Source: Psilocybe azurescens
Taxonomy: Eukaryota > Basidiomycota > Agaricomycetes > Agaricales > Agrocybaceae
Length of the DNA: 64,000 bases
Assembly (NCBI GenBank): GCA_023853785.1
Contig: JAJIRX010000732.1
Location: forward strand, 1 to 64,000
Reading direction: 5' to 3'
Positions 1 to 64,000 of the stretch are shown piece after piece. The notes beneath the pieces are model-generated. The model saw nothing but the letters and a program-made list of their open reading frames with translations. It ran no database searches and was not told the DNA's origin. The stretch's first letter is position 1. Every line of letters begins with the position of its first letter. The position numbers and the translations under genes were made by a program.

Positions 1-2112
1 TTCATTACCATAAGGTGCAGTGGATGTTGAGTCGGTATTACACAATGTAGCAAGATGTTGGTGAGAGGTCTTCAATGGATGCAGCATTTAAATTGGCCAA
101 GATCTGAGTATAGTTGGTGCCGATTTTCACATCATCACCAGTCCAGCCAGGACCCAAATCCCAATCATCAGCTGTAACTCTTTCATTGTCAATGACAACT
201 GAAACTATTTTCATGGCTAAGGACTTGTCACACGCGTATCATGTCTGGAGTAGCTAATCATGCAAAAATATTATAGCCTGAAGAAGGAGCCGCTAAACTG
301 ATTGATGTGCGCTTGGTGAAAGAAGAGCACTGCCATCAGCAGCCCAAGTTGCCTGCCCACATATGCCTGTCTCTGATAGATGATGTGATCTGCAAAAATT
401 TCAGTCATAGTTGTTACTAAATAAAAAAAATTATACATAGGATTGCGCATCTCAATGCCAACTGTGAATAGTTCATGCTTAGCACCTGCTGCAAAGGCTA
501 CTGCATCATAACCATTGATGATTTGGTTGGGGGATAGCCAATTAGAGTCAACCGATAATAAAGATCGGTGATAGGTGGATGACCTCCATGGAAGTGGAGG
601 CCTGAAAAAAGTACTGAAAACTCTTCCATCAACCATGCTATTCCACAACACAAGATATGAAAGTATTCTGGAGAAACATTGGGATTGAACTTGCTGAGGA
701 TTTGCATACAGGTTGGAATCCCTGAACTGTCTGAAGCATCAACGTGAGGCTCTCCAAATTTCCTAAAAATGCTTGCAAATTTGTATCTACTACAAACAGA
801 TAGTTAGTATTAATGATACAAGTTCTAGGAATACAATGTACCAGACTGAGATATACCAGGAGCAATATTTAATTGCCAGGATGGCCAGGCACAGTTATCA
901 TCATCTCCAATAGGAGCCAAAGCAGACACTGCTGCTTGCCGTTTTAAACGCTGAGCAGAGATTCAGGAGCTTTTTGAGACCCATAATACCAGCTGCTGCA
1001 CCAGTCTGATCCATTTGTTAAATAAAATTGATAAAATGTACAAAACATACATAAAAACATACCTTGACAATATTGAATCTCATTGATGAATCTGCATCTT
1101 TTGTTCTTGAGAATACTTTACTTTGAGCACCTGGAGCACTCATGGTTTTTTGGGCCTGCATTGTTGCACCAAGAGTATAACAGCGTGGACCTGATTTGAT
1201 ATTGACAGCTCGGTCATGTCGCTCAAATTGGATGCCGCCAATATAATTTCCATCTTCATCTTTTACTGGTTTATGCGGTGACATCAGACTTGTAGGACCT
1301 AGAATATCTTCTTGAAGCTTGCGGCATTTATCTAGGTCGTCTTGATTGCGGTCCTCTAAAAAATTTTCAGAGAGTTAGTTGTGTAGTTGAATGATAGGTT
1401 CAATGAAGACTTGAATCTTACCTAGATAGGGCCCACGACTTCAGAATATCATCTTCAAACCGTCCTGAACCATATTTGTTTCTCTCCAGGTAGAAAACAT
1501 TTTCAGATGGTTTTGCGTAGAAAATACCTGCAGGGAGACAATGTGAGATTAGCATTATAAAGAAATTCAAACAGAGAAATTGTACCTTGCTGTATACCAT
1601 CTTCTTTACTTCTTGGTATCTTTGTATTAGCCGAATGATGAAAGCGAGCAGCCATAGCCTCCTGCGACCAATCTGCTACTCCCAAGATAATACGGGCACA
1701 AGGGTGATTAACCAGAGGATGTTGATCAAGTTCATACAATATAGGTAGAAGAGGGTCACGGCCAACCAGTTCAGTCATTTTTCTTGCACCAGAAGGGGGT
1801 GCGACTTCGCTCCAGTATCAAGACCAGGCTCAAATTGATATTGGGGTATTGGAGCAAACTGGGGCTCATCTGAGGCAGGGGTGGTTGCAAGTTTCCTAAA
1901 TACAGAGCCATTTCGAGGACGTTTATGCCGAACTCGCGGTGTATAAGAAGATGATGAACTGGAAGAAACAAAGGGATGGGAGTCCGATGATGAAGATGTA
2001 TCGTCCCGAGCACTGCCAGAGCCATTCCGATGCTGCAAAACCCGGTGCATAAAAGCGACCTGTGTCTGAGTTGTCGTGTTAACTGATGCTGAGACCTGGT
2101 CTTAGAGGGCAT
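1..2112 (-). CDS. Uncharacterised gene of a repeat-associated Agaricomycete family, cut by the left edge
   Basis: I do not recognise a biochemical function. Protein-like blocks follow each other leftward with plausible short introns: a Ser/Asp-rich N-terminus (about 2050-1780), ILGVADWSQEAMAARF (about 1690-1640), an intron ending near 1530, GIFYAKPSENVFYLERNK, another intron, a block about 1360-1070 containing IGGIQFERHDRAV, then DASDSSGIPT, INGYDAVAFAAGAKHELF (about 530-475) and DDWDLGPGWTGDD (about 165-130), continuing to the edge. Frame changes at about 1780 and 700-560 suggest damage or unrecognised introns. I have the impression that similar proteins occur in many copies in mushroom genomes, which fits transposon cargo. 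The first ATG (2112) is a guess. Confidence 0.45.
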
Positions 2113-2227
2113 TGTCAAAGGTTCAACAAAAGAGATTAGAGGAAACTAGTCAAGATACGGTGTGAACATGTACAATCGTACTTGGGTTTTCAATCTCCGC
2201 CTATCTACATACCCGTGTCTCTTTGAA

Positions 2228-2284
2228 TTTGGTCTACAAATGACGTCAAGCCGGGGCCACAGCTGAGGGATTGCGTCATGTCAT
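2228..2284. repeat. Repeat copy A with TGACGTCA palindrome
   Basis: About 57 bp resemble 8785-8842 in the same orientation. Both contain ATGACGTCAAGCCGG, then about 16 variable bases including GCTGA, then GATTGCGTCAT. TGACGTCA is the classic CRE/ATF bZIP palindrome. This copy lies about 120 bp upstream of the start of the leftmost gene, where it could be a regulatory site or a remnant of a repeated terminal sequence. Confidence 0.5.
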
Positions 2285-2383
2285 CCAACACAAAATACCA
2301 GGTGCAGAATTCATTAACTATACTCTTCCAACTCATCCTCGTCTGACTCATGAACCCACCCAGCATAAGCAACACTAATACTA

Positions 2384-2760
2384 TCAGGGGATTTGCTCAT
2401 CCTTCACCTTGATCCCATGCTCGGCATATGGCACAGGCATATAAAATACTGACGAGTTCTTAGGATAATCCCACCACAACAAATTCCCGTTCAGATTCAC
2501 GCTGGCACTGGCACCAGTCTTCGCTTGCTCAGCTGAAGCAGGCTCTGTGCCACCTGTCGACTTCGCTGCCGAGTGCGAGCCCGAGTTTGAAGACGACGAC
2601 ACTCCATCTATAGAGAAAAGAGATGTCATTAGTGTACATTCACTCAGCGTTGCGAAAATGTAAATTAAAACATGAAATTCAAAAAGAATGTGAGATATAT
2701 CAGAACGAGAGAAATATAAAACAATGAAGCCAGTAAACTCACTTTTGCTCTTGATCTCAG
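2384..2760 (-). other. Exon-like tail downstream of the ACC fragment, unknown
   Basis: On the minus strand, 2608-2384 is open and Ser/Thr-rich, ending in a segment with LLWWDYPKN and YAEHGIKVKDEQIP before a stop. It follows a possible intron (about 2745-2609) after the last recognisable acetyl-CoA carboxylase residues. It does not resemble the carboxylase C-terminus. It may be a piece of another gene fused in when the carboxylase copy was made, or a chance frame. Confidence 0.25.
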
Positions 2761-2769
2761 TTCCACCCA

Positions 2770-4745
2770 GTGCAGCCTCCGCCTCCACCTCCCGCGCACT
2801 ACACTGACTCTCCTCTGCACCTGCACCTCTGGCGTCTGCCCTCACTTTCACGTTTATCACCCACACCACCACCGTAGAAATGACGTCTGGCATTCTTCCA
2901 GACTGCAGGTTTGGCACAGCCTTTAGCTTCCATACGTCCAGTGCGACTGATGGTAATGGGTTACTAACTGTATACAGAATAATTACAACACAAAGCACTT
3001 ACTCATGAAGGTCAGCGTATAACAGCGCTATCTGTTTGTACGTTGGTTGCAGTAAAGTCTCCCTCTCGGCCAGAGCCGCCGCGCAGCTGCACGTTGCTCA
3101 GGAGATTTGGAGGTATCCTTGCTGTCGCGTTTCAAAGAGGCGTAAGTCGAGTCGAGCCTCTCCATAAGTGCCAAGATCTTATCACAACGCATTTTGATCT
3201 CGATGATACCCTCTGGTTCAAGAACACCAGCTCGAGTCGACATCTGCGTACATCTCCATCTGCTCGGAGTTGATAGATGGGTCGAGCACGACCCATGCAC
3301 CTCCACGAAGCTCGCCATTGGGGACTATGTAGACAAAGACCGGCTGTTTGTAGCTTGAGAGGCCGTCCACAATCTTAGAACCTTGCTTCAGGATCTCGTC
3401 GTACATGTCTTGCTGTCCACCAGAGAACCCACGCCAATTGGCGAAGATGATCAATGGCAATCCTTCTCGGTTGAAGTCGAAGATGGCTTGGGTGGTCTAA
3501 ACTTGACCAGCCTCCATGATGCGCTGCTCGAACGAAGATGGATTGGCGGGTCAGCAGGAACCACGCGCTCGATAGTACGGGTTTCGACCGCAATGACACC
3601 CATAGGGATACCACCTAGGCGTGCACGTCCAACGACAACGGTCTGAGCCCACCACTGAGCGTTTCTTGGAATGAATCTTTATTGAAGAATCCACTCAAGT
3701 ACTCAGAGGAAGTCTCATCAACTTTACCCTCGATGAACCAACATAGATCGTAGGCACCTTTAGGAGGAACGTAGTCGATATCACGATCCCAGGTATCAGG
3801 GGACACCCGAACAGGAAAATGCGAAGGACGATGTTGACGATATTCGGTGCTTGACTGTTGGCACCATATCGCTCGGAAAACTCGTGACCGTCGAATGAGG
3901 GCAGCATCGAGACGACCTTGTCGAATCCTTTGGCCATAGCTTTCACGTTGGGGAAGGAAGCGATGGTTCCAGTGCGGACTGGCTGGGACTGGTGTCGATT
4001 GATCATGTAAATAAGATCGCTGACAGAAGCTGAACGAAGTGGAGGTCCTCTAGAGACAAGATGTCAGCGAAGAGAAATTTCAGACTGAAAATGAGACGTA
4101 CCCTGCTGCAATGCGCGGAGTATCTGGAGGAGTGCGAATGTCCTAAATTGAAACGCCATGTCACAACAGTCGGAACTTCTCCGTCATCCAGGGTATCGCC
4201 TTCTTCGTAATCAAGGGAAAGCAAGTTATATGCCTTGTACGCGCGCCTAATATGTACCTCGTATGCAGCTTGACAAGCAAATCAGACGTGATACCGAAAA
4301 AGAGATAAGGAAGAACTAACCAAGTCGAACCATGGGATCGTCATGGTTAAAGAAGGTCGGTAAGATGTCGTAGACCACATATCTCGAATCCGTTAGTTCC
4401 CTGAGAACTTCAGCCGAGGGAGTCCTTGGGACACATCAGCTTTGTTCATGAGATAAAAGAAGAAAAGTAGCATACCTAGGCGCCGCCTGATTCACCGTAG
4501 TAGTTATTGGTCACCGAGTTCTTCAGCACTGGTTCCATCTGAACGAGACGCTCCTCATATGAGGGCATTTGACCAAAGGATGAGAACCTCTCGGGCTTTC
4601 AACGACACTGATGTGGACGATCTAACGCGGGCAATTAACACCAAGACACACGGTAAATATAAGAAACATACTTGGCTTCCAAAGAGGTAAGTCCTTGTAA
4701 GACCTTGAAACCCTTGGTCCTTCAGCGTTTGCATGTTGTGGTTGA
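2770..4745 (-). pseudogene. Acetyl-CoA carboxylase (ACC) copy: partial, with internal deletion
   Basis: ACC makes malonyl-CoA for fatty acid synthesis; the eukaryotic enzyme is one chain of over 2,000 residues. Only two parts survive. From 4745 leftward is a stretch of the central domain: QMPSYEERLVQMEP, SAEVLRELTDSRYVVYDILP, a DYEEGDT block, then INRHQSQPVRTGTIASFP and ERYGANSQAPN (to about 3830). Directly after it comes the carboxyltransferase part, DTWDRDIDYVPPKGAYD (about 3800), then [16 protein letters not shown] and [11 protein letters not shown], to PTYKQIALLYADLHE (about 3010) and, after an intron, GRMEAKGCAKPAVWKNARR. The biotin carboxylase and biotin carrier parts and several hundred residues between the two blocks are absent. 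Introns are retained, so this is a DNA-level copy, not a retrocopy. Frameshifts at about 3660, 3490, 3240 and 3070 rule out function. It lies head to head with the SHMT copy. Confidence 0.85.
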
Positions 4746-4881
4746 ACGTTCAACGTTGAACCGTAACGATGAGGGTTAACGGCGGACTGATGTGCCGAAC
4801 AAATATGGTCACGTGACCTCTCGCACTACGATCGCTCACCCGTACAGCCATATCTTCCCCACTACTTGAATCTCTAGGACC

Positions 4882-6890
4882 ATGGCCACTGCAAATACCC
4901 CGATTTTGTACGTCTCTCTGCTTTCAATCCCAACGACAGTGGTGTGCTCATAGATGTGCTGTCCAACAATAGAACAAGGTTCTCTACCAGCCTTAGGCGG
5001 AGATCGACCCCGAGGTCAAGAACATCATCGACAAGGAAACATGGAGACAGTTCACCGGTCTCGAGCTCATTGCTTCAGAGGTGCGCCTATTTCCCTCCAC
5101 TGTATCCTATGCCCCGCTTCCTAACTCGCTCCGTTTCGTCGACATAGAACTTGACTAGTCAGGCCACCATGGAGGCCAACGGTTCCATCTTGACCAACAA
5201 GTACTCCAAGGGTCTCCCTAACGCCCGCTACTACGGTGGAAACGAGTACATCGACGAGCTCGAAATCCTCTGCTGCAAGCGAGCTCTCAGGCGTTCAACC
5301 TCGACCCCGCAAAGTGGGGTGTCAACGTCCAGCCTTACTTGGGTAGCGTAAGTCATCTCCCCACTTTCTTGCGTCTCCTATCCTCCATATCCTTTCCGCA
5401 ACCGCATGCTAAATATACATCGTTTGTGATTCATACAAACAGCAAAGTGTGTATTACTCTTGCGGGACTGACGGATCTCCGTCGTGAAACTAACCATGCT
5501 CATTCCTTTTCAGCTTTGCTGCTCTCACCGCTCTAACTCAACCCAACGACCGTCTCATGGGTCTCGGGCTTCCGGATGGTGGACATCTCACACACGGCTA
5601 CTACGTATCGGATCTCTCGTACTCTCTGCTTCGAGGCTTTACGGAAAATTTAACGACATATCACGTATATTGCTTAGACCGCGAAGAAGAAGATGACTGC
5701 TTCCTCGATTTACTTCCAGTCCCTCCCTTACGCCATCACCCCTGAATCCAACCTCATCGACTATGCCGGACTCGCTGCCCAAGCCAAGATCTTCAAGCCC
5801 AGACTTATATATCTGCGGTAGCTTCGGCGTAGCCCCGTGATTGGGACTACGCTGAGCTGAAGAAGACGGCGACCAAGGAGGGTGCATGGCTCATAGCTGA
5901 TATCGCCCACACCAGCGGTCTCATTGCTGCTCAGGAGCTCAACAACCCCTTTGAATACTGCGACGTCGTTACTACTACCACGTACGTTTTCCATTTTCCG
6001 CTATGATTAAAGGCATATTAATACTGCGTGTTAGCCATAAAACTCTCCGTGGTCCCCGTGCCGGTTTGATCTTCAGGAAAGACCTCGAGAACGCTGCAGA
6101 TCTCGAGAAGCGCGTCAACGATGCTGTCTTCCCTGCTTGCCAAGGTGACCCCCACAACAACGTAAGCACGCGCTCTTCCTCCCTCTGTCGTTCTCCGTGA
6201 ACATGTACACACGCTTTCCCGTGTCCCCTTCTAGACCATCGCTGCTATCGCCACCTCTCTCCTCCAAGTCTCTAAACGCTGAAGTTTAAGCTGTACGCTA
6301 AGCAAGTCATCGCCAACGCCCGCGCACTCGCTGCTTCTTTAGTCTCGCACGGTTACAAGCTCCAGACTGACGGTACCGATAACCACTTGGTGCTCTGGGA
6401 TCTCCGCCCCATCGGTCTCACCGGCAGCAAAGTTGAGAAAGGCTGCGATCTCATGGGTATCACCATCAACAGTGCGTGTTCTCTTTCTCCCTTCCGCTGT
6501 TTATGTCTCACAGAACTATTTATTTTCCAGAGAACGCTGTTTCTGGCGACGCATCTGCCCAAGTCCCCGGTGGTATCCGCCTCGGCACATCCGCGCTCAC
6601 CTCGCGTAACATGAAAGAGGAGGACATCAAAGTCGTCGCGGACTTCCTGCACCGCACTGTGCAGCTCTCGCTCCTGCTCCAGAAAGAGGCCGGCTCGAAA
6701 CTGCTCAAGGACTTTGTTCGTGTGGCGACCGTGCCCCAGGAGGGACTCGAGGGGTACAAGCAGGTGAAACAGCTCAGGGACAAGGTCGTGGCCTTTGCGA
6801 GCCAGTGGCCTCTGCCCGGTGTTGATGTGCAGACGCTGACGAAGCCTGAGGGGATCCACGACTGCGCGGGGACTGGCGGAAAAGATTTGG
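4882..6890 (+). pseudogene. Serine hydroxymethyltransferase (SHMT) copy, frame-broken
   Basis: SHMT is the PLP enzyme that interconverts serine and glycine with tetrahydrofolate. Nearly the whole protein is traceable: start MATANTPIL at 4882, AEIDPEVKNIIDKETWRQF, the [20 protein letters not shown] substrate region, [46 protein letters not shown] (PLP-binding Asp/His region), then [13 protein letters not shown] with the Schiff-base lysine, [13 protein letters not shown] and the C-terminus TLTKPEGIHD near 6864. Several introns remain in the expected places. It is dead: a lost base near 5290, an extra base plus TAG near 5825-5840, a frameshift with stop near 6280-6300, a Gly-to-Asp change in the GGPHN motif (about 6150), and no stop after the last residue, where it runs into foreign sequence. 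Confidence 0.88.
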
Positions 6891-6949
6891 ATTTCATGTC
6901 TCCACTTTTTCGCTTTTGGTTTTTTTCATCAAAAGAAGATTCAACGATC

Positions 6950-8470
6950 AAGTGTTGACCAGCCTCGACACTGGAATTGACTACAATCATCCAACTCTCG
7001 GAGGAGGAATTGGAAGTAACTTCTTGGTTATTGGCGGTTATGATTTCGTCGGAGATGCCTACGATGGATCCAATACCTCTACTCCTGACTCCGACCCTCA
7101 TGACAACTGCCAAGGTGCGCATATATTTTGTTTTCGATTTCTTCAAGAGGGCTGGGATTAAAAACCTTCAAGGCCATGGAACACACGTTGCTGTATGTAA
7201 GGCTCTGTAATTCGTTTCTCGTTATAATAACCTTTCTGTAGGGTATCATCTCGGCCCTTCCTGGCAACGATTTCAACATTACCGGTGTTGCTTATGGTGC
7301 AAAGCTGAACGCATACAGAGTTTTTTGGATGCGAGGGCTCGGTTACCGAAGACGGTTGGTCTCTCTTCCAACTGTCTGTCTACATCTGTCTCACAAAGCA
7401 CCTAAATAATAGTTCTTGTGGACGCCTTAATCAAGGGTTATCCAGACGGAAATGATATCCTGAATCTGTCGCTGGGTGGTGCCGACGGTTGGGCTGCTTT
7501 TAGCGCTGTTGTTGCAAGCAGACTCGCCAATCTTGGAAAGATCATTGCAATCGCTGCTGGAAATGATGTATGTCCTCGCCTCGTTTATCTTGTGCCCCGT
7601 TTTATCTGACCTTGGCTTGATCAGGGCACAGATGGTTCGTGGTACTCCTCCAGCTCTGGAAATGCACACGACGCCATCTCCGTTGCAAGTGTTGACAAGT
7701 AAACACCCTTTTATATCCATTTTCCAATTTTTCGTGACTGAGTAAATCTCGACAGCACCATCATACCTCTCCAAAACGCAACTGTCCATGGTGTAACCCA
7801 CGATCCTATTACTTACTTCGCCTCGCTTCCTTTCCCAATTGAGGGAGTTCTGCCCGTGTATGTGACTTCAAACGACACCACGATCGCAGATGATGCCTGC
7901 GACCCTCTTCCTGATAGTACCCTGATCTTTCTGATAAGGTCGTCATCGTCCGCCGCGGAAGCTGCAATTTCGTAAGTGTTATTATATGTGCCTTCTATAG
8001 CTTGATTGACCCGTGCTATTCGTATAGGTTCAGAAACTGGATCACATCTTCGCAAAGGGTGCCAGGGTTGCATTAATTTACGAGTAAGTTGACGCTGTTT
8101 GCATTCCAGCACTCGTGTTGACATTCCTTTCAAAGTAATGGAAACGGGCTTGCTCGTATTGGCGTTGATGATTACCAGGCAACTCTTATCCAAGCCGCAG
8201 ATGGAGAATATGTAAGCTCATTCTGAGTTCATCGCTCTACTCCTAGCTGGCTCACCTTTGATTCGATTATAGCTTGTGCAACAATATGCAGCCGGAAATC
8301 CCGTCGCTCTGTCCTTCCCTCAAGTCGGTGGATCATATGCCTTTCTTCTCCTCTCCGTCAAAGGAAAGTCTCCCGCTGTTGCCAAGTCGGCGCACACATT
8401 GTCTGAGACTACTTCCAGCAAAATCGCGTCAAGCAACACCGATTGTGACCCATGGCACACAGTCATCATG
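6950..8470 (+). pseudogene. Subtilisin-type serine protease (S8) copy lacking the catalytic serine region
   Basis: This resembles fungal secreted S8 proteases with a PA insert. It begins at the catalytic Asp motif (DTGIDYNHPTLGGG, about 6970), continues to the His motif GHGTHVA (about 7175), GVAYGAKLNAYRVF, an ILNLSLGG...GW block (about 7460), AIAAGND (oxyanion-hole region, about 7550), GNAHDAISVASV, then a PA-like region with YFASLPFPIEGVLP, RRGSCNF and GARVALIY (about 7820-8080). It fades out after VALSFPQVGGSYAF (about 8345). The signal peptide, propeptide and the GTSMA-type serine motif are absent. Introns are kept. It starts about 90 bp after the end of the SHMT homology, so the two fragments are nearly fused. 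Confidence 0.8.
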
Positions 8471-9019
8471 TCCTCTTGGCCATCGTGTACGTGTGCCCAC
8501 ACATATTCCATTCCTTGCAGCTCCAGACCCATTCTTCCCCAAAGCTCAATCACAAGCCCAAGGCTTGCAATCCCGCATGCACCCATGTCCACTGTGCCCG
8601 TGATCTGTATTTACCTTTTTTCTCAATTTTCTATGCATGCACATGTAGAACAATACATCTTTAAATCTTGCTCAGGATTGTTTATGCTGTCTAGCTTTGA
8701 TCTCTTTCATATACTAGGTATATCTTGAGGAGATATTCTGTCCAGCAAACATTTACCGGGAATCCGGGTATGTTTCTATTTTGGGCTTCAAGCAGATGAC
8801 GTCAAGCCGGAGTTCTGGCTGAATGATTGCGTCATAGTTCCCCAAAGCCTTCACCGCACAAAAGAGCTCGAATCTCCATTAATTCCTTTCTGAAAGACCT
8901 TCAATAACAACTATATCCCATGCTCCACAAAATTTATAGAGTTATTGTGAAGAAAATTTCTTGAAAGAAATCACTACATTTGACATTGAAGGTGCGATAT
9001 AAATATATTACACTGGCAT
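8471..9019. other. Non-coding stretch between protease fragment and transposase
   Basis: Apart from the second copy of the CRE-like repeat (about 8785-8842) I see no gene, RNA or clear repeat here. The sequence becomes AT-rich toward the 3' end of the transposase gene. Confidence 0.5.
8785..8842. repeat. Repeat copy A' with TGACGTCA palindrome
   Basis: This is a direct repeat of 2228-2284: TTGGGCTTCAAGCAG, then ATGACGTCAAGCCGG, a variable stretch with GCTGA, and GATTGCGTCAT. The two copies flank the block of three broken host genes (about 2380-8470), so they may mark its insertion boundaries or be shared regulatory sequence. Confidence 0.5.
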
Positions 9020-12000
9020 TTATATATCATCATCGTCATCATTATCTTGTCCATCGTCTGCAGCATCATCTGTTTGAATAAAACTGTACGGGAGTAGTTA
9101 CCACTTCTATCCACAATTCCCCAATCTTTCCCTCTGGGTATTCTTCCGATAACATTTGTGATTGACTGTAGGTCGAGTACCTGCTGCGCCCTGACATTTC
9201 GGTACATGGTAAGAGTTTCTGCAGCATTCCTTCCATCAGTGACACAGGGAGACACAACGGCCAGGAGACGTGTCTTTCCTCGTATCTCTCGCCAAAAATG
9301 ATTGTTGGGAATATCCAATTGAAGAATAAGATCCAAAGCACCATAACATATGTCCGCCTTCTCTGTAACCTTCTTTGATTTTTATCTGTGACATATCTAA
9401 GAATCTCATACTATTAAGCCCAGTTAGTGAGTATAAAGTATTGTTATCACAATACCGATACTCACCTTAACATATGACATACATCTTAGGTCTTCTTTGT
9501 TCCCAAGAGAAAGGATTCGGATTGAGTCACCTGAGTTAGCTATTCTGACCCTACCCCAGAGGGGATCACCGCAGGAAGTTGCTTTTCAATCGACACTGCT
9601 TTCTGCCCAATAATTGGAGAAAGATACTGAGCTATTTTTGATCGCACGGCACTGGTGGGCTGGTATTTCTTGTGATGGGGAGGCCGGAGTATAGAATGAG
9701 GGTCTGATGGAAATTTAAATGTTAGCCCTGAGCATTCTAAGCTGGATAGCTAGCAGATAGCAATAATAACAATGCCTGAATGCAGAGAGAACTTACATTC
9801 AGGAAATACATATTCTCCCCTTTTTAATTCATTGCCTAATTTTTTAGGCAACACTCCATATTCCTCCATGTCATAAAACAGATCGATTTGGTTCAAGTAA
9901 GCCTTGTGGAGCACAATGTTATTGAGATTTGCCCAAGGTTTAACACGTGAACGGAGACTGGATTGCATATATCCACAGTATCTTTCCATCCAAAACGTCC
10001 ATGTTGTCCATACAGGTCCACAAAAGTGCACATTGTCACATAAATGTAGTAGGCCATGAACAGTTAATACACATGTTGATAATCGATCAGTCTTGTATTG
10101 ATAATAAATTCTGGAGTTGAACATGTATCAGCAGCAGCCAGGCAAGAGAAAAGTCTGTAGTAGACATGGCTAATGACGCACTTTTCAAAGGTTTGGACCC
10201 ATGTTATGATATTGCTCTCAACTTCTGCAAGTTCTGAACGGCTGATGGTGAACTGTATCAGCTTCTTCATGATGCATACAAGTTGAACAAAATGTTTGTA
10301 ATAGATGTCCTTCATAAATCGACCTTTTAAGAGGATAGGCGCCATATAAATGAACCAAAATGACCATCCTTCAGCATTAAGGTTCACTCGGTTGTTGTAT
10401 GGATTTCCCAGAGAGCGAACAAAATCAGCAGGTATGAAGCGGATGGCCCTTGTCGTTTCTGTGGCCACCTCTTTCCATACATGTTCAGGTATAATGAAGT
10501 CTTCATTGCCTGCATCCAGACCTTTGTATCGACCTAGCCAGAGATCCACCAGATTTTTGACAACATTCTCAAGAAGGAGATGCATATAGTCCCAAGGCAT
10601 TCCTTGAGCATAATCAAGTGAGCCCACCCGTGTAAGTGCCGGCATTGCTTTAATTCCAAACTCCTGAGCAATTTCTTCTTGCCTCAGAGGCGATGCAGCT
10701 GATTTGATTGCATCTGTGACAGTCTTCCAGTCTGAATGTTTTCGCAATGGAAGGGCATGAGGATCGTATGCATTTTGCTTAGTGGGAGGTGTTAAAGGAA
10801 CATAATATGTTTTGTTTGTGCCTTTAGCCTTTGAAGGGTCGTTTACAGCTTTTATCCTGCAGGACCGGCAAGGACATTTTGCATTATGCCCTTTGATGTT
10901 GAGAAATTTCTCCATAGCAATCATATCTCCTCCCACAAAAATATTGTATGCGTGAAGATTGAAGCGTTGTTGAGTGACACAGTTGAATGTTTCAACACCT
11001 ACTGCCAGTTTCACTAGCTCTTCATCAAGGGGTGGAGGAATGTGCTCAAATGTTTGGGCCCTTTTGGTCCGGGGTAATGCCCAGGCAGAGGAGTCGTGAA
11101 TTATGAGTTCGAATTTCTGGTGGGAAATTCAATAGCTGAATAACTATTGGCGTTGCAGTCGGTCCACCTCGTTTCTGTTTATAAAGTAGATAGCCATCCA
11201 TAGAGAGTGAAAAGGCAATATCGGTGGAATTTGAAAAGTAGTTATGAGATAGCTTTTTGCCATCCACAGTGACTTTTCTTCGGCATAGTTTCATGTAATG
11301 TTCACAGTCAAATACATCTCCAATTTCATCAGGAAATTCATCTGGATCCAACAATTCGGCCTTTTTGGCTGTATATGTATGGCGGTATGACAGAAGGTCG
11401 ACAGTTTTGAGATTGGAAAAAGTCTTTGAAGACGAGGAATTAGGGGTAGATAACAGAAGACACGTCGGGGCTTTCCTTCAGCATTAAAACGGTGTTCTGG
11501 ACAGTAATTGCAAGTTTCATTGTCTTTAAAGTCACCTGTGTATGCCATGCAGGAATTAATGCAACAGTCGATCCATAGTGGTATAAGCCCAGATAGCACG
11601 GCCACACGATGTACAATGGTGTACCAAGAAGATATTTCAAGACGATGGCTAAAAGCGTGACGCATGTGCTGAAAAGCTGTACGGGGCATATTTGCTGTAA
11701 TTCGTATCTTGAATGCTTGAATATTGTCAATATCCTGAGGTGTGAGTTGCATAAATCCTAAGCATACAGTGTCAGTTTGACTACTGAAAACAGCCCAGCT
11801 TTGCTTACGGTTATTCCACATAAATCCATCATCAGAATCATCCGATACTATATCTGGATGCCCATCCAAGGTTTCTTCCAATATTCTCATTTTGTCTGCA
11901 TAAGACAATCTGGCAGCAATTTCCTCTTCTTCGATGTATTCATAGTTCAAGCTGTTTATTTCTGAGGATTGCCAGTTACTGGAATCAACACTTGATAGCA

Positions 12001-12592
12001 CAGTACTAGCATCGCTACCGGGTTCGATATTGTTATTGCCTGGGATAGTTGTTGTAGAATATGTATAATCAAAATCACGTAGATCTGCATAAAGGCTGTT
12101 GAAACTGTTGTTATCGCCATTGTCGCCATCACAAGGCGTATTCATGCCAGATTGTTGGCCTGCATCATTTGCACTGTGCTCAAGGATTTCCTCCTCATCT
12201 TCATCCATTCCAGGTCCATAGTCATGATCGTCTGTTGCATAAATGCCATCTGATTCATGTGCAACTGATCCAATATCAGAATTATTATCTCTAGAACGCC
12301 ATGTTTGACATTTATACAAGAGGAAGATAATCATTATTTGCGTACCTTGTAACTGCGTCACTAACTTCTCTATATTGCATTTGTGGAGAGTCACTTGATT
12401 TCATATAGCCACCAGTAAATCCTTCATCAGAATCAGGTGGGGGTGAGCGTCCTATAATCTTATAGTGCCGTATTCGTGTTTGTTGTGAGATTAGCTTTCC
12501 ATTACTCACACACAGGTCTGAGCATTCGCAAAGAACCTTGTGGTTTGGCCTATTGGAATGACGGCGCCTTCGCTGACGCTGGGGGAGCACTA
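9020..12592 (-). CDS. Tnp2-like transposase of a CACTA/EnSpm element
   Basis: This large gene shows the layout of basidiomycete Tnp2 transposases. It has a short basic N-terminus with Cys residues (CECSDLC, about 12530), an acidic linker (about 12260-11850), then VFDCEHYMKLCR (about 11310-11275), the core with KCPCRSCRI (about 10885), YAQGMPWDYMHLLLENV (about 10615-10560), FVRSLGNPYNNRVNLNAEGW and YMAPILLKGRF (about 10420-10320), EEYGVLPKKLGNELKRGEY, and an acidic tail ending in a TAA at 9020. The protein should cut and join DNA at CACTA ends. The best start is ATG 12592, but the frame changes a few codons later at a C5 run. A second frame change sits at a T5 run (11417-11421). Both could be assembly errors. 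Transcription runs away from the 98-bp repeats, where CACTA promoters usually lie. Confidence 0.8.
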
Positions 12593-13048
12593 CGAGGCAT
12601 CAGAATTTAGGAGGAAATACAATTTTCAGGGACTCTCAGAGCTGAGAAAATGCTTGTACAATAAGGACGATCAAATGCCGCCTAATGTGCACCTTTATAT
12701 GCTGTACTGATTGTTAGCTAATAATAAGTGCATTGCTCACAGCTTGTTGCAGTGCATTTTAATCCATTAATAACCGGTGTCTTACAACATCACAATATGA
12801 TGGATGCGGCTAGCACCACCTGATATGTCTTAAGTAATACTAATAATTAGTGCATTTTAATCCATTAATAACCGGTGTCTTACAACGTCACAATATGATG
12901 GATGCGGCTAGCACCACCTGATATGTCTTAAGTAATACTAATAATTAGTGCATTTTAATCCATTAATAACCGGTGTCTTACAACGTCACAATATGATGGA
13001 TGCGGCTAGCACCACCTGATATGTCTTAAGTAATACTAATAATTAGTG
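12593..13048. promoter_or_regulatory. Subterminal and promoter region of the CACTA element
   Basis: This is the upstream region of the transposase gene. It holds no open frame. It contains the three 98-bp repeats and ends in CACTA at 13048. In known CACTA elements such subterminal repeats bind element-encoded proteins. That role here is inferred. Confidence 0.55.
12753..13046. repeat. Three tandem 98-bp subterminal repeats
   Basis: Units start at 12753, 12851 and 12949 and are almost identical; the first has CATCAC where the others have CGTCAC. Each unit ends in AATAATTAG, so the terminal CACTAATTATTAG motif (minus strand) is repeated at every 98-bp step. A degenerate further copy of the motif is at about 12718-12730. 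Confidence 0.93.
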
Positions 13049-13081
13049 CATGAAAGCACTGATCCTGGTCGGCAGCATTAA

Positions 13082-15148
13082 TCAGCGGCAAATTTGACTT
13101 ATTGGTGATTTAACACCACGTGATAGTGCTCCCTCTTCCCACAGTGCAAGCCGGCGATGCAGTTTGTCGATGGAGACAAGAACCTTGGTTTTGCCAGCAA
13201 ACTCGACGGATGGTTGCTTTGTGTACACACGATATAGGCCTCCGCGAACCGGTATGTTCCCAATGCAAGTTTCGTTCTTATCATATATTTGACAAGACTT
13301 CCCAAAGAAGAGAACTGAGGCGCCGCTCTCAACGATGCGGCTGATTGACACGAGTGTAACGCTCATGGTTGGCACGTAGAGCACATCCTTCAAAAGGACT
13401 TCCGAAACTCCAGAGGAGCCGTTTGGTATGTAGATGATCATGTCGCCTTTTGCTGTGGCACTGAATGACCTGTTGTCAGCAGCGGCGATGGACTTCGGTT
13501 CAATTGGGATCAGATTTTTGAATCTATCCTTGGCACCCGACATATGGCGAGTTGCACCCGAGTCGTAGAGGTCGATGTGCGCATCGGCCGGAAGGAGTGG
13601 TAAGTTCTTCTACAGTGTATGAGGTCTTGTACGCGGCGTCGTTGTCACTGACATGACTTTCCCATTCATAGTCATTTTCATCTGTATAATCGAACAGAAT
13701 GAATTCGTTGCTGTCTGTATCGGATCCGACGTCTGACTCTTCATCTGAGGAGTCAAATGTGGCCTCATCGGGCTCGTCATCGTCCGATTCTGAATCAGAC
13801 ACAGACTGGAGGTTTGGCATCTCCTCGTCGTCGCTATCGAGATCACTGTCATCGAAAAAGCTGGTTGTGCGTTCGTCAAATTCGACGTCGCGTTGAGGTA
13901 ATTCCTCTGTATCTTCATCTTCGGAGTCAGATACATCTGACAGCTCGGGCATACTAGAGTCCATGCTGGTGCCGTCGTCATCAAGTTCGGTCTGAGGACT
14001 TGGGCTTTCAAAGCGTGCACGTTCAGTGCAAGTGCCGCGAGCAAATTCAAAGATAACGCGGTCGTCAAGGTATTCGAGGATGAGAGGGACATCGGGGTGT
14101 CATCAAGCATGGTAGCCCACGCTTCAGCTGGTAAGTCATCCTTTGCGGTATTGGCTTTGTCTGATGACTTCTTGTCCTTCTCTTTCTCCTTTCCTTTGTC
14201 GCTCGCTTTGGAATCTTTCAGTCTTTACCCTTTCCTTTTGACTTGCCGTTCCCTTTGGTACGCTTTTGGGCATTGCCCTTCCTTGCCGCCACCTTTGTTC
14301 CAGCATTCTGACTTGTAGTGACCAGGTTTGTGGCAGTTGAAGCACTCCACACCGTCTCGATTGCCCTTTGAAGAGTCATTGGAATAGAATGAGACATTTT
14401 CAGTGTCTTTTCTGCCGCTCTTTGATCTGAGAGAACAGCGTTCGTATTCCTCAATGACAGTGGTCATGAGATTCTCCGGAGATGGGCTGGGTGCGACGTG
14501 AGGAGGTTGAGGTGGCTAAGGATAAAGAAAGGTGTGTAGAAACAGTGGTGCGAACGTTGCATCTATAACTGACACAAAGGAGTCGTAGGAGGTTGGGAGG
14601 GATCCCATAATGATAGCGTAGAACTCTGCATCGTCTACTGGGTGTCCCATAGAGCTAAGCTCTTCTCGCATTAACCTGAGCTTGGAAAATGCGCCGTATT
14701 CCTCTTTCTCCGCCGCGAACGTTCTTCCTGAAGTCGGCGGCGTAGATCGACGGAAACCATACGGGATTTGACCTGGAAATTATCCTCTAGGGCGTTCCAC
14801 ATTGCCTCGACGGTGGGGAGAAGTCGAGTCTTGAGGAACAAAGTGTCTGGGATCGTGCTAGCGAGCTGCTGGCGACGACCGCCCTCCTCTTGCTTCCATA
14901 TTTTGTTGGCCTTCACATACTCCCGCAACCGCCGCTTTCTGTTCTGCCGTGAGGGTCTGGGGTGATCCGTCTAATGGCGCAGGATGTGGGTTGATTGGGG
15001 CTTCCCCGTGCCATCCAAGTGCTCCCCTAGCCCGCCGGGCGTTTATGGAGAGTAGGAAACGGTCACGGTAGACGACCCAGTTGGTACCGGGCGGCATCTA
15101 GCTTTGGGATGCGAAGGAAATCGTCGCCTAGCTTGGTAGTAAGAGACA
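13082..15148 (-). pseudogene. Copia Gag-Pol, N-terminal part (frame-broken)
   Basis: The start is MSLTTKLGDDFLRIP at 15148. A Gag region of the UBN2 type follows (about 15100-14600; SMWNALEDNF-like block near 14790), then a CCHC zinc knuckle CFNCHKPGHYKSEC (about 14340-14295), a Lys-rich linker, a very acidic linker (about 13960-13640), then the aspartic protease start, where the motif YDSGATRHMSG is split by a frame change (about 13560-13535). Next comes a Gag-pre-integrase segment (GGLYRVYTKQ, LHRRLAL, about 13230-13130). Multiple frameshifts (about 15090, 14690, 14220, 13600) mean it is inactive unless they are sequence errors. Pol is cut after the pre-integrase region. Confidence 0.8.
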
Positions 15149-15212
15149 TTGTAGATATATAAAGCTTCGAGGAATATATGTTGAGTTAATCTTTGGTTTA
15201 AGGTCTGAGTTC

Positions 15213-15225
15213 GGGGCCCATAACC
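15213..15225 (-). other. Copia primer-binding site, half-tRNA type
   Basis: Right after the LTR the minus strand reads GGTTATGGGCCCC. This resembles the complement of the anticodon stem-loop of initiator tRNA-Met, as in Drosophila copia, which primes from an internally cut tRNA, rather than the usual 3'-end TGG-type site. The identification rests on motif resemblance only. Confidence 0.55.
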
Positions 15226-15631
15226 TATAAGAAACAGATAATCGTAAGGCTCAGAGATCTGTCAGATCAACTAAATATATTGTTGTAATGTACCTATAAG
15301 AAACAGATAATCGTAAGGCTACGATACTGTGAGTATAGGTATAATGAAATGTAAGTAAATAGTAGGCTCACCTCAGAGATCTGTCAGATCAACTGAGGGA
15401 GGGAATAAAATAAACAACGGTCTGTTATACGAGATACGTCGAGTCCTGTCTGTACGCTACGCGATACCAGAATGGATATGAAAATAAAATAAGAAAGATA
15501 GATGAAATAGAGACCGTATGGTGCACGACCTATACGTCGTGCACCATGCTATACATTTCCTTGGTACTGATTCGTAATACTGCCCTTTATCCGACGGTAC
15601 GCAGTCTATGCGCACCTTGACATTCCAACAT
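15226..15631 (-). repeat. Copia LTR 1 (406 bp)
   Basis: On the minus strand the LTR begins TGTTGGAATGTC and ends TTCTTATA, next to the primer-binding site. It contains a strong palindrome (15518-15547, GGTGCACGAC/GTCGTGCACC) and two copies of a roughly 49-bp sequence. One copy (15394-15293) is interrupted by a 53-bp GT-AG segment and one (15272-15224, running 2 bp past the LTR end) is not. Its relative at 24349-24729 has the same layout with different bases. Confidence 0.85.
15319..15371 (-). other. Intron-like segment inside copia LTR 1
   Basis: On the minus strand CTGAG is followed by GTGAGC at 15371 and the segment ends GTAG at 15319 (53 nt). It has a CTCAC branch-like motif near its 3' end. 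The neighbouring copy at 15272-15224 has CTGAG joined directly to CCTTACG, that is, exactly the spliced form. Confidence 0.75.
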
Positions 15632-15681
15632 TTATTTATGATAACGATACTTCAGAGGATCTAGAAATTTGTGCGCCTTTT

Positions 15682-16735
15682 CCAGCTGCATGCATAACCC
15701 TAGGTGCACGGAAAAGAAAAATTCTACTGCGCCTTTGTTTGTACAAACAACCGCATTTGGTATAACCCAACGTCATTACTTCCGCCAATGTCTTCTTTCA
15801 GCACGGACTTCGGGTGGTGTGGAGCAACTGGCGGAACCACAGCCCCACTGTAATGGAGAGCGCAAAGGTTGCGTAGTCGTTAGCACTATCTACTTGCCCT
15901 CACATCTGTAACCACTATGACCTACCACTACATTCCTGAAGCGCCAAAAATGGCTGGTTTTGAGAATGTTCCTGCGAGGGATGATGGAGAAAGAAATCAA
16001 GAAGGCGACACACAGCTTGCGTCCACCTAATATTCCCACTGTTCGGAGCTTCTTAGCTGGCAGGATCCGATGCGCACGTGCCACCTATTTAGCCTGCTTT
16101 TTCCTGATTTCTCTTGCTCGCCGAGAATACCTGCCAATATCCTCCAATATCTCTGACTTGTTCCAATGTCATCTACCGTTATCAGCCAGATAATCTATGA
16201 GCTATTATCTACTGTTATCTACATCCATTGCTGACATCTTTATCTTATCAATGCACATCCTAGATTATCATGAATGTTCCCGCCATCATTCCCGCCGTCA
16301 TTCCCGCCACCTATATGGCCTCCAAGTGCCTAAGTATTCCACACCATTGCCCGCCTTCTGTGTCGCTGTAAGCCGCCCCCCTTCCTTTTTCAGTTGTTGC
16401 TCCGACGGTCGGGTATACTTGCCGACCGTTACCACCTGTATATCCGATGACCATGTGCAACACTGATATCTGTCATCAACGGCGTTCCCATCACGCCCCG
16501 AAGCCTCGTTCATCGCTGTTCCTATGATTGCAGACAATGTAGTAACCCCTCCGCTTGCTGTTTCCTGTCGCCTCCCGCCCGCTACAGCTCCCCGCCCTTG
16601 AGAAGATCTATTTTTGCTCCATAGGATTGCTCCGAGGTTCGAGTCTTTTCCCACCTATCTATTATTATCTTCGTTTAATTCTTTCCCTCACTGAATTTCT
16701 TCCACAGGAATTATTCCCTTATATGAACGTTCAAC
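15682..16735 (+). repeat. Left long terminal inverted repeat of the KDZ element
   Basis: It matches the reverse complement of 25085-25926. Outer 70 bp: CAGCTGCATGCATAACCCTA through the palindromic TTTGTTTGTACAAACAA. Inner part (16027-16720) is nearly identical to the other arm. This arm carries about 190 extra bases at about 15765-16020. A 60-codon open stretch starting MSYYLLLSTSIADIFILSMH is shared by both arms, but there is no sign that it is a gene. Confidence 0.9.
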
Positions 16736-16794
16736 ATTCAAATGACTGAGGCCTTTCTAGTACGATATAATAAGACAATTTGTAGGTAGTACTT

Positions 16795-18278
16795 CTAAGA
16801 TGCAGGTGCATTGGGGGAATCGTTGTTGCCTTCAACATCAGAGTCATCAACATTAGCACAACTCTTGACCCATTTATGAGGTCGTTCTGTGCTCCCCTCG
16901 TCATCATCATCGTCTTCGCCACTACTACCAGTGCCATTGGCTTTCTTGCGTTTCCGGCATCTTTATGCTTTTTTCGGCCCTTGCGAACTATCTTCCCAGA
17001 CGCTGATATCAGATTGATACTGATTTATCCGTGCCTTACGTTCCGCCCGGTGACAACTTGACAAACTTGCAGGAACCAGTTTTAAGCACGCTCCACAAAG
17101 CTCGAAGGGGTTCGAGACTATTACTAAGTTCACTGGGGTTTCCAAACTTCTCGTGGGTCCAGCCAACCAGTTCGACGCTATACTTATGAACAATTGCTTC
17201 TTCGTAGTTCACGTACTTCATAGTGACCTTCAGATTACCTGTGATTACCACTAGTACAAGTATTAATGAGATTTATAGCTCAAAGAAATCACCAAATGCC
17301 TACCTAACATCTGACCAATCATGTCAGATATTTCCCTTTCAACTGGTTTGCCTTTTGTTGAGATGTACGGTTGAGATCTAATAATAAGATATCGTTGCAA
17401 CCAACAGAATCAGACTAAATAAGTGAGAAGTTAAAGGACAAACGTACTAATGACATCACACCCAGCAATAGCAAAGGCCTCTAACTTCGATGCAACACCG
17501 GACGTATCCCATTTCTTGCCTACTGCAACAGGCATGTATTCAGCAATTTCTTTTGCAGTAAAATACCAGATTGGTTTTAGATGAAAGTTAATATTATTGC
17601 GAATGAGGCAGAAAAATCCCTCGATGCCAACGCGATCTTTAAGACCGTTGAGCTAAAATTATAACAATCAAATTAGGCAGTAATAACCAAAAAGAGATAT
17701 GTGCCAACGTACTAGGATTTCCATGTTGCGTGAAACATTTGCAACATCCTGTATACAGGCTCGAGAGGTAGGCCGGCGAAGCTTAAGACCTTCATCTTTC
17801 ATGGATTCAAATTCAGCAATAAGCTCATCACGTTCTTCTTGGTTAAGAGCATGATATTCCGTGGCATAGTCATGCTGTATTTTTATAGCATTTTCCTTGT
17901 CGCCGTCTAAGCAATTCATTCAACTGGTATGTTAATAGAAAAAGAAAGAGACTCACCGGAGCGTAGCTCAGCTGCCTTGAGACTAATCCATGCATTATGA
18001 GCATTAGTTTTTGTGCGCTGATATATCATTTCTTGCCCAGCCTGAAAGAAGAGATTGAGAAAGTAGCAGCGGTTCTTGTCATATCAATTTGCAAGCTTGT
18101 CTGCTTTAGCAAGGGTATAGGAATGCCATTCTTCTACATCAGCATTAATCGCATTTTGTGCCTCCTGTCGTGAAATGTATTTATCGTGTTGCTGCTTCTT
18201 CGGCCATGAGTGTCCAGGAGGCTTTGGAGGGCGTACACGTTGGGAAGAGATAGATTTCAAGGTTGTGAGTGGTGCCAT
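16795..18278 (-). CDS. KDZ-element gene 3, uncharacterised, probably damaged
   Basis: Function unknown. Reading leftward: a start MAPLTTLKSISSQRVRPPKP at 18278, ISRQEAQNAINADVEEWH, an intron, ENAIKIQHDYATEYHALNQ (about 17890), LRRPTSRACIQDVANVSRNM, an intron, GLKDRVGIEGFFCLIRNN (about 17640), PIWYFTAKEIAEYMPVAVGK (about 17560), SKLEAFAIAGCDV, then MKYVNYEEAIVHKYSVELVG (about 17220) and CKFVKLSPGGTERKARINQY. An in-frame TAA at about 16963 precedes a further open Asp-rich tail that stops at 16795. I have seen similar proteins as multicopy hypothetical proteins in mushrooms, which agrees with cargo status. Confidence 0.5.
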
Positions 18279-18545
18279 TCAGAAAGAAAAAAAATATTTC
18301 AGGATTTAGGTGCTTTCCTCATAAAAAATATGAGACTATATGTGAGGTTTGAGTTGTGATCTTGTCGCATTTGGTTTTTTTTTACACAGATCTGAGCCCA
18401 GAGATTTGGAAACAAATATTCATGTAGAATAAGATGGATGACATTCAGTCAATATATGTGGTAAGATACAAGATACAATCTAGTATACCAAACGGAGTAA
18501 ACTCTTGTCGGAGAATACAGCCCACATTTATATAAAGGCCTAACG

Positions 18546-20249
18546 TTAGTCGGACTGATCAAGCGTCATTGCATCAATAACTGCAGAGATATCTCTGGTG
18601 AAAACTCCTGCATTCTGAAGCTCACCATGCCAGAACTGTGGGGAGTTCCACTGAGAAGGCGAACAACTTGCTGCACACTCTCACCATAACCCATAGTACT
18701 AACCAATGTAGCTGCCCGCGTGACACGGATGGAAGAGGTACCTGAGATAAAGTTAACTTCGCGGAGATGCAGGGGCAGCACGGTGTTCACGGTGGAGATG
18801 TTGGGACACTGAAGTACGATGAGACGGTGAGAGTGTGTGAGACCCATAAGAACCATGAGTTTGCGATGACAACATCTAGAGGGAGAAATATAAGCCAGTC
18901 AGAACTCCAAGGAGAATGTAAACGTACCGATTTTGGTGTCCCACCAGCACCTACGCTGAGATGAGCTTCCGACGCCTCTGGACCTTGTGGGTGTTTTCGG
19001 CTCAGTACCTATATGGCGTATAGATGGTGTGAACTGAGGGGCAGAAAAGGCCGAATTCACGTTCTCTGTGCTCGTGTTGAAGCTCGTGTTGAAGTTCCAT
19101 TACAAGTGACTCGAGATCCCGAATGTGTTTCTTGTATCCCAACTCCTTTTGATAAAATTCCGAACGTAGTTGTTGGAGCTGTTCCTCAACTTCTGTGTAC
19201 TTTTCAATGGCGGCTATCGCATCTATGACCTGATCTTCACCTCCATCAAGAGTATCAGGGGCAGGAGAGCGTGTAGGTCCGTTCCCATGGCCATCACCGG
19301 AAGGGGTTGAAGATTGGAGCAGAGTCAGAGGAAGGGTCCCGTAACGGCGGCCATTGAAGATATAGTGGGCCGAGTGAGCAGGAGACGGAACGGGAATGAG
19401 TTCGCGTAGGTTGAGGCAATGGAGAAGGGCTTCCGCTGCCATTCTGCGTGAGCGAGAACTTGAGGTGTGTCTTCGCCGTCCGAATCCACCGAGAAGTCGT
19501 TGCAGTACCAACTTGTTCAATATACGCCTGAACCATCGATGCGAGGGTAGCGTGAGCAGTCGGTGTCTCTTTAATAACAGTAGTGGGAGGGAGATAGACA
19601 TGTGCCTTGATGAACTCTGGCAGGGATGGACTGCCTGGTATATTGGTTCCATCGACATGAATGACCATAGTAGAGCCTCCAAAAACGCGATCCATGAGTG
19701 TAGCCTAAAAATCAAAGAGAATGAGAAGAATTCAGCTGAATGGTATAGAAGTACGCACCAAATCAAAAGTAAGCTCTAATACCGCATCTCGAAGGGCCCG
19801 ACGGCCGACCTGACTAAAACGTCCATACTCGCACTCCATGACTTTGGGCAGCATACTATGGAAACGGTTCTCGGCATGCTCATGTTGACCATCTGAGGAG
19901 CAGCCAGCTGCAAACCAAGCAATGTCTTCAGCCAAGAACCGTGCTTGATGTGTAACAAACGCCCCAGGAAGATGAGGGAGAGCGCCTTTATGCCGACGGA
20001 GATTGTAGAGAGAGAGAGGGTTGAAATTGCCAACAAGGTCGTTGAGCGATGGAAGGGGGTGTTGGAAAATTGAGGGAGAGGAATACTGATGCCTGGCGTT
20101 CCCCAATTATGAGCGGTCATTCGTACTAGGCGGGGCTGAGAACGATAGGAACTGAAGAGACATTTTGGAATGTGGTCATTTATGTGAGGAGGGGAGAGAA
20201 GACGACCCTGCACATCTACGATTTTGCGAAGCGAGATCTTGATTCGCAT
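18546..20249 (-). CDS. KDZ-element companion gene, uncharacterised
   Basis: Function unknown. From a start MRIKISLRKIVDVQGRLL at 20249, recognisable blocks are FNPLSLYNLRRHKGALPHLP and FLAEDIAWFAAGCSSDGQHE (about 20020-19890), a block with GRRALRDAVLELTFDL (about 19800), then, after a small intron, DRVFGGSTMVIHVDGTNIPG (about 19690-19635) and SLPEFIKAHVYLPPTTVIKE. Farther on are HYIFNGRRYGTLPLT (about 19350) and a likely coiled coil, YTEVEEQLQQLRSEFYQKEL to VMELQHELQHEHRERE (about 19200-19060). A last exon ends DISAVIDAMTLDQSD at 18546. Frames shift at least twice, so introns or damage remain unresolved. It sits directly downstream of the transposase on the same strand. Confidence 0.5.
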
Positions 20250-21168
20250 TTTTACACGTGACCTAATGACACTGCGATAACTTTACACTGCAGTTCAAGT
20301 TATTCAATCTCTGGAGGACTTTCATTGTCTCGCTCGAATCGAAGAGTTATAATCATAGTTAGTACTCTAATATGTAGTTGTTACTTTCAAATAAGCTGGT
20401 TTTATAAGATCAAGACTACTGTGGTCAGAACAAACTGCAGGAAAATGCTAGAAGATTACTGTCTGAACCATTAACGTTGAGATACATGAACATAAAAGTT
20501 TGAGATTATAACAGTGTCATTAAATAACTCAAGGCCAATTCCAAAAACAAAAATGATTCGTAGATCTTGTAACCTGCCTTGGTCAGTAATTTTTATAGTT
20601 ATTTGTGATTGACTTGTGAGTCCTTCATTGTGGATGCTCGGTACATTCTTTCTCCACCGCAGTACAATCAATCCAGATATCTCTGGCCACAATATCTCTA
20701 GTATACTCAAAGATGACCGCGTGAAGCAAATAAATAAATAGTTTGTCTTTGATCTAATAGACGACGATGATTTTGTAGATCGACTAGGATAATACATATT
20801 GTGATTCTTTTTCCACCGTAGTACAATCAATCTGAGTCCTTCGTTGTGGAAGCTCGGTACGTTCTTTCTTCACCATAATACAATTAATCCAGATATTTCT
20901 GACCACGATATTTCTAGTATGCTCAAAGATGACCGCGTGAAGCAAATAAATAAACAGTTTGTCTTTGATCTAGACAACGATGATTTTGTAGATTGACTAG
21001 GATAATACATATCATGGACTCGCCGAATCAGGATCATATGGCATATTTTTATCTTAAAAGTACATAGTCGAGAGAAAGTTTGACCGACTGGCAGAGGAGA
21101 TTGCCCTTCTAGCTGTTATGCTTTACAAAAATCAAGTTTTATTCAATTAAAATTATATCAACCACTTG
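20250..21168. other. AT-rich spacer between two KDZ-element genes
   Basis: No coding signal. It contains a tandem duplication of about 180 bp (20618-20800 and 20834-21012). Confidence 0.6.
20618..21012. repeat. Imperfect tandem duplication, period 216 bp
   Basis: GAGTCCTTCATTGTGGATGC at 20618 and GAGTCCTTCGTTGTGGAAGC at 20834 start two copies that both continue through GATGACCGCGTGAAGCAAAT and end GACTAGGATAATACATAT. The copies differ by scattered substitutions and one small indel. Confidence 0.88.
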
Positions 21169-24100
21169 CTATATAGAAAGAGTATCTATTAATTGTAACA
21201 TAGCATCTGATTCTGCGTCTACATCGTGATGTGAGGAGTCATCCTCGTCAAAATTTGTGGATACTAAAGTTTCTGTTGTAAATATTATAGTCCATTGAGG
21301 TAAAGTCGCATGGCCCCGAGGGTGGAGAAGCACGTCCAATGCGCTTTCCGGGCAAAAGTTCGCCAGTGAAACCTGTCAGACGGCTAGTCTGGAATAGCTT
21401 GTGTGCAATACGAGTATTGATTTCATCTCGGGCGTTGCCACTCATGAGACAATGCAGCAGCCAGCGATAGGGTTGACGATGAGATTCCCTCGAAATTCGC
21501 GTGGATAGTAGTCTATGTGCTCATCAATCATGAAGGTAAGAAGTCGACGTACTTCAATATTCAGACGACCAATTTCCTCATGGGCTCGCTTAATACCAAA
21601 ATAGAGGTTCATTGCTTGACGACGTGGTGGCTCTGCCCATGGCATGTCGCGAATGTCTTTTCGTGCATCCCTGAGGAGGTCGAAGTCAGCAATAGTTGCA
21701 GCTTGAATAACTGTTGTCCATGTAAGAGGCTCGCGGGGAGGGTTGAGGAGCGAGGCTGCTTCATTGTAGTTCTTGAGAGCAGTGTCAATCGCATCAGATC
21801 GAGTCTTGAGGGAGCGACCAATTTTGTCCCGAAGGCGGTAACCTACAAAAGAGTTAACAACTTAAAAAATAAAAACATAAGTACATACCGACACCGTTCA
21901 TCCCGAGCTTGGTCATCTCAAACAACCGCTGCACTACAAGCCATTCTAACTCATCAAGTGCACGACGGTATTTTCGCTCACTCATAACAACCAAAGCGTC
22001 CTTGTACTCTTGCATGTCGGGTGTCCATCGTATAACAATTTTGTGCTCTTCTTCAAAACGACACACCAGTGCGTGACATGCTTCCCAACGAGCATATGTC
22101 GTCCGGTATTGTGTCCTTATGTTCTTGATATCGTTCTTCATGATTCAGCGGGTGGATGATATAATAGTCAAGCTTTTTATACTCGCTATCAGCAACCTCC
22201 GATTCATAGCTAGGGGATGTTAGCTTATGTTACATTCTTCTTTAGCAGGTATACTCACCGAAGCTCTTTCAATTTTGTAAGTAACTCCATGTACTCAACA
22301 GTGAAAAGTATCTCCTCAGGTTCCGTGCGAAGGCCCTTGAGATACTGTCGCTCCTCTTGCAGGTATCTTTCATAATCGGCGTTGGTAGTCTTGAGGAAAA
22401 CTGAGAGAGCAGCGAGGGACTCTCCATCAATTTGTATCTTCTCAAGTGCTTGACGATAATTTTGGTATATGAAGTTTCCTGTTAACAGGATAAGTACAAG
22501 CCCGTAAAAAAGGGGGGCTACATTACTCACCTGACGAAGCATATTTATCGTCATCATGAAATCGAAAGTGTTCATCGATCTGCTGGTGTCAGTGGTACCG
22601 GAGTGGCAAGTCGAGTGACAGCGGCAAGCTCGTTGGACTTGGCAAATGTTCGTTCGCATTCTTCAAAATCTTCGAGCCCTACACCATCCATATACATTGG
22701 GTGCCAATGGCATTGACATGTCCTGTTGTGCGCATGTCCATGAAAGGCTGGTACAACGCCCTGGAGGCGACATGCCGATCACACGTTGTTTGAGAGAGCT
22801 ATTAGCCAACGTTTTGACGAAGGCACACATGATATCATAGCCCAAAGCAATATCGCCTCCGTAGGAGTCAAAAGCCTGTTAACGACTGCCATCGGGTACT
22901 TCATACTACAAAAATATATAAGTTGTAAATCAAGACATAGAAAAGTGGACTTACAGCTCACCGCTACGAATCATATCGCAGATCACTAAAACATGGCCGT
23001 GGCGGCAGACAGAAAGGAAAACGCCAGCAATAGCAAAGAGGGCGAACATCTTTTTGCGCGCTTCTGGTCCTGCACTCTTCCAGCGTTCTACACAGACATC
23101 GAGGGCCTCAACCACTTCGCCATTTTCAGCAGCGTTGAGCCAAGCAATATCTGCATCATCGTCCACGACGTTGGAATCTCCTATTGGTGATTCTGACGGA
23201 TCAGAAGCTGGTTGGGGTACTGACTTATTGGAGATATTGGATATCGAATCTCTGTCAGACGTGCGAATGTGGACCGAATCGTTTCGGTCAGATATAGGCT
23301 TGGGTGTAGTAACGGGAGCAGATGTCTAGAAATTTCATAAGAATGGGATTGAATTAGTATTCAGTTATCAGAACACGTACTTGGCTGGATGTTTTCTTGA
23401 CCTCATCCTTGAAAATGTCGACATCTTCGGGACTGAGCCACCTACCCGAAGTAATGACGCGGTTATCCTTTCTGGCTGTCCCTGCCCTGAACGTAGAGTC
23501 AACAAGCTTGAGGGAGTTGTTACCGTCCATTGCAGCGAGCATCGAAAAGCGTAACTTCAGCTCTCCATGAATGCTGTAAAGACAGGGTGGGCAGATATTT
23601 TTCATCTCCCAATCATCGTCACGACCAAGAGCAGTATTGCGACGTCGACGGACTTCGCGTAGAATCTCGAGGTAGCAATCAAAGGCACCTGAAAGCTGTT
23701 CGGCGTAGTGATTCCGATGTGAGACCTGAAACAACGTCAGTTTGTAAGCAGAAATTATTCATTGAACACGCACACTATGAAGATGGCTAAGGGCTTTTGT
23801 CATGGCCATAATACTTAGACGTGGGCAGACGCGATGGAGCTGACGATATATCTCAAGTAACGTTAACGAAAATGCAATAGCGGGTTGTTCAGGTGTGGCT
23901 CCAAGATATCCGTTTTGAAGAAGGGTTTCATTGACATAATTCGATTCCGGAGGATGGTAAAATGTCTCTACCTGCCACGCTGGCAAAAGTTAGAACAAGT
24001 TTAACATGTTTTTGAGTACGTACCAGTCATCGTATGGGTTTCTACCTGCCAGAAGAGGTCCATTACATTGGAAGGTGCGCCTTCCATTTGCCACGTAAGG

Positions 24101-25051
24101 TAAGCATCTGTGAGGGATGAAATTTGTTGCCACCACGCATCTACTGCATGCTGTACACGAAGTTTCACGTTGCCTGAGGTCGATGGGTCTGCAACAGATA
24201 CCAAAATGAATTTAAATGCATTGGATATAGGGATAGAGAATGCACTTTTTATGGGAATTGCTTACGATCTCGTCAAACAGCTCTTCGTCTCCACCGTGGC
24301 TATGGAAATACCCTTCTTCACCAGGTGGAAGCGTTTGGAGAATCGTCGTATAAGAAACGGGTATGTGTAAGACTCAGAGGACCAATAGGTTCAACTAGAT
24401 TGATTGTATAGTACCTATAAGAAACGGGTATGTGTAAGACTACATACTGTAAGTATAGGTACGTCGTAACGGTAGAATAGATAAGCTCACCTCAGAGGAC
24501 CAATAGGTTCAACTGAGGGAGGAAAATAAACGAAGCACTCTTGATATACAAGAGTGCGGAGTCAATGAACTCGTATGCTACATGATACGAAAGAGCACAT
24601 AAAAATGATGAAAGAATAAAAGTCTATATGGCGCGCGACCTATACGTCGTGCACCACGCTATACATATCACTTGGTAGTCTAGCTATCCAGATAAGACGG
24701 TACGCCAAGCGCACCTTGATAATTCAACACGTCGCGACATCCATATCGGTATCAGTGTCATTGTCATCCAGTGAATTCGCTGCAGTGTTGCTGGAAGACG
24801 TGATTGACAGTCCTGAGTTCGTGCAATTACTGGAAAGAAACTGCTCTCTCTGAGAATAACTGAGAGCTGGGAGCACAAAAATGAGCCTCTGAACGTACAC
24901 TGTAGGGTACGCGAACTTTACCTGCAAAAATCCGCTGTCTATGCTGAGCTTCATTTGCTAGTTGACGGCTACTCTTGTTAAGCTTCTGAACTTGCGAATT
25001 TCGATTTCGACCGCTACCATATGTAAGCTTCACACCGTTAGAAAGACCCAT
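21169..25051 (-). pseudogene. KDZ-family transposase, split by a solo copia LTR
   Basis: The start MGLSNGVKLTYGSGRNRNSQ is at 25051. After an intron the N-terminal region reaches an Asp-rich stretch ending DMDVAT, where the LTR (24349-24729) is inserted. With the LTR and one target copy set aside, the frame runs on into LQTLPPGEEGYFHSHGG. Then come a helical region, LYSIHGELKLRFSMLAAMDG (about 23570-23520; first catalytic Asp of the RNase H-like fold in KDZ enzymes), SGRWLSPEDVDIFKDEV, GYDIMCAFVKTL (about 22840; second Asp), HGHAHNRTCQCHWHP (about 22740-22695) with EDFEECERTFAKSNEL (about 22670; Glu), a coiled region (22650-21860), TRIAHKLFQTSRLTGFTGEL and an acidic C-terminus ending about 21169. 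Such enzymes move the element by cut and paste. The protein cannot be made whole with the LTR in place. Confidence 0.75.
24349..24729 (-). mobile_element. Solo copia LTR 2 (381 bp) inside the KDZ transposase
   Basis: On the minus strand it begins TGTTGAATTATC and ends TTCTTATA, and is flanked by perfect 5-bp copies of CGTCG (24344-24348 and 24730-24734). It is related to LTR 1 but clearly diverged. It keeps the GGTGCACGAC-type palindrome (24629-24656), the hairpins and the two copies of the leader, one with a 51-nt GT-AG segment (24490-24440) and one without (24396-24349). The exact target duplication confirms the LTR limits. Confidence 0.92.
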
Positions 25052-25084
25052 AGAGTAGAGAAGAGCAGGCAAGACGGATGAGAA

Positions 25085-25926
25085 GTTGTACGTAGAAGGG
25101 AATAATTCCTATAGAAGAAATTCAGTGAGGGAAAGAATTAAACGAAGATAATAATAGATAGGTGGGAAAAGACTCGAACCTCGGAGCAATCCTATGGAGC
25201 AAAAATAGATCTTCTCAAGGGCGGGGAGCTGTAGCAGGCGGGAGGCGACAGGAAACAGCAAGCGGAGGGGTTACTACATTGTCTGCAATCATAGGAACAG
25301 CGATGAACGAGGCTTCGGCGTGATGGGAACGCCGTTGATGACAGATATCAGTGTTGCACATGGTCATCGGATATACAGGTGGTAACGGTCGGCAAGTATA
25401 CCCGACCGTCGGAGCAACAACTGAAAAAGGAAGGGGGCGGCTTACAGCGACACAGAAGGCGGGCAATGGTGTGGAATACTTAGGCACTTGGAGGCCATAT
25501 AGGTGGCGGGAATGACGGCGGGAATGATGGCGGGAACATTCATGATAATCTAGGATGTGCATTGATAAGATAAAGATGTCAGCAATGGATGTAGATAACA
25601 GTAGATAATAGCTCATAGATTATCTGGCTGATAACGGTAGATGACATTGGAACAAGTCAGAGATATTGGAGGATATTGGCAGGTATTCTCGGCGAGCAAG
25701 AGAAATCAGGAAAAAGCAGGCTAAATAGGTGGCACGTGCGCATCGGATCCTGCCAGCTAAGAAGCTCCGAACAGTGGGAATATTAGGTGTTGCGTCATAG
25801 CTGTGGATCCGGTTGCCACTCATGATCAAACAATGGCGCGTTTGGGCTACCAAATGTGGTTGTTTGTACAAACAAAGGCGCAGTAGAATTTTTGTTCCCG
25901 TGCACCTAGGGTTATGCATGCAGCTG
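25085..25926 (-). repeat. Right long terminal inverted repeat of the KDZ element
   Basis: This is the inverted partner of 15682-16735, shorter because of deletions near 25790-25860. It ends 34 bp before the transposase start codon, so it may also carry the promoter. Confidence 0.9.
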
Positions 25927-26790
25927 TCAGACATGAGATAATTTAATGAAATGAATGTGCATGGGAAATCGTACCAAATCATTGAACGCAGCACGTTCAA
26001 GGAAAGTATGGGCCGCCAGGTGCACACTGGGAAGAGCGATAGAAGGCCAAGATACAATGGTACAATACCACAGAGGTATTCTGCTGCCGACGATGTTGTA
26101 TGGGATCGACTAATTGGTGTTGTGTGCTCAAAAGTGCAGTTTCAACACCATTTAAGCAGGCCAGACGGTAACAAAATTCGAGACGCAAAATGAAGTTGGC
26201 TGAACGGCGTACTTGCGAATTGCATTGAATTGCGGAACAAAAAATAGAGACCTAGAAAAGGTCGTAATTGAATAGAGAGAGACACGAGTGATGATGCAGA
26301 TCTTTGAAAACACCGCATGGAAAGCAGAAATGTGCGCGGCGGTTCCAACAGGCGCCGAAATGCAGCGAAGTTCAGGTACTACCCCTGAAAATTATGTCAA
26401 CCTGTAAGGAGTTGAGGCAGGAAGCTGACGGTATACTGCCCTTCCAAAGACCCATACGCGACCAACAGGATATTGGGTTTTATATGAAGCTAGCTATGTG
26501 GTGGCCACGAATACAGTAGTAGACCGGGCGTAAATATTTGAAATGATGATGGTGGAAGACAAGAACAGGAGTCTGTAGAGAGAACTAAGTCGGAGTGTTT
26601 TTAAATATTTAAACTCCAGTTATCCACATGGTGTACACTTACCTCCGAATGCCAAGAAAACGCTCAAAGTAAGATGTCGTCCCATAACTACTTAAAGAGA
26701 CTAGAGAGTTGTATCTCCTTCGCCGCAGCACATCGTGCACACTAGCAAATGCCCTTTCTTCTCGGACCACTGTAGAGAAACACACCAAAG
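25927..26790. other. Intergenic region right of the KDZ element
   Basis: No supported gene. Short open frames lack codon structure or family resemblance. The last 100 bp upstream of 26791 should hold the promoter of the first seven-helix gene. Confidence 0.5.
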
Positions 26791-28200
26791 ATGGTTCAAC
26801 ACACTGGCTCCGTTGGCATTGACACCGTCACTCTGGTGGCTATGTTTGTCGAGGCCGTGCTCTATGGTGCATATACTATTGATGATGAAATTTTCTGACT
26901 ATAGTGCTGATTAGGCTCATACTACATGGACAGGTCTTCTGACTGTTCTGTCCATCGCCTCAACAGTGGTCTTAGTTCGAAAATCAAGACTCTCCAGGAA
27001 TCCGATCAACAAGCCTATGATCGTCGCCTCGGTCTCCATGTTTATTCTGGCTACTGTCGTGAGTTCTGTTGCTCTTGCAGTGTATAGAAGGCTGACGACG
27101 CATTCAATCGCCGTTTGATATGCCTTTAGCACATTGCTGCCGACTTCCAGAGGTTATTGGACGCTTTCGTCCGTCATTCCACAGATCACCCGGGAGGATC
27201 GAAAGGGTACCTTAACCGAGTGAATACCCCTATCTACGTCCTTAAAAGTACCGCATATGGGGCACAAACGCTCGTAGGGGACGCATTTATTGTAGGCAAA
27301 GTCACCCGCTCTTCTAATGGTAATTTCTGATCTATTGCTATAGATATATAGACTCCATCTAGTCTGGGACGGAGACAGGCGGATTATTATTCCCCTTTTG
27401 ATCTCCTTCATCGCTAGCACAGGTATCTTTAATCCAGTGAAATGAAATTTTTGGCATTGTATTCACCTAGTTTAATTAGGTGTAGGTATAGGCGCGGTCC
27501 ATGGATTCGCTCTAGCCGCACCTGACGATCCCATATTCCTCAAAGATCTTCAACACTGGATTGTCTCATTCTTCTCCCTCACACTTTTCACAAATTTTAC
27601 CTCAACAAGTAAGTCCACAATCACTTGGTTCTCTTCAAATGCCAGAAAAATTGCATGTCCATAGTAACTTACTGGTGCATCTCTTTTTAAGCACTTATCG
27701 CATCTCGTATCTGGTGGATCCACCGAAAGACAAAAACCATAGTATCCGGACGAACGTGCTCCCGGCTATGGTCGTCATCATCGAATCAGGGGCTATTTAT
27801 TCAGCATGTCTAATAATTCTCATCTCGTTGTACCTCTCTGGAAGTTTCACTCAGTATATTGTGCTTGATGCAGTGCGTCGAGCCTTTTTAGCTGATTAAT
27901 GGTTTTTAATCTGTCCTAACTGCTACTTTGGTTGGTTTCACAGGTTACACAAGTCATCGTACGTGTTTTTACTGAATATTCCCTTGAAATTTTTTCTCTA
28001 TCAGCTCATTCTCACCTTGAACGTATTAGGGTGTTGTGTTCTCGCTCGTTATTCTCCGCGTTGCTTTGGGCATATCCAGCGAAACAAGAAAGACTCGAAC
28101 CGGACGGATGACGACATTGGCATTCGGTGGTGCCAAAAGTGAGGCAATGACTGCAGAGGATTCACAGGAATCTCCGGCCGCCATCTTCAACGGAAGTTGA
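26791..28200 (+). CDS. Seven-helix membrane protein, paralogue 1 (one frame break)
   Basis: It belongs to a large basidiomycete family of integral membrane proteins of unknown role. Start MVQHTGSVGIDTVTLVAMFV; exons are separated by 50-80 nt introns: helix 1 (VAMFVEAVLYG), helix 2 (GLLTVLSIASTVVLV), MFILATV, then DFQRLLDAFVRHSTDHPGG, AYGAQTLVGDAFI, YRLHLVWDGDRRIIIPLLIS, IVSFFSLTLFTNF, ASRIWWIHRKTKTIVSG, IIESGAIYSACLIILISLYL, and a last exon FSLVILRVALGISSET to a stop at 28200. One base is missing in a GG run at 27748-27749 relative to its paralogues, which breaks the frame before helix 6. It could be a sequence error. It is first of a tandem array of three. Confidence 0.8.
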
Positions 28201-29295
28201 ATATTGTAAGTCCAGCTACAGCGGAGGGCCTCGGGAATTGGGGACATGCACAAACTGACAAAGTTTATGGATGTGGCTTCGGCTAAATTTCAAGTTTCCG
28301 TTTGGTGAAAATTCGAAACATGAACGCTATGCTACTTTTGGACTAAGACGACACAGCACTACGTTTGCAATATACCGCTATCTACAACCGTTCCAACAGC
28401 TAATTATATATATTGCGTGCTACCACAATCAGAGGCGTCTGGAGCTCGGGCCTAAACAGTGAGATCTTGACTTTGGACCTGCCGGATTTTTGATGACAGC
28501 TCTAACGCTAATGGACATCATTACTGTCCTTGCTCAGCAGCTCAGAAAGTCAACGACTTCGTCAAATGTAGGTCAGGTTATGAAAGTTGCAGAGTGTTAA
28601 ATGGACGAAAGCCAGTCCGATCAGGAAAAACCGTATGACTGGGAGGTAAACGCGTAGCGTACAACAATGTAAATACATTTGTATGCTAACTAAGTGGGCT
28701 CTGTAACGGAGAATGAAGCCTACACAAAAATCCTATATATTTGTAGCGGAGGCCTTGTCTTTCTTGGGGAATACAACGCGCCGACCCCAACTCGAGCCTA
28801 GCTCACCGGGTTAGCCCTGAAAGCGGAAATTTGACGAGAAAATGCCTGAATGAATCCGTGATTCAGATTTCCCATCCCCACAGGTCAGAGGTAAACCTCA
28901 TCATGCTAGGCTGCATGGTTGTTGTATTGCTATCGCGGTGCAAAGAAAGATAACATTTAATAGTGAGGTTCAAAGTTGAGCATACTCGGATTCTTGTTCT
29001 CATATTCTGTATGGTTTGTAATTGCAAAATTCAAGCTCCCTCTATGTGGTCTACATATCTATGACCGTATAGTTTTTGTCATGCAGATCACTTCACTCTC
29101 GACTCTTGTCTCGGGTTGGGATAACGAGAAAGAAGGATGGATAGGATTGCTTTGGTACCGAGATCGGATAGTTTGCTTTAATCTATCAATAGATATTTTA
29201 TCAGGAGGAATGGAAGAGATTCCTAATGATCATGGAGAAGAGATAGTCGTTTAGAATTAGAAATGTGTCGTGTAGTCGTGAACACTTGACGGCGC

Positions 29296-29297
<2 letters not shown>

Positions 29298-29328
<31 letters not shown>
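29298..29328. repeat. Homopolymer of 31 T
   Basis: An uninterrupted T tract. It could be the poly(A) end of a retrocopy inserted on the minus strand, but I recognise no retroposon body to its left. Confidence 0.95.
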
Positions 29329-29334
<6 letters not shown>

Positions 29335-29483
29335 GGCAGTAACTTATATAAGATCAATCGGCGTCGCCGACACTGCGGAGCTTAAATATGTTCTATAAGG
29401 CTGTGAAATACGAATACGAGAACCCGAGCACGCTCAACTTTGACTTTGAACCTCCCTATTATCAGCTGTGATGGGTATCACGT

Positions 29484-29543
29484 CTTGATGCTTCCGCGAT
29501 TCTTGATGTTTCCGCGATTATTCTTGATGCTTCCGCGATTATT
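29484..29543. repeat. Minisatellite, three units of about 18-21 bp
   Basis: The unit is CTTGATGCTTCCGCGATT with an optional ATT between units; the second unit has GTTTCC. Confidence 0.85.
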
Positions 29544-29752
29544 CTTAACTTATAGATCATCCTAGTGGATTTTCTCATTGTGGATCATTCCGACTGCTCC
29601 AACTCCGAGTGAGATGCGAGATACATGATTTGTATATAGTTTCAAGACTCGTAACTTCTATTCAATCACCATCCATTCCCAACACCATTTGACCTGCATC
29701 CTGCAGTAAACATCATTAACCACCTCGTCATTCTCACCATTCTCTCTTAATT

Positions 29753-31193
29753 ATGGTGCACACTGTTGGAATTGATACGACGACAATCGCTGCCTTCTTC
29801 GTGGAGGCTGTGCTTTATGGTGCCCGCTTTCGATTACTTTCGATGCCGTGACCACTATCTAACAAAATAATTCGTCCACAGGCATTCTTATTGTCTTGTT
29901 CGCGACATCTATGGCAGTAATGCTTCGGAGGTCAAGAATGTTGAAGGATCCTCTCAATAAACCCATGATCGTCGCATCAGTCCTGATGTTGATTTTGGCT
30001 ACAGTCGTGAGTCCGCCTCTATTATTGAAGGCTGCAAATGATTATTCCCGTCTCTAACCCTGTTTAACAGCACATTGCTGCTGATTTGAGAAGACTGCTG
30101 GATGCATTTGTTCGTCACTCGTCCGATACGAGTGAAGGTACAATAGCGTATCTCAGACGAGTAAGTGCCCCGACCAACCTACTGCAAAGCACCGCCTATG
30201 GGACGCAAACGCTTGTCGGAGATGCATTCATGGTGAGATTTTTACATTGCAGGGGCGTGCATAGCATTCTACTACAGATATCTAACTTTGGATCGCCTTT
30301 ACACAAGTTATATCGGGTACATATTATCTGGAATGGCGATAGGCGGATTGTTCTGCCACTATTAATTTTCTACGTTGCAAGTGGAGGTGAGCGGTGTGCA
30401 AAAAAATTATGAGTTAACATTCGAGGCAAACACAATAAATTTAGGTGCTGGACTCGGTGTTGTTCAAGGGTTTGCTCGAGCTGGTCCACAAGACTCCATC
30501 TACAACGGATCCCTTATGCGGTGGAGCGTTTCATTCTTCGTGCTCACGCTATTTACGAACTTCACATGTACACGTCAGTCAGAAGTTCTTTCCTGATGTC
30601 ATGGGGTATCTCGAGCCAGAAAACTGATCCGCGGTCGTAACAGTGTTGATCGCCTCCCGCATATGGTGGATTCATCGAGGGACAAACGCAATAGTATCTG
30701 GCGCAAGTATGCTACCGGCGATGGTCATAATCATCGAGTCAGGGGCCCTATATTTGGTCTGCTTGATAATCTTGCTATCAACATATCTTGCTAAAAGTTA
30801 TCTGCACTATATTGCGCTTGCTGCGGTACGTAACATTTCTTCAGATCTAGTATGCTCCCCTGCAGTAGGTTGGCTGACTATGAATAAATTCGCCTCTTGC
30901 TTCTAGGTAACGCAATGTATTGTGAGTATTATAGGTGTTCTGGGACCTCAATGGTTGCTTATCGTGATTATTATCTGATTCGCTAGGGCATAGCATTTCT
31001 CATGGTAATACTCCGTGTTGCACTAGGAATATCCAATGAATCAGGCAAGACTCGCGCCCAAAGGATCACGCCGCTAGCATTTGGCCCTGTGACAGGTGTA
31101 GAGATGATTCAGATGACCATGAACGACTCGGAACCGCATTTCATCGAGCTTTCACGAGGTAATAAGACAGTAGAGAGAAAGATGGGACAGTGA
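29753..31193 (+). CDS. Seven-helix membrane protein, paralogue 2 (intact)
   Basis: Same family and exon layout as 26791-28200. Start MVHTVGIDTTTIAAFFVEAV. Then ILIVLFATSMAVML, MLILATV, DLRRLLDAFVRHSSDTSEG, AYGTQTLVGDAFM, YRVHIIWNGDRRIVLPLLIF, GVVQGFARAGPQDS, VSFFVLTLFTNFTCT, ASRIWWIHRGTNAIVSG, MLPAMVIIIESGALY, LLSTYLAKSYLHYIALAA and a final exon with FLMVILRVALGISNESG to a stop at 31193. I see no frame break when introns are removed. About seven hydrophobic segments predict an integral membrane protein with a short cytosolic tail. Role unknown; a GPCR-like function is possible but unproved. Confidence 0.85.
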
Positions 31194-32257
31194 AATTTGG
31201 TACGTTATAGATAATGGATTCTATTTTGCTAGAGATTCGGAATCGGCCCTTTAATCCCCAAACACAGAATCAGTTGTATTACGAAGAATATCGATGTACG
31301 ACCCATAATACCTTGATGCGAAGGAAGACCCACAGCCCCTTTCCATATTATCTTATCTTCTACACATCTGTAACCCAATCAGTCGTTCAATCGGTATATC
31401 GTGGTCTTGTCATTTGCCGCGTGACTCTCAGTGAGCCCTGCGACGCCGGGCTTTCAAATGCCCTCCTATTTGCAGCCTCAGCCAAGTTTATGGATGTGGC
31501 TTTTTGCGAATTATAACACTAGCCGCTTTAAGACTAAGACGACACAAACTAGGTTGGTAATATTCCGATACTTACAACCGTAACGGCACTAATTAGCGTT
31601 CGTCAGGTAGAAGCGTGGATTTTTCTTTGACGCTAGATACTGACGTGAATTGCATCACGGTCAGAAACGATGAGCTCGGCGCGGTTGTTCTGCCGAAGAA
31701 AATAGCGACCCGATCAAATTAATTGAAAACCCGACGTTTACAACACGCTAAACTTAAATTGGAATATTACCTGAAATTTTCAATCATGAAGACTTGAAGC
31801 TTAAAATCCTATCGAATCTTTGGACACCTGTTCAGTACGTGAATCTCTATAATTGAGTAACGCTTTGGAAATCACTAAGTGAATGCGAAAGATTGACATT
31901 GCTACATCATGAGATATTCCCGGCAGAGAGACGGCCGTGTTTTCGTCCATGTGTTCATGTTTGATGGCTGCCTGTCAGATTGCTGCTTCTCTACGAAGAA
32001 CCACAGTGAATGTGACCCAATGGGCAAGACGACGAATAGCGGCTTTTGAGCTCCTTTGAGCCTGGGACTGGACTGGTGATTATTCCGGCTGTCCCGGATG
32101 GCTTTTTGCCTCGTTGACAAACAAACAGTTCATGTTACTTAAGATAGGGATGGTCCAGAAAACCTTCCTTCGGAGCAGCCTCCGTCACTCCCAGCACCAG
32201 AGCTACAGCTGATCTATGTCTCTGAACACTTCCTCCTCACAGTTCACTCGCTCACTG
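31194..32257. other. Intergenic region between paralogues 2 and 3
   Basis: 31486-31605 is homologous to the 3' flank of paralogue 1 (shared AAGTTTATGGATGTGGCTT and ACTAAGACGACACA). Otherwise no supported feature. Confidence 0.55.
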
Positions 32258-33766
32258 ATGGCAGAGGGGAAAGGCGCCGCTGGGATTGAGACCATGACTC
32301 TCGTTTCTATCTTCGTACAATCCGTGCTCTATGGTGCGCCCTTTTCATCATATTATTGTTAGGGGTAGCTAACAAGGCCTCTCTTGGCGCTTAGGTCTTT
32401 TTATCGTATTATTCATCACCTCCACCGTTATCTTGGTTCGGAAGGCCAAAATTCAGAAAAATGCTATCAACAAACCCATGCTCATCGCGTCGTTGACAAT
32501 GTTTATTCTGGCTACGGTGGTAAGGATAAGGATCATGTCGCTTCTTTCGACATCACTAACTCCGGCTCATTTTGCGCCGTCTAATAGCACCTTGCCGCTG
32601 ATTTGAGAAGAGTGCTGGACGCTTTTGTTCGTCATGCAGAGCAACCCGGGGAACGAAAACGTATCTTTCACGTGTCGGCGAGCCATCCTATGTACTACAA
32701 AGTACCGCCTATGGGACACAAACGCTAGTTGGAGATGCTTTCATGGTACGAGTTCTTTAATATCCCCCTTTCCCCGTGGAGATGGCTTACTTGGGAGGTC
32801 GCCGCATGTATACAGCTTTATCGTCTGCACCTCGTTTGGCACGGTGATAAGCGGATTATTTTGCCACTTTTGGTATGTTATATCGCGAGCGCAGGTGAGA
32901 GCGAACCCTACGTCCACTCTCAAGTAGGCCCACATATTGAATGAAAATTCTTCTCAAGGTGTTGGTTTGGGTGCTGTCCAGGGATTTGCTCGGTCTGGAC
33001 CACACCCTCTGATATATTTATCGGCTCCCTTGAAAGATGGAGCATCTCTTTCTTCTCGCTCACATTATTCACGAACTTTACTTGTACAGGTAAGTCCGGT
33101 TGTTTTTCTCAGCTAGAATGTACTGTCGTACTTCTTTCATGGAGCTTTGCTGATATACCCACGACCGTGATAGTGCTAATTGCATGTCGAATTTGGTGGA
33201 TGCATCGAAGAACCAAAGCCATAGTTTCTGGGAGCAGTGTTCTCCCAGCCATGGTGATCGTCATCGAATCAGGAGCCCTCTATTCTGCGGTGTTAATAAT
33301 CCTGCTGACTACTTACGCCGCTGGTAGCTTCTCGCAATATATAGCTCTGGATGCGGTACGTCGAAGTTATTTTAATCTTATAGCGGTCTTCGGCTGACTG
33401 CAACGCAACCTCATCCCCACAGGTCACCCAAATCATTGTAAGTATCGCATGTATTTCTCCATGTTTCTCCCCATAATTTAACATGTCACCCATAACCTTT
33501 CTATCGAACAGGGAATCACATTCTCCCTCGTAATAATCCGTGTTGGACTTGGAATGGACGACCGGAAGGTGGCACAAGGCGGGAGGCTAACAACGCTCGC
33601 TTTCGGCAGTACCGACATCGGAACAACGACCATTGACGACCCGGAATCTAACTTCGTCATAGATTTACGCCCCTCCCGACTTCAGCGAACGACCGTCATG
33701 AAGTCAGTACATACGGAAACAACAGAATACTCAGAGTCAGGAGAAGGAGATGGGGCGCAGAAGTAG
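32258..33766 (+). CDS. Seven-helix membrane protein, paralogue 3 (two frame breaks)
   Basis: Third member of the tandem array. Start MAEGKGAAGIETMTLVSIFV, then FIVLFITSTVILVRKAK, DLRRVLDAFVRHAEQPG, AYGTQTLVGDAFM, YRLHLVWHGDKRIILPLLV, GLGAVQGFARSGP, SFFSLTLFTNFTCT, ACRIWWMHRRTKAIVSG, VLPAMVIVIESGALYSAVLI, SLVIIRVGLGMDD and a longer tail to a stop at 33766. Relative to the paralogues one base is missing in the GGGG run at 32648-32651 and one in the CCC run at 33005-33007. Either this is a recent pseudogene or both are sequence errors. Confidence 0.75.
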
Positions 33767-34602
33767 CCAAGTGGTATTTTCGTGTTGGGCCCGTTGATGC
33801 CCGACCATCAAACATCAAACATGTCCATGCTGCGGTGGTCTCAGAAGCACGTATACGTAGGCTAGATCAAGAGGTCGTCACAGCACCAGATGCCTACTAA
33901 TGCGTCGTAGCCCGCCCTTTCAGCATCCCTCCAGCATCTTTATTCACTCAGAGAGGAAAGCTGAAGAAGAGCAGGGAGTGGATTCAGGTCAGCAGGTAGC
34001 TGACAGTCGCGCTCTTTCATCGTTATTGAGCCTCTTAACACTATACCACGAAACGTCCTTATTATAGTGTATTACTAGTTGTTTAAACAAGATACCATCG
34101 CTTTCGAACTGGATAGAATGGCTTTCGTCCAACAGTAGCATGTCCTCGGAGGCTCATTCATCTATCAGGTTGACTCTATAAGACATAGTCTAACCTACCC
34201 AGGTCTCATGATCAGTGCCACACCAAAAACAGACCATTCTGTAACACTGGGCGCAAGTTGGATACCAAGTACTTAGTCTCGTTCCCATCGACGGTGGTGT
34301 GAGCTTAAAGCCGGAGGCAAAATATTGATATTTTCTACTCTGCCTTTTTTTTTTAGCTGCATCTCGATCCTCTCCCAAAACAAACATGACAGAGTGATTT
34401 CCACCGACACCATTTGGCGTCTAACTTCTGTTTTTAAATGCAGACCGGTGCCCAGCGCACTTGTGTAAATTTTTAGATGTGATACGAGGTGTTACGCTGC
34501 TCAATCAGTCACAAGCTCGATTAAGTCAAACAATGATGTCATAAATAAGACGCAATTATAGATAAATACTATGCACTGTACAGCCATTCAAGAACGCTAG
34601 CA
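33767..34602. other. Intergenic region, convergent 3' ends
   Basis: It lies between the 3' ends of paralogue 3 (+) and the GH31 gene (-). I see no gene or RNA. Confidence 0.5.
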
Positions 34603-37600
34603 TCACCGCGAATACTGCACGGAGAATCCTTTCGTGAAGGCCACTCCAACGGTAACGTCCAACACCTTATTCTTCTCATCATACACCACATCCGTCTTCT
34701 TTACCGACCTCCCATCAACCGTCACCCTGGAAGGATTCGAAGTGACTCCAAGGAACCTCACCCGTTCGACTTTAACGCCTGTGCGATATCCAAAGCGTCC
34801 AGACACATCCAGCTTGCCGTTTGCAAACGCAAACTTCACATTGGTCGAGGAAGAGACGACGAGGGACTCTCCGTCATCGATGTACAGAGCGCCGCTGGCC
34901 TGGCCGCGCGCGTTGGGCGCGACGACGAGTTCGAAATCGGTCTTGCGCAGCTGCACGGTGGTCATCGCTGACTTGGCACGGAGAGGCAGGACGACGCCGC
35001 TCTTAATGTGCAGAGGGATCTGCGTGAAGTTAACATTGTCGAGCTTGACGAAGGAGCCGGCGCCTTGGACGGGAGCGAGCGTGGTGAAATCGTAGAAAGT
35101 GTCGCGGGGGAGATAGATGGAGACGGACGTCGTGTCGTCTTCGACGACGGGAGAGACAAGGATGGAGTCACCATAGAAGAACTGGTGGTCGATCGCGAAA
35201 GTGTTGGCATCCTTGGGGTATTTGAACCATACCGGGTGGAGGACGGGTGTACCGTCAAGATGAGCCTGGTGGAAGGCGGTGTAGAGGTAATCGATGAGAC
35301 GGTACCTGTTGAAAGCGAGTTAAGTGAGTGGACACATTGAGGATAAGAATATGGAAAAGCGTACCGAATATCTAAAGCGTTCCTAGCAGCCTCGGCAACA
35401 GTGGGCCAGTTATAGAACTCCTGGCTAATGGAATCTTCTCCGTTGTGCTAAAGATTCAGGATACATCAGCAAGGCTCTGAATCAGATAAGAGTAGTGAGA
35501 CGAACATTGCGCATGAAGGGTTGGAAGGCACCGAGCGTCGCCCATCGGGCACAAAGGTTCTCTGTCGTATTTCCACCTACACAATAACCGATTTCGTCAA
35601 TACTTCACGTAAAGGCAATGCATGAACTCATCAAACATACCGAATCCGCAAATATCGCTGCCCACCATAGGTATTTGATAGATGGACGCAAATCCAAGCA
35701 TTCCAGCGATAGAGAAGCGGTAATGATCCCACAAGCTCAGATTATCTCCAAGCCACTTGCCCACATGCACACCGGCGCCTGCAAACGTGGAGCGAGTGAT
35801 GATCAATGGCTTCTTGGTAGGACGACGTGCCAGCATGGCGATGCGAGTAGCGACAGACATCATGGACCCGTAAAGATTGTGTGTATCGTATTGGGTAAGT
35901 CCATTGTATTGTTTGATATCGGTCTGTTGAGGAACAGGGCCGAATGAGTTACATCTCACCTGTGAGAAGCAAAAACAGCGAGACTCACGTTGGCGGTCTT
36001 GCTAGACAATACACCAGCAGCGTTATTGATAGCGTAGGGTGGGTTCAAGAGGTCGTCTCGTTTGCTGAGCTGTGCAAGCTCGGCAGAAGAGTTGCCAAAG
36101 ATTGGGGCATCGGCATGAGGAGGGGGGATTGCGACGAGGAGGAGGAAGGCTTTGCTCGATGGCTTGTGCAAATGGATCAGCACAAGGATAAACGCAGAAC
36201 TGCGAATGTGAGAGGTCAATCGTTGGTCAGAGATATCGGGTAAGCGAAAACTTACATTTGCAGGTTCGTTCATGTCAATCCACACGCCATCGATGTCAAC
36301 GCCGGTTTTCGGATTGTAAAATCTTACCATCGTATTCGTCCAGTATCTATCATGGTATTATCAGCAGTTATGCGCCATATAAAGAATCAAAAGACGAACT
36401 TTTGAATATTCTTATGGAACCAATCTGGAGAAGTAGATTAGTACAGACGCACCACAACATATTCCAGTCTAGATGTAGACATACCAGGGAACACGCTGAC
36501 ACCTATAGTCAATTTATCAGTGATGATGTGCTGAATATGTGAAGTGTTGCTTACCTGCCCAAACCAACCCAATGAATGTACTTCCGTCCGTGTTTTTCAA
36601 ATAGATATCGAGATCTTTTCCTTCGTCGTAAGCGGTGTAGCCTTCCGAGGGGAAATATCCGATAGCAGGATCAGTCATTACGACTGAAGATGGTGTTAGT
36701 GACTGCACTATTCAATGCAGGAAACAAGCGCACTGTATTTCTGGTCACGGTTGTGCAGGTAGTCGACAATTTCTCTGACCCTTTTGAGCGGGAAGTATTC
36801 CGGGTCTAGGGTGAAAGTTCTGCGTCTGTCCATATAGTCTAAGAATGATAGCACATTAAAGTTGGTCCAAGTTCGATAAAAGAAAGGGAAAGTACCGATA
36901 TCAGTCCACATCGTCTCCAAAGGTATCTTAGCAGCGGCATATTTGACGATTACGCCCGCCACATCAACGAAATCTACGGGTAACGTGATTGAGAGACATG
37001 AGCGACAAAAGTCTAACGACTTGAAGAAAAGGCATACCTTTGTAACCAAATCGGCACTGGTGGAAGCCGAACGACCAGTACGGAACCTCTGCAGGGAGAC
37101 CTGCGACTTCAGCGTACTGACGCGCTAGCTCAGTTGGATCCCGCTCGCTTCCAGCGAGGAAATAGAAGTCTAGCACTCCGCCAATGACATTGTACTCCAA
37201 TGCATCTTTGCTGAGCTTGATATCCATTCCATTGGAATTGAGTAAAAAGACACCGTGAGTGCCCGTGGTACGATGTTCGAAGTAGACGGGCTGATTGCCG
37301 TACAAGTTCGTTCCAGTGGCGATACCATACGCGTCTCGGGACCAAAACGTTAGGGTCGTGTTGTCTGTTGGGATGTGGAAGGGGTTCGTGTGTTCCCCAA
37401 GACCATAAATGTTGGGGTTTTGGGGAGAGTGGTCTTGACGCGAAGGTACTGTGGTTCAAAGATGAGAGGGTTGCCTGCTGTTGAGAACAAGACTTCGCGT
37501 GTATTGGCGCGGTAGACAGAGAAGGAGAAGGGCGATGTCGTGTAGTTGAATCGAATGGCAGCGGCCTGCGGAGCTACCGAGCGCCTGGCGGATGGACGGG

Positions 37601-37965
37601 GAATACTGAGTTAGGAACTTCGTATCGAGAACCGGACGCGTCGACGATTTTGACATGGATACGTTCAGCTGCAAGCGTGAATCAGAACATGAGCGAAATG
37701 GTAGTAATTCTAGAGGCATACCAGTTTCGTATACAACATTCAGCGACAACTTTTGAATGTCAGGACCAAATACATTGCAGGCAGTGCCTCTCAATGTAAG
37801 GTCTGCAGTGAGACCGTCGCGTTTCGTCCTCACATTCGTGGCAGTATACCCAGGACAAGCTTGGAGGATGCTGGGATCGACGACGGCTCCAAAAGCAGAT
37901 GTCGGAAGGAGGGCTAAAGCTACAAGAGCGCGTAGCTTCGAGTTTCTATGTTGTTTAGACATCAT
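34603..37965 (-). CDS. Secreted glycoside hydrolase family 31 (alpha-glucosidase type)
   Basis: GH31 enzymes release alpha-glucose (or alpha-xylose) from the non-reducing ends of starch- or glycogen-derived sugars. The start [20 protein letters not shown] at 37965 gives a clear signal peptide ending near AFG. The N-terminal domain has [20 protein letters not shown] (about 37310) and [19 protein letters not shown] (about 37100-37045); the barrel has [26 protein letters not shown], and [13 protein letters not shown] (about 36285-36245), whose Asp is the nucleophile. GKWLGDN (about 35755) holds the acid/base Asp, then GSDICGFG (about 35650), [17 protein letters not shown] and a beta-sandwich C-terminus ending VQYSR at 34603. 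There are about eleven short introns. Frame breaks at 37577 (CC/GG run) and 36122-36127 (G6 run) are both single-base losses in homopolymers, so an intact gene with sequence errors is likely. Substrate cannot be fixed from sequence. Confidence 0.88.
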
Positions 37966-40848
37966 GAGAGGAACTCAACGAGGAAAAAAAAGACATGAAG
38001 CACACTGATTTATAGGCATTCAACCTCCTAGGACGCGTATTCCGACCCCTTGCTCGGATCCATTGTGAAATAGCAGCTGATATGGCCCGGTAAGAGCATA
38101 TTTTTCTGATCAGACTTTCGGTTGACCTGTTCAGGCTTGCCCAAGAGCCGTTGCGCACACGGTAGGCCTCTGTAGACACGCAAAGTCGAAATTATCTGCA
38201 CCCGGTAGTAGTATGTTGGAACCGGCCCTAAGTTATTTACGTAGTCATGAGTTATCACCCCCACAATTTTTGCGGGGTCTCGCACTGATCTCGTACTTTT
38301 TACTTCATTTTCAGACCGCCAGAACTCCATTTGTCCAACCCTATGCAATCTTTGGCCATCTTCAACCATTTAAACTCGTTTCGCTACGCTCTGTAAATCA
38401 AATAAATCAAATGTTAGCTTCTACCGATCATTGTCAATTTTCCTCGACTTCCGATGCGCTGGTCAAGAGTCCTGGACCCTTGAAGTGGGGTAGCTTTCTG
38501 ATCGCCAGCATTTCTTGAGGAGGTCAGGCGACGTCTCAAGACTTTCAACAACATGGTTAAAGGACTCGGTGTCCACAGCCTCTGATCCGCGAATGTAGAC
38601 TTGGTGACTCCTTCTGACGGTCAGAGGTTCAAATCTGACTATCTTTTCTTCGAAATAGGGCCACTTAAAGCTTCTGGAGAAATCGTAGCTGGATCTGAGC
38701 CCAAAATCTGCTCTTTCTATTCGAATGTGTTGCTCAGAAGACTATTTTATGATACCATGAACCTGATTCAAGTAACGATGAACAAGAGTACCAGCAGCAA
38801 AAAGTCTCCGAAAAGCAATATCGGATCCCTCGGAGGCCGAAACTCAAGAACGTGGGTCAGCTTGGAAGTCGTACACTCAGCCGCACTTAGTTATCAAAAC
38901 ACTTAGCCGCTGATTTAATTTGATATTAATATGAACAGTCTGATAGATTCTTCGCGCCCCGGTCTCGTGGTATTTGGACACCGCTCAAGACTAGCCAAGA
39001 CTTCTCACTGCTCAGTATCTCTCAGTCTCTCTCAGTTCATATGGTCCAACAGTGAACACTGCTCCCGGAAAGGGGAAATGCTTGGAAAGAGCGTAATAGG
39101 TGACGCAAATCCAAGGTCAGAAGTTGTCCAAGCGCTCAAGCCACGATATCGCCACGCGATAACCACGCGCGGTCCAGGTCGCGGTTCGCCAAACCCCAGT
39201 TCTGGCCAAGGACCTATTACCAATTTGTCACCTTTAGCCGTCTGAGGCCGACGGCAACCTGAATGGAACATCCAGCTGGTTATTCTCTATTGTAGCTCTC
39301 AATCTCCAGTCCTAATCAACATTCTAGAAATCCTTGCGAAGCCCAAAGAACAGCGACGTTCCTGGGGCTTGGAAATGTCAAAGTTTTGAGAAACTACTCA
39401 ATGGATGACATTGTCGGCCGCCCAAATTCCAATGCCTTTTTCTTGAACTTCGGAGAAATGTTCTAGGCTACTTGAACGACTTGCTCATGTGTACTTAGTT
39501 CGATTCGTTCTACTGAGAGTCCAGCCTCCTTTATCCTTGTATTGCTCGCTGCGATAGTAAACCCCGTATTTGCCTGTCTTACTCTAGAGTGGGTGTCCAA
39601 GCTCAAGATCCAGTATTCCGTCCTATGCAGTACACTACGCCGGCACCAATGCTCATCCTAATCATATTCATACCACCAATATGTTCTGTTGCTCTAACCG
39701 ACCACTGGAGCATACGTGGATAAGGACGATGCTTAGACGAAGAATTCCGATATGTGACCATTGCTCTTGTTCAACACCCAGCACCCGCCCTAACTATCCA
39801 CTTCTCATCAGCACGATTGTCTGGATCTCTTTCTATTGAACGAATAAAGTTCTTTCTCACGATACTTTGTTCCACTGGTTTACCATCGAGGCGGGGTCCC
39901 AGGTCGTTGTAAAACCCCTGGACTTTGAGAGACTGAGCATCGTGTACTACTTGACCTTCTAACAATGTGACTCCAAGCATGGCTCTTGCCTAACCGCGTA
40001 TTTGCTGGTTCGTGACTTGCAAAGCTTCTCGCAGAGCTACTAGGCCTGGTTATAATTATGCCGACTAAACGTGTGCAACCTATCTGTTATTGTCGGCGTT
40101 GGCCACAATACAGTGCTAATAAATTCGATTCATGTCCAATTTCCAATGTATCTTATGTCATAATTCCGGCACAGGTTTCGCAATGTCAATGATTGCGCGA
40201 AGACATTATTGGTTCGAAGACTTCGATGGAATGTTAGTAGTCGTACAGAGCGTATATGGGGCTGGAGACCTGCACAAAGCGTATATAGGGCCCGAGGGTT
40301 CTTGTAGATAAACGATGCTTTCCGTCTCACGTCACAGTGGGGGGCAGGTGAGCTCAGAGCTCAGACAGCCCAAAAAGCTTCTGACCTATGCTCTCAAGGT
40401 CGACTGCATCTTTCCAAACGTTTGCGGTAAAATGGCTGTATTCCTCGATGGCGCAAAAGAAATCTCTGGTCTCGACTTCACGTTGCTCAGCTATTCCATC
40501 GTAGGTCAATACTTCAGTGATTCCGAACTTACCATGTTAGCCTTAGAACTCACACCCTACGCGGGTGTCGGCCATGGGGGTCGACTTCTTAAATTCTGTC
40601 TCTCACGTTTCGGCTGTGGATAAAATTCAGTCGTATCTGGCTGGCTCCTGCAGAGATACTCAATTCGAAGTTCCCTAACACATTCTGTGGTATAAAAGTA
40701 TATTCCTCCATGAGACAAGAGAAGAGATTCGAGGTTTGGTACAATCAATGGCAAATGGACTAATCTACGAGTACATCTATCCACCGATCTTCTTCAAGAA
40801 CCGTTGTTGACATGTAATTGTGCCCACAGGCTTAGTTCGAGGGGTCGC
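37966..40848. other. Long intergenic region without recognised genes
   Basis: 2.9 kb with only short, unsupported frames. The part next to 37965 is the GH31 promoter side. A segment at 38550-38650 superficially resembles tRNA promoter boxes (see rejected items). I see no transposon ends or repeats. Confidence 0.45.
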
Positions 40849-42345
40849 TCAGAAAGAGGTTCCCTGCTCGGAGTCTAGACCATGAAATGAGAATTAGTAA
40901 ATTCAGTTTTGTATTTATTGATCAACTTCAGCGTACTCTCTGCGAAAGTTTACACGGAGGGTTTAGTATGAGATAAAGCAGTGTAAGGTACATATACTCA
41001 CCAGCCCTGCGGAAAGAGGTTCCTTGCTCAGAGTCTATCACGGAAATCACAAAATTCAGTACATTGACTCGTCAAAATCAGTGCAAGGTCAACTTACTCT
41101 CAGCGCGGCGGAAAGAGGTTCCTTGTTCGGCGTCTAAAGCTACTAAGTGAATTTGTCGCAGATATGCCTAAGAAATGCTTACTCTCTGCAAAAATTTACG
41201 TCTTAAGTTTTGATTAAATACTGCGAAAAGCCAGACAACTCACCGGCCCTGCGGAAGGAGGTTCCTTGCTCGGAGTCAGAGCCCCGGCGGAAGGAGGTGC
41301 CTTGTTCGGTGTCTAATGACATTAAGTAAATGTTTTGTTGCATATGCGTATGAAATGCTTACTCTCTGTGAAGGTTTACATTGTTAATATGGGACAAGGC
41401 AACCATAAATTGAGAACTTACCAGCCCTGCGGAAGGAGGTCCCTTGCTCGGCATCAGTGCCGCGACGGAAGGAAGTTCCTTGCTCGGCATCGGAGCCTCG
41501 GCGGAAAGAGGTTCCCTGTTCAGCGTCAGAGCCACGGCGGAAGGAGGTGCCCTGTTCGGCATCGGTACCCCTGCGGAAGGAAGTGCCCTGTTCGGCATCG
41601 GTACCCCTGCGGAAGGAAGTGCCCTGATCAGCATCAGTGCCGCGGCGGAAGGAGGTTCCTTGCTCAGAGTCAGAGCCCCTGCGGAAGGAAGTACCCTGCT
41701 CAGCATCAGTGCCGCGACGGAAGGAAGTTCCTTGTTCAGCATCAGTGCCGCGACGGAAGGAAGTTCCTTGTTCAGCATCAGTGCCGCGGCGGAAGGAAGT
41801 TCCTTGTTCAGCATCAGTGCCGCGGCGGAAGGAAGTTCCTTGTTCAGCATCGGTGCCGCGACGGAAGGAGGTTCCTTGCTCGGAGTCTAGTAGAATAAAC
41901 CTCTCAATATCGCTATGTTAAAATCAATGAGTTCAGCTTACCCTCTATAGGGAGAGAACATTATTTAGTAAGTAGCTGATAAAATAGAATATTTGTAAAT
42001 GCGAAGACTTACTGGATCTGCGGAACGAAGTTCCTTGCTCGGAAGCTGAAACCGATGGCTTGAGCATTGCATAGTCTCAGAAATAGCAAGCCAACTTACA
42101 AGTAGTGAGGTCTAAATTATTAATTCAGTTATCAGCATTGTAATTCTGGAAAACAGTGGGCATATGCTCACCAGTCCTGCGGAATGAGGTTCCCTGCTCC
42201 GAATCTATGCATAAAACAACAATTAACATACACGAATGGACATAATGATTCGAGCATATCACATACTCTTGCTGGCTACAGGGCTCGCTGTGGCCATGAA
42301 AGCCGACATGGCAGTGAGAGCGAAGAGCAGATTCTTGAATTGCAT
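40849..42345 (-). CDS. Secreted tandem-repeat peptide precursor (KEP/dikaritin-like)
   Basis: Predicted 257 residues. Exon 1 (42345-42267) gives the signal peptide MQFKNLLFALTAMSAFMATA and the start of the mature part. Seven further exons encode about 20 copies of a repeat with consensus GTDAEQGTSFRR: 42204-42172 (1), 42045-42013 (1), 41886-41422 (13), 41312-41244 (2), 41133-41098 (1), 41034-41002 (1), 40874-40849 (half unit ending SEQGTSF and stop). All introns are phase 1, and exons are 33, 33, 465, 69, 36 and 33 nt, so each adds whole repeats. Every complete unit ends in Arg-Arg, the Kex2 site of the fungal secretory route. Cleavage would release many near-identical peptides such as GTDAEQGTSF, with variants AGD/AED/GSD/SEQ. 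This is the layout of KEP proteins and of dikaritin RiPP precursors. The next gene upstream on the same strand is a UstYa-like protein. A structural or effector KEP is the alternative. Confidence 0.85.
41422..41886 (-). repeat. 36-bp minisatellite within the precursor (13 units)
   Basis: Thirteen direct 36-bp units, in frame with the encoded dodecapeptide. Most differences are synonymous or change Thr/Ser at position 2 and Ala/Ser at position 4. Arg-Arg and SF are invariant. Units near 41700-41850 are almost identical, showing recent unit gain. Confidence 0.93.
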
Positions 42346-43367
42346 GTTAAGTGAGAAGAGAATAGCAAGTATATTGCAGATGCAGGGATCTGATTTTTCA
42401 AGAACAGCCAGAGTCGGTTTTATAGGCAGATGACTTGCCCAAAAGGCCAAAAATTATGATTAGGTTACGTTGCTTATCCTCCCTCGCTTCGGATGTGAGT
42501 AAATCGCTGAAAAATTTGTCTTCCTTACAGATCTGGAACAAAACTGTGATAGAACCACGATAATGGTTGAGTTACTTCTCTTCGTTGAAACGGACAAAAC
42601 TCGAATCCGCATTGTATGCTTTGTGGAGTTTGCAATATCTCCGTTAAATAATTATATTGGCCTGAGTGCTGTCGTCGATTGCGACTCTCCTAGCGAAATA
42701 TGTGGGAGATTAAAATCAAGGTGGGCCTCGCCGAGTGCTTCTTAGTTCGGATTAACATCTGAAAACGTTTCAATGTCTGCTGACCGTTACTACTACCAAG
42801 AACATTCTCATAGGCCGTGTGTAATGAGAGAGAAGGCATTGAACAGTCTCCGTGAAGGCCATAATTCTGTCAGAGTGCCCAATGAGACGATCTAGTGGAA
42901 CCACTATTGAGAAAGCCAATAAAAGGGGATGAGAATAGAAGCATGGCAGTCTGTTCTATGCAACTCATTCTGATTTATGCTGCTGATTATCCTTGAATAG
43001 CGAGAGTGAATCGAAAGCTCATTGTGGGGATGGGCGCCATCTCGATCTCCTTTAGACTGTCGATCGAAAATAGCATAGCAATTTACTCAAGACTTCCATG
43101 TGGTTGATCTTCTGAAAAGCAATGAGAATTCTGCTACCTAATTATGTTACATTCTTCTCAGGACATTGCCCCGCAATTAGTTAGAGCGAAGTATCACCAG
43201 ATCCAGATAACCCGGCCAGTACGGGATATTGTTATGCTCGAACTAGAACTTGAATCATCAAACGACAATTTTAACTCTGCAATAAATGTATGGCAGATGG
43301 TATTCCATTTCCAAGTATTGGAGTCAGGTAAATGACGTGCTACTACCGTAAATCTGCCAACTGTAAA
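42346..43367. other. Intergenic region between precursor and UstYa-like gene
   Basis: About 1 kb, no gene recognised. It must contain the promoter of the precursor and the terminator of the UstYa-like gene, which runs in the same direction. Confidence 0.5.
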
Positions 43368-44394
43368 CTAATGGGAGCCGATTGCTGTAGTATTTCTGAG
43401 TATGTGGGAAGCTGGGATGTGCACCGCATGCTCAAGCGCCCAATCCAGAATATCATCGAAGCGACGACATTGGTGTATCTTGTCAAAGTTGGGGTGCGGC
43501 TTGTCTCCGTGCCACCTATATGTGAGTACAGTAACATCTCCGGCACAAGAAATGGTCTGTCGCAACAATTCGACACAGTGGTCTACAAAGAGACGGTGTC
43601 AGCCTTGAAGATGTGTCCTGGCTCTGGAAGTTTGAAAGCATACCCAAATGTCCTCTAAGCTCTTCAGCGGGCACTGTAAAGAATCTATCGTCCTTGTAAT
43701 GTTTGGGATAAGTGGCCTTCCGAAGCAAGTTCTGAAGAACATGTTAGATGTCGTCGGTACCGGATAGCTAGGCTACCTACAACACAGTGAAGTTGGTGAA
43801 GCACCCCAATCGATGCCATCACGCCGCCACCGTCCTCTTCAGAAAATTTGACCAGCGTCTCATCGTCTTTAGTGTTTACCAGAGGCAGCATTTCCATGGG
43901 GATTCTCATGGGACGTACTACATGCGATATAATTCAGTTTGGCTATTGTAGGGAAGAATTCAACGAATACCATCGTCTGTAATGCTGTCCCAGGCTGCAG
44001 TAATCTCCGCAGTGGGATGACCTTGGTATTGCATGGCCTCTTCGGAAGAGAGATTAAAGAGTTGCGAGTAGTAGCTGATAACACCGGAAGCGGGCGCTAA
44101 AATGGTTGGTTTGTTAATACCATCGTTCTAGAAGAAATTTGAAAGCTCACAAAAAGATGAAACTCGAGAAATAAAGTCTGATTCAATGTTGCGCTGAAGA
44201 CGTACACCTTCGAGGAAGAATAAAATTCCAGAAGTAAGAAAGACAATATTCAATGCGGTTGTCCAGAAGAAGGCAGTCCTGGAACACGATCTCGAAGAGC
44301 GCGGCGACATGCTCCTCGGAAGCAACTGCTCTGACGAGGGTACCTCATCCTTGTCTGAGAGGAGGGAATAAACTGGGTGGCTTGTTTCTGGCAT
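43368..44394 (-). CDS. UstYa-like (DUF3328) protein, intact
   Basis: UstYa-family proteins catalyse oxidative cyclisation of Kex2-released core peptides in ustiloxin, phomopsin and asperipin pathways. The start MPETSHPVYSLLSDKDEVPS at 44394 is followed by a cytosolic stretch and one membrane helix (FFWTTALNIVFLTSGILFF, residues about 43-62), placing the rest in the secretory lumen. Then come exon blocks with SEEAMQYQGHPTAEITAAWD (about 44060-43985), IPMEMLPLVNT, VMASIGVLHQLHCV (about 43835-43785), LLRKATYPKHYKDD, and after another intron DHCVELLRQTISCAGDVT (about 43575-43525), YRWHGDKPHPNFDKIHQCR and a stop at 43368. Both signature motifs are present: HQLHC and HLDHC (the second split by an intron). 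Four introns of about 50-65 nt restore one open frame of about 260 residues. It lies 1 kb upstream of the repeat precursor on the same strand. Confidence 0.9.
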
Positions 44395-45334
44395 AACGAA
44401 GAAGGGGCAGTCTCACAGCCCCGGCTCTGTGTGTTAATGTATAATACGTGTGCTTGTGCGCTTCAAATGGAACAACCGATATTCCGTATTAGCCTCATTA
44501 GAAGCTCGGTAAGTTCCTCGGCTCGTATGATATAATCAATAATCCCCGGACCGAACGTTGAAACGTTGCCCTTAGCTCAAACGCATGGACACACACGGAT
44601 GGGGACAACTGCAAGTAAATATAGTAAACAAAAGAAGGCCCCTGTTTTCGGTGACTCTTGAGCCGAAGAGCTTCGTTTATATGCATTGTATGTATGACAT
44701 GTTTTCTTTGAATTGCTCTTCATGGTCTTGTTGATGTTCTATGCACCCTCGACCGAGGTATTAATACTGCTGCTCGCAATTTAGGCTCATCATGCATCGC
44801 GAAATTGGAATGGAGGAGCTAACCGTACCCTGTTCTGACCTCCGCTCTGAAGTCCGCTGCCTTAAACTCTCAGATCTCAGGCGTTGAGTCAGGCGTTGAG
44901 TCGCAGACATTGACTTCTGACGCCTTTTTTCGAGTACACATTTGAGCTTCCGGTGATATCACAAGGAAGCTTTTTCATTGCTTCTCTGTTTTCTTATCTT
45001 TAGGTTAACTCCAGACTCACAGCCTATAAAAATAGGAGTGTCTTTGCTTATCTGTAAGGTGAAAAGAAGAAAAATGGCCAAATAATGAATCCCTTCTCTT
45101 GGTTCACTGCAAGGGTTTTGTTTTTGAAGTGCCATAGCAGCACTGCAAAACCGAATATACTCCTTCAAGTTCTTTACCCTGGTCCAAGTATTATTACGAG
45201 GCAGAAATTACCCCATCCCCTCAGAAATGTTTAGGCTCCGAGTCCTCTGCCACGCTGAAGTGAAATTCCAAAAGACAATGGCAAAAAGCTTAGCAATAGA
45301 TAGATTACTGTCCCGTTTGAAAATATTACAGATG
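44395..45334. other. Intergenic region upstream of the UstYa-like gene
   Basis: No gene recognised. A short duplicated motif, CAGGCGTTGAGT, occurs twice at 44879-44903. Confidence 0.5.
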
Positions 45335-45660
45335 CTGGTATTCCCGGCTGTACATCTCTATGCTTTTATCTTGCATTCATGTTTCCAAAATAATCAGTAT
45401 GAACCGGGAAAAGCGTGTCTCTTACCGGTGATGGTGAGTCGACAGCACATGAACAAGTCTTCATGCATATTCTGTATTGCACTCTCCACTTTACTACTTC
45501 CTTCCATCATCTTCACTCACTTCAAGCTGTCTGCATGATATGTATGGGCCGATGGCCGACTAATGCATTCCAGAAGAATTATACAGCTATTATTGCCTCA
45601 GTCCTCCACTATTGGCAATTACATACGTAGTTGGTGCTTCCCTTCTCTCGACCTTAGCAA
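45335..45660. repeat. Direct repeat, left copy (about 320 bp)
   Basis: It matches 47386-47700 in the same orientation, including GAAAAGCGTGTCTCTTACCG, GCATTCCAGAAGAATTATAC and CCACTATTGGCAATTACATA. The copies differ by scattered changes. Between them lies the broken phosphotransferase. Confidence 0.9.
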
Positions 45661-45829
45661 GTCATAGAGGTCTTAATGCCGCGCCGTGCTTGTCGTTTGC
45701 TCAAAGGTCGTCTGTTAGTTGCGTAGAAATTTGTACTTATATCTCGCTTGCCTCTGCCTTGTTCCGAATTTGATCTGTGTTGATTGTCTCTGAACGTTAT
45801 CAAGTAGAAGTTGAGACTAGTAAAGGATA

Positions 45830-46170
45830 ACGCGGCGAGCGTCGGCGCCCTCCGTCTTGCTCTTTCCCATCATCGTCACCTTGCGCGTGATGTACTTGAG
45901 CGTCAACAAGACGACTATGGAGCTGATCTCAGGGCTGTCGTAAGGCTGACAGGCTGTGTACTTACGCCCAATGCGATCTAGCTTATTATAGCTACATGGT
46001 GTCGTCGGCCCGGCCCGCCAGGAAAGCCTTCTTGGTCCTCGACGTACATTGGCATGCTCTACTTTGGGACAGCGAAGCTCGTCTTCGGCGCGCCAAAAGC
46101 TCCAGTCTTACTGCGCTCGTTACGCTCCTCATTCTCGAGCTCCACATCCATCGCGCCACGCTTTGTGCCA
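45830..46170 (-). other. Possible fragment of a membrane protein C-terminus
   Basis: Read leftward there is an acidic/basic stretch (DVELENEERNERSKTGAFG, then MPMYVEDQEGFPGGPGRR) and, farther on, SSIVVLLTLKYITRKVTMMG before a stop at about 45825. Frames are interrupted. The family is not recognised. It may be a remnant of a gene that lay between the direct repeats. Confidence 0.25.
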
Positions 46171-46188
46171 CGTCGAGCACTCTCTATC

Positions 46189-46985
46189 ATGGCGAATTCT
46201 CATAAAGACCTGTTTGAATACACGTCAGGGAACTGAGTGTAGGTCTCATGTAGTTTCTTCCTAGCGTACATCTCTGACTTGTTACATAACTTGTTCAGCT
46301 ATAATGATGCTCTTCACCACAAAGAATAGAGGCTCGCCCAGCGGAGTCTGTTAATCAAAGCCCTGCTAATGTCTTCAACTGTTCGAAGATCGCTGAGGGC
46401 GGGTTTAACCGTACCTTCCTCATCACCCTACGCGAAGACTTCCAAATGGTCGCCGTCGTCCGCCAGCTCACACAACTTGAGTCGGTTATGATATCGCTGT
46501 CTTTCCCCGCTGGCGAGAGCCTAGAAAGACTTGGAGAAGGTTGCCACGGGGCTGGGCATACTGCTGGAGGACGATCGTTTCTGCATCGGCCCAGATACCA
46601 GACTGCCTCTCTGGTACGGGAGAAGTTCAAAGCTCGACGTGGATTGGGGACCCTGTACGCCGTTTTCTACCTTTTCATTATTGCACCCTTGAACCAACCG
46701 ATAACTATAGACCTAAATGCCGAAGCAGCTCTCGTAGCAGGAGCCCACAAGGAACTTGCTTACCTGAAGCGGTTGTCGGCCTTGGGGAGGAGGGGCTGGG
46801 TGCGGTGTTGGATTCTTCTTGGTATGTCGCTGACCGACCTTTCTTGCGCAAGTGCGTCGCATCTCGCATTTTCGTTGTTTTCGTTGACTCTTATAAATCG
46901 TTTTATTAGTGTCTATTTCGCCCCCGCCGTCGCGAACTCAACAACGGCTTGAAAGTGGAGGGCGAGTGGATTCTGTATGACAGCC
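46189..46985 (+). pseudogene. Aminoglycoside-phosphotransferase-family (APH) gene remnant
   Basis: Basidiomycete genomes carry many small-molecule kinase genes of this fold. Recognisable parts are the start MANSHKDLFEYTSGN (46189), a possible intron, ESVNQSPANVFNCSKIAEGG and FNRTFLITLREDFQMVA (about 46340-46452; nucleotide-binding lobe), then directly VVRQLTQLESVMISLSFPAG (about 46453-46512), FCIGPDTRLPLWYG (about 46580-46620) and AEAALVAGAHKELAYLKRL (about 46722-46780). The stretch between the N-lobe and VVRQL is deleted, there are stops in the first exon junction and frame changes, and the catalytic loop is not visible. It is not functional. It lies between two 320-bp direct repeats. Confidence 0.65.
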
Positions 46986-47385
46986 TGACTTGCAAGATGG
47001 ATGCCCAAGGCTTTATAACCGGGTTTATGAGGTGCGGTCTCGCATTAGTCTACAACTCTGGCATCATCTAATTTGGAGTTGCTTGGAGCTTTCGCCTTGC
47101 TCTGGCGGCCAAAACTACTATAAGTGACCCTGGGTCCTCGGCTCGATACAGGTTCCAAATCAATGAGATAGGCTAGGCCGTCCCGCTGGGTACGGAGCTC
47201 GTTTCAGAACACACGTCTTGGAAACGTGTTGGCGGCTCTTCCGCGAAACGCGATCAATACGATGCTTAAATATGCACATGACTGTCTTGGCCAGTCCAGT
47301 TTGATAGTTGGCAAATTGCCGTCGCGGATAGAGATCAGGACCAGCTTCGACTTCGACTTACTTTTGCAACACACTAGAACATTTT

Positions 47386-47700
47386 TGATGCCCTATTCCT
47401 GGCTGTACACCCATATGCTTTTATCTCAAATTCACGTATCCAAAATTGTCAATATGACCCTGGAAAAGCGTGTCTCTTACCGGTGATGGTGAGTCGATAG
47501 CACATGCACAAGTCTTCGTGGCTATTCTGCCTAAAACTCAACACTTTGCTACTTCCTTCCCCTATCTTCATGATATTTACGGGCCGACGACCGATTTGTG
47601 CATTCCAGAAGAATTATACAGCTATTATTGCCTCAGCCCTCCACTATTGGCAATTACATACGTAGTGGGTGCTTCCTTCCCTCGACCTTATCAAGTCAGT
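47386..47700. repeat. Direct repeat, right copy (about 320 bp)
   Basis: Second copy of 45335-45660. It abuts the 3' end of the inverted seven-helix gene (stop at 47720), so the repeat is probably that gene's 3' flank. Confidence 0.9.
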
Positions 47701-47719
47701 AGCTATTAATAGATCAGTG

Positions 47720-49125
47720 CTAAACATAGTCGTCTACTTTGTATTTCGGCTTTCCTCCGTCTTTCATAGGCGCAAGATTGACGACAGTATCTGGCTCGGA
47801 GTTATCGGTTGTTCTTCCTGCCTGTCTGGCACCCGCTGCAAATGTCGTCAATTTTGTACGACTCGGAGCTGCCTCGCTTGATATTCCTAAGGCGACGCGC
47901 ACAATTACGAGAGAGAATACGACCCCCTGTTATTGACATGACATCGTTGGTAAGATTCAGAATTCCACGATTTGGAAATGTACTCACGATAACTTGGGTG
48001 ACCTGGAAAGAAGTCCAAAGATTAGATGAGAACTCGATCGTGAAATTAAAACTCACTGCATCGAGAAGAATGTACTGCGCAAAACTGCCAGACAGGTATA
48101 ACGAAAGGAGAATGATCAAGCATGCGGAGTATATTGACCCCGACTCGATGATAATCACCATGGCTGGTAGGACGCTGTCTCCAGACCTCATGATGCCTCG
48201 AGACCTGCGATGTACAAGCCAAATTCGGAAAGCAATCAACACTGTTAGGCCGTTTGATTAATGTTCCGGCTTGCATAGCTTGAAAACAGGTACCCAGAGT
48301 AACTTACGTGTGGAGCTGAAGTTCGTGAATAACGTCAGTGAGAAAAACGAAACGATCCAGTGTTGGAGGGAGTCTATGAATACGGGGTCATCTGGAGATG
48401 CCCTCGCGAAGCCCTGTAAAGCTCCAATGGCTACACCTAGAGAAAAGAAGAAGAGCGCAATAAATATCTGCATTCGGGTAAATTGGCTTTCTCATTACCT
48501 ATACTGGCAATAAAGCAAATCAAAATTGGCGCAACTATTCGCTTATCGCCATTCCAAACGAGGTGCAATCGATAAAGCTAGGCGAGATATCAGTGAGCAT
48601 TGTAACTGACAGTATTAGTCACTTTCAGGGTTACTGACTATAAAGGCATCCCCCACTAGCGTTTGTATGGCATAGGCTGTACTCTTCAAGACGTAAATTG
48701 GAGCGTTGACTTCGTTTAGAAAGGCCACAGGACCGCCTGGCGTTGTAGCAGAGTTGATGAATGCGTCTAGTACTCGTCGTAAGTCGGAGCCAACGTGCTA
48801 TTTCATGAAGAACCAGTCAATTGAGTTAACTTGAAAAGAAGCAGTAGTGGAACTGCCTTGAGCCTGAATTAGCACTCACAATGGTCGCCAAAATAAACAT
48901 GACAACAGACGCAATTAACATAGGCCTGTTGACTGCATCCCTAGACGCCCTGGACTTTTGTAGAAGAATCACCGTAGATGCAATGAATAGTACGATGAAG
49001 AGACCTGTAGCATATTAGCCTCTGTGAAAGTAGATTATATCTGTCATACCATAGAGAATCGATTCCACGAAAATTGAAACGAGGGATACGGTGTCTATGC
49101 CAATCGAGCCTGTGTGTTTTGCCAT
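47720..49125 (-). CDS. Seven-helix membrane protein, paralogue 4 (inverted, intact)
   Basis: Same family as the tandem array at 26791-33766 but on the other strand and 14 kb away. Start MAKHTGSIGIDTVSLVSIFV at 49125, then FIVLFIASTVILLQKSR, VVMFILATI, DLRRVLDAFINSATTPGG, AYAIQTLVGDAFI, YRLHLVWNGDKRIVAPILI, GALQGFARASPDDPVF, IVSFFSLTLFTNFSST, AFRIWLVHRRSRGIMRSG, VLPAMVIIIESGSIYSACLI, FSLVIVRVALGISSEA and a stop at 47720. No frame break was found after intron removal. It is the closest of the four to paralogue 1 in the IESG..YSACLII region. Function unknown. Confidence 0.84.
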
Positions 49126-49673
49126 TTGTGAATCGAGGGGCTCTCCACCGATCAAGTTAGACTAGAAGCAGCGGGTATTCAGAACGCACGGAATGGTATA
49201 TCAAGGTTTGAGGGTAAAATATGAAATTGTTGCGGAACAACGGTTTCGTCTGTTCATAGAGAAGTAGGACGGTATGGAGTCACCGTATGGCAGGTCAAGG
49301 TGTCCATCACTTGCTCAACTATGAATAGTGGAGTCATGAGTAAAGAAGTCATTGTATGGGCGGGCATCTAGAACCTTCACTACCGGGCCAGCATGCGTGG
49401 CAATACAACACGACTTCGATTCAATAAGATTTATTTTTGAAAGCCGCATACCAGGCTGGCGCTACCTTTTCGGCTACCATCATCAATCTCAGCTGTTCCA
49501 TACTGATATTTATCATCAAAAATGTTCAATCGACTATTGTATGCTGCTCTCTCAGAAAAATTTCTTACATGTTTACTGATATTTGCTCAAGATAATCAGC
49601 TTGAGCGGCCAGATATTTCGTTCGATATATATAATTCGGTTCATCAGATACATCCATCCATTCATTATCGACT
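49126..49673. promoter_or_regulatory. Divergent intergenic region (paralogue 4 / RidA)
   Basis: 548 bp between two divergently transcribed starts, so it should carry both promoters. No specific site stands out. Confidence 0.45.
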
Positions 49674-50184
49674 ATGAAGGTTGTCTATACACCAGACGCA
49701 GTGCCTCCCCTCCCAGTGTTCAGCCAGGCTACGATCTCTGGAGATCGTGTTTACGTCTCAGGTAACATAGGCTGCACCAAAGATTTCAAAATGGTTGAGG
49801 GAGGCGTCCAGGCCGAGACCGTAAGCTAAATCCTCGTATCTGCTAAGTACACTCGGGTGTCATTCGCTCACGATTTGACAGCGTGCCGCGCTGGAAAACC
49901 TCAGCATCGTTTTGAAAGCAGCCGGCTCCAGTCTGGAACACATCGTCAAAGCTAACATATACATGACTGATATGAAAAACGAGTTCCAGCTGATGAACGA
50001 GGTATACGCACAGGTACGGGATTAATCGTCCCGATTAGAATTTACGTGATTGACGCAATGGAACCATGTGTGATTCTAGTTTTTTTCTCCAGACAAGATG
50101 CCGGCCAGGACGTGCGTGGGCGTCGCTTATCTTCCGTTCGGGGCAGCGGTGGAGATAGAGTGCACTGCTGAGATCCCAAAGTAG
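49674..50184 (+). CDS. RidA/YjgF/UK114 family enamine-imine deaminase
   Basis: RidA proteins hydrolyse reactive 2-aminoacrylate and related enamines formed by PLP enzymes; fungal members are cytosolic or mitochondrial trimers. Start MKVVYTPDAVPPLPVFSQAT at 49674, then VSGNIGCT, a first intron after ETV/RAALENLSIVLKAAGSS, VKANIYMTDMKNEFQLMNEV, a second intron, and MPARTCVGVAYLPFGAAVEI with the conserved Arg (of ARTCVGV) and the terminal IEC...EIPK. About 127 residues, the usual length. The two introns restore an unbroken frame to TAG at 50182-50184. No targeting peptide is visible. Confidence 0.93.
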
Positions 50185-51957
50185 CTTCTACTTACGAGTG
50201 ATGCCGTACCCCTCCGTACACCATTTATCTGATATCAGAATGAGCGAACAACCGTGGGGCGGCGTGGGTTCGAATATTTAGCTTTCTGGGTCTCAGTAGC
50301 CAGATCTTTTGAGCTGACCTCGATCTCTTTTATGCAGGGAATTTTCTTTTCTCACGTTGTGATAAAATCTGTGTGAAATGAGGTGTTGATGTGGTGGGTT
50401 AACGTGATCCTCGAAATATTCGCGGAGCTTGAAGTCCGATTAGTCAGAAAAGGTTGGTGTGCGAGCCTTGGAACATGCAGTGGGCACTCACTCCCACTTG
50501 ACTCCACATGAAGCTGGCAAACCAAACGTCTAAGTAATGCCAGCAAGCCATTTTTAAGACGTCGAACACTTGTTACTGATGGCTGAAGCGCTGATAAGTT
50601 ATTCGTTACGATGCTTCGTTGACGAGCTAAACCATGTTTGCTGAGAATGCCCCTGCTCTCCATCGATAGAATCCACGTGTGGCCACTGCAATTTGCGATC
50701 TTCTAGGAGTCAGGAATTTATCGCTATTGAGCATCGAAAAGACCTTGCTGCCATATTAGATCCCCTGTACTGATATAACGGATGGGAGTCCAGACTCCAA
50801 TCCCCTCTCATTGGCTTCGTTGGTGAGACTCACGATGAATAACGAACAATATCATTTCCCAACAACATATATATTTCCTGCCATATTCAAGCCTGGCGGA
50901 GTGTGATGTGGCTTCGAAATGACTCACATCTTCTGTATAGTATAGATACCTCTTCTCCCGCTCGTGTCTCAAATCCTCTTCCATCGGCGGTCCCAAGCCA
51001 TCCAGAGCACCCTATTCCTAACCTAGTCCTTGGCCCCCTTAGCGATGCACAAGGATTCCTGGGCGACATCTCTGACATATACGCCGACAGATGAAGGCTC
51101 GATGCGTATACTGATTATATATCGGGCCCATGAATCACGTCTATGCATCTGCCAACACCTCCAAGTGAGAGTCCGAAGCTGATCGCACACAGCACACAAC
51201 ACGTTCCTCCTCGACTTTCGCTGAAATTTATGCAAAGAGCCATATATCGTCCAAAGCAGTGACTTACCACCACAATTTTCTCCTAGTCAGTCCTGGACGC
51301 CTCTCGTAATGCACATATGATTCCTTGGCGGCATCTCTGAAATATACACAGGCAGGTAAGAGCTCGTCACCCGATGCACATACCTTACTGTATATCAAGC
51401 GGCATGATCATCTGTGACAAACACGCAGCGTAGAAGCTGAAGACTCGATCCATCGTAGAGTATGCTTCCTTGCTGCACCGTGCACTTTACGCTTTTCACT
51501 CCGTATCCCTGCTCACATTGATGGACGTCCACGTCCTCCAGCCTCGATTTATTCATGCATCCAGGATTTGGATTCTACCGACCGACGATCTGAGAGCGCA
51601 CGTCCCCTGAGCGAGCTGAGCGCTGGCGATTCTAGAGTGCACAACAAGTCCCTAGTCCCTAGTAAGCACATCGACGAAATACAAAACGCAAGGATCCCAT
51701 AAATGCCTACTTTGCACACCCAGGGACAGAAACTGGGCACATGATCTCAGAGAACACCACAGGGCACAGTAACGACATAGTATAATAGTCAACAATAAAA
51801 TCAAACGAGTGTGAGGCGACGCGACGCGAGTGAAGGGAGCTCCGCATCGTCATCGTGCGCCGCATAGCAGCAACACCCATGATTCCCAAATCCCAGCAAG
51901 CAATTTTCTTAACAACATTCAAACCAATTAACTCTCCCCTCTCACCTCCGCCTCTGC
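50185..51957. other. Intergenic region with an imperfect duplication
   Basis: No supported gene. About 100 bp at 51010-51115 recur imperfectly at 51290-51390 (shared GATTCCT.GGCG.CATCTCTGA.ATATAC). Confidence 0.5.
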
Positions 51958-54647
51958 CTACTCCTTCCCGTCCCAACAATAATTCTCAAAACACGACACA
52001 CACACGCCCTCCCTCTTCACACCCTTCCTGCCCCTCGCGCGGTCCACAAGTGCACACGCCAAGCACGTGCTCCACTGTGCGCCGGCGGGAGTGGCGCTGG
52101 GCTCGAGCCCCAGCCCTTGCGTGGCAATAGCGAACGATTCGTCCATGAACGCTTGTGCCTGCATAGCGTAAGGGGGCAATAAGCACATGCACCACTCATA
52201 ACAAACAGGGACACAGAAATAAGAACAGAAATTAGGAAAACGCACCATCTCATCGCTATACTGCGTCACCGCCGTCGGGACGTCCGTCACGCCGCCCAAG
52301 CCAAGCGCGCGCCTCTGCGCCGACGGGCCCCCGTTCGCGACGTACACCACGAGCGGGGCGCCGCGCCGCGCGTCGGCGTCGCTGCACCCGAAGAACGTCG
52401 GGCGCAGCGTGAGGTTCTGCGCGATGAAGGTCTGCGGGGAGGAGGGCACGCGGGGGGAAGGGGTAGAGGTCGCCGAAGCGCGCGGCACGCGCGGCTGTGT
52501 TCTGTTGCGTGTTACGGGGTGGGTGGGAATGGGAGGGAGGTTTATTAGAGACGACAGACAGGGGGTATGGACTAGTGAGGACGCACGATCAAATCACTTC
52601 CATTCGTGAAGCTGTTCGGCAGATCCGCAGGCTATAATTTAAGCACCATCAGCATCACCACCCAAAATAAAAATAAAAAACAGAATAAAAAAGAGAGCAG
52701 AAGAGGAAGAAAAAGCTCACAGCATCAACGGCAAAAATGGTATCTACGCCTCTTGTCTTCATAATCAGCGGCTGGAGCGGGAGAACCTCGCCGTTCGACC
52801 CGCCGTCGACGAGGGCGACGAAGGATTCCTGCGACGCGCTGAATTTGCCCTGTAAATGAAATCCATCCGCTCAGTTTACAATGAGCAAAAGATCGGATGA
52901 GCTAGTACTCACCGGGTTCACGCCCCTGAACGGGTTGGGCACCGCGCCCGAGTCCATGCGCACCGGCGTCTGCGGCGGGAACGTCGCCTCGATGATGTTG
53001 ATGACCGCGCCCTCGGTCGTGAACGGCAGCAGGTTCGTCGTTCCTATAAAGGCAAGGGTTCAAGGGTTCACAGTCAAGTTCAATCATCACAAAATAAAAC
53101 GTGTAAAACGCCGACGAAAACGCCAACGCAAACGCGCAAAAAAAAACCACAACGCAAACGCACCATTCAGCCCATTGAACACATTACTCGACAGCCCAGC
53201 GATATACGCCGCCTGGTCGAACCCATTCACGCACTGCGCGGGCACGCGCGTGCGCCCTGCCGCGCCGGATGCGGGGGAAGAGCCGAGCAGGCGCGTGGGG
53301 ATGAAGGAGCCGAGCGAGGGGTCCCAGGAGCCGGTTTCGACTGGTGGTGTTGGCGACGGAAGCGGGGGGAGGGGAAGAGGAGGAGGACGTCAGTATCTCG
53401 TCATATCACAACACGACACGCCAACAGAACAGGCAACACAACAGTCACCCGCGCTCTCGCTACGCTACGCGGCGGCTCTCCGCGCAACAGCGCAGCGTAC
53501 AAAAATAACCACAGAAACCAAAGAGAAAAAAAACTCACACATGTTGATCTCCCAGATCTCGCTGCCGACGGGGACGCTGTTGCCCGGGATGGTGTCCGCG
53601 ATCTGGGCGGGGTCGTTCGGGTTGGCGATGAGCGCGGGCGGAATCGCGTTCGCGAGGATGATGGGGAAGGGCTGCGCGTGCGCTTTGATGGTCGGGCTAA
53701 AAGTATATATGTAAAAAAAAGATGAGAAAAGAGAAACGCAAAGAAAAAGACACTGCAGCAATCAGCCATCGACGCTGGAAACGCGCTGAGAAAAGAAATG
53801 AGAAAAAATCGACACTGACACATTCTGGAGCCCAGAGAACGTAATCCCGTCGCCGTGCAAGCCAGGCAGCAAAGGTCATCCGCCGTCGTGCCGTTCACGA
53901 AGTGCCGCGCGATCATGCGCGTCCACGCGTCCGTGAGCGTCACCGGGAAGCCCGCACTATGCTTCGCGCTGAGCTCCGCGAGGATGGCTCCGATGAACGC
54001 AGTGTTATCGCCATCCGCGCCCCCAGGCCCCAATATATCAATACTGCTGAGGAACCCCCGAACTGCGAATTCGCCGCGGGAGCGAGACGTTGAGGTCGAG
54101 GTCGAGGTGCGCGGGGAAGACGAGCTCGGGGACGGTGGGAAGTCGGCCTGCACGAGCGCGGTGGTGAACCACGCGCCGCCGGAGAGGCCCGCGAGGTACG
54201 TCGCGGCCTGCAGCACGCCGTTCGTGCCCGTCGGGTGCGTCGTGTTGCGCGCGTCGAGGGCGGTGAGCACGCCGGCCGCGAAGTACGCCGCGCGCAGGCC
54301 GCCGCCGGACAGCGCGATGCCGAGCTTGGGAAGTCCGCTGCCTTGCGGGTGGGCTTGGGGTCGAGGATGTCGGACACGTATGCGGGGAGGGCGCCGCCGC
54401 GCGGGAGCGCGGACTTGACGCTGCTGAGGTAGGTTTTCCAGGCGCCCGGGAGGACCGTGTCGGTCCGCGCAGAGACGTAGTTGCGCTCTTCGGTGGAGAG
54501 GGCGGGCCGCGAGGCGGGGCCTGTGGAGCGGATGAGGGTCTTCGGACAGGCGACCTTGACAGGGGTGGTCTGCGCGACGACCAGGAGCGGGAGGAGGAGG
54601 AGCAGCGCACAGCACAGCTGCTGTGTGCGTGCTGCGAAAGTAGCCAT
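51958..54647 (-). CDS. Secreted phospholipase B / lysophospholipase (PLA2_B family)
   Basis: Fungal phospholipase B removes fatty acids from phospholipids and lysophospholipids outside the cell or at the wall. The start MATFAARTQQLCCALLLLLP at 54647 gives a signal peptide. Next are KLGIALSGGGLRAAYFAAGV (about 54325-54270), TYLAGLSGGAWFTTAL (about 54205-54160) with the nucleophile Ser in GLSGG, TDAWTRMIARHFVNGTT (about 53925-53880), FPIILANAIPPA (about 53650), GSWDPSLGSFIPTRLLG (about 53335-53290), QCVNGFDQAAYIAGLSSNVF, FVALVDGGSNGEVLPLQPLI (about 52830-52775) with the catalytic Asp in DGGSNGE, TFFGCSDAD and a Cys-rich end (CLACALVDRARGRKG, CFENYCW) to 51958. There are about eight introns. One base is missing in a GGG run at 54328-54330, and the repeat-rich stretch at 54090-54160 is uncertain. 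The exon is very GC-rich compared with the transposon regions. No clear GPI signal was seen. Confidence 0.88.
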
Positions 54648-56543
54648 GGGGGGGAAGAAAGGGGTGGGCGGTGTGTGCAGAGGACGGGAGCCGTAGACTA
54701 AGTATGCATTGGATTCGACATGCGTGGTACTGATCTACGGCAAAAAATAGTGGATGATGTGATGGATGTTGGACGGGCCTGTGAATTGGCCTGCGTCATG
54801 ATATTGGTCTAAGGAAAGCAATTTCAAATGCAGACATCTCGGGCTAGTCGGCGTATCCCAACTGAGTTTGAATTCATCCGGACCCCGACAAATCGTCGTA
54901 CTTTGCAGTCAAAATGTCACCAATAGTATGCTGACCGCCTTCAGATCGTCGACAACGCCAACACATTACGCACATGGTCAGTCAAGCTGGGGAGCAACAG
55001 TTGGACTGGCAACACCTCGCCAACAACGAGCTGGACGCGGCAGCGTCGAAAATTTCAAATGCCAGAGACCCAGCTTAGCTGTTAGTCCCTGATACTTTTC
55101 CTTTTCAAGATGAAATTATTCGGTTACTAGTGTAGAAGCATTGGAACGCCCAAGGCCACTTACTACGTCAAACTACATCATAGATCCAAGAGGATCCAAG
55201 TCTGCTTGATATCGTCGTTGAGTTACAGGCTCCGGTTATCGACTCTGGTGCTTAACAATGCGCACCTGTTCACAACGTCGCGATACTATGCGTGGATCAG
55301 TCATTAATCAGGGATTAATCTGTTTGGAAACCCCAGGTTGTTCATTCATAAGACACTTTTGTGCGCTTGTCAGTGAGGTTCGACAGCTTTCGACAGCTGC
55401 TGATAGTTGCCGTTCCGCCACCGCCAAACCTTAGGCCTTAATGTGTAGCTTTGAACAGACACGACACTCTTTACAATTTACTCGTTTTCGGCGACGACGA
55501 CACTCACGACTCCAGTGCTGGACTCACTGAAGGACGGTTCTAGGATTGCCTTGAATCAGATAGATAGATAGATAGATATCAAACCTTCAATTAGCATATC
55601 TATTTACTGATAGCTACTGCCTACAGAATTCACCTACAGGTCACAGATCAGTCACTTGCGATACAGGTGCATCGGGACCTAGTATTATGGCCCGCCTCTC
55701 GACAAACTCGACATTTTCTGCCCAGACCAGCAACGCGTGCTAATTGGTCCTCGCTCCTCCGCCTTTCGGCCTACCTTCGATTGCCCCCGTTATACGTTTT
55801 TCACGGGGTCTACCTTGTAATAAAAAATAGCGGACAGCAAAAGAAGCGATGTAGATGGTAGATGGCTGCCTCAGTCCGATTGTAAACCTCAAACAACACA
55901 AGTCCGAAAATGAAACTCGTACTCAGCGTCGTCGCTCTTTGAATATTCTCCGGCCATTCATAACGACCATTCATGGGTTTCTCTTGGAAAGGGGGGCTTC
56001 CAAATAGATTAATCGGTGTTCTCACGAAACATGCATGTTTTTAAAAATTTCAGCGTGATGATCGACTTGCAATTACATTTGCCATTCACTGATTCAGATT
56101 GACGCCGAGATTTGGTGTTATCCTCCCCTCCCATTAGATTTATCTCTGAGTGTCAATTAGATGATCCAGACAGTATGTTACAGAAGCACCACTCGACGGA
56201 AATGTCAGAGTCGACGTCGGAAAGGGAGCGACTTCAATGTCTTCAAGTACGCTCTCAAGGGGAGCCTGTGATAAATTCTCAAAAGAGACCATGGAGCTTT
56301 AGAGTAGAGTTTCGGAAATGAAATAGGAGCGCCGCGATGGTAACGCAGAGCGAGGGGTTCTTTATATCCTGACCGTCAATTAGCACCGACTCCTTTCAAG
56401 TATCCTAACGAATATAATGATACAATGTAGAGGACCCGAGAGAGACGAGAGCGCAGGCTCCTCGTCTCCTCGTCTTGGAGGAAGCTTGCGTCGGAGGTGA
56501 GTGATAGTGCAGTAGTCCGCGCGCTCTTTCTTACTTATGATCG
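54648..56543. other. Intergenic region
   Basis: No supported gene. A short (GATA)5 microsatellite lies at 55559-55578. The last part (about 56495-56543) is itself a local copy of 56675-56722 (AGTGCAGTAGTC...CTCTTTCTTACT). Confidence 0.5.
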
Positions 56544-58960
56544 ATTCGCTCGTCAGTTAGAGTCTTGTCGACTCAAAAGAAATGATGATATTTCATCTTC
56601 CAATAAATATGAGTTGATGTAATACAGATGGAAAGGGGTGTGTGTTTTTCCCAGGTTTTCCTACAGAGGTGAATAATAGTGCAGTAGTCGGCTCGCTCTT
56701 TCTTACTGATGATCGGTATTCGGGTCAAATACTGCTGGTGGAGCACGTCCAGAATCTAGCGAATCCATGTTAGGCGCGATGAGACACCTCCCACCAATGA
56801 ATCAATTCTGATCTAGTACGCATCCGCGAATTTCAGTCAGCAGTCCTTTCCTCCTCGCAGTCTACTCAGCCCTTGAGCTTGGAGTTCTCAACTTCCGGAA
56901 TGGCTTGAAATAGATTAAAAGGTCGAGCAGTGGAAATAACTTTGGATTATACTCCCTGGCTTGTAATATTTGCATGTCTATACCATTCCAACTCTGCCTA
57001 AACATAGTCTGTGCAACTTTTAAATTTGACGAAAGTGAGGACGAAGCGATGCAGCCCCTAAGTCGCATGTGACAGGGCGATTTGAAGCGGAGACATAAAG
57101 CCGGCGTGTTCCGCTCAATGTCCTGTTCAACAAAGTCTCTTCAGATCACCCATGAGCTTACTTCAACGCTCAATTCACTAGAACGCAGTGCGACTGGCAA
57201 CCGTTTCTGCGCGTCTCAACAGTAAACTGATGCTACGTATTACTCCAGGTCGCCGCCTGACGTATTCCCATGCCAGTATCGACTTTCTTCGCCAAATTAC
57301 GCGTTTACACCAAAATTTAGGCTTAGGTTCTGGGAGGAGATGGGCTTCCACAGTGCGTAATTGCCCATTTATGCATGGCTATATATTGACGCATTATTCA
57401 ATCGTTGTATCCAATCAGTTCAGAAGGGATTCTCGAAAGCGGCTACTCCTCACATTGCATCCTCGTCGGATACTGCAACTCGGCCTAGAGGCACAAGATC
57501 TCTCGGGGAATAGCCATCCACGATTCGCTACACCTACCGCGTCGAAAAAGATATTGAACTCGGAAATACGCTATCTCGGCAGAAATACCCACGGGGATTC
57601 ATTTCCGTTTCCCCCCGAATACAAAGGGATACATGTACTACCATCTGGAAGACGGTAGCCCACCGATTGCTGGCGAACTGCGCATGCGGATATGTGATGG
57701 TCCCTCTGATTTTGAACGGGGTCACGATCTACCCGACATAGAGGGTTTTGTGCCATGGTCTATCCCGCTGTATACGCTTGTTCGTAGGAAGTCGTATGCG
57801 GGTTTCGGCTACCTGCTATCGCAAGAGAAGCTCGTAGATACAGATATCCTCTCTGATATTCGGCGTCTGCCTCTGCGTTCGTTCGAGAGACCGCTGTATG
57901 ACTTCGAGCAACCGTTTATTACCGATCTATCTCAACACAAAATCAATTTTACGCTGTTGAGTCGCAAAGTGTCGGTACAGGTTGTGATACAGCATTCATT
58001 TGAACAGACGCTGCCCGGGTCCGTAGTCTGCTATCCCTATGCAGGTGCGCCTCCATTGTTATATGTGTGTATACTGGCCAGGTGCCTGAACGATTTGGTA
58101 AAAGGAAAGATCGAGGCTCGGTTTATACGATCGCCACTGCCTGAGGACGCAGACCATCCAACATATCTCATGCAGTTTCTCAAGTTCCTCACCCCCGTAC
58201 AATGTGTCATCCCGGAGTACCAGCTACGCATCCGACGACCGCAAATCGGAGACGTTCTGCAGAGGCTCGATATTAGAAACGGTGTATACCGCCCCTGGAA
58301 ATATGTATTGCGGGACCGCGCAGGCGGTAAGGCCATTGGCGATTTCATTGGTATCAAGCCATAATACTCGAGTAATCTACGGAGGCGCATGCCGTTGAGC
58401 CGTTGAGCCAGGGAGAATGATGCGTGAAAAACAGTTCCTAATTTCATTGATAGCAAAACGATACTTCTACACTGAATGCCGCAGATTATTATTTCCAAGC
58501 ACCCTTTATAAGATCTGCGGCACGCTCGGCTATGGCATACACAGGTGCTTGTGTGTGCGCACTCGTCACGAAAGGCTGCAAACCAAAAGTTAGTCATTGA
58601 TATCCATACTTCAATCACACATCTGCCCCACGCACCATTATCGACGCGTCGACTATTCGCAAGCCGGACGCGCCTTTTACACGCAAGTCTGGGTCGACCA
58701 CACCGTAGCTCGCACCTCGCGCAGACATTGCAGCCGATCCAACGGCGTGGAAGCTGGTTCCAGCTGAACCACGGATATATGCCTCAAGTTGATCGTCCGT
58801 TGCATTCACCGGTGGGGAGATCTGCTCGACGATGTAGCCATTCCACGCTGGTGCGCTGTAAAACTTCTGAGCTAGTTTGATCGCTTCTATCATTGCATGG
58901 ATATCAAAGTCTGTAGTCAAAAACCCGAGGTCAATTTTGGGCTTTCCGAAAGGATCAGCT
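56544..58960. repeat. Segmental duplication, left copy
   Basis: From ATTCGCTCGT at 56544 the sequence matches 62122 onward in the same orientation: about 0.6 kb of non-coding DNA, an uncharacterised gene (+) and the 3' part of a GMC oxidoreductase gene (-). The right limit of the duplication lies beyond the window in the second copy. Confidence 0.9.
57340..58364 (+). CDS. Uncharacterised basidiomycete protein
   Basis: Function unknown. The proposed start is ATG 57340 (MGFH), an intron (57353-57418), then QKGFSKAATPHIASSSDTAT, RYTYRVEKDIELGNTLSRQK, and from 57619 NTKGYMYYHLEDGSPPIAGE, LRMRICDGPSDFERGHDL, a helical region, and VQCVIPEYQLRIRRPQIGD to GGKAIGDFIGIKP with a stop at 58364. The section 57633-58364 (243 residues) is continuous. 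Upstream there is an in-frame TAG at 57511 and a frame change at the C6 run 57611-57616, so this copy is either damaged or contains errors. I recall similar proteins of unknown role in other mushrooms. It converges with the GMC gene. Confidence 0.6.
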
Positions 58961-60852
58961 TCGTCGAGCGTGACAGAGCCGCCTTTGTGGGTCGTTCATA
59001 GCTTTGGTTAGCCTGCGATATGATTTTGTTTGTGAAAGGAACCTCTCACGGGAAGTAGGAGTTACAAGGATCACCGACACGCCACCGGAAAGGCCCTGCT
59101 GAGATGCCCGAGAAGAAGCAGTCTGGACAGTGTCAGGTGCGACCAATAAACACCGATTCATTAAGACCTACGTTTATAAGAAGCTCAATGTGTGGTGTGT
59201 TTTGACCCGCCGAAGGATCACCAAATGCTTGGATTACAGATGAGTTTGATGGAAGGCGCGACCAACCAAGAAAGTTAGAGATAGTATTAGCATACGGCCC
59301 TATTCTGCTATTGTTCCATTCAGCGAAAGCTATATTCTGTAGAGTAACATTCGTGTTGAGCCTGTAATACAGCATCATTGAGAAACAACAGATGAAAAAT
59401 GAACCAATTAATCTTACGTATCCCAAACACCGTTCGAGGTCACCGAATATACTACCGCGGAGGCCGGCTGGTCGGTCAAATTCTTTCCTACGCTGGGAAG
59501 ATGCAAAACACTCGTGATATTGAGATTTTCAAGAGCTGTGCGATCCCCAATTCCGGAGTTGAGAAGAATTTGTGGTGTGTTTATAGGCCCGGCAGAGATT
59601 ATGATTTCTTTCGAGGCTTTTAAAATAGTTTCGGCGCCTGTGTTTTATTTTTATTTTTTTTAAAAAAACGGTCATCTTGTCAGAAATGAGAACGTACATC
59701 GAGTGTAGGAAATGCTTACCAGATATTTCGACGGAATTGAAAGAGTTGTTGGACGTTCCCCGAACACGGAGTACCTTTGTATTCAACAGAACATCCAGAT
59801 TCTTTCGACTGGTGTATGCCTCGGAAAGATAGGCTGTGGCAGAGCTACTCCTTGATCCATTACCAATACTAGCTTGGGTCCATCCTGCAAACGAACGCCA
59901 TTTCCTTAGTCAGTACAGCACATGTCTGGCGTTGATTCGAATGACTGACCCAGACCCAGTGGTGTCCCAGCATTCATGTCTCTCAAGAATGGAAAGGTAT
60001 CTGGGAGTTGTTTCGGCACCTCTAATATTCTGGAGTCGATAGTTTGTGGACTAGTCGACAAGGTGGTGAACATATTTCCATTATATCCGTGAACAGAAGG
60101 ATCAAAATCCCCGTTTCCATGGTTAGCAGATGGCGTCCATCGTTCGTTCTGAAGTAGCATACGTAGGTATTATACAGCAAATGAACACCCATTTGATATA
60201 AGAGACATACCTTCAAGATGTACGGCATGAGATTCTTCCATGACCAGCCCGGATCAGCAGTCACTTTTGCCCACCGGTCATAGTCATCCTGTGAGCCTCG
60301 AGTATACACCATGGCATCTACGAAGACGATCCTTGTTAATATAGGGCACATATAGCTGGAGAACGACCGTACTATGCGAGCTGCAACCGCCGAGTATGAA
60401 ACCTCTCGGATAATCAATCGTCCGATTGCTGATCCCCGCCCCTGGAACCGTCGTAAAGTTCCAATCGTAGGTCGATTTGAAGAGATTCTCAAAGAATCCC
60501 GGTACAATAGCATTCAAAACACCTGTATTTCTGATTATAGCTTTTTTTTAGCATTGTCCTTTGACTTAAATTTGAGGAAAACGAACGTTGGTCCAGCCTC
60601 GATGAGCAAAACATGAAAGCTTGGGTTTTCTGACAATCTATTTGCGACCACGGCTCCAGCAGTTCCTCCTGAATTTCATAAGGTTTAATGTTAGACTACA
60701 GCGGATGACCGAACCACAACTGTAGACTAACCTCCAACTATAATGAAGTCATATGATGTAGATGACAGTTGGCTGACGTGTTGAAGCACAGCGCCAGAAA
60801 CGCTAAGCATTAATGGGGCAAGTATTATTAGAATACTGCATAGTGTTTTCAT
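58489..60852 (-). CDS. Secreted GMC oxidoreductase (AA3, aryl-alcohol oxidase-like)
   Basis: GMC enzymes use FAD to oxidise alcohols or sugars and often supply H2O2 for wood decay. The start [20 protein letters not shown] at 60852 is a signal peptide. Then [20 protein letters not shown] (intron inside the GxGxxG dinucleotide motif), [42 protein letters not shown] with [15 protein letters not shown] (GMC signature 1, split by an intron), the second signature [20 protein letters not shown] (about 59610-59550), [41 protein letters not shown] (about 58780-58735) with the catalytic His, LRIVDASIM and, after the last intron, [19 protein letters not shown] with a second His, stop at 58489. No frame break was found after introns are removed. 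The substrate cannot be told from sequence. Confidence 0.9.
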
Positions 60853-62121
60853 AGTTGCGAAAAGAGGACTGAACATTCAAATGCCGCAGGTGTAATGGAA
60901 GCTTCCTTTCTTTGCCACCTATACTTATACGACCAATCTCACCCCACTCCTGGTCCAGAACAGTTGGTGAAACATATCGGCTGGTCATAAAATGCAAACA
61001 AACGGACTTGATAAATGTTCAAGCATATGTTGACTGTAAAAATGGGGGGCAGAGTAGGGATCAGAGTACGTTTATCTGGAACAGTTACGTTAGGGTACAC
61101 ACTGACTTCACTAGGCTCCAGTCTGGCCATTCAAGTGTTTGTTCTATTAATAGAATCAGGCGCTAGACACTTGCAAAATATCTTGGCAATATTTATGTAG
61201 GCCGTCTTATCCATATCTGTTGAAAATGAATTACCTTGTAATCTTCAAGGTTTCCAGGACGAACATATCGATTCACGAATGCTCGAGGTATCGGAGATTT
61301 ACATAAACATATATAAGCGGCACTACGGCCGAAACTGTCAGCTGCTTCTCAGAAAAACTATTTTTGTGCCCGCCATCATTCGTGCGAGTAATTAATAGCC
61401 CCCACATTCCATGGAGATCGCTTAAGCGCGTAGAAAGTCTTTCTGCAAGTCAAATAGAATAATTAAGCGGAAATGACAGATGAACCGGAGCGAAGATTGC
61501 CTTTATAAGACAACTCGTCGCAACTGGCCTGAGGCGGCACAAAAATCGAAGCGGAGATCGAGGCTGTGACCACATTTAATCGAACAAATAAAAGTTAGTT
61601 TGCTTTGGCGACACATCACAGGTCCGATAAAATACTTGGCCAACCTCTCTGCCTGTTGACTGTTGTGGTATGCAATACTCCAAACACCAGAATGGATAAA
61701 GCACCGCCGTCTCAGTTTAATAACGACGACATTGGAGGTCCCAGTGAAGAAGTTTAGAGTGTGATTGCCACAATACTAGACTGTCAGGGAGCCTGAAGTT
61801 GTGGGCCTCAACTGGATGCTGGGGTATATGAATAATTCAGACGTTCAGCGAAATGAGTTGACAATCGTGCCAGGATATGGGCGCTTACGTTCGGAGAATG
61901 CCGCGCAATTGCCTTGTTGAGGCTTTCGTAAAGCGCCATTAAGGCTGTTAATACTCATGATGCGTTATCAAGCTAGGACTTTATCACTATTGTGCGAACG
62001 CGAGAATTCTCTCCGGTCAGCTTTGCTGATAAGCCAATTTCAATTTTCATCGTTTTGGCGCAGCTTCAGTGCCCATTCATTTCTTATCTAGCTGCTACTT
62101 ACCTGGCAAACACGATAACAC
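60853..62121. other. Intergenic region between the two duplicated units
   Basis: 1.27 kb without a supported gene. The part next to 60852 is the GMC promoter side. Confidence 0.5.
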
Positions 62122-62880
62122 ATTCGCTCGTGAGTTAGAGTCTTGTCGACTCAAAAGAAATGATGGTATTTCATCTTGCAATAAATATGAGTTGATGTAA
62201 TACAGATAGAAAGGGGTGTGTGTTTTTCCCAGGTTTTCCTACAGAGGTGACTAATAGTGCAGTAGTCGGCTCGCTCTTTCTTACTGATGATCGGCATTCG
62301 GGTCAAATGCTGCTGGTAGAGCAGGTCCAAAGTCTAGTGAATCCATGTTGGACGCGACGAGATACTCCTACCAATAATTTAATTTTGATCTAGTACGCAT
62401 CCACGAAGTTCAGCCAGCAGTGCTTTCCTCCTCGCAGTCGACTCGACCCTAAGCTTGAAGTTCTCAACTTCCGGAATGGCTTGAGATAGACTAATAGACT
62501 ATGCTGGTTTTAGTAGTAGAATTAACTTTGGACAGTGCTCCATGGCTTGTGACATACTATTCCAACTGTGCCTTAACAGAGTCTGTGTAACAAATTTGAT
62601 GAAAGTGAGGACGAAGCGAAGCTACCCCTCAGTCGGATGTGACAGGGCGATTTGAAGCGGAGACATAAAGCCGGCGTGTTCCGCTCAATGCCTGTTCAAC
62701 ACAGTCTCTTCAGAACACCCATGAGCTTACCGCAACTCTCAATTCACTAGAACGCAGTGCGACTGGTCACCGTTTCTGCGCGTCTCAACAGTAAACTGAT
62801 GCTACATATTACTCCAGGTCGCCGCCTGGCGTTTTCCCATGCCAGCATCGACTTTCTTCGCCAGATTACGCGTTTACACG

Positions 62881-63500
62881 CTTAGGTTCTGGGAGGAGGA
62901 GGATTTCCATAGTTCGTAATTGCTCATTTTTCGCCTTATTCACTCGTTGTGTTCCATTCGTTGTGTGCAATCAGTTCAAAAGTGATTCTCGACAGCGGTT
63001 ACTCCTCACACTGCATCCTCGTCGGATATTGCAACTCGGCCTAGAGGCACTCGGAAATACGTTATCTGGGCAGAAACACCCACGGGGATTCTTTTCCGTT
63101 TCCCCAGAATACGAAGGGATACATGTACTACCATCTGGAAGACGGCAGCCAACCCATTTCCGGCGAACTGCGGATGCGGATATGCTATTGTCCCTCTGAA
63201 TTTGAAAAGGGCACGATCTACCTTCGGTTACTTGATATCGCAAGAGAAGCTTATAGATACCGATCTCCTCTCTTATATACGGCGTCTGCCTCTGCGCTTG
63301 TTCGAGAGACCCCTGTATGACTTCGAGCAACCGTTTGTCACCGATCTGTCTCAACAACACAAAATCAATTTTACGCTCTTCAGTCGCAAAGTGTCGGTGC
63401 AAGTTGTGATACAGCATTCATTTGAGCAGACGCTGCCCGGGTCTATAGTCTGTAATCCCTATGCAGGTACGCTTCCATTGCTATATGTATATGTACACTA
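62881..63500 (+). pseudogene. Second copy of the uncharacterised protein, decayed
   Basis: It matches 57340-58364. MYYHLEDGSQPISGELRMRI (63123) is kept, but a deletion of about 65 bp before it (near 63048), a deletion near 63220 that removes about 90 bp, and loss of the whole C-terminal third (after about 63500) make it a pseudogene. The block from SQEKLIDTDLLSYIRRLPLR to PYAGTLPLLYVY is still clear. Confidence 0.8.
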
Positions 63501-63656
63501 GCCGAGTGCCTGAACGATTTGCCAAAAGGAAAGATTGATATGCTACTAAGATGTACTCTATGTGGTTGAGGCAGGCAGCACAGGGAGGCATGGAAAGCAG
63601 TTCCTAATTTCATTGACGGCGAAACGATACTTCTACACACTAAATGCCACAGATTG

Positions 63657-64000
63657 TCATTTCCAAGCACCCTTTATAAGATCTGCGGCACGCTCGGCTA
63701 TGGCATACACAGGTGCTTGCGTGTGTGCACTCGTCACGAAAGGCTGTAAACCAAAAGTTAGTCAATGATATCCATACTTCAGTCATACATCTAGCCCACG
63801 CACCATTACCGACGCGTCGACTATTCGCAAGCCGGACGCGCCTTTACGCGCAAGTCTGGATCGACCACACCATAGCTCGCACCTCGCGCAGACATTGCAG
63901 CCGAGCCAACGGCATGGTAACTGGTTGCAGCTGAACCACGGATATATTCCTCGAGCTGATCGTCCGTTGCATTCGCTGGTGGGGAGATCTGCTCTGCGAT
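63657..64000 (-). CDS. Second GMC oxidoreductase, C-terminal part (cut by right edge)
   Basis: It is the paralogue of 58489-60852. Visible are [35 protein letters not shown] with the catalytic His, [12 protein letters not shown], an intron near 63750-63805 and [19 protein letters not shown] with a stop at 63657. Compared with copy 1 one base is missing in a T run at 63843-63845 (four T in copy 1), which breaks the frame before the last domain. It may be a sequence error. Confidence 0.8.

Follow-up and report, generated by a model that had tools for sequence, protein, structure and literature searches.

A probable dikaritin-like Kex2-repeat precursor and UstYa gene pair in Psilocybe azurescens

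Introduction

The ustiloxin, phomopsin and asperipin-2a systems combine repeated peptide cores and Kex2 sites with an enzyme of the UstYa (DUF3328) family. Their cores are cyclised through Tyr, and for ustiloxins and phomopsins a tyrosinase is also needed (PMC7329392, PMC9233826). Victorin, from the ascomycete Cochliobolus victoriae, has a multi-core precursor that is probably cut by Kex2. It is cyclised through a C-terminal Phe, is chlorinated, and has peptidases encoded in its cluster (PMC9233826). CctR is a membrane-associated, copper-dependent DUF3328 hydroxylase of the pattern HxxHC(x)nHxxHC, and each monomer holds two coppers at the HxxHC motif; its substrate is a non-ribosomal cyclic peptide (PMC12435403).

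For Basidiomycota, Umemura 2020 reported DUF3328 neighbours for 103 of 1680 Kex2-repeat precursors (KEPs), or 6.1%, and within 15 genes the DUF3328 counts peak at the position adjoining the KEP gene. Among the repeats of DUF3328-linked KEPs, 65.6% contain Tyr and about a third do not (PMC7329392). A mushroom peptidomics study described KEP peptides as linear and minimally modified (PMC9769878). Here we compare with these systems, as far as excerpts of the cited reports describe them, a KEP precursor gene and a UstYa gene found in a window of 64,000 nucleotides of Psilocybe azurescens DNA (contig JAJIRX010000732.1).

Results

The gene structures and the family membership given below were established from the sequence. 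All features of the gene pair lie on the minus strand. The UstYa/DUF3328 gene (43368..44394) has five exons (44394-44151, 44096-43971, 43917-43781, 43731-43644 and 43582-43368) and encodes 269 aa, with a spliced translation open to the TAG stop. Its introns, of 54, 53, 49 and 61 nt, are GT-AG in all four cases. A DUF3328 search had been proposed as a check by the first-pass annotation; in a Pfam profile search the protein matched PF11807 with 179.8 bits (E 9.2e-53; curated cut-off 25 bits) over profile positions 6-220 of 220. In a PDB sequence search, no chain was matched at E up to 1. The first HxxHC motif, HQLHC, is encoded at 43784..43798. The second, HLDHC (43575..43650), is interrupted by intron 4 (43643-43583) and was read from the spliced translation. 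A single N-terminal membrane helix was assigned by hydropathy alone, from a lone hydrophobic segment (residues 43-61; the Kyte-Doolittle mean of these 19 residues is 1.77, the maximum past residue 70 is 1.22). Gene model, profile match and hydropathy uphold the earlier description of an intact, one-helix UstYa-like protein with both motifs, and by its sequence the protein is a genuine, intact member of the family.

The precursor gene (40849..42345) begins with an ATG at 42345, 1.02 kb downstream of the UstYa stop (43368) and on the same strand, where the annotation had placed it 1 kb away. A TATAAAA element is located about 75 nt upstream of this ATG (42418..42424); the second copy on contig C623, described below, has TATAAGA at the same place of the alignment. 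In the preferred model the gene has 13 exons, with introns of 49-68 nt that are GT-AG throughout, and encodes 265 aa. Behind a predicted signal peptide, the earlier reading of about 20 repeats, with full units ending in RR, was confirmed with exact coordinates: there are 20 units in the spliced model, 19 of which end in RR, and the final one ends in F directly before the stop. The unit consensus is GTDAEQGTSFRR. Unit 2 has 15 aa (TDLTTSSEQGTSFRR), 17 further RR-ending units have 12 aa, and the final unit has 10 aa without RR. The core is free of Tyr, Trp and His, so that Phe is its sole aromatic residue; Tyr occurs in 0 of the 36 units of the two precursors.

Exon 1 (42267..42345) encodes the predicted signal peptide, MQFKNLLFALTAMSAFMATASPVAS..., which was assigned by hydropathy alone (2.0 at residues 6-15). 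Unit 1, NSEQGTSFRR, follows in exon 2 (42172..42204). Unit 2 is divided between exon 3 (42100..42111), which comprises 12 nt and encodes (D)LTT, and exon 4 (42013..42045), which encodes the remainder, SSEQGTSFRR. The central array block is free of introns and forms exon 6 (41422..41886), as seen from the translation and from a TRF array at 41429-41878 (36-nt period, 12.5 copies, score 557). Two units are encoded in exon 8 (41244..41312), one in exon 10 (41098..41133), with AGA joined onto its 3′ end, and one in exon 11 (41002..41034). Exon 13 (40849..40874) carries the final unit, EQGTSF followed by TGA. The gene model matters for the single-unit exons on either side, not for the central array.

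The predicted exons of only three nucleotides are, on the gene model, the unexpected part of the locus. Four are found in the window precursor, AGG at 41942..41944 and AGA at 41363..41365, 41183..41185 and 40937..40939, and a fifth in the copy on C623; they keep the units at 12 residues. The junction of exon 11, 3-nt exon and exon 13 reads CGCAGGGCTG-AGA-ACTCCGAG in the preferred model, whereas without the 3-nt exon GCTG is joined straight to ACTCCGAG. Single introns of 109-127 nt in place of the intron pairs around a 3-nt exon were disfavoured. Exons 2, 4 and 11 have 33 nt each; exon 10 has 36 nt and ends GCTGAGA before GTAAGT. It looks as though the intron before AGA had been lost. Very short exons together with introns of 45-55 bp are described for another basidiomycete in the P450 genes of Phanerochaete, but the shortest exon in that account is 6 bp (PMC1184071), whereas the predicted exons of the precursor have 3 nt and recur with the peptide unit.

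The Pfam profile RDM3_C matched the precursor with 42.7 bits (cut-off 35), and Collagen and Toxin_27 both remained below their own cut-offs. We judged all three matches to be artefacts of repetitiveness. In both precursors the dipeptides right after RR are GT, GS, GE, AE, SK, TD or TE. The XA/XP Ste13 dipeptides of an ascomycete alpha-pheromone-like KEP are absent right after the dibasic sites.

The pair is present a second time in the genome, in diverged form and with the same order and strand, on C623; this duplication as a pair and the constraint on both genes were likewise established from the sequence. The UstYa genes are 78% identical as DNA, and 237 of 269 residues are identical in the proteins. 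Their dN/dS is about 0.06-0.08 (dN 0.059 and dS 0.99 by NG86; dN 0.062 and dS 0.77 by YN00). In the precursors the first 25 residues are identical although 10 of 75 nt differ, and the 12-nt exon of unit 2 is retained with its splice sites at C623:313853-313864. Over both precursors, Q, G, T and F of EQGTSF are found in 36 of 36 units, E and S in 35, and codon-pair differences within the hexapeptide are silent in 1560 cases and replacing in 70. RR is present in all 34 non-terminal units, its second Arg being written by six different codons. Judged by these substitution patterns, both genes are constrained. The final unit of both precursors has its stop directly after F, so that Phe would form the mature C-terminus, trimmed or untrimmed.

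Beyond the pair, the DNA common to C625 (84 kb) and C623 (58 kb) consists of a membrane-protein-like gene family, 10-17 kb from the pair, and repeat sequence (blastn, E up to 1e-8). The compact pairing of precursor and UstYa gene claimed earlier is supported by flanks that share little else. We consider it unlikely that the C623 copy is an allele because dS is 0.77-0.99 and little flank is shared, whereas the haplotig pair C40/C538 at another UstYa place is 99.77% identical over 8.8 kb. A haplotype that is very old and has since been rearranged might nevertheless look like this. Genome-wide homeology was also rejected: window DNA at 34600-38000 has matches of only 65-74% elsewhere (C803, C636) and none on C623.

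Of 10 distinct UstYa places, 4 showed KEP-like repeats, against 0 of 12 UstYa-free stretches (143,103 bases), in a scan that was designed after the first arrays had been observed. At the other six places none were found in the stretches scanned. Two further KEP families adjoin UstYa genes in the same genome, which gives three unlike arrays altogether. The next closest UstYa, on C434, is 42% identical over residues 164-253, and a KEP-like array lies at a distance of about 1.4 kb from it. A KEP on C600 is pheromone-like, with NPTW cores and EAEA spacers, and is built differently from the window precursor; no UstYa match was found on its 269-kb contig. Each of the two genes is therefore also found without the other. 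The proprotein-convertase P-domain has four matches in the genome, which makes the presence of a convertase likely.

Discussion

The best explanation of the locus, and in our view a rather probable one, is a two-gene system of the dikaritin-like kind, in which the UstYa protein oxidises or cross-links the peptides of the KEP precursor. We infer the processing by Kex2 and Kex1, the encounter of the enzyme with the peptide, and the chemistry of the modification. The precursor would enter the secretory pathway, Kex2 would cleave after each RR, and a Kex1-type carboxypeptidase would remove RR from the pieces. This would set free some twenty peptides, most of them 10 residues long, with EQGTSF-COOH at their end; for the linear forms the computed [M+H]+ is 1012.4218 (GTDAEQGTSF), 998.4061 (GSDAEQGTSF) and 1069.4433 (AENSEQGTSF). 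Within the secretory-pathway lumen the peptides might be oxidised or cross-linked by the membrane-anchored UstYa, a copper enzyme by family. By analogy with victorin, the hexapeptide core of which is GLKLAF, its likeliest target would be the near-invariant hexapeptide EQGTSF with the C-terminal Phe.

As in the dikaritin systems, precursor and UstYa genes are clustered, and they are paired again on C623. Tyr, the cyclised residue in the core of the classical members, is absent. Cyclisation through a C-terminal Phe instead of Tyr is the likeness to victorin that we propose; the locus differs from the victorin cluster in that no further cluster gene was recognised as common to both copies. The first-pass annotation had regarded a two-gene version in a basidiomycete as a minimal system and a Tyr-free core as an unusual substrate. 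Novelty is not supported for either: a 2020 survey had already described basidiomycete pairs of this kind, Tyr is missing from roughly a third of the DUF3328-linked repeats, and in victorin the cyclised residue is a Phe, according to the excerpts of these reports (PMC7329392, PMC9233826). The core itself (EQGTSF, AEQGTSFRR, GTDAEQG) was found in none of the literature searched; the supplementary core lists of PMC7329392 may contain it. The novelty of the locus is below the earlier claim, and we regard it as a new and convincing case of an established kind of peptide natural-product system.

That the two genes act together is supported indirectly, by a pair that is kept twice and by constraint on both genes. 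Since a membrane-protein-like gene is shared near both copies, joint duplication alone is no proof of joint function. The peptides could also remain unmodified and linear, with a role in signalling, defence or at the surface, while the UstYa neighbour works on something else. The reported linear or minimally modified state of mushroom KEP peptides (PMC9769878), the small share of basidiomycete KEPs with DUF3328 neighbours (PMC7329392) and a core without Tyr, Trp and His would fit this. It is nevertheless rather unlikely in view of the twofold, constrained pair, the KEP-like arrays at several UstYa places and at none of the UstYa-free stretches scanned, and the different build of the pheromone-like KEP on C600, where no UstYa match was found.

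We hold it to be highly improbable that the peptide is a ligand, tailored by UstYa, for which the membrane-protein-like (possibly 7TM) genes nearby encode the sensor. In both cases such a gene shares its contig with the pair. The one at 29752-31238 is 80% identical to C623:331579-333050, its only other near full-length match among 40 scored of 125 candidates. However, this linkage is explained by segmental duplication, and the distances to the gene pair (about 10 and 17 kb) and the relative orientation are unlike between the copies. The 7TM label comes from sequence appearance alone; no Pfam profile, that of STE3 included, matched any of four ORFs of the local family at E up to 0.01, and DUF6533, a family of 7TM type, is matched 87 times in the genome and 0 times in the window. 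A structural or surface repeat protein with incidental RR is the least credible reading. Hydrophilic tandem repeats after a signal peptide would suit it, as would the RDM3_C match that we ascribe to repetitiveness; the invariant RR in spite of varied Arg codons, and a final unit that ends exactly at F in both precursors, argue against it.

Within the preferred reading of UstYa-modified KEP peptides, a further-reaching version is doubtful at this point, namely that a single UstYa introduces a novel cross-link or oxidation into EQGTSF, via Phe or via Glu, Gln, Thr or Ser, in a two-gene RiPP with an array that is modular at the gene level. If it is true, the outer units are single exons joined by 3-nt exons, and duplication or skipping would add or remove peptides with the frame intact. 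The predicted 3-nt exons suggest a route by which peptide arrays may grow through exon duplication in intron-rich fungi, and also why gene predictors may overlook such precursors. If the peptides are modified, the UstYa system would be a very small one, a gene pair that the genome carries in two copies, and its Tyr-, Trp- and His-free core would allow the capabilities of DUF3328 enzymes to be tested cleanly. With three unlike KEP arrays adjoining UstYa genes, this genome should be useful for pairing enzyme with core.

Results

Both genes lie on the minus strand, and the interval in which the first-pass annotation had placed a repeat precursor beside an intact UstYa-like gene (40849-44394) runs exactly from the precursor stop codon to the UstYa ATG. 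In the spliced model the UstYa gene (43368-44394) consists of five exons separated by four GT-AG introns (49-61 nt), and its 269-residue product carries both HQLHC and HLDHC as well as one hydrophobic segment, close to the N-terminus. This protein matches PF11807, the Pfam profile of the UstYa/DUF3328 family, with 179.8 bits over profile positions 6-220 of 220 (cut-off 25 bits). The precursor (40849-42345), a predicted Kex2-processed repeat protein (KEP), starts with MQFKNLLFALTAMSAFMATASPVAS; the roughly 20 repeats expected after it proved to be 20 units, 19 of them closed by RR and the last ending at a stop directly after EQGTSF. TRF detected its central region as an array with a 36-nt period and 12.5 copies (score 557), for which chance is out of the question.

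Among the best candidates scored in the 70.4-Mb, 937-contig assembly, precursor and UstYa have one close relative each, both on contig C623, and additional weak relatives may exist. There, the UstYa gene (311522-312548) and a precursor of 16 units (313616-314572) keep the order and strand of the window pair. DNA identity between the window contig (C625) and C623 is 78% for UstYa and 71-80% for portions of the precursor and of the DNA upstream of it. Of 269 residues, 237 are identical in the two UstYa proteins, with dN 0.059 and dS 0.99 (NG86) or 0.062 and 0.77 (YN00), and the 269 codons differ at 30 first, 7 second and 100 third positions. At the level of sequence, membership in the UstYa family and constraint on both genes are established. 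The copies are most likely paralogues, since two haplotigs of another region (C40/C538) are 99.77% identical across 8.8 kb. Upstream of the precursor, window positions 42570-42720 are closer to C623 than the remaining intergenic region, and this block is possibly a promoter element or a small unannotated exon.

Beyond the pair, a blastn comparison of 84 kb of C625 with 58 kb of C623 found only a membrane-protein-like family and repeat sequence in common. One gene of this family, 7TM-looking by appearance only, lies less than 20 kb from each copy of the pair; that of the window (29752-31238) is 80% identical to C623:331579-333050. The comparison also gave weaker relatives, and in the window relatives of this gene lie at 26930-27293, 32579-33361 and 48106-48579. 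Window 15226-15630, perhaps a recent mobile element, is 100% identical to C623:333319-333723, which adjoins the C623 membrane-protein-like gene. A tandem repeat with a 98-nt period (3.1 copies, 99% matches) occupies 12751-13051. No role with the pair is obvious for a GH31 C-terminal domain (34606-35319), a lysophospholipase catalytic domain (53404-54795) or a GMC oxidoreductase whose match is only just over its cut-off (60025-60513).

Genome-wide, PF11807 gave 28 exon-level matches on 13 contigs. C664 and C665 are 99.6% identical, C664 and C148 97.8% across 7 kb, and C250 equals C40 in all 25 residues around one HxxHC motif; merging of such near-identical copies (C664/C665/C148; C40/C538/C250), with two on C500 counted separately, left ten UstYa places. 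We then looked for words of six residues that recur four or more times within 3 kb, close to a dibasic site, a design chosen after an earlier, looser scan had revealed the arrays. Four of the ten places were positive (C625, C623, the C664 group and C434), the scanned DNA being uneven (3.9 to 16 kb per place) and a KEP with few repeats escaping such a scan, as against none of 12 UstYa-free stretches (143,103 bases; eleven from C625 and C623, one from C600).

The three near-identical contigs of the C664 group carry a second KEP family, about 2.8 kb downstream of UstYa; the array runs from about 139122 past 139500 on C664 and starts at about 6724 on C148 and about 7198 on C665. Its units, such as VAHVYGVDADE...LTKR, seem mostly to occupy one exon each; VAHVYGVDADE or VDEDE follows LTKR or LSRR. 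A third, KEP-like array on the minus strand of C434 (about 346925-347890; units such as ADDAVAPQAWSGYTEKRAEEASDV) has a spacing of about 117 nt, as though there were one unit per exon, and is divergent from the UstYa matches at 349328-349944, some 1.4 kb away. After the C623 copy, this UstYa ranks closest to the window protein among the best candidates scored (42% across residues 164-253). A pheromone-like KEP at and around C600:168962-169342 (NPTWKREAEAQR) has NPTW cores and EAEA spacers, the EA being Ste13-like; a profile search of this contig gave no PF11807 match. The genome also holds 87 DUF6533 matches, which, with the short introns and the large number of UstYa genes, would be in keeping with an agaricomycete; 14 control genomes, none of them positive, have no bearing on this point, as they may include no fungus.

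Discussion

The precursor genes probably contain real exons of three nucleotides, as judged from the pattern of their introns. Five introns, taken whole, measure 126, 109, 110 and 127 nt in the window precursor and 123 nt on C623, whereas the others in both precursors and both UstYa genes measure 49-64 nt, two per precursor presupposing that a 12-nt exon is real. Near the middle of each long intron, YAG-AGA/AGG-GTRNG would define halves of 49-68 nt (predicted window exons 41942-41944, 41363-41365, 41183-41185 and 40937-40939). This pattern occurs in all five real interiors, which are related copies, versus 55 of 10,000 mononucleotide shuffles; branch-point-like words are present in both halves, with a pattern (YTNAN) too loose to be evidence. 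Exon 41133-41098 carries the AGA joined directly to its unit, which is what losing the first half-intron would leave behind. With AGA/AGG counted in, the affected RR-ending units have 12 residues each, as have intron-free units (AENTEQGTSFRR, GTDAEQGTSFRR); left out, they have 11. However, a strict 12-residue rule is contradicted by unit 2, which includes the 12-nt exon and has 15 residues in both copies. Exons of 6 bp are described for P450 genes of Phanerochaete (PMC1184071), and PMC11121469, where microexons are defined as 3-30 bp, describes a functional one in Trichoderma and mentions that others have been predicted in three fungal genes and shown to function in S. pombe. A narrow literature search returned no report on splicing of 3-nt microexons in fungi.

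All 36 units of the two precursors contain Q, G, T and F, 35 have E (one D instead) and 35 have S (one A instead); none of the 34 non-terminal units lacks either Arg. Most codons vary, with six codons used for the second Arg, and Phe is TTC in 36/36. Pairwise codon differences within EQGTSF comprise 1560 silent and 70 replacing ones, a descriptive count over non-independent repeated units. The preceding residues are variable (GTDA, GSDA, GSDS, AENS, SKDS and further variants). Most simply read, EQGTSF would be the functional part, and the residues before it would serve as spacer or be trimmed off.

Our literature search found no paper on this core sequence. Neither the pairing of KEP and UstYa in a basidiomycete nor the Tyr-free core is without precedent: PMC7329392 describes basidiomycete KEP genes with DUF3328 genes in their neighbourhood, as well as Tyr-free repeats in DUF3328-linked KEPs. 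For Pleurotus, 16 UstYa-like genes are reported, six of them developmentally expressed (PMC8893723).

As to processing and chemistry, we infer that the precursor would enter the secretory pathway and be cleaved by Kex2 after RR, and that carboxypeptidase trimming would yield Phe-ended peptides. By analogy with the DUF3328 hydroxylase CctR, whose action is reported to depend on copper and oxygen (PMC12435403), UstYa may work on these peptides in the lumen by a copper- and oxygen-dependent reaction. Since victorin is described as cyclised from the side chain of its C-terminal Phe to an internal Leu (PMC9233826), the first candidate for modification in EQGTSF would be its own C-terminal Phe, with hydroxylation as the alternative.
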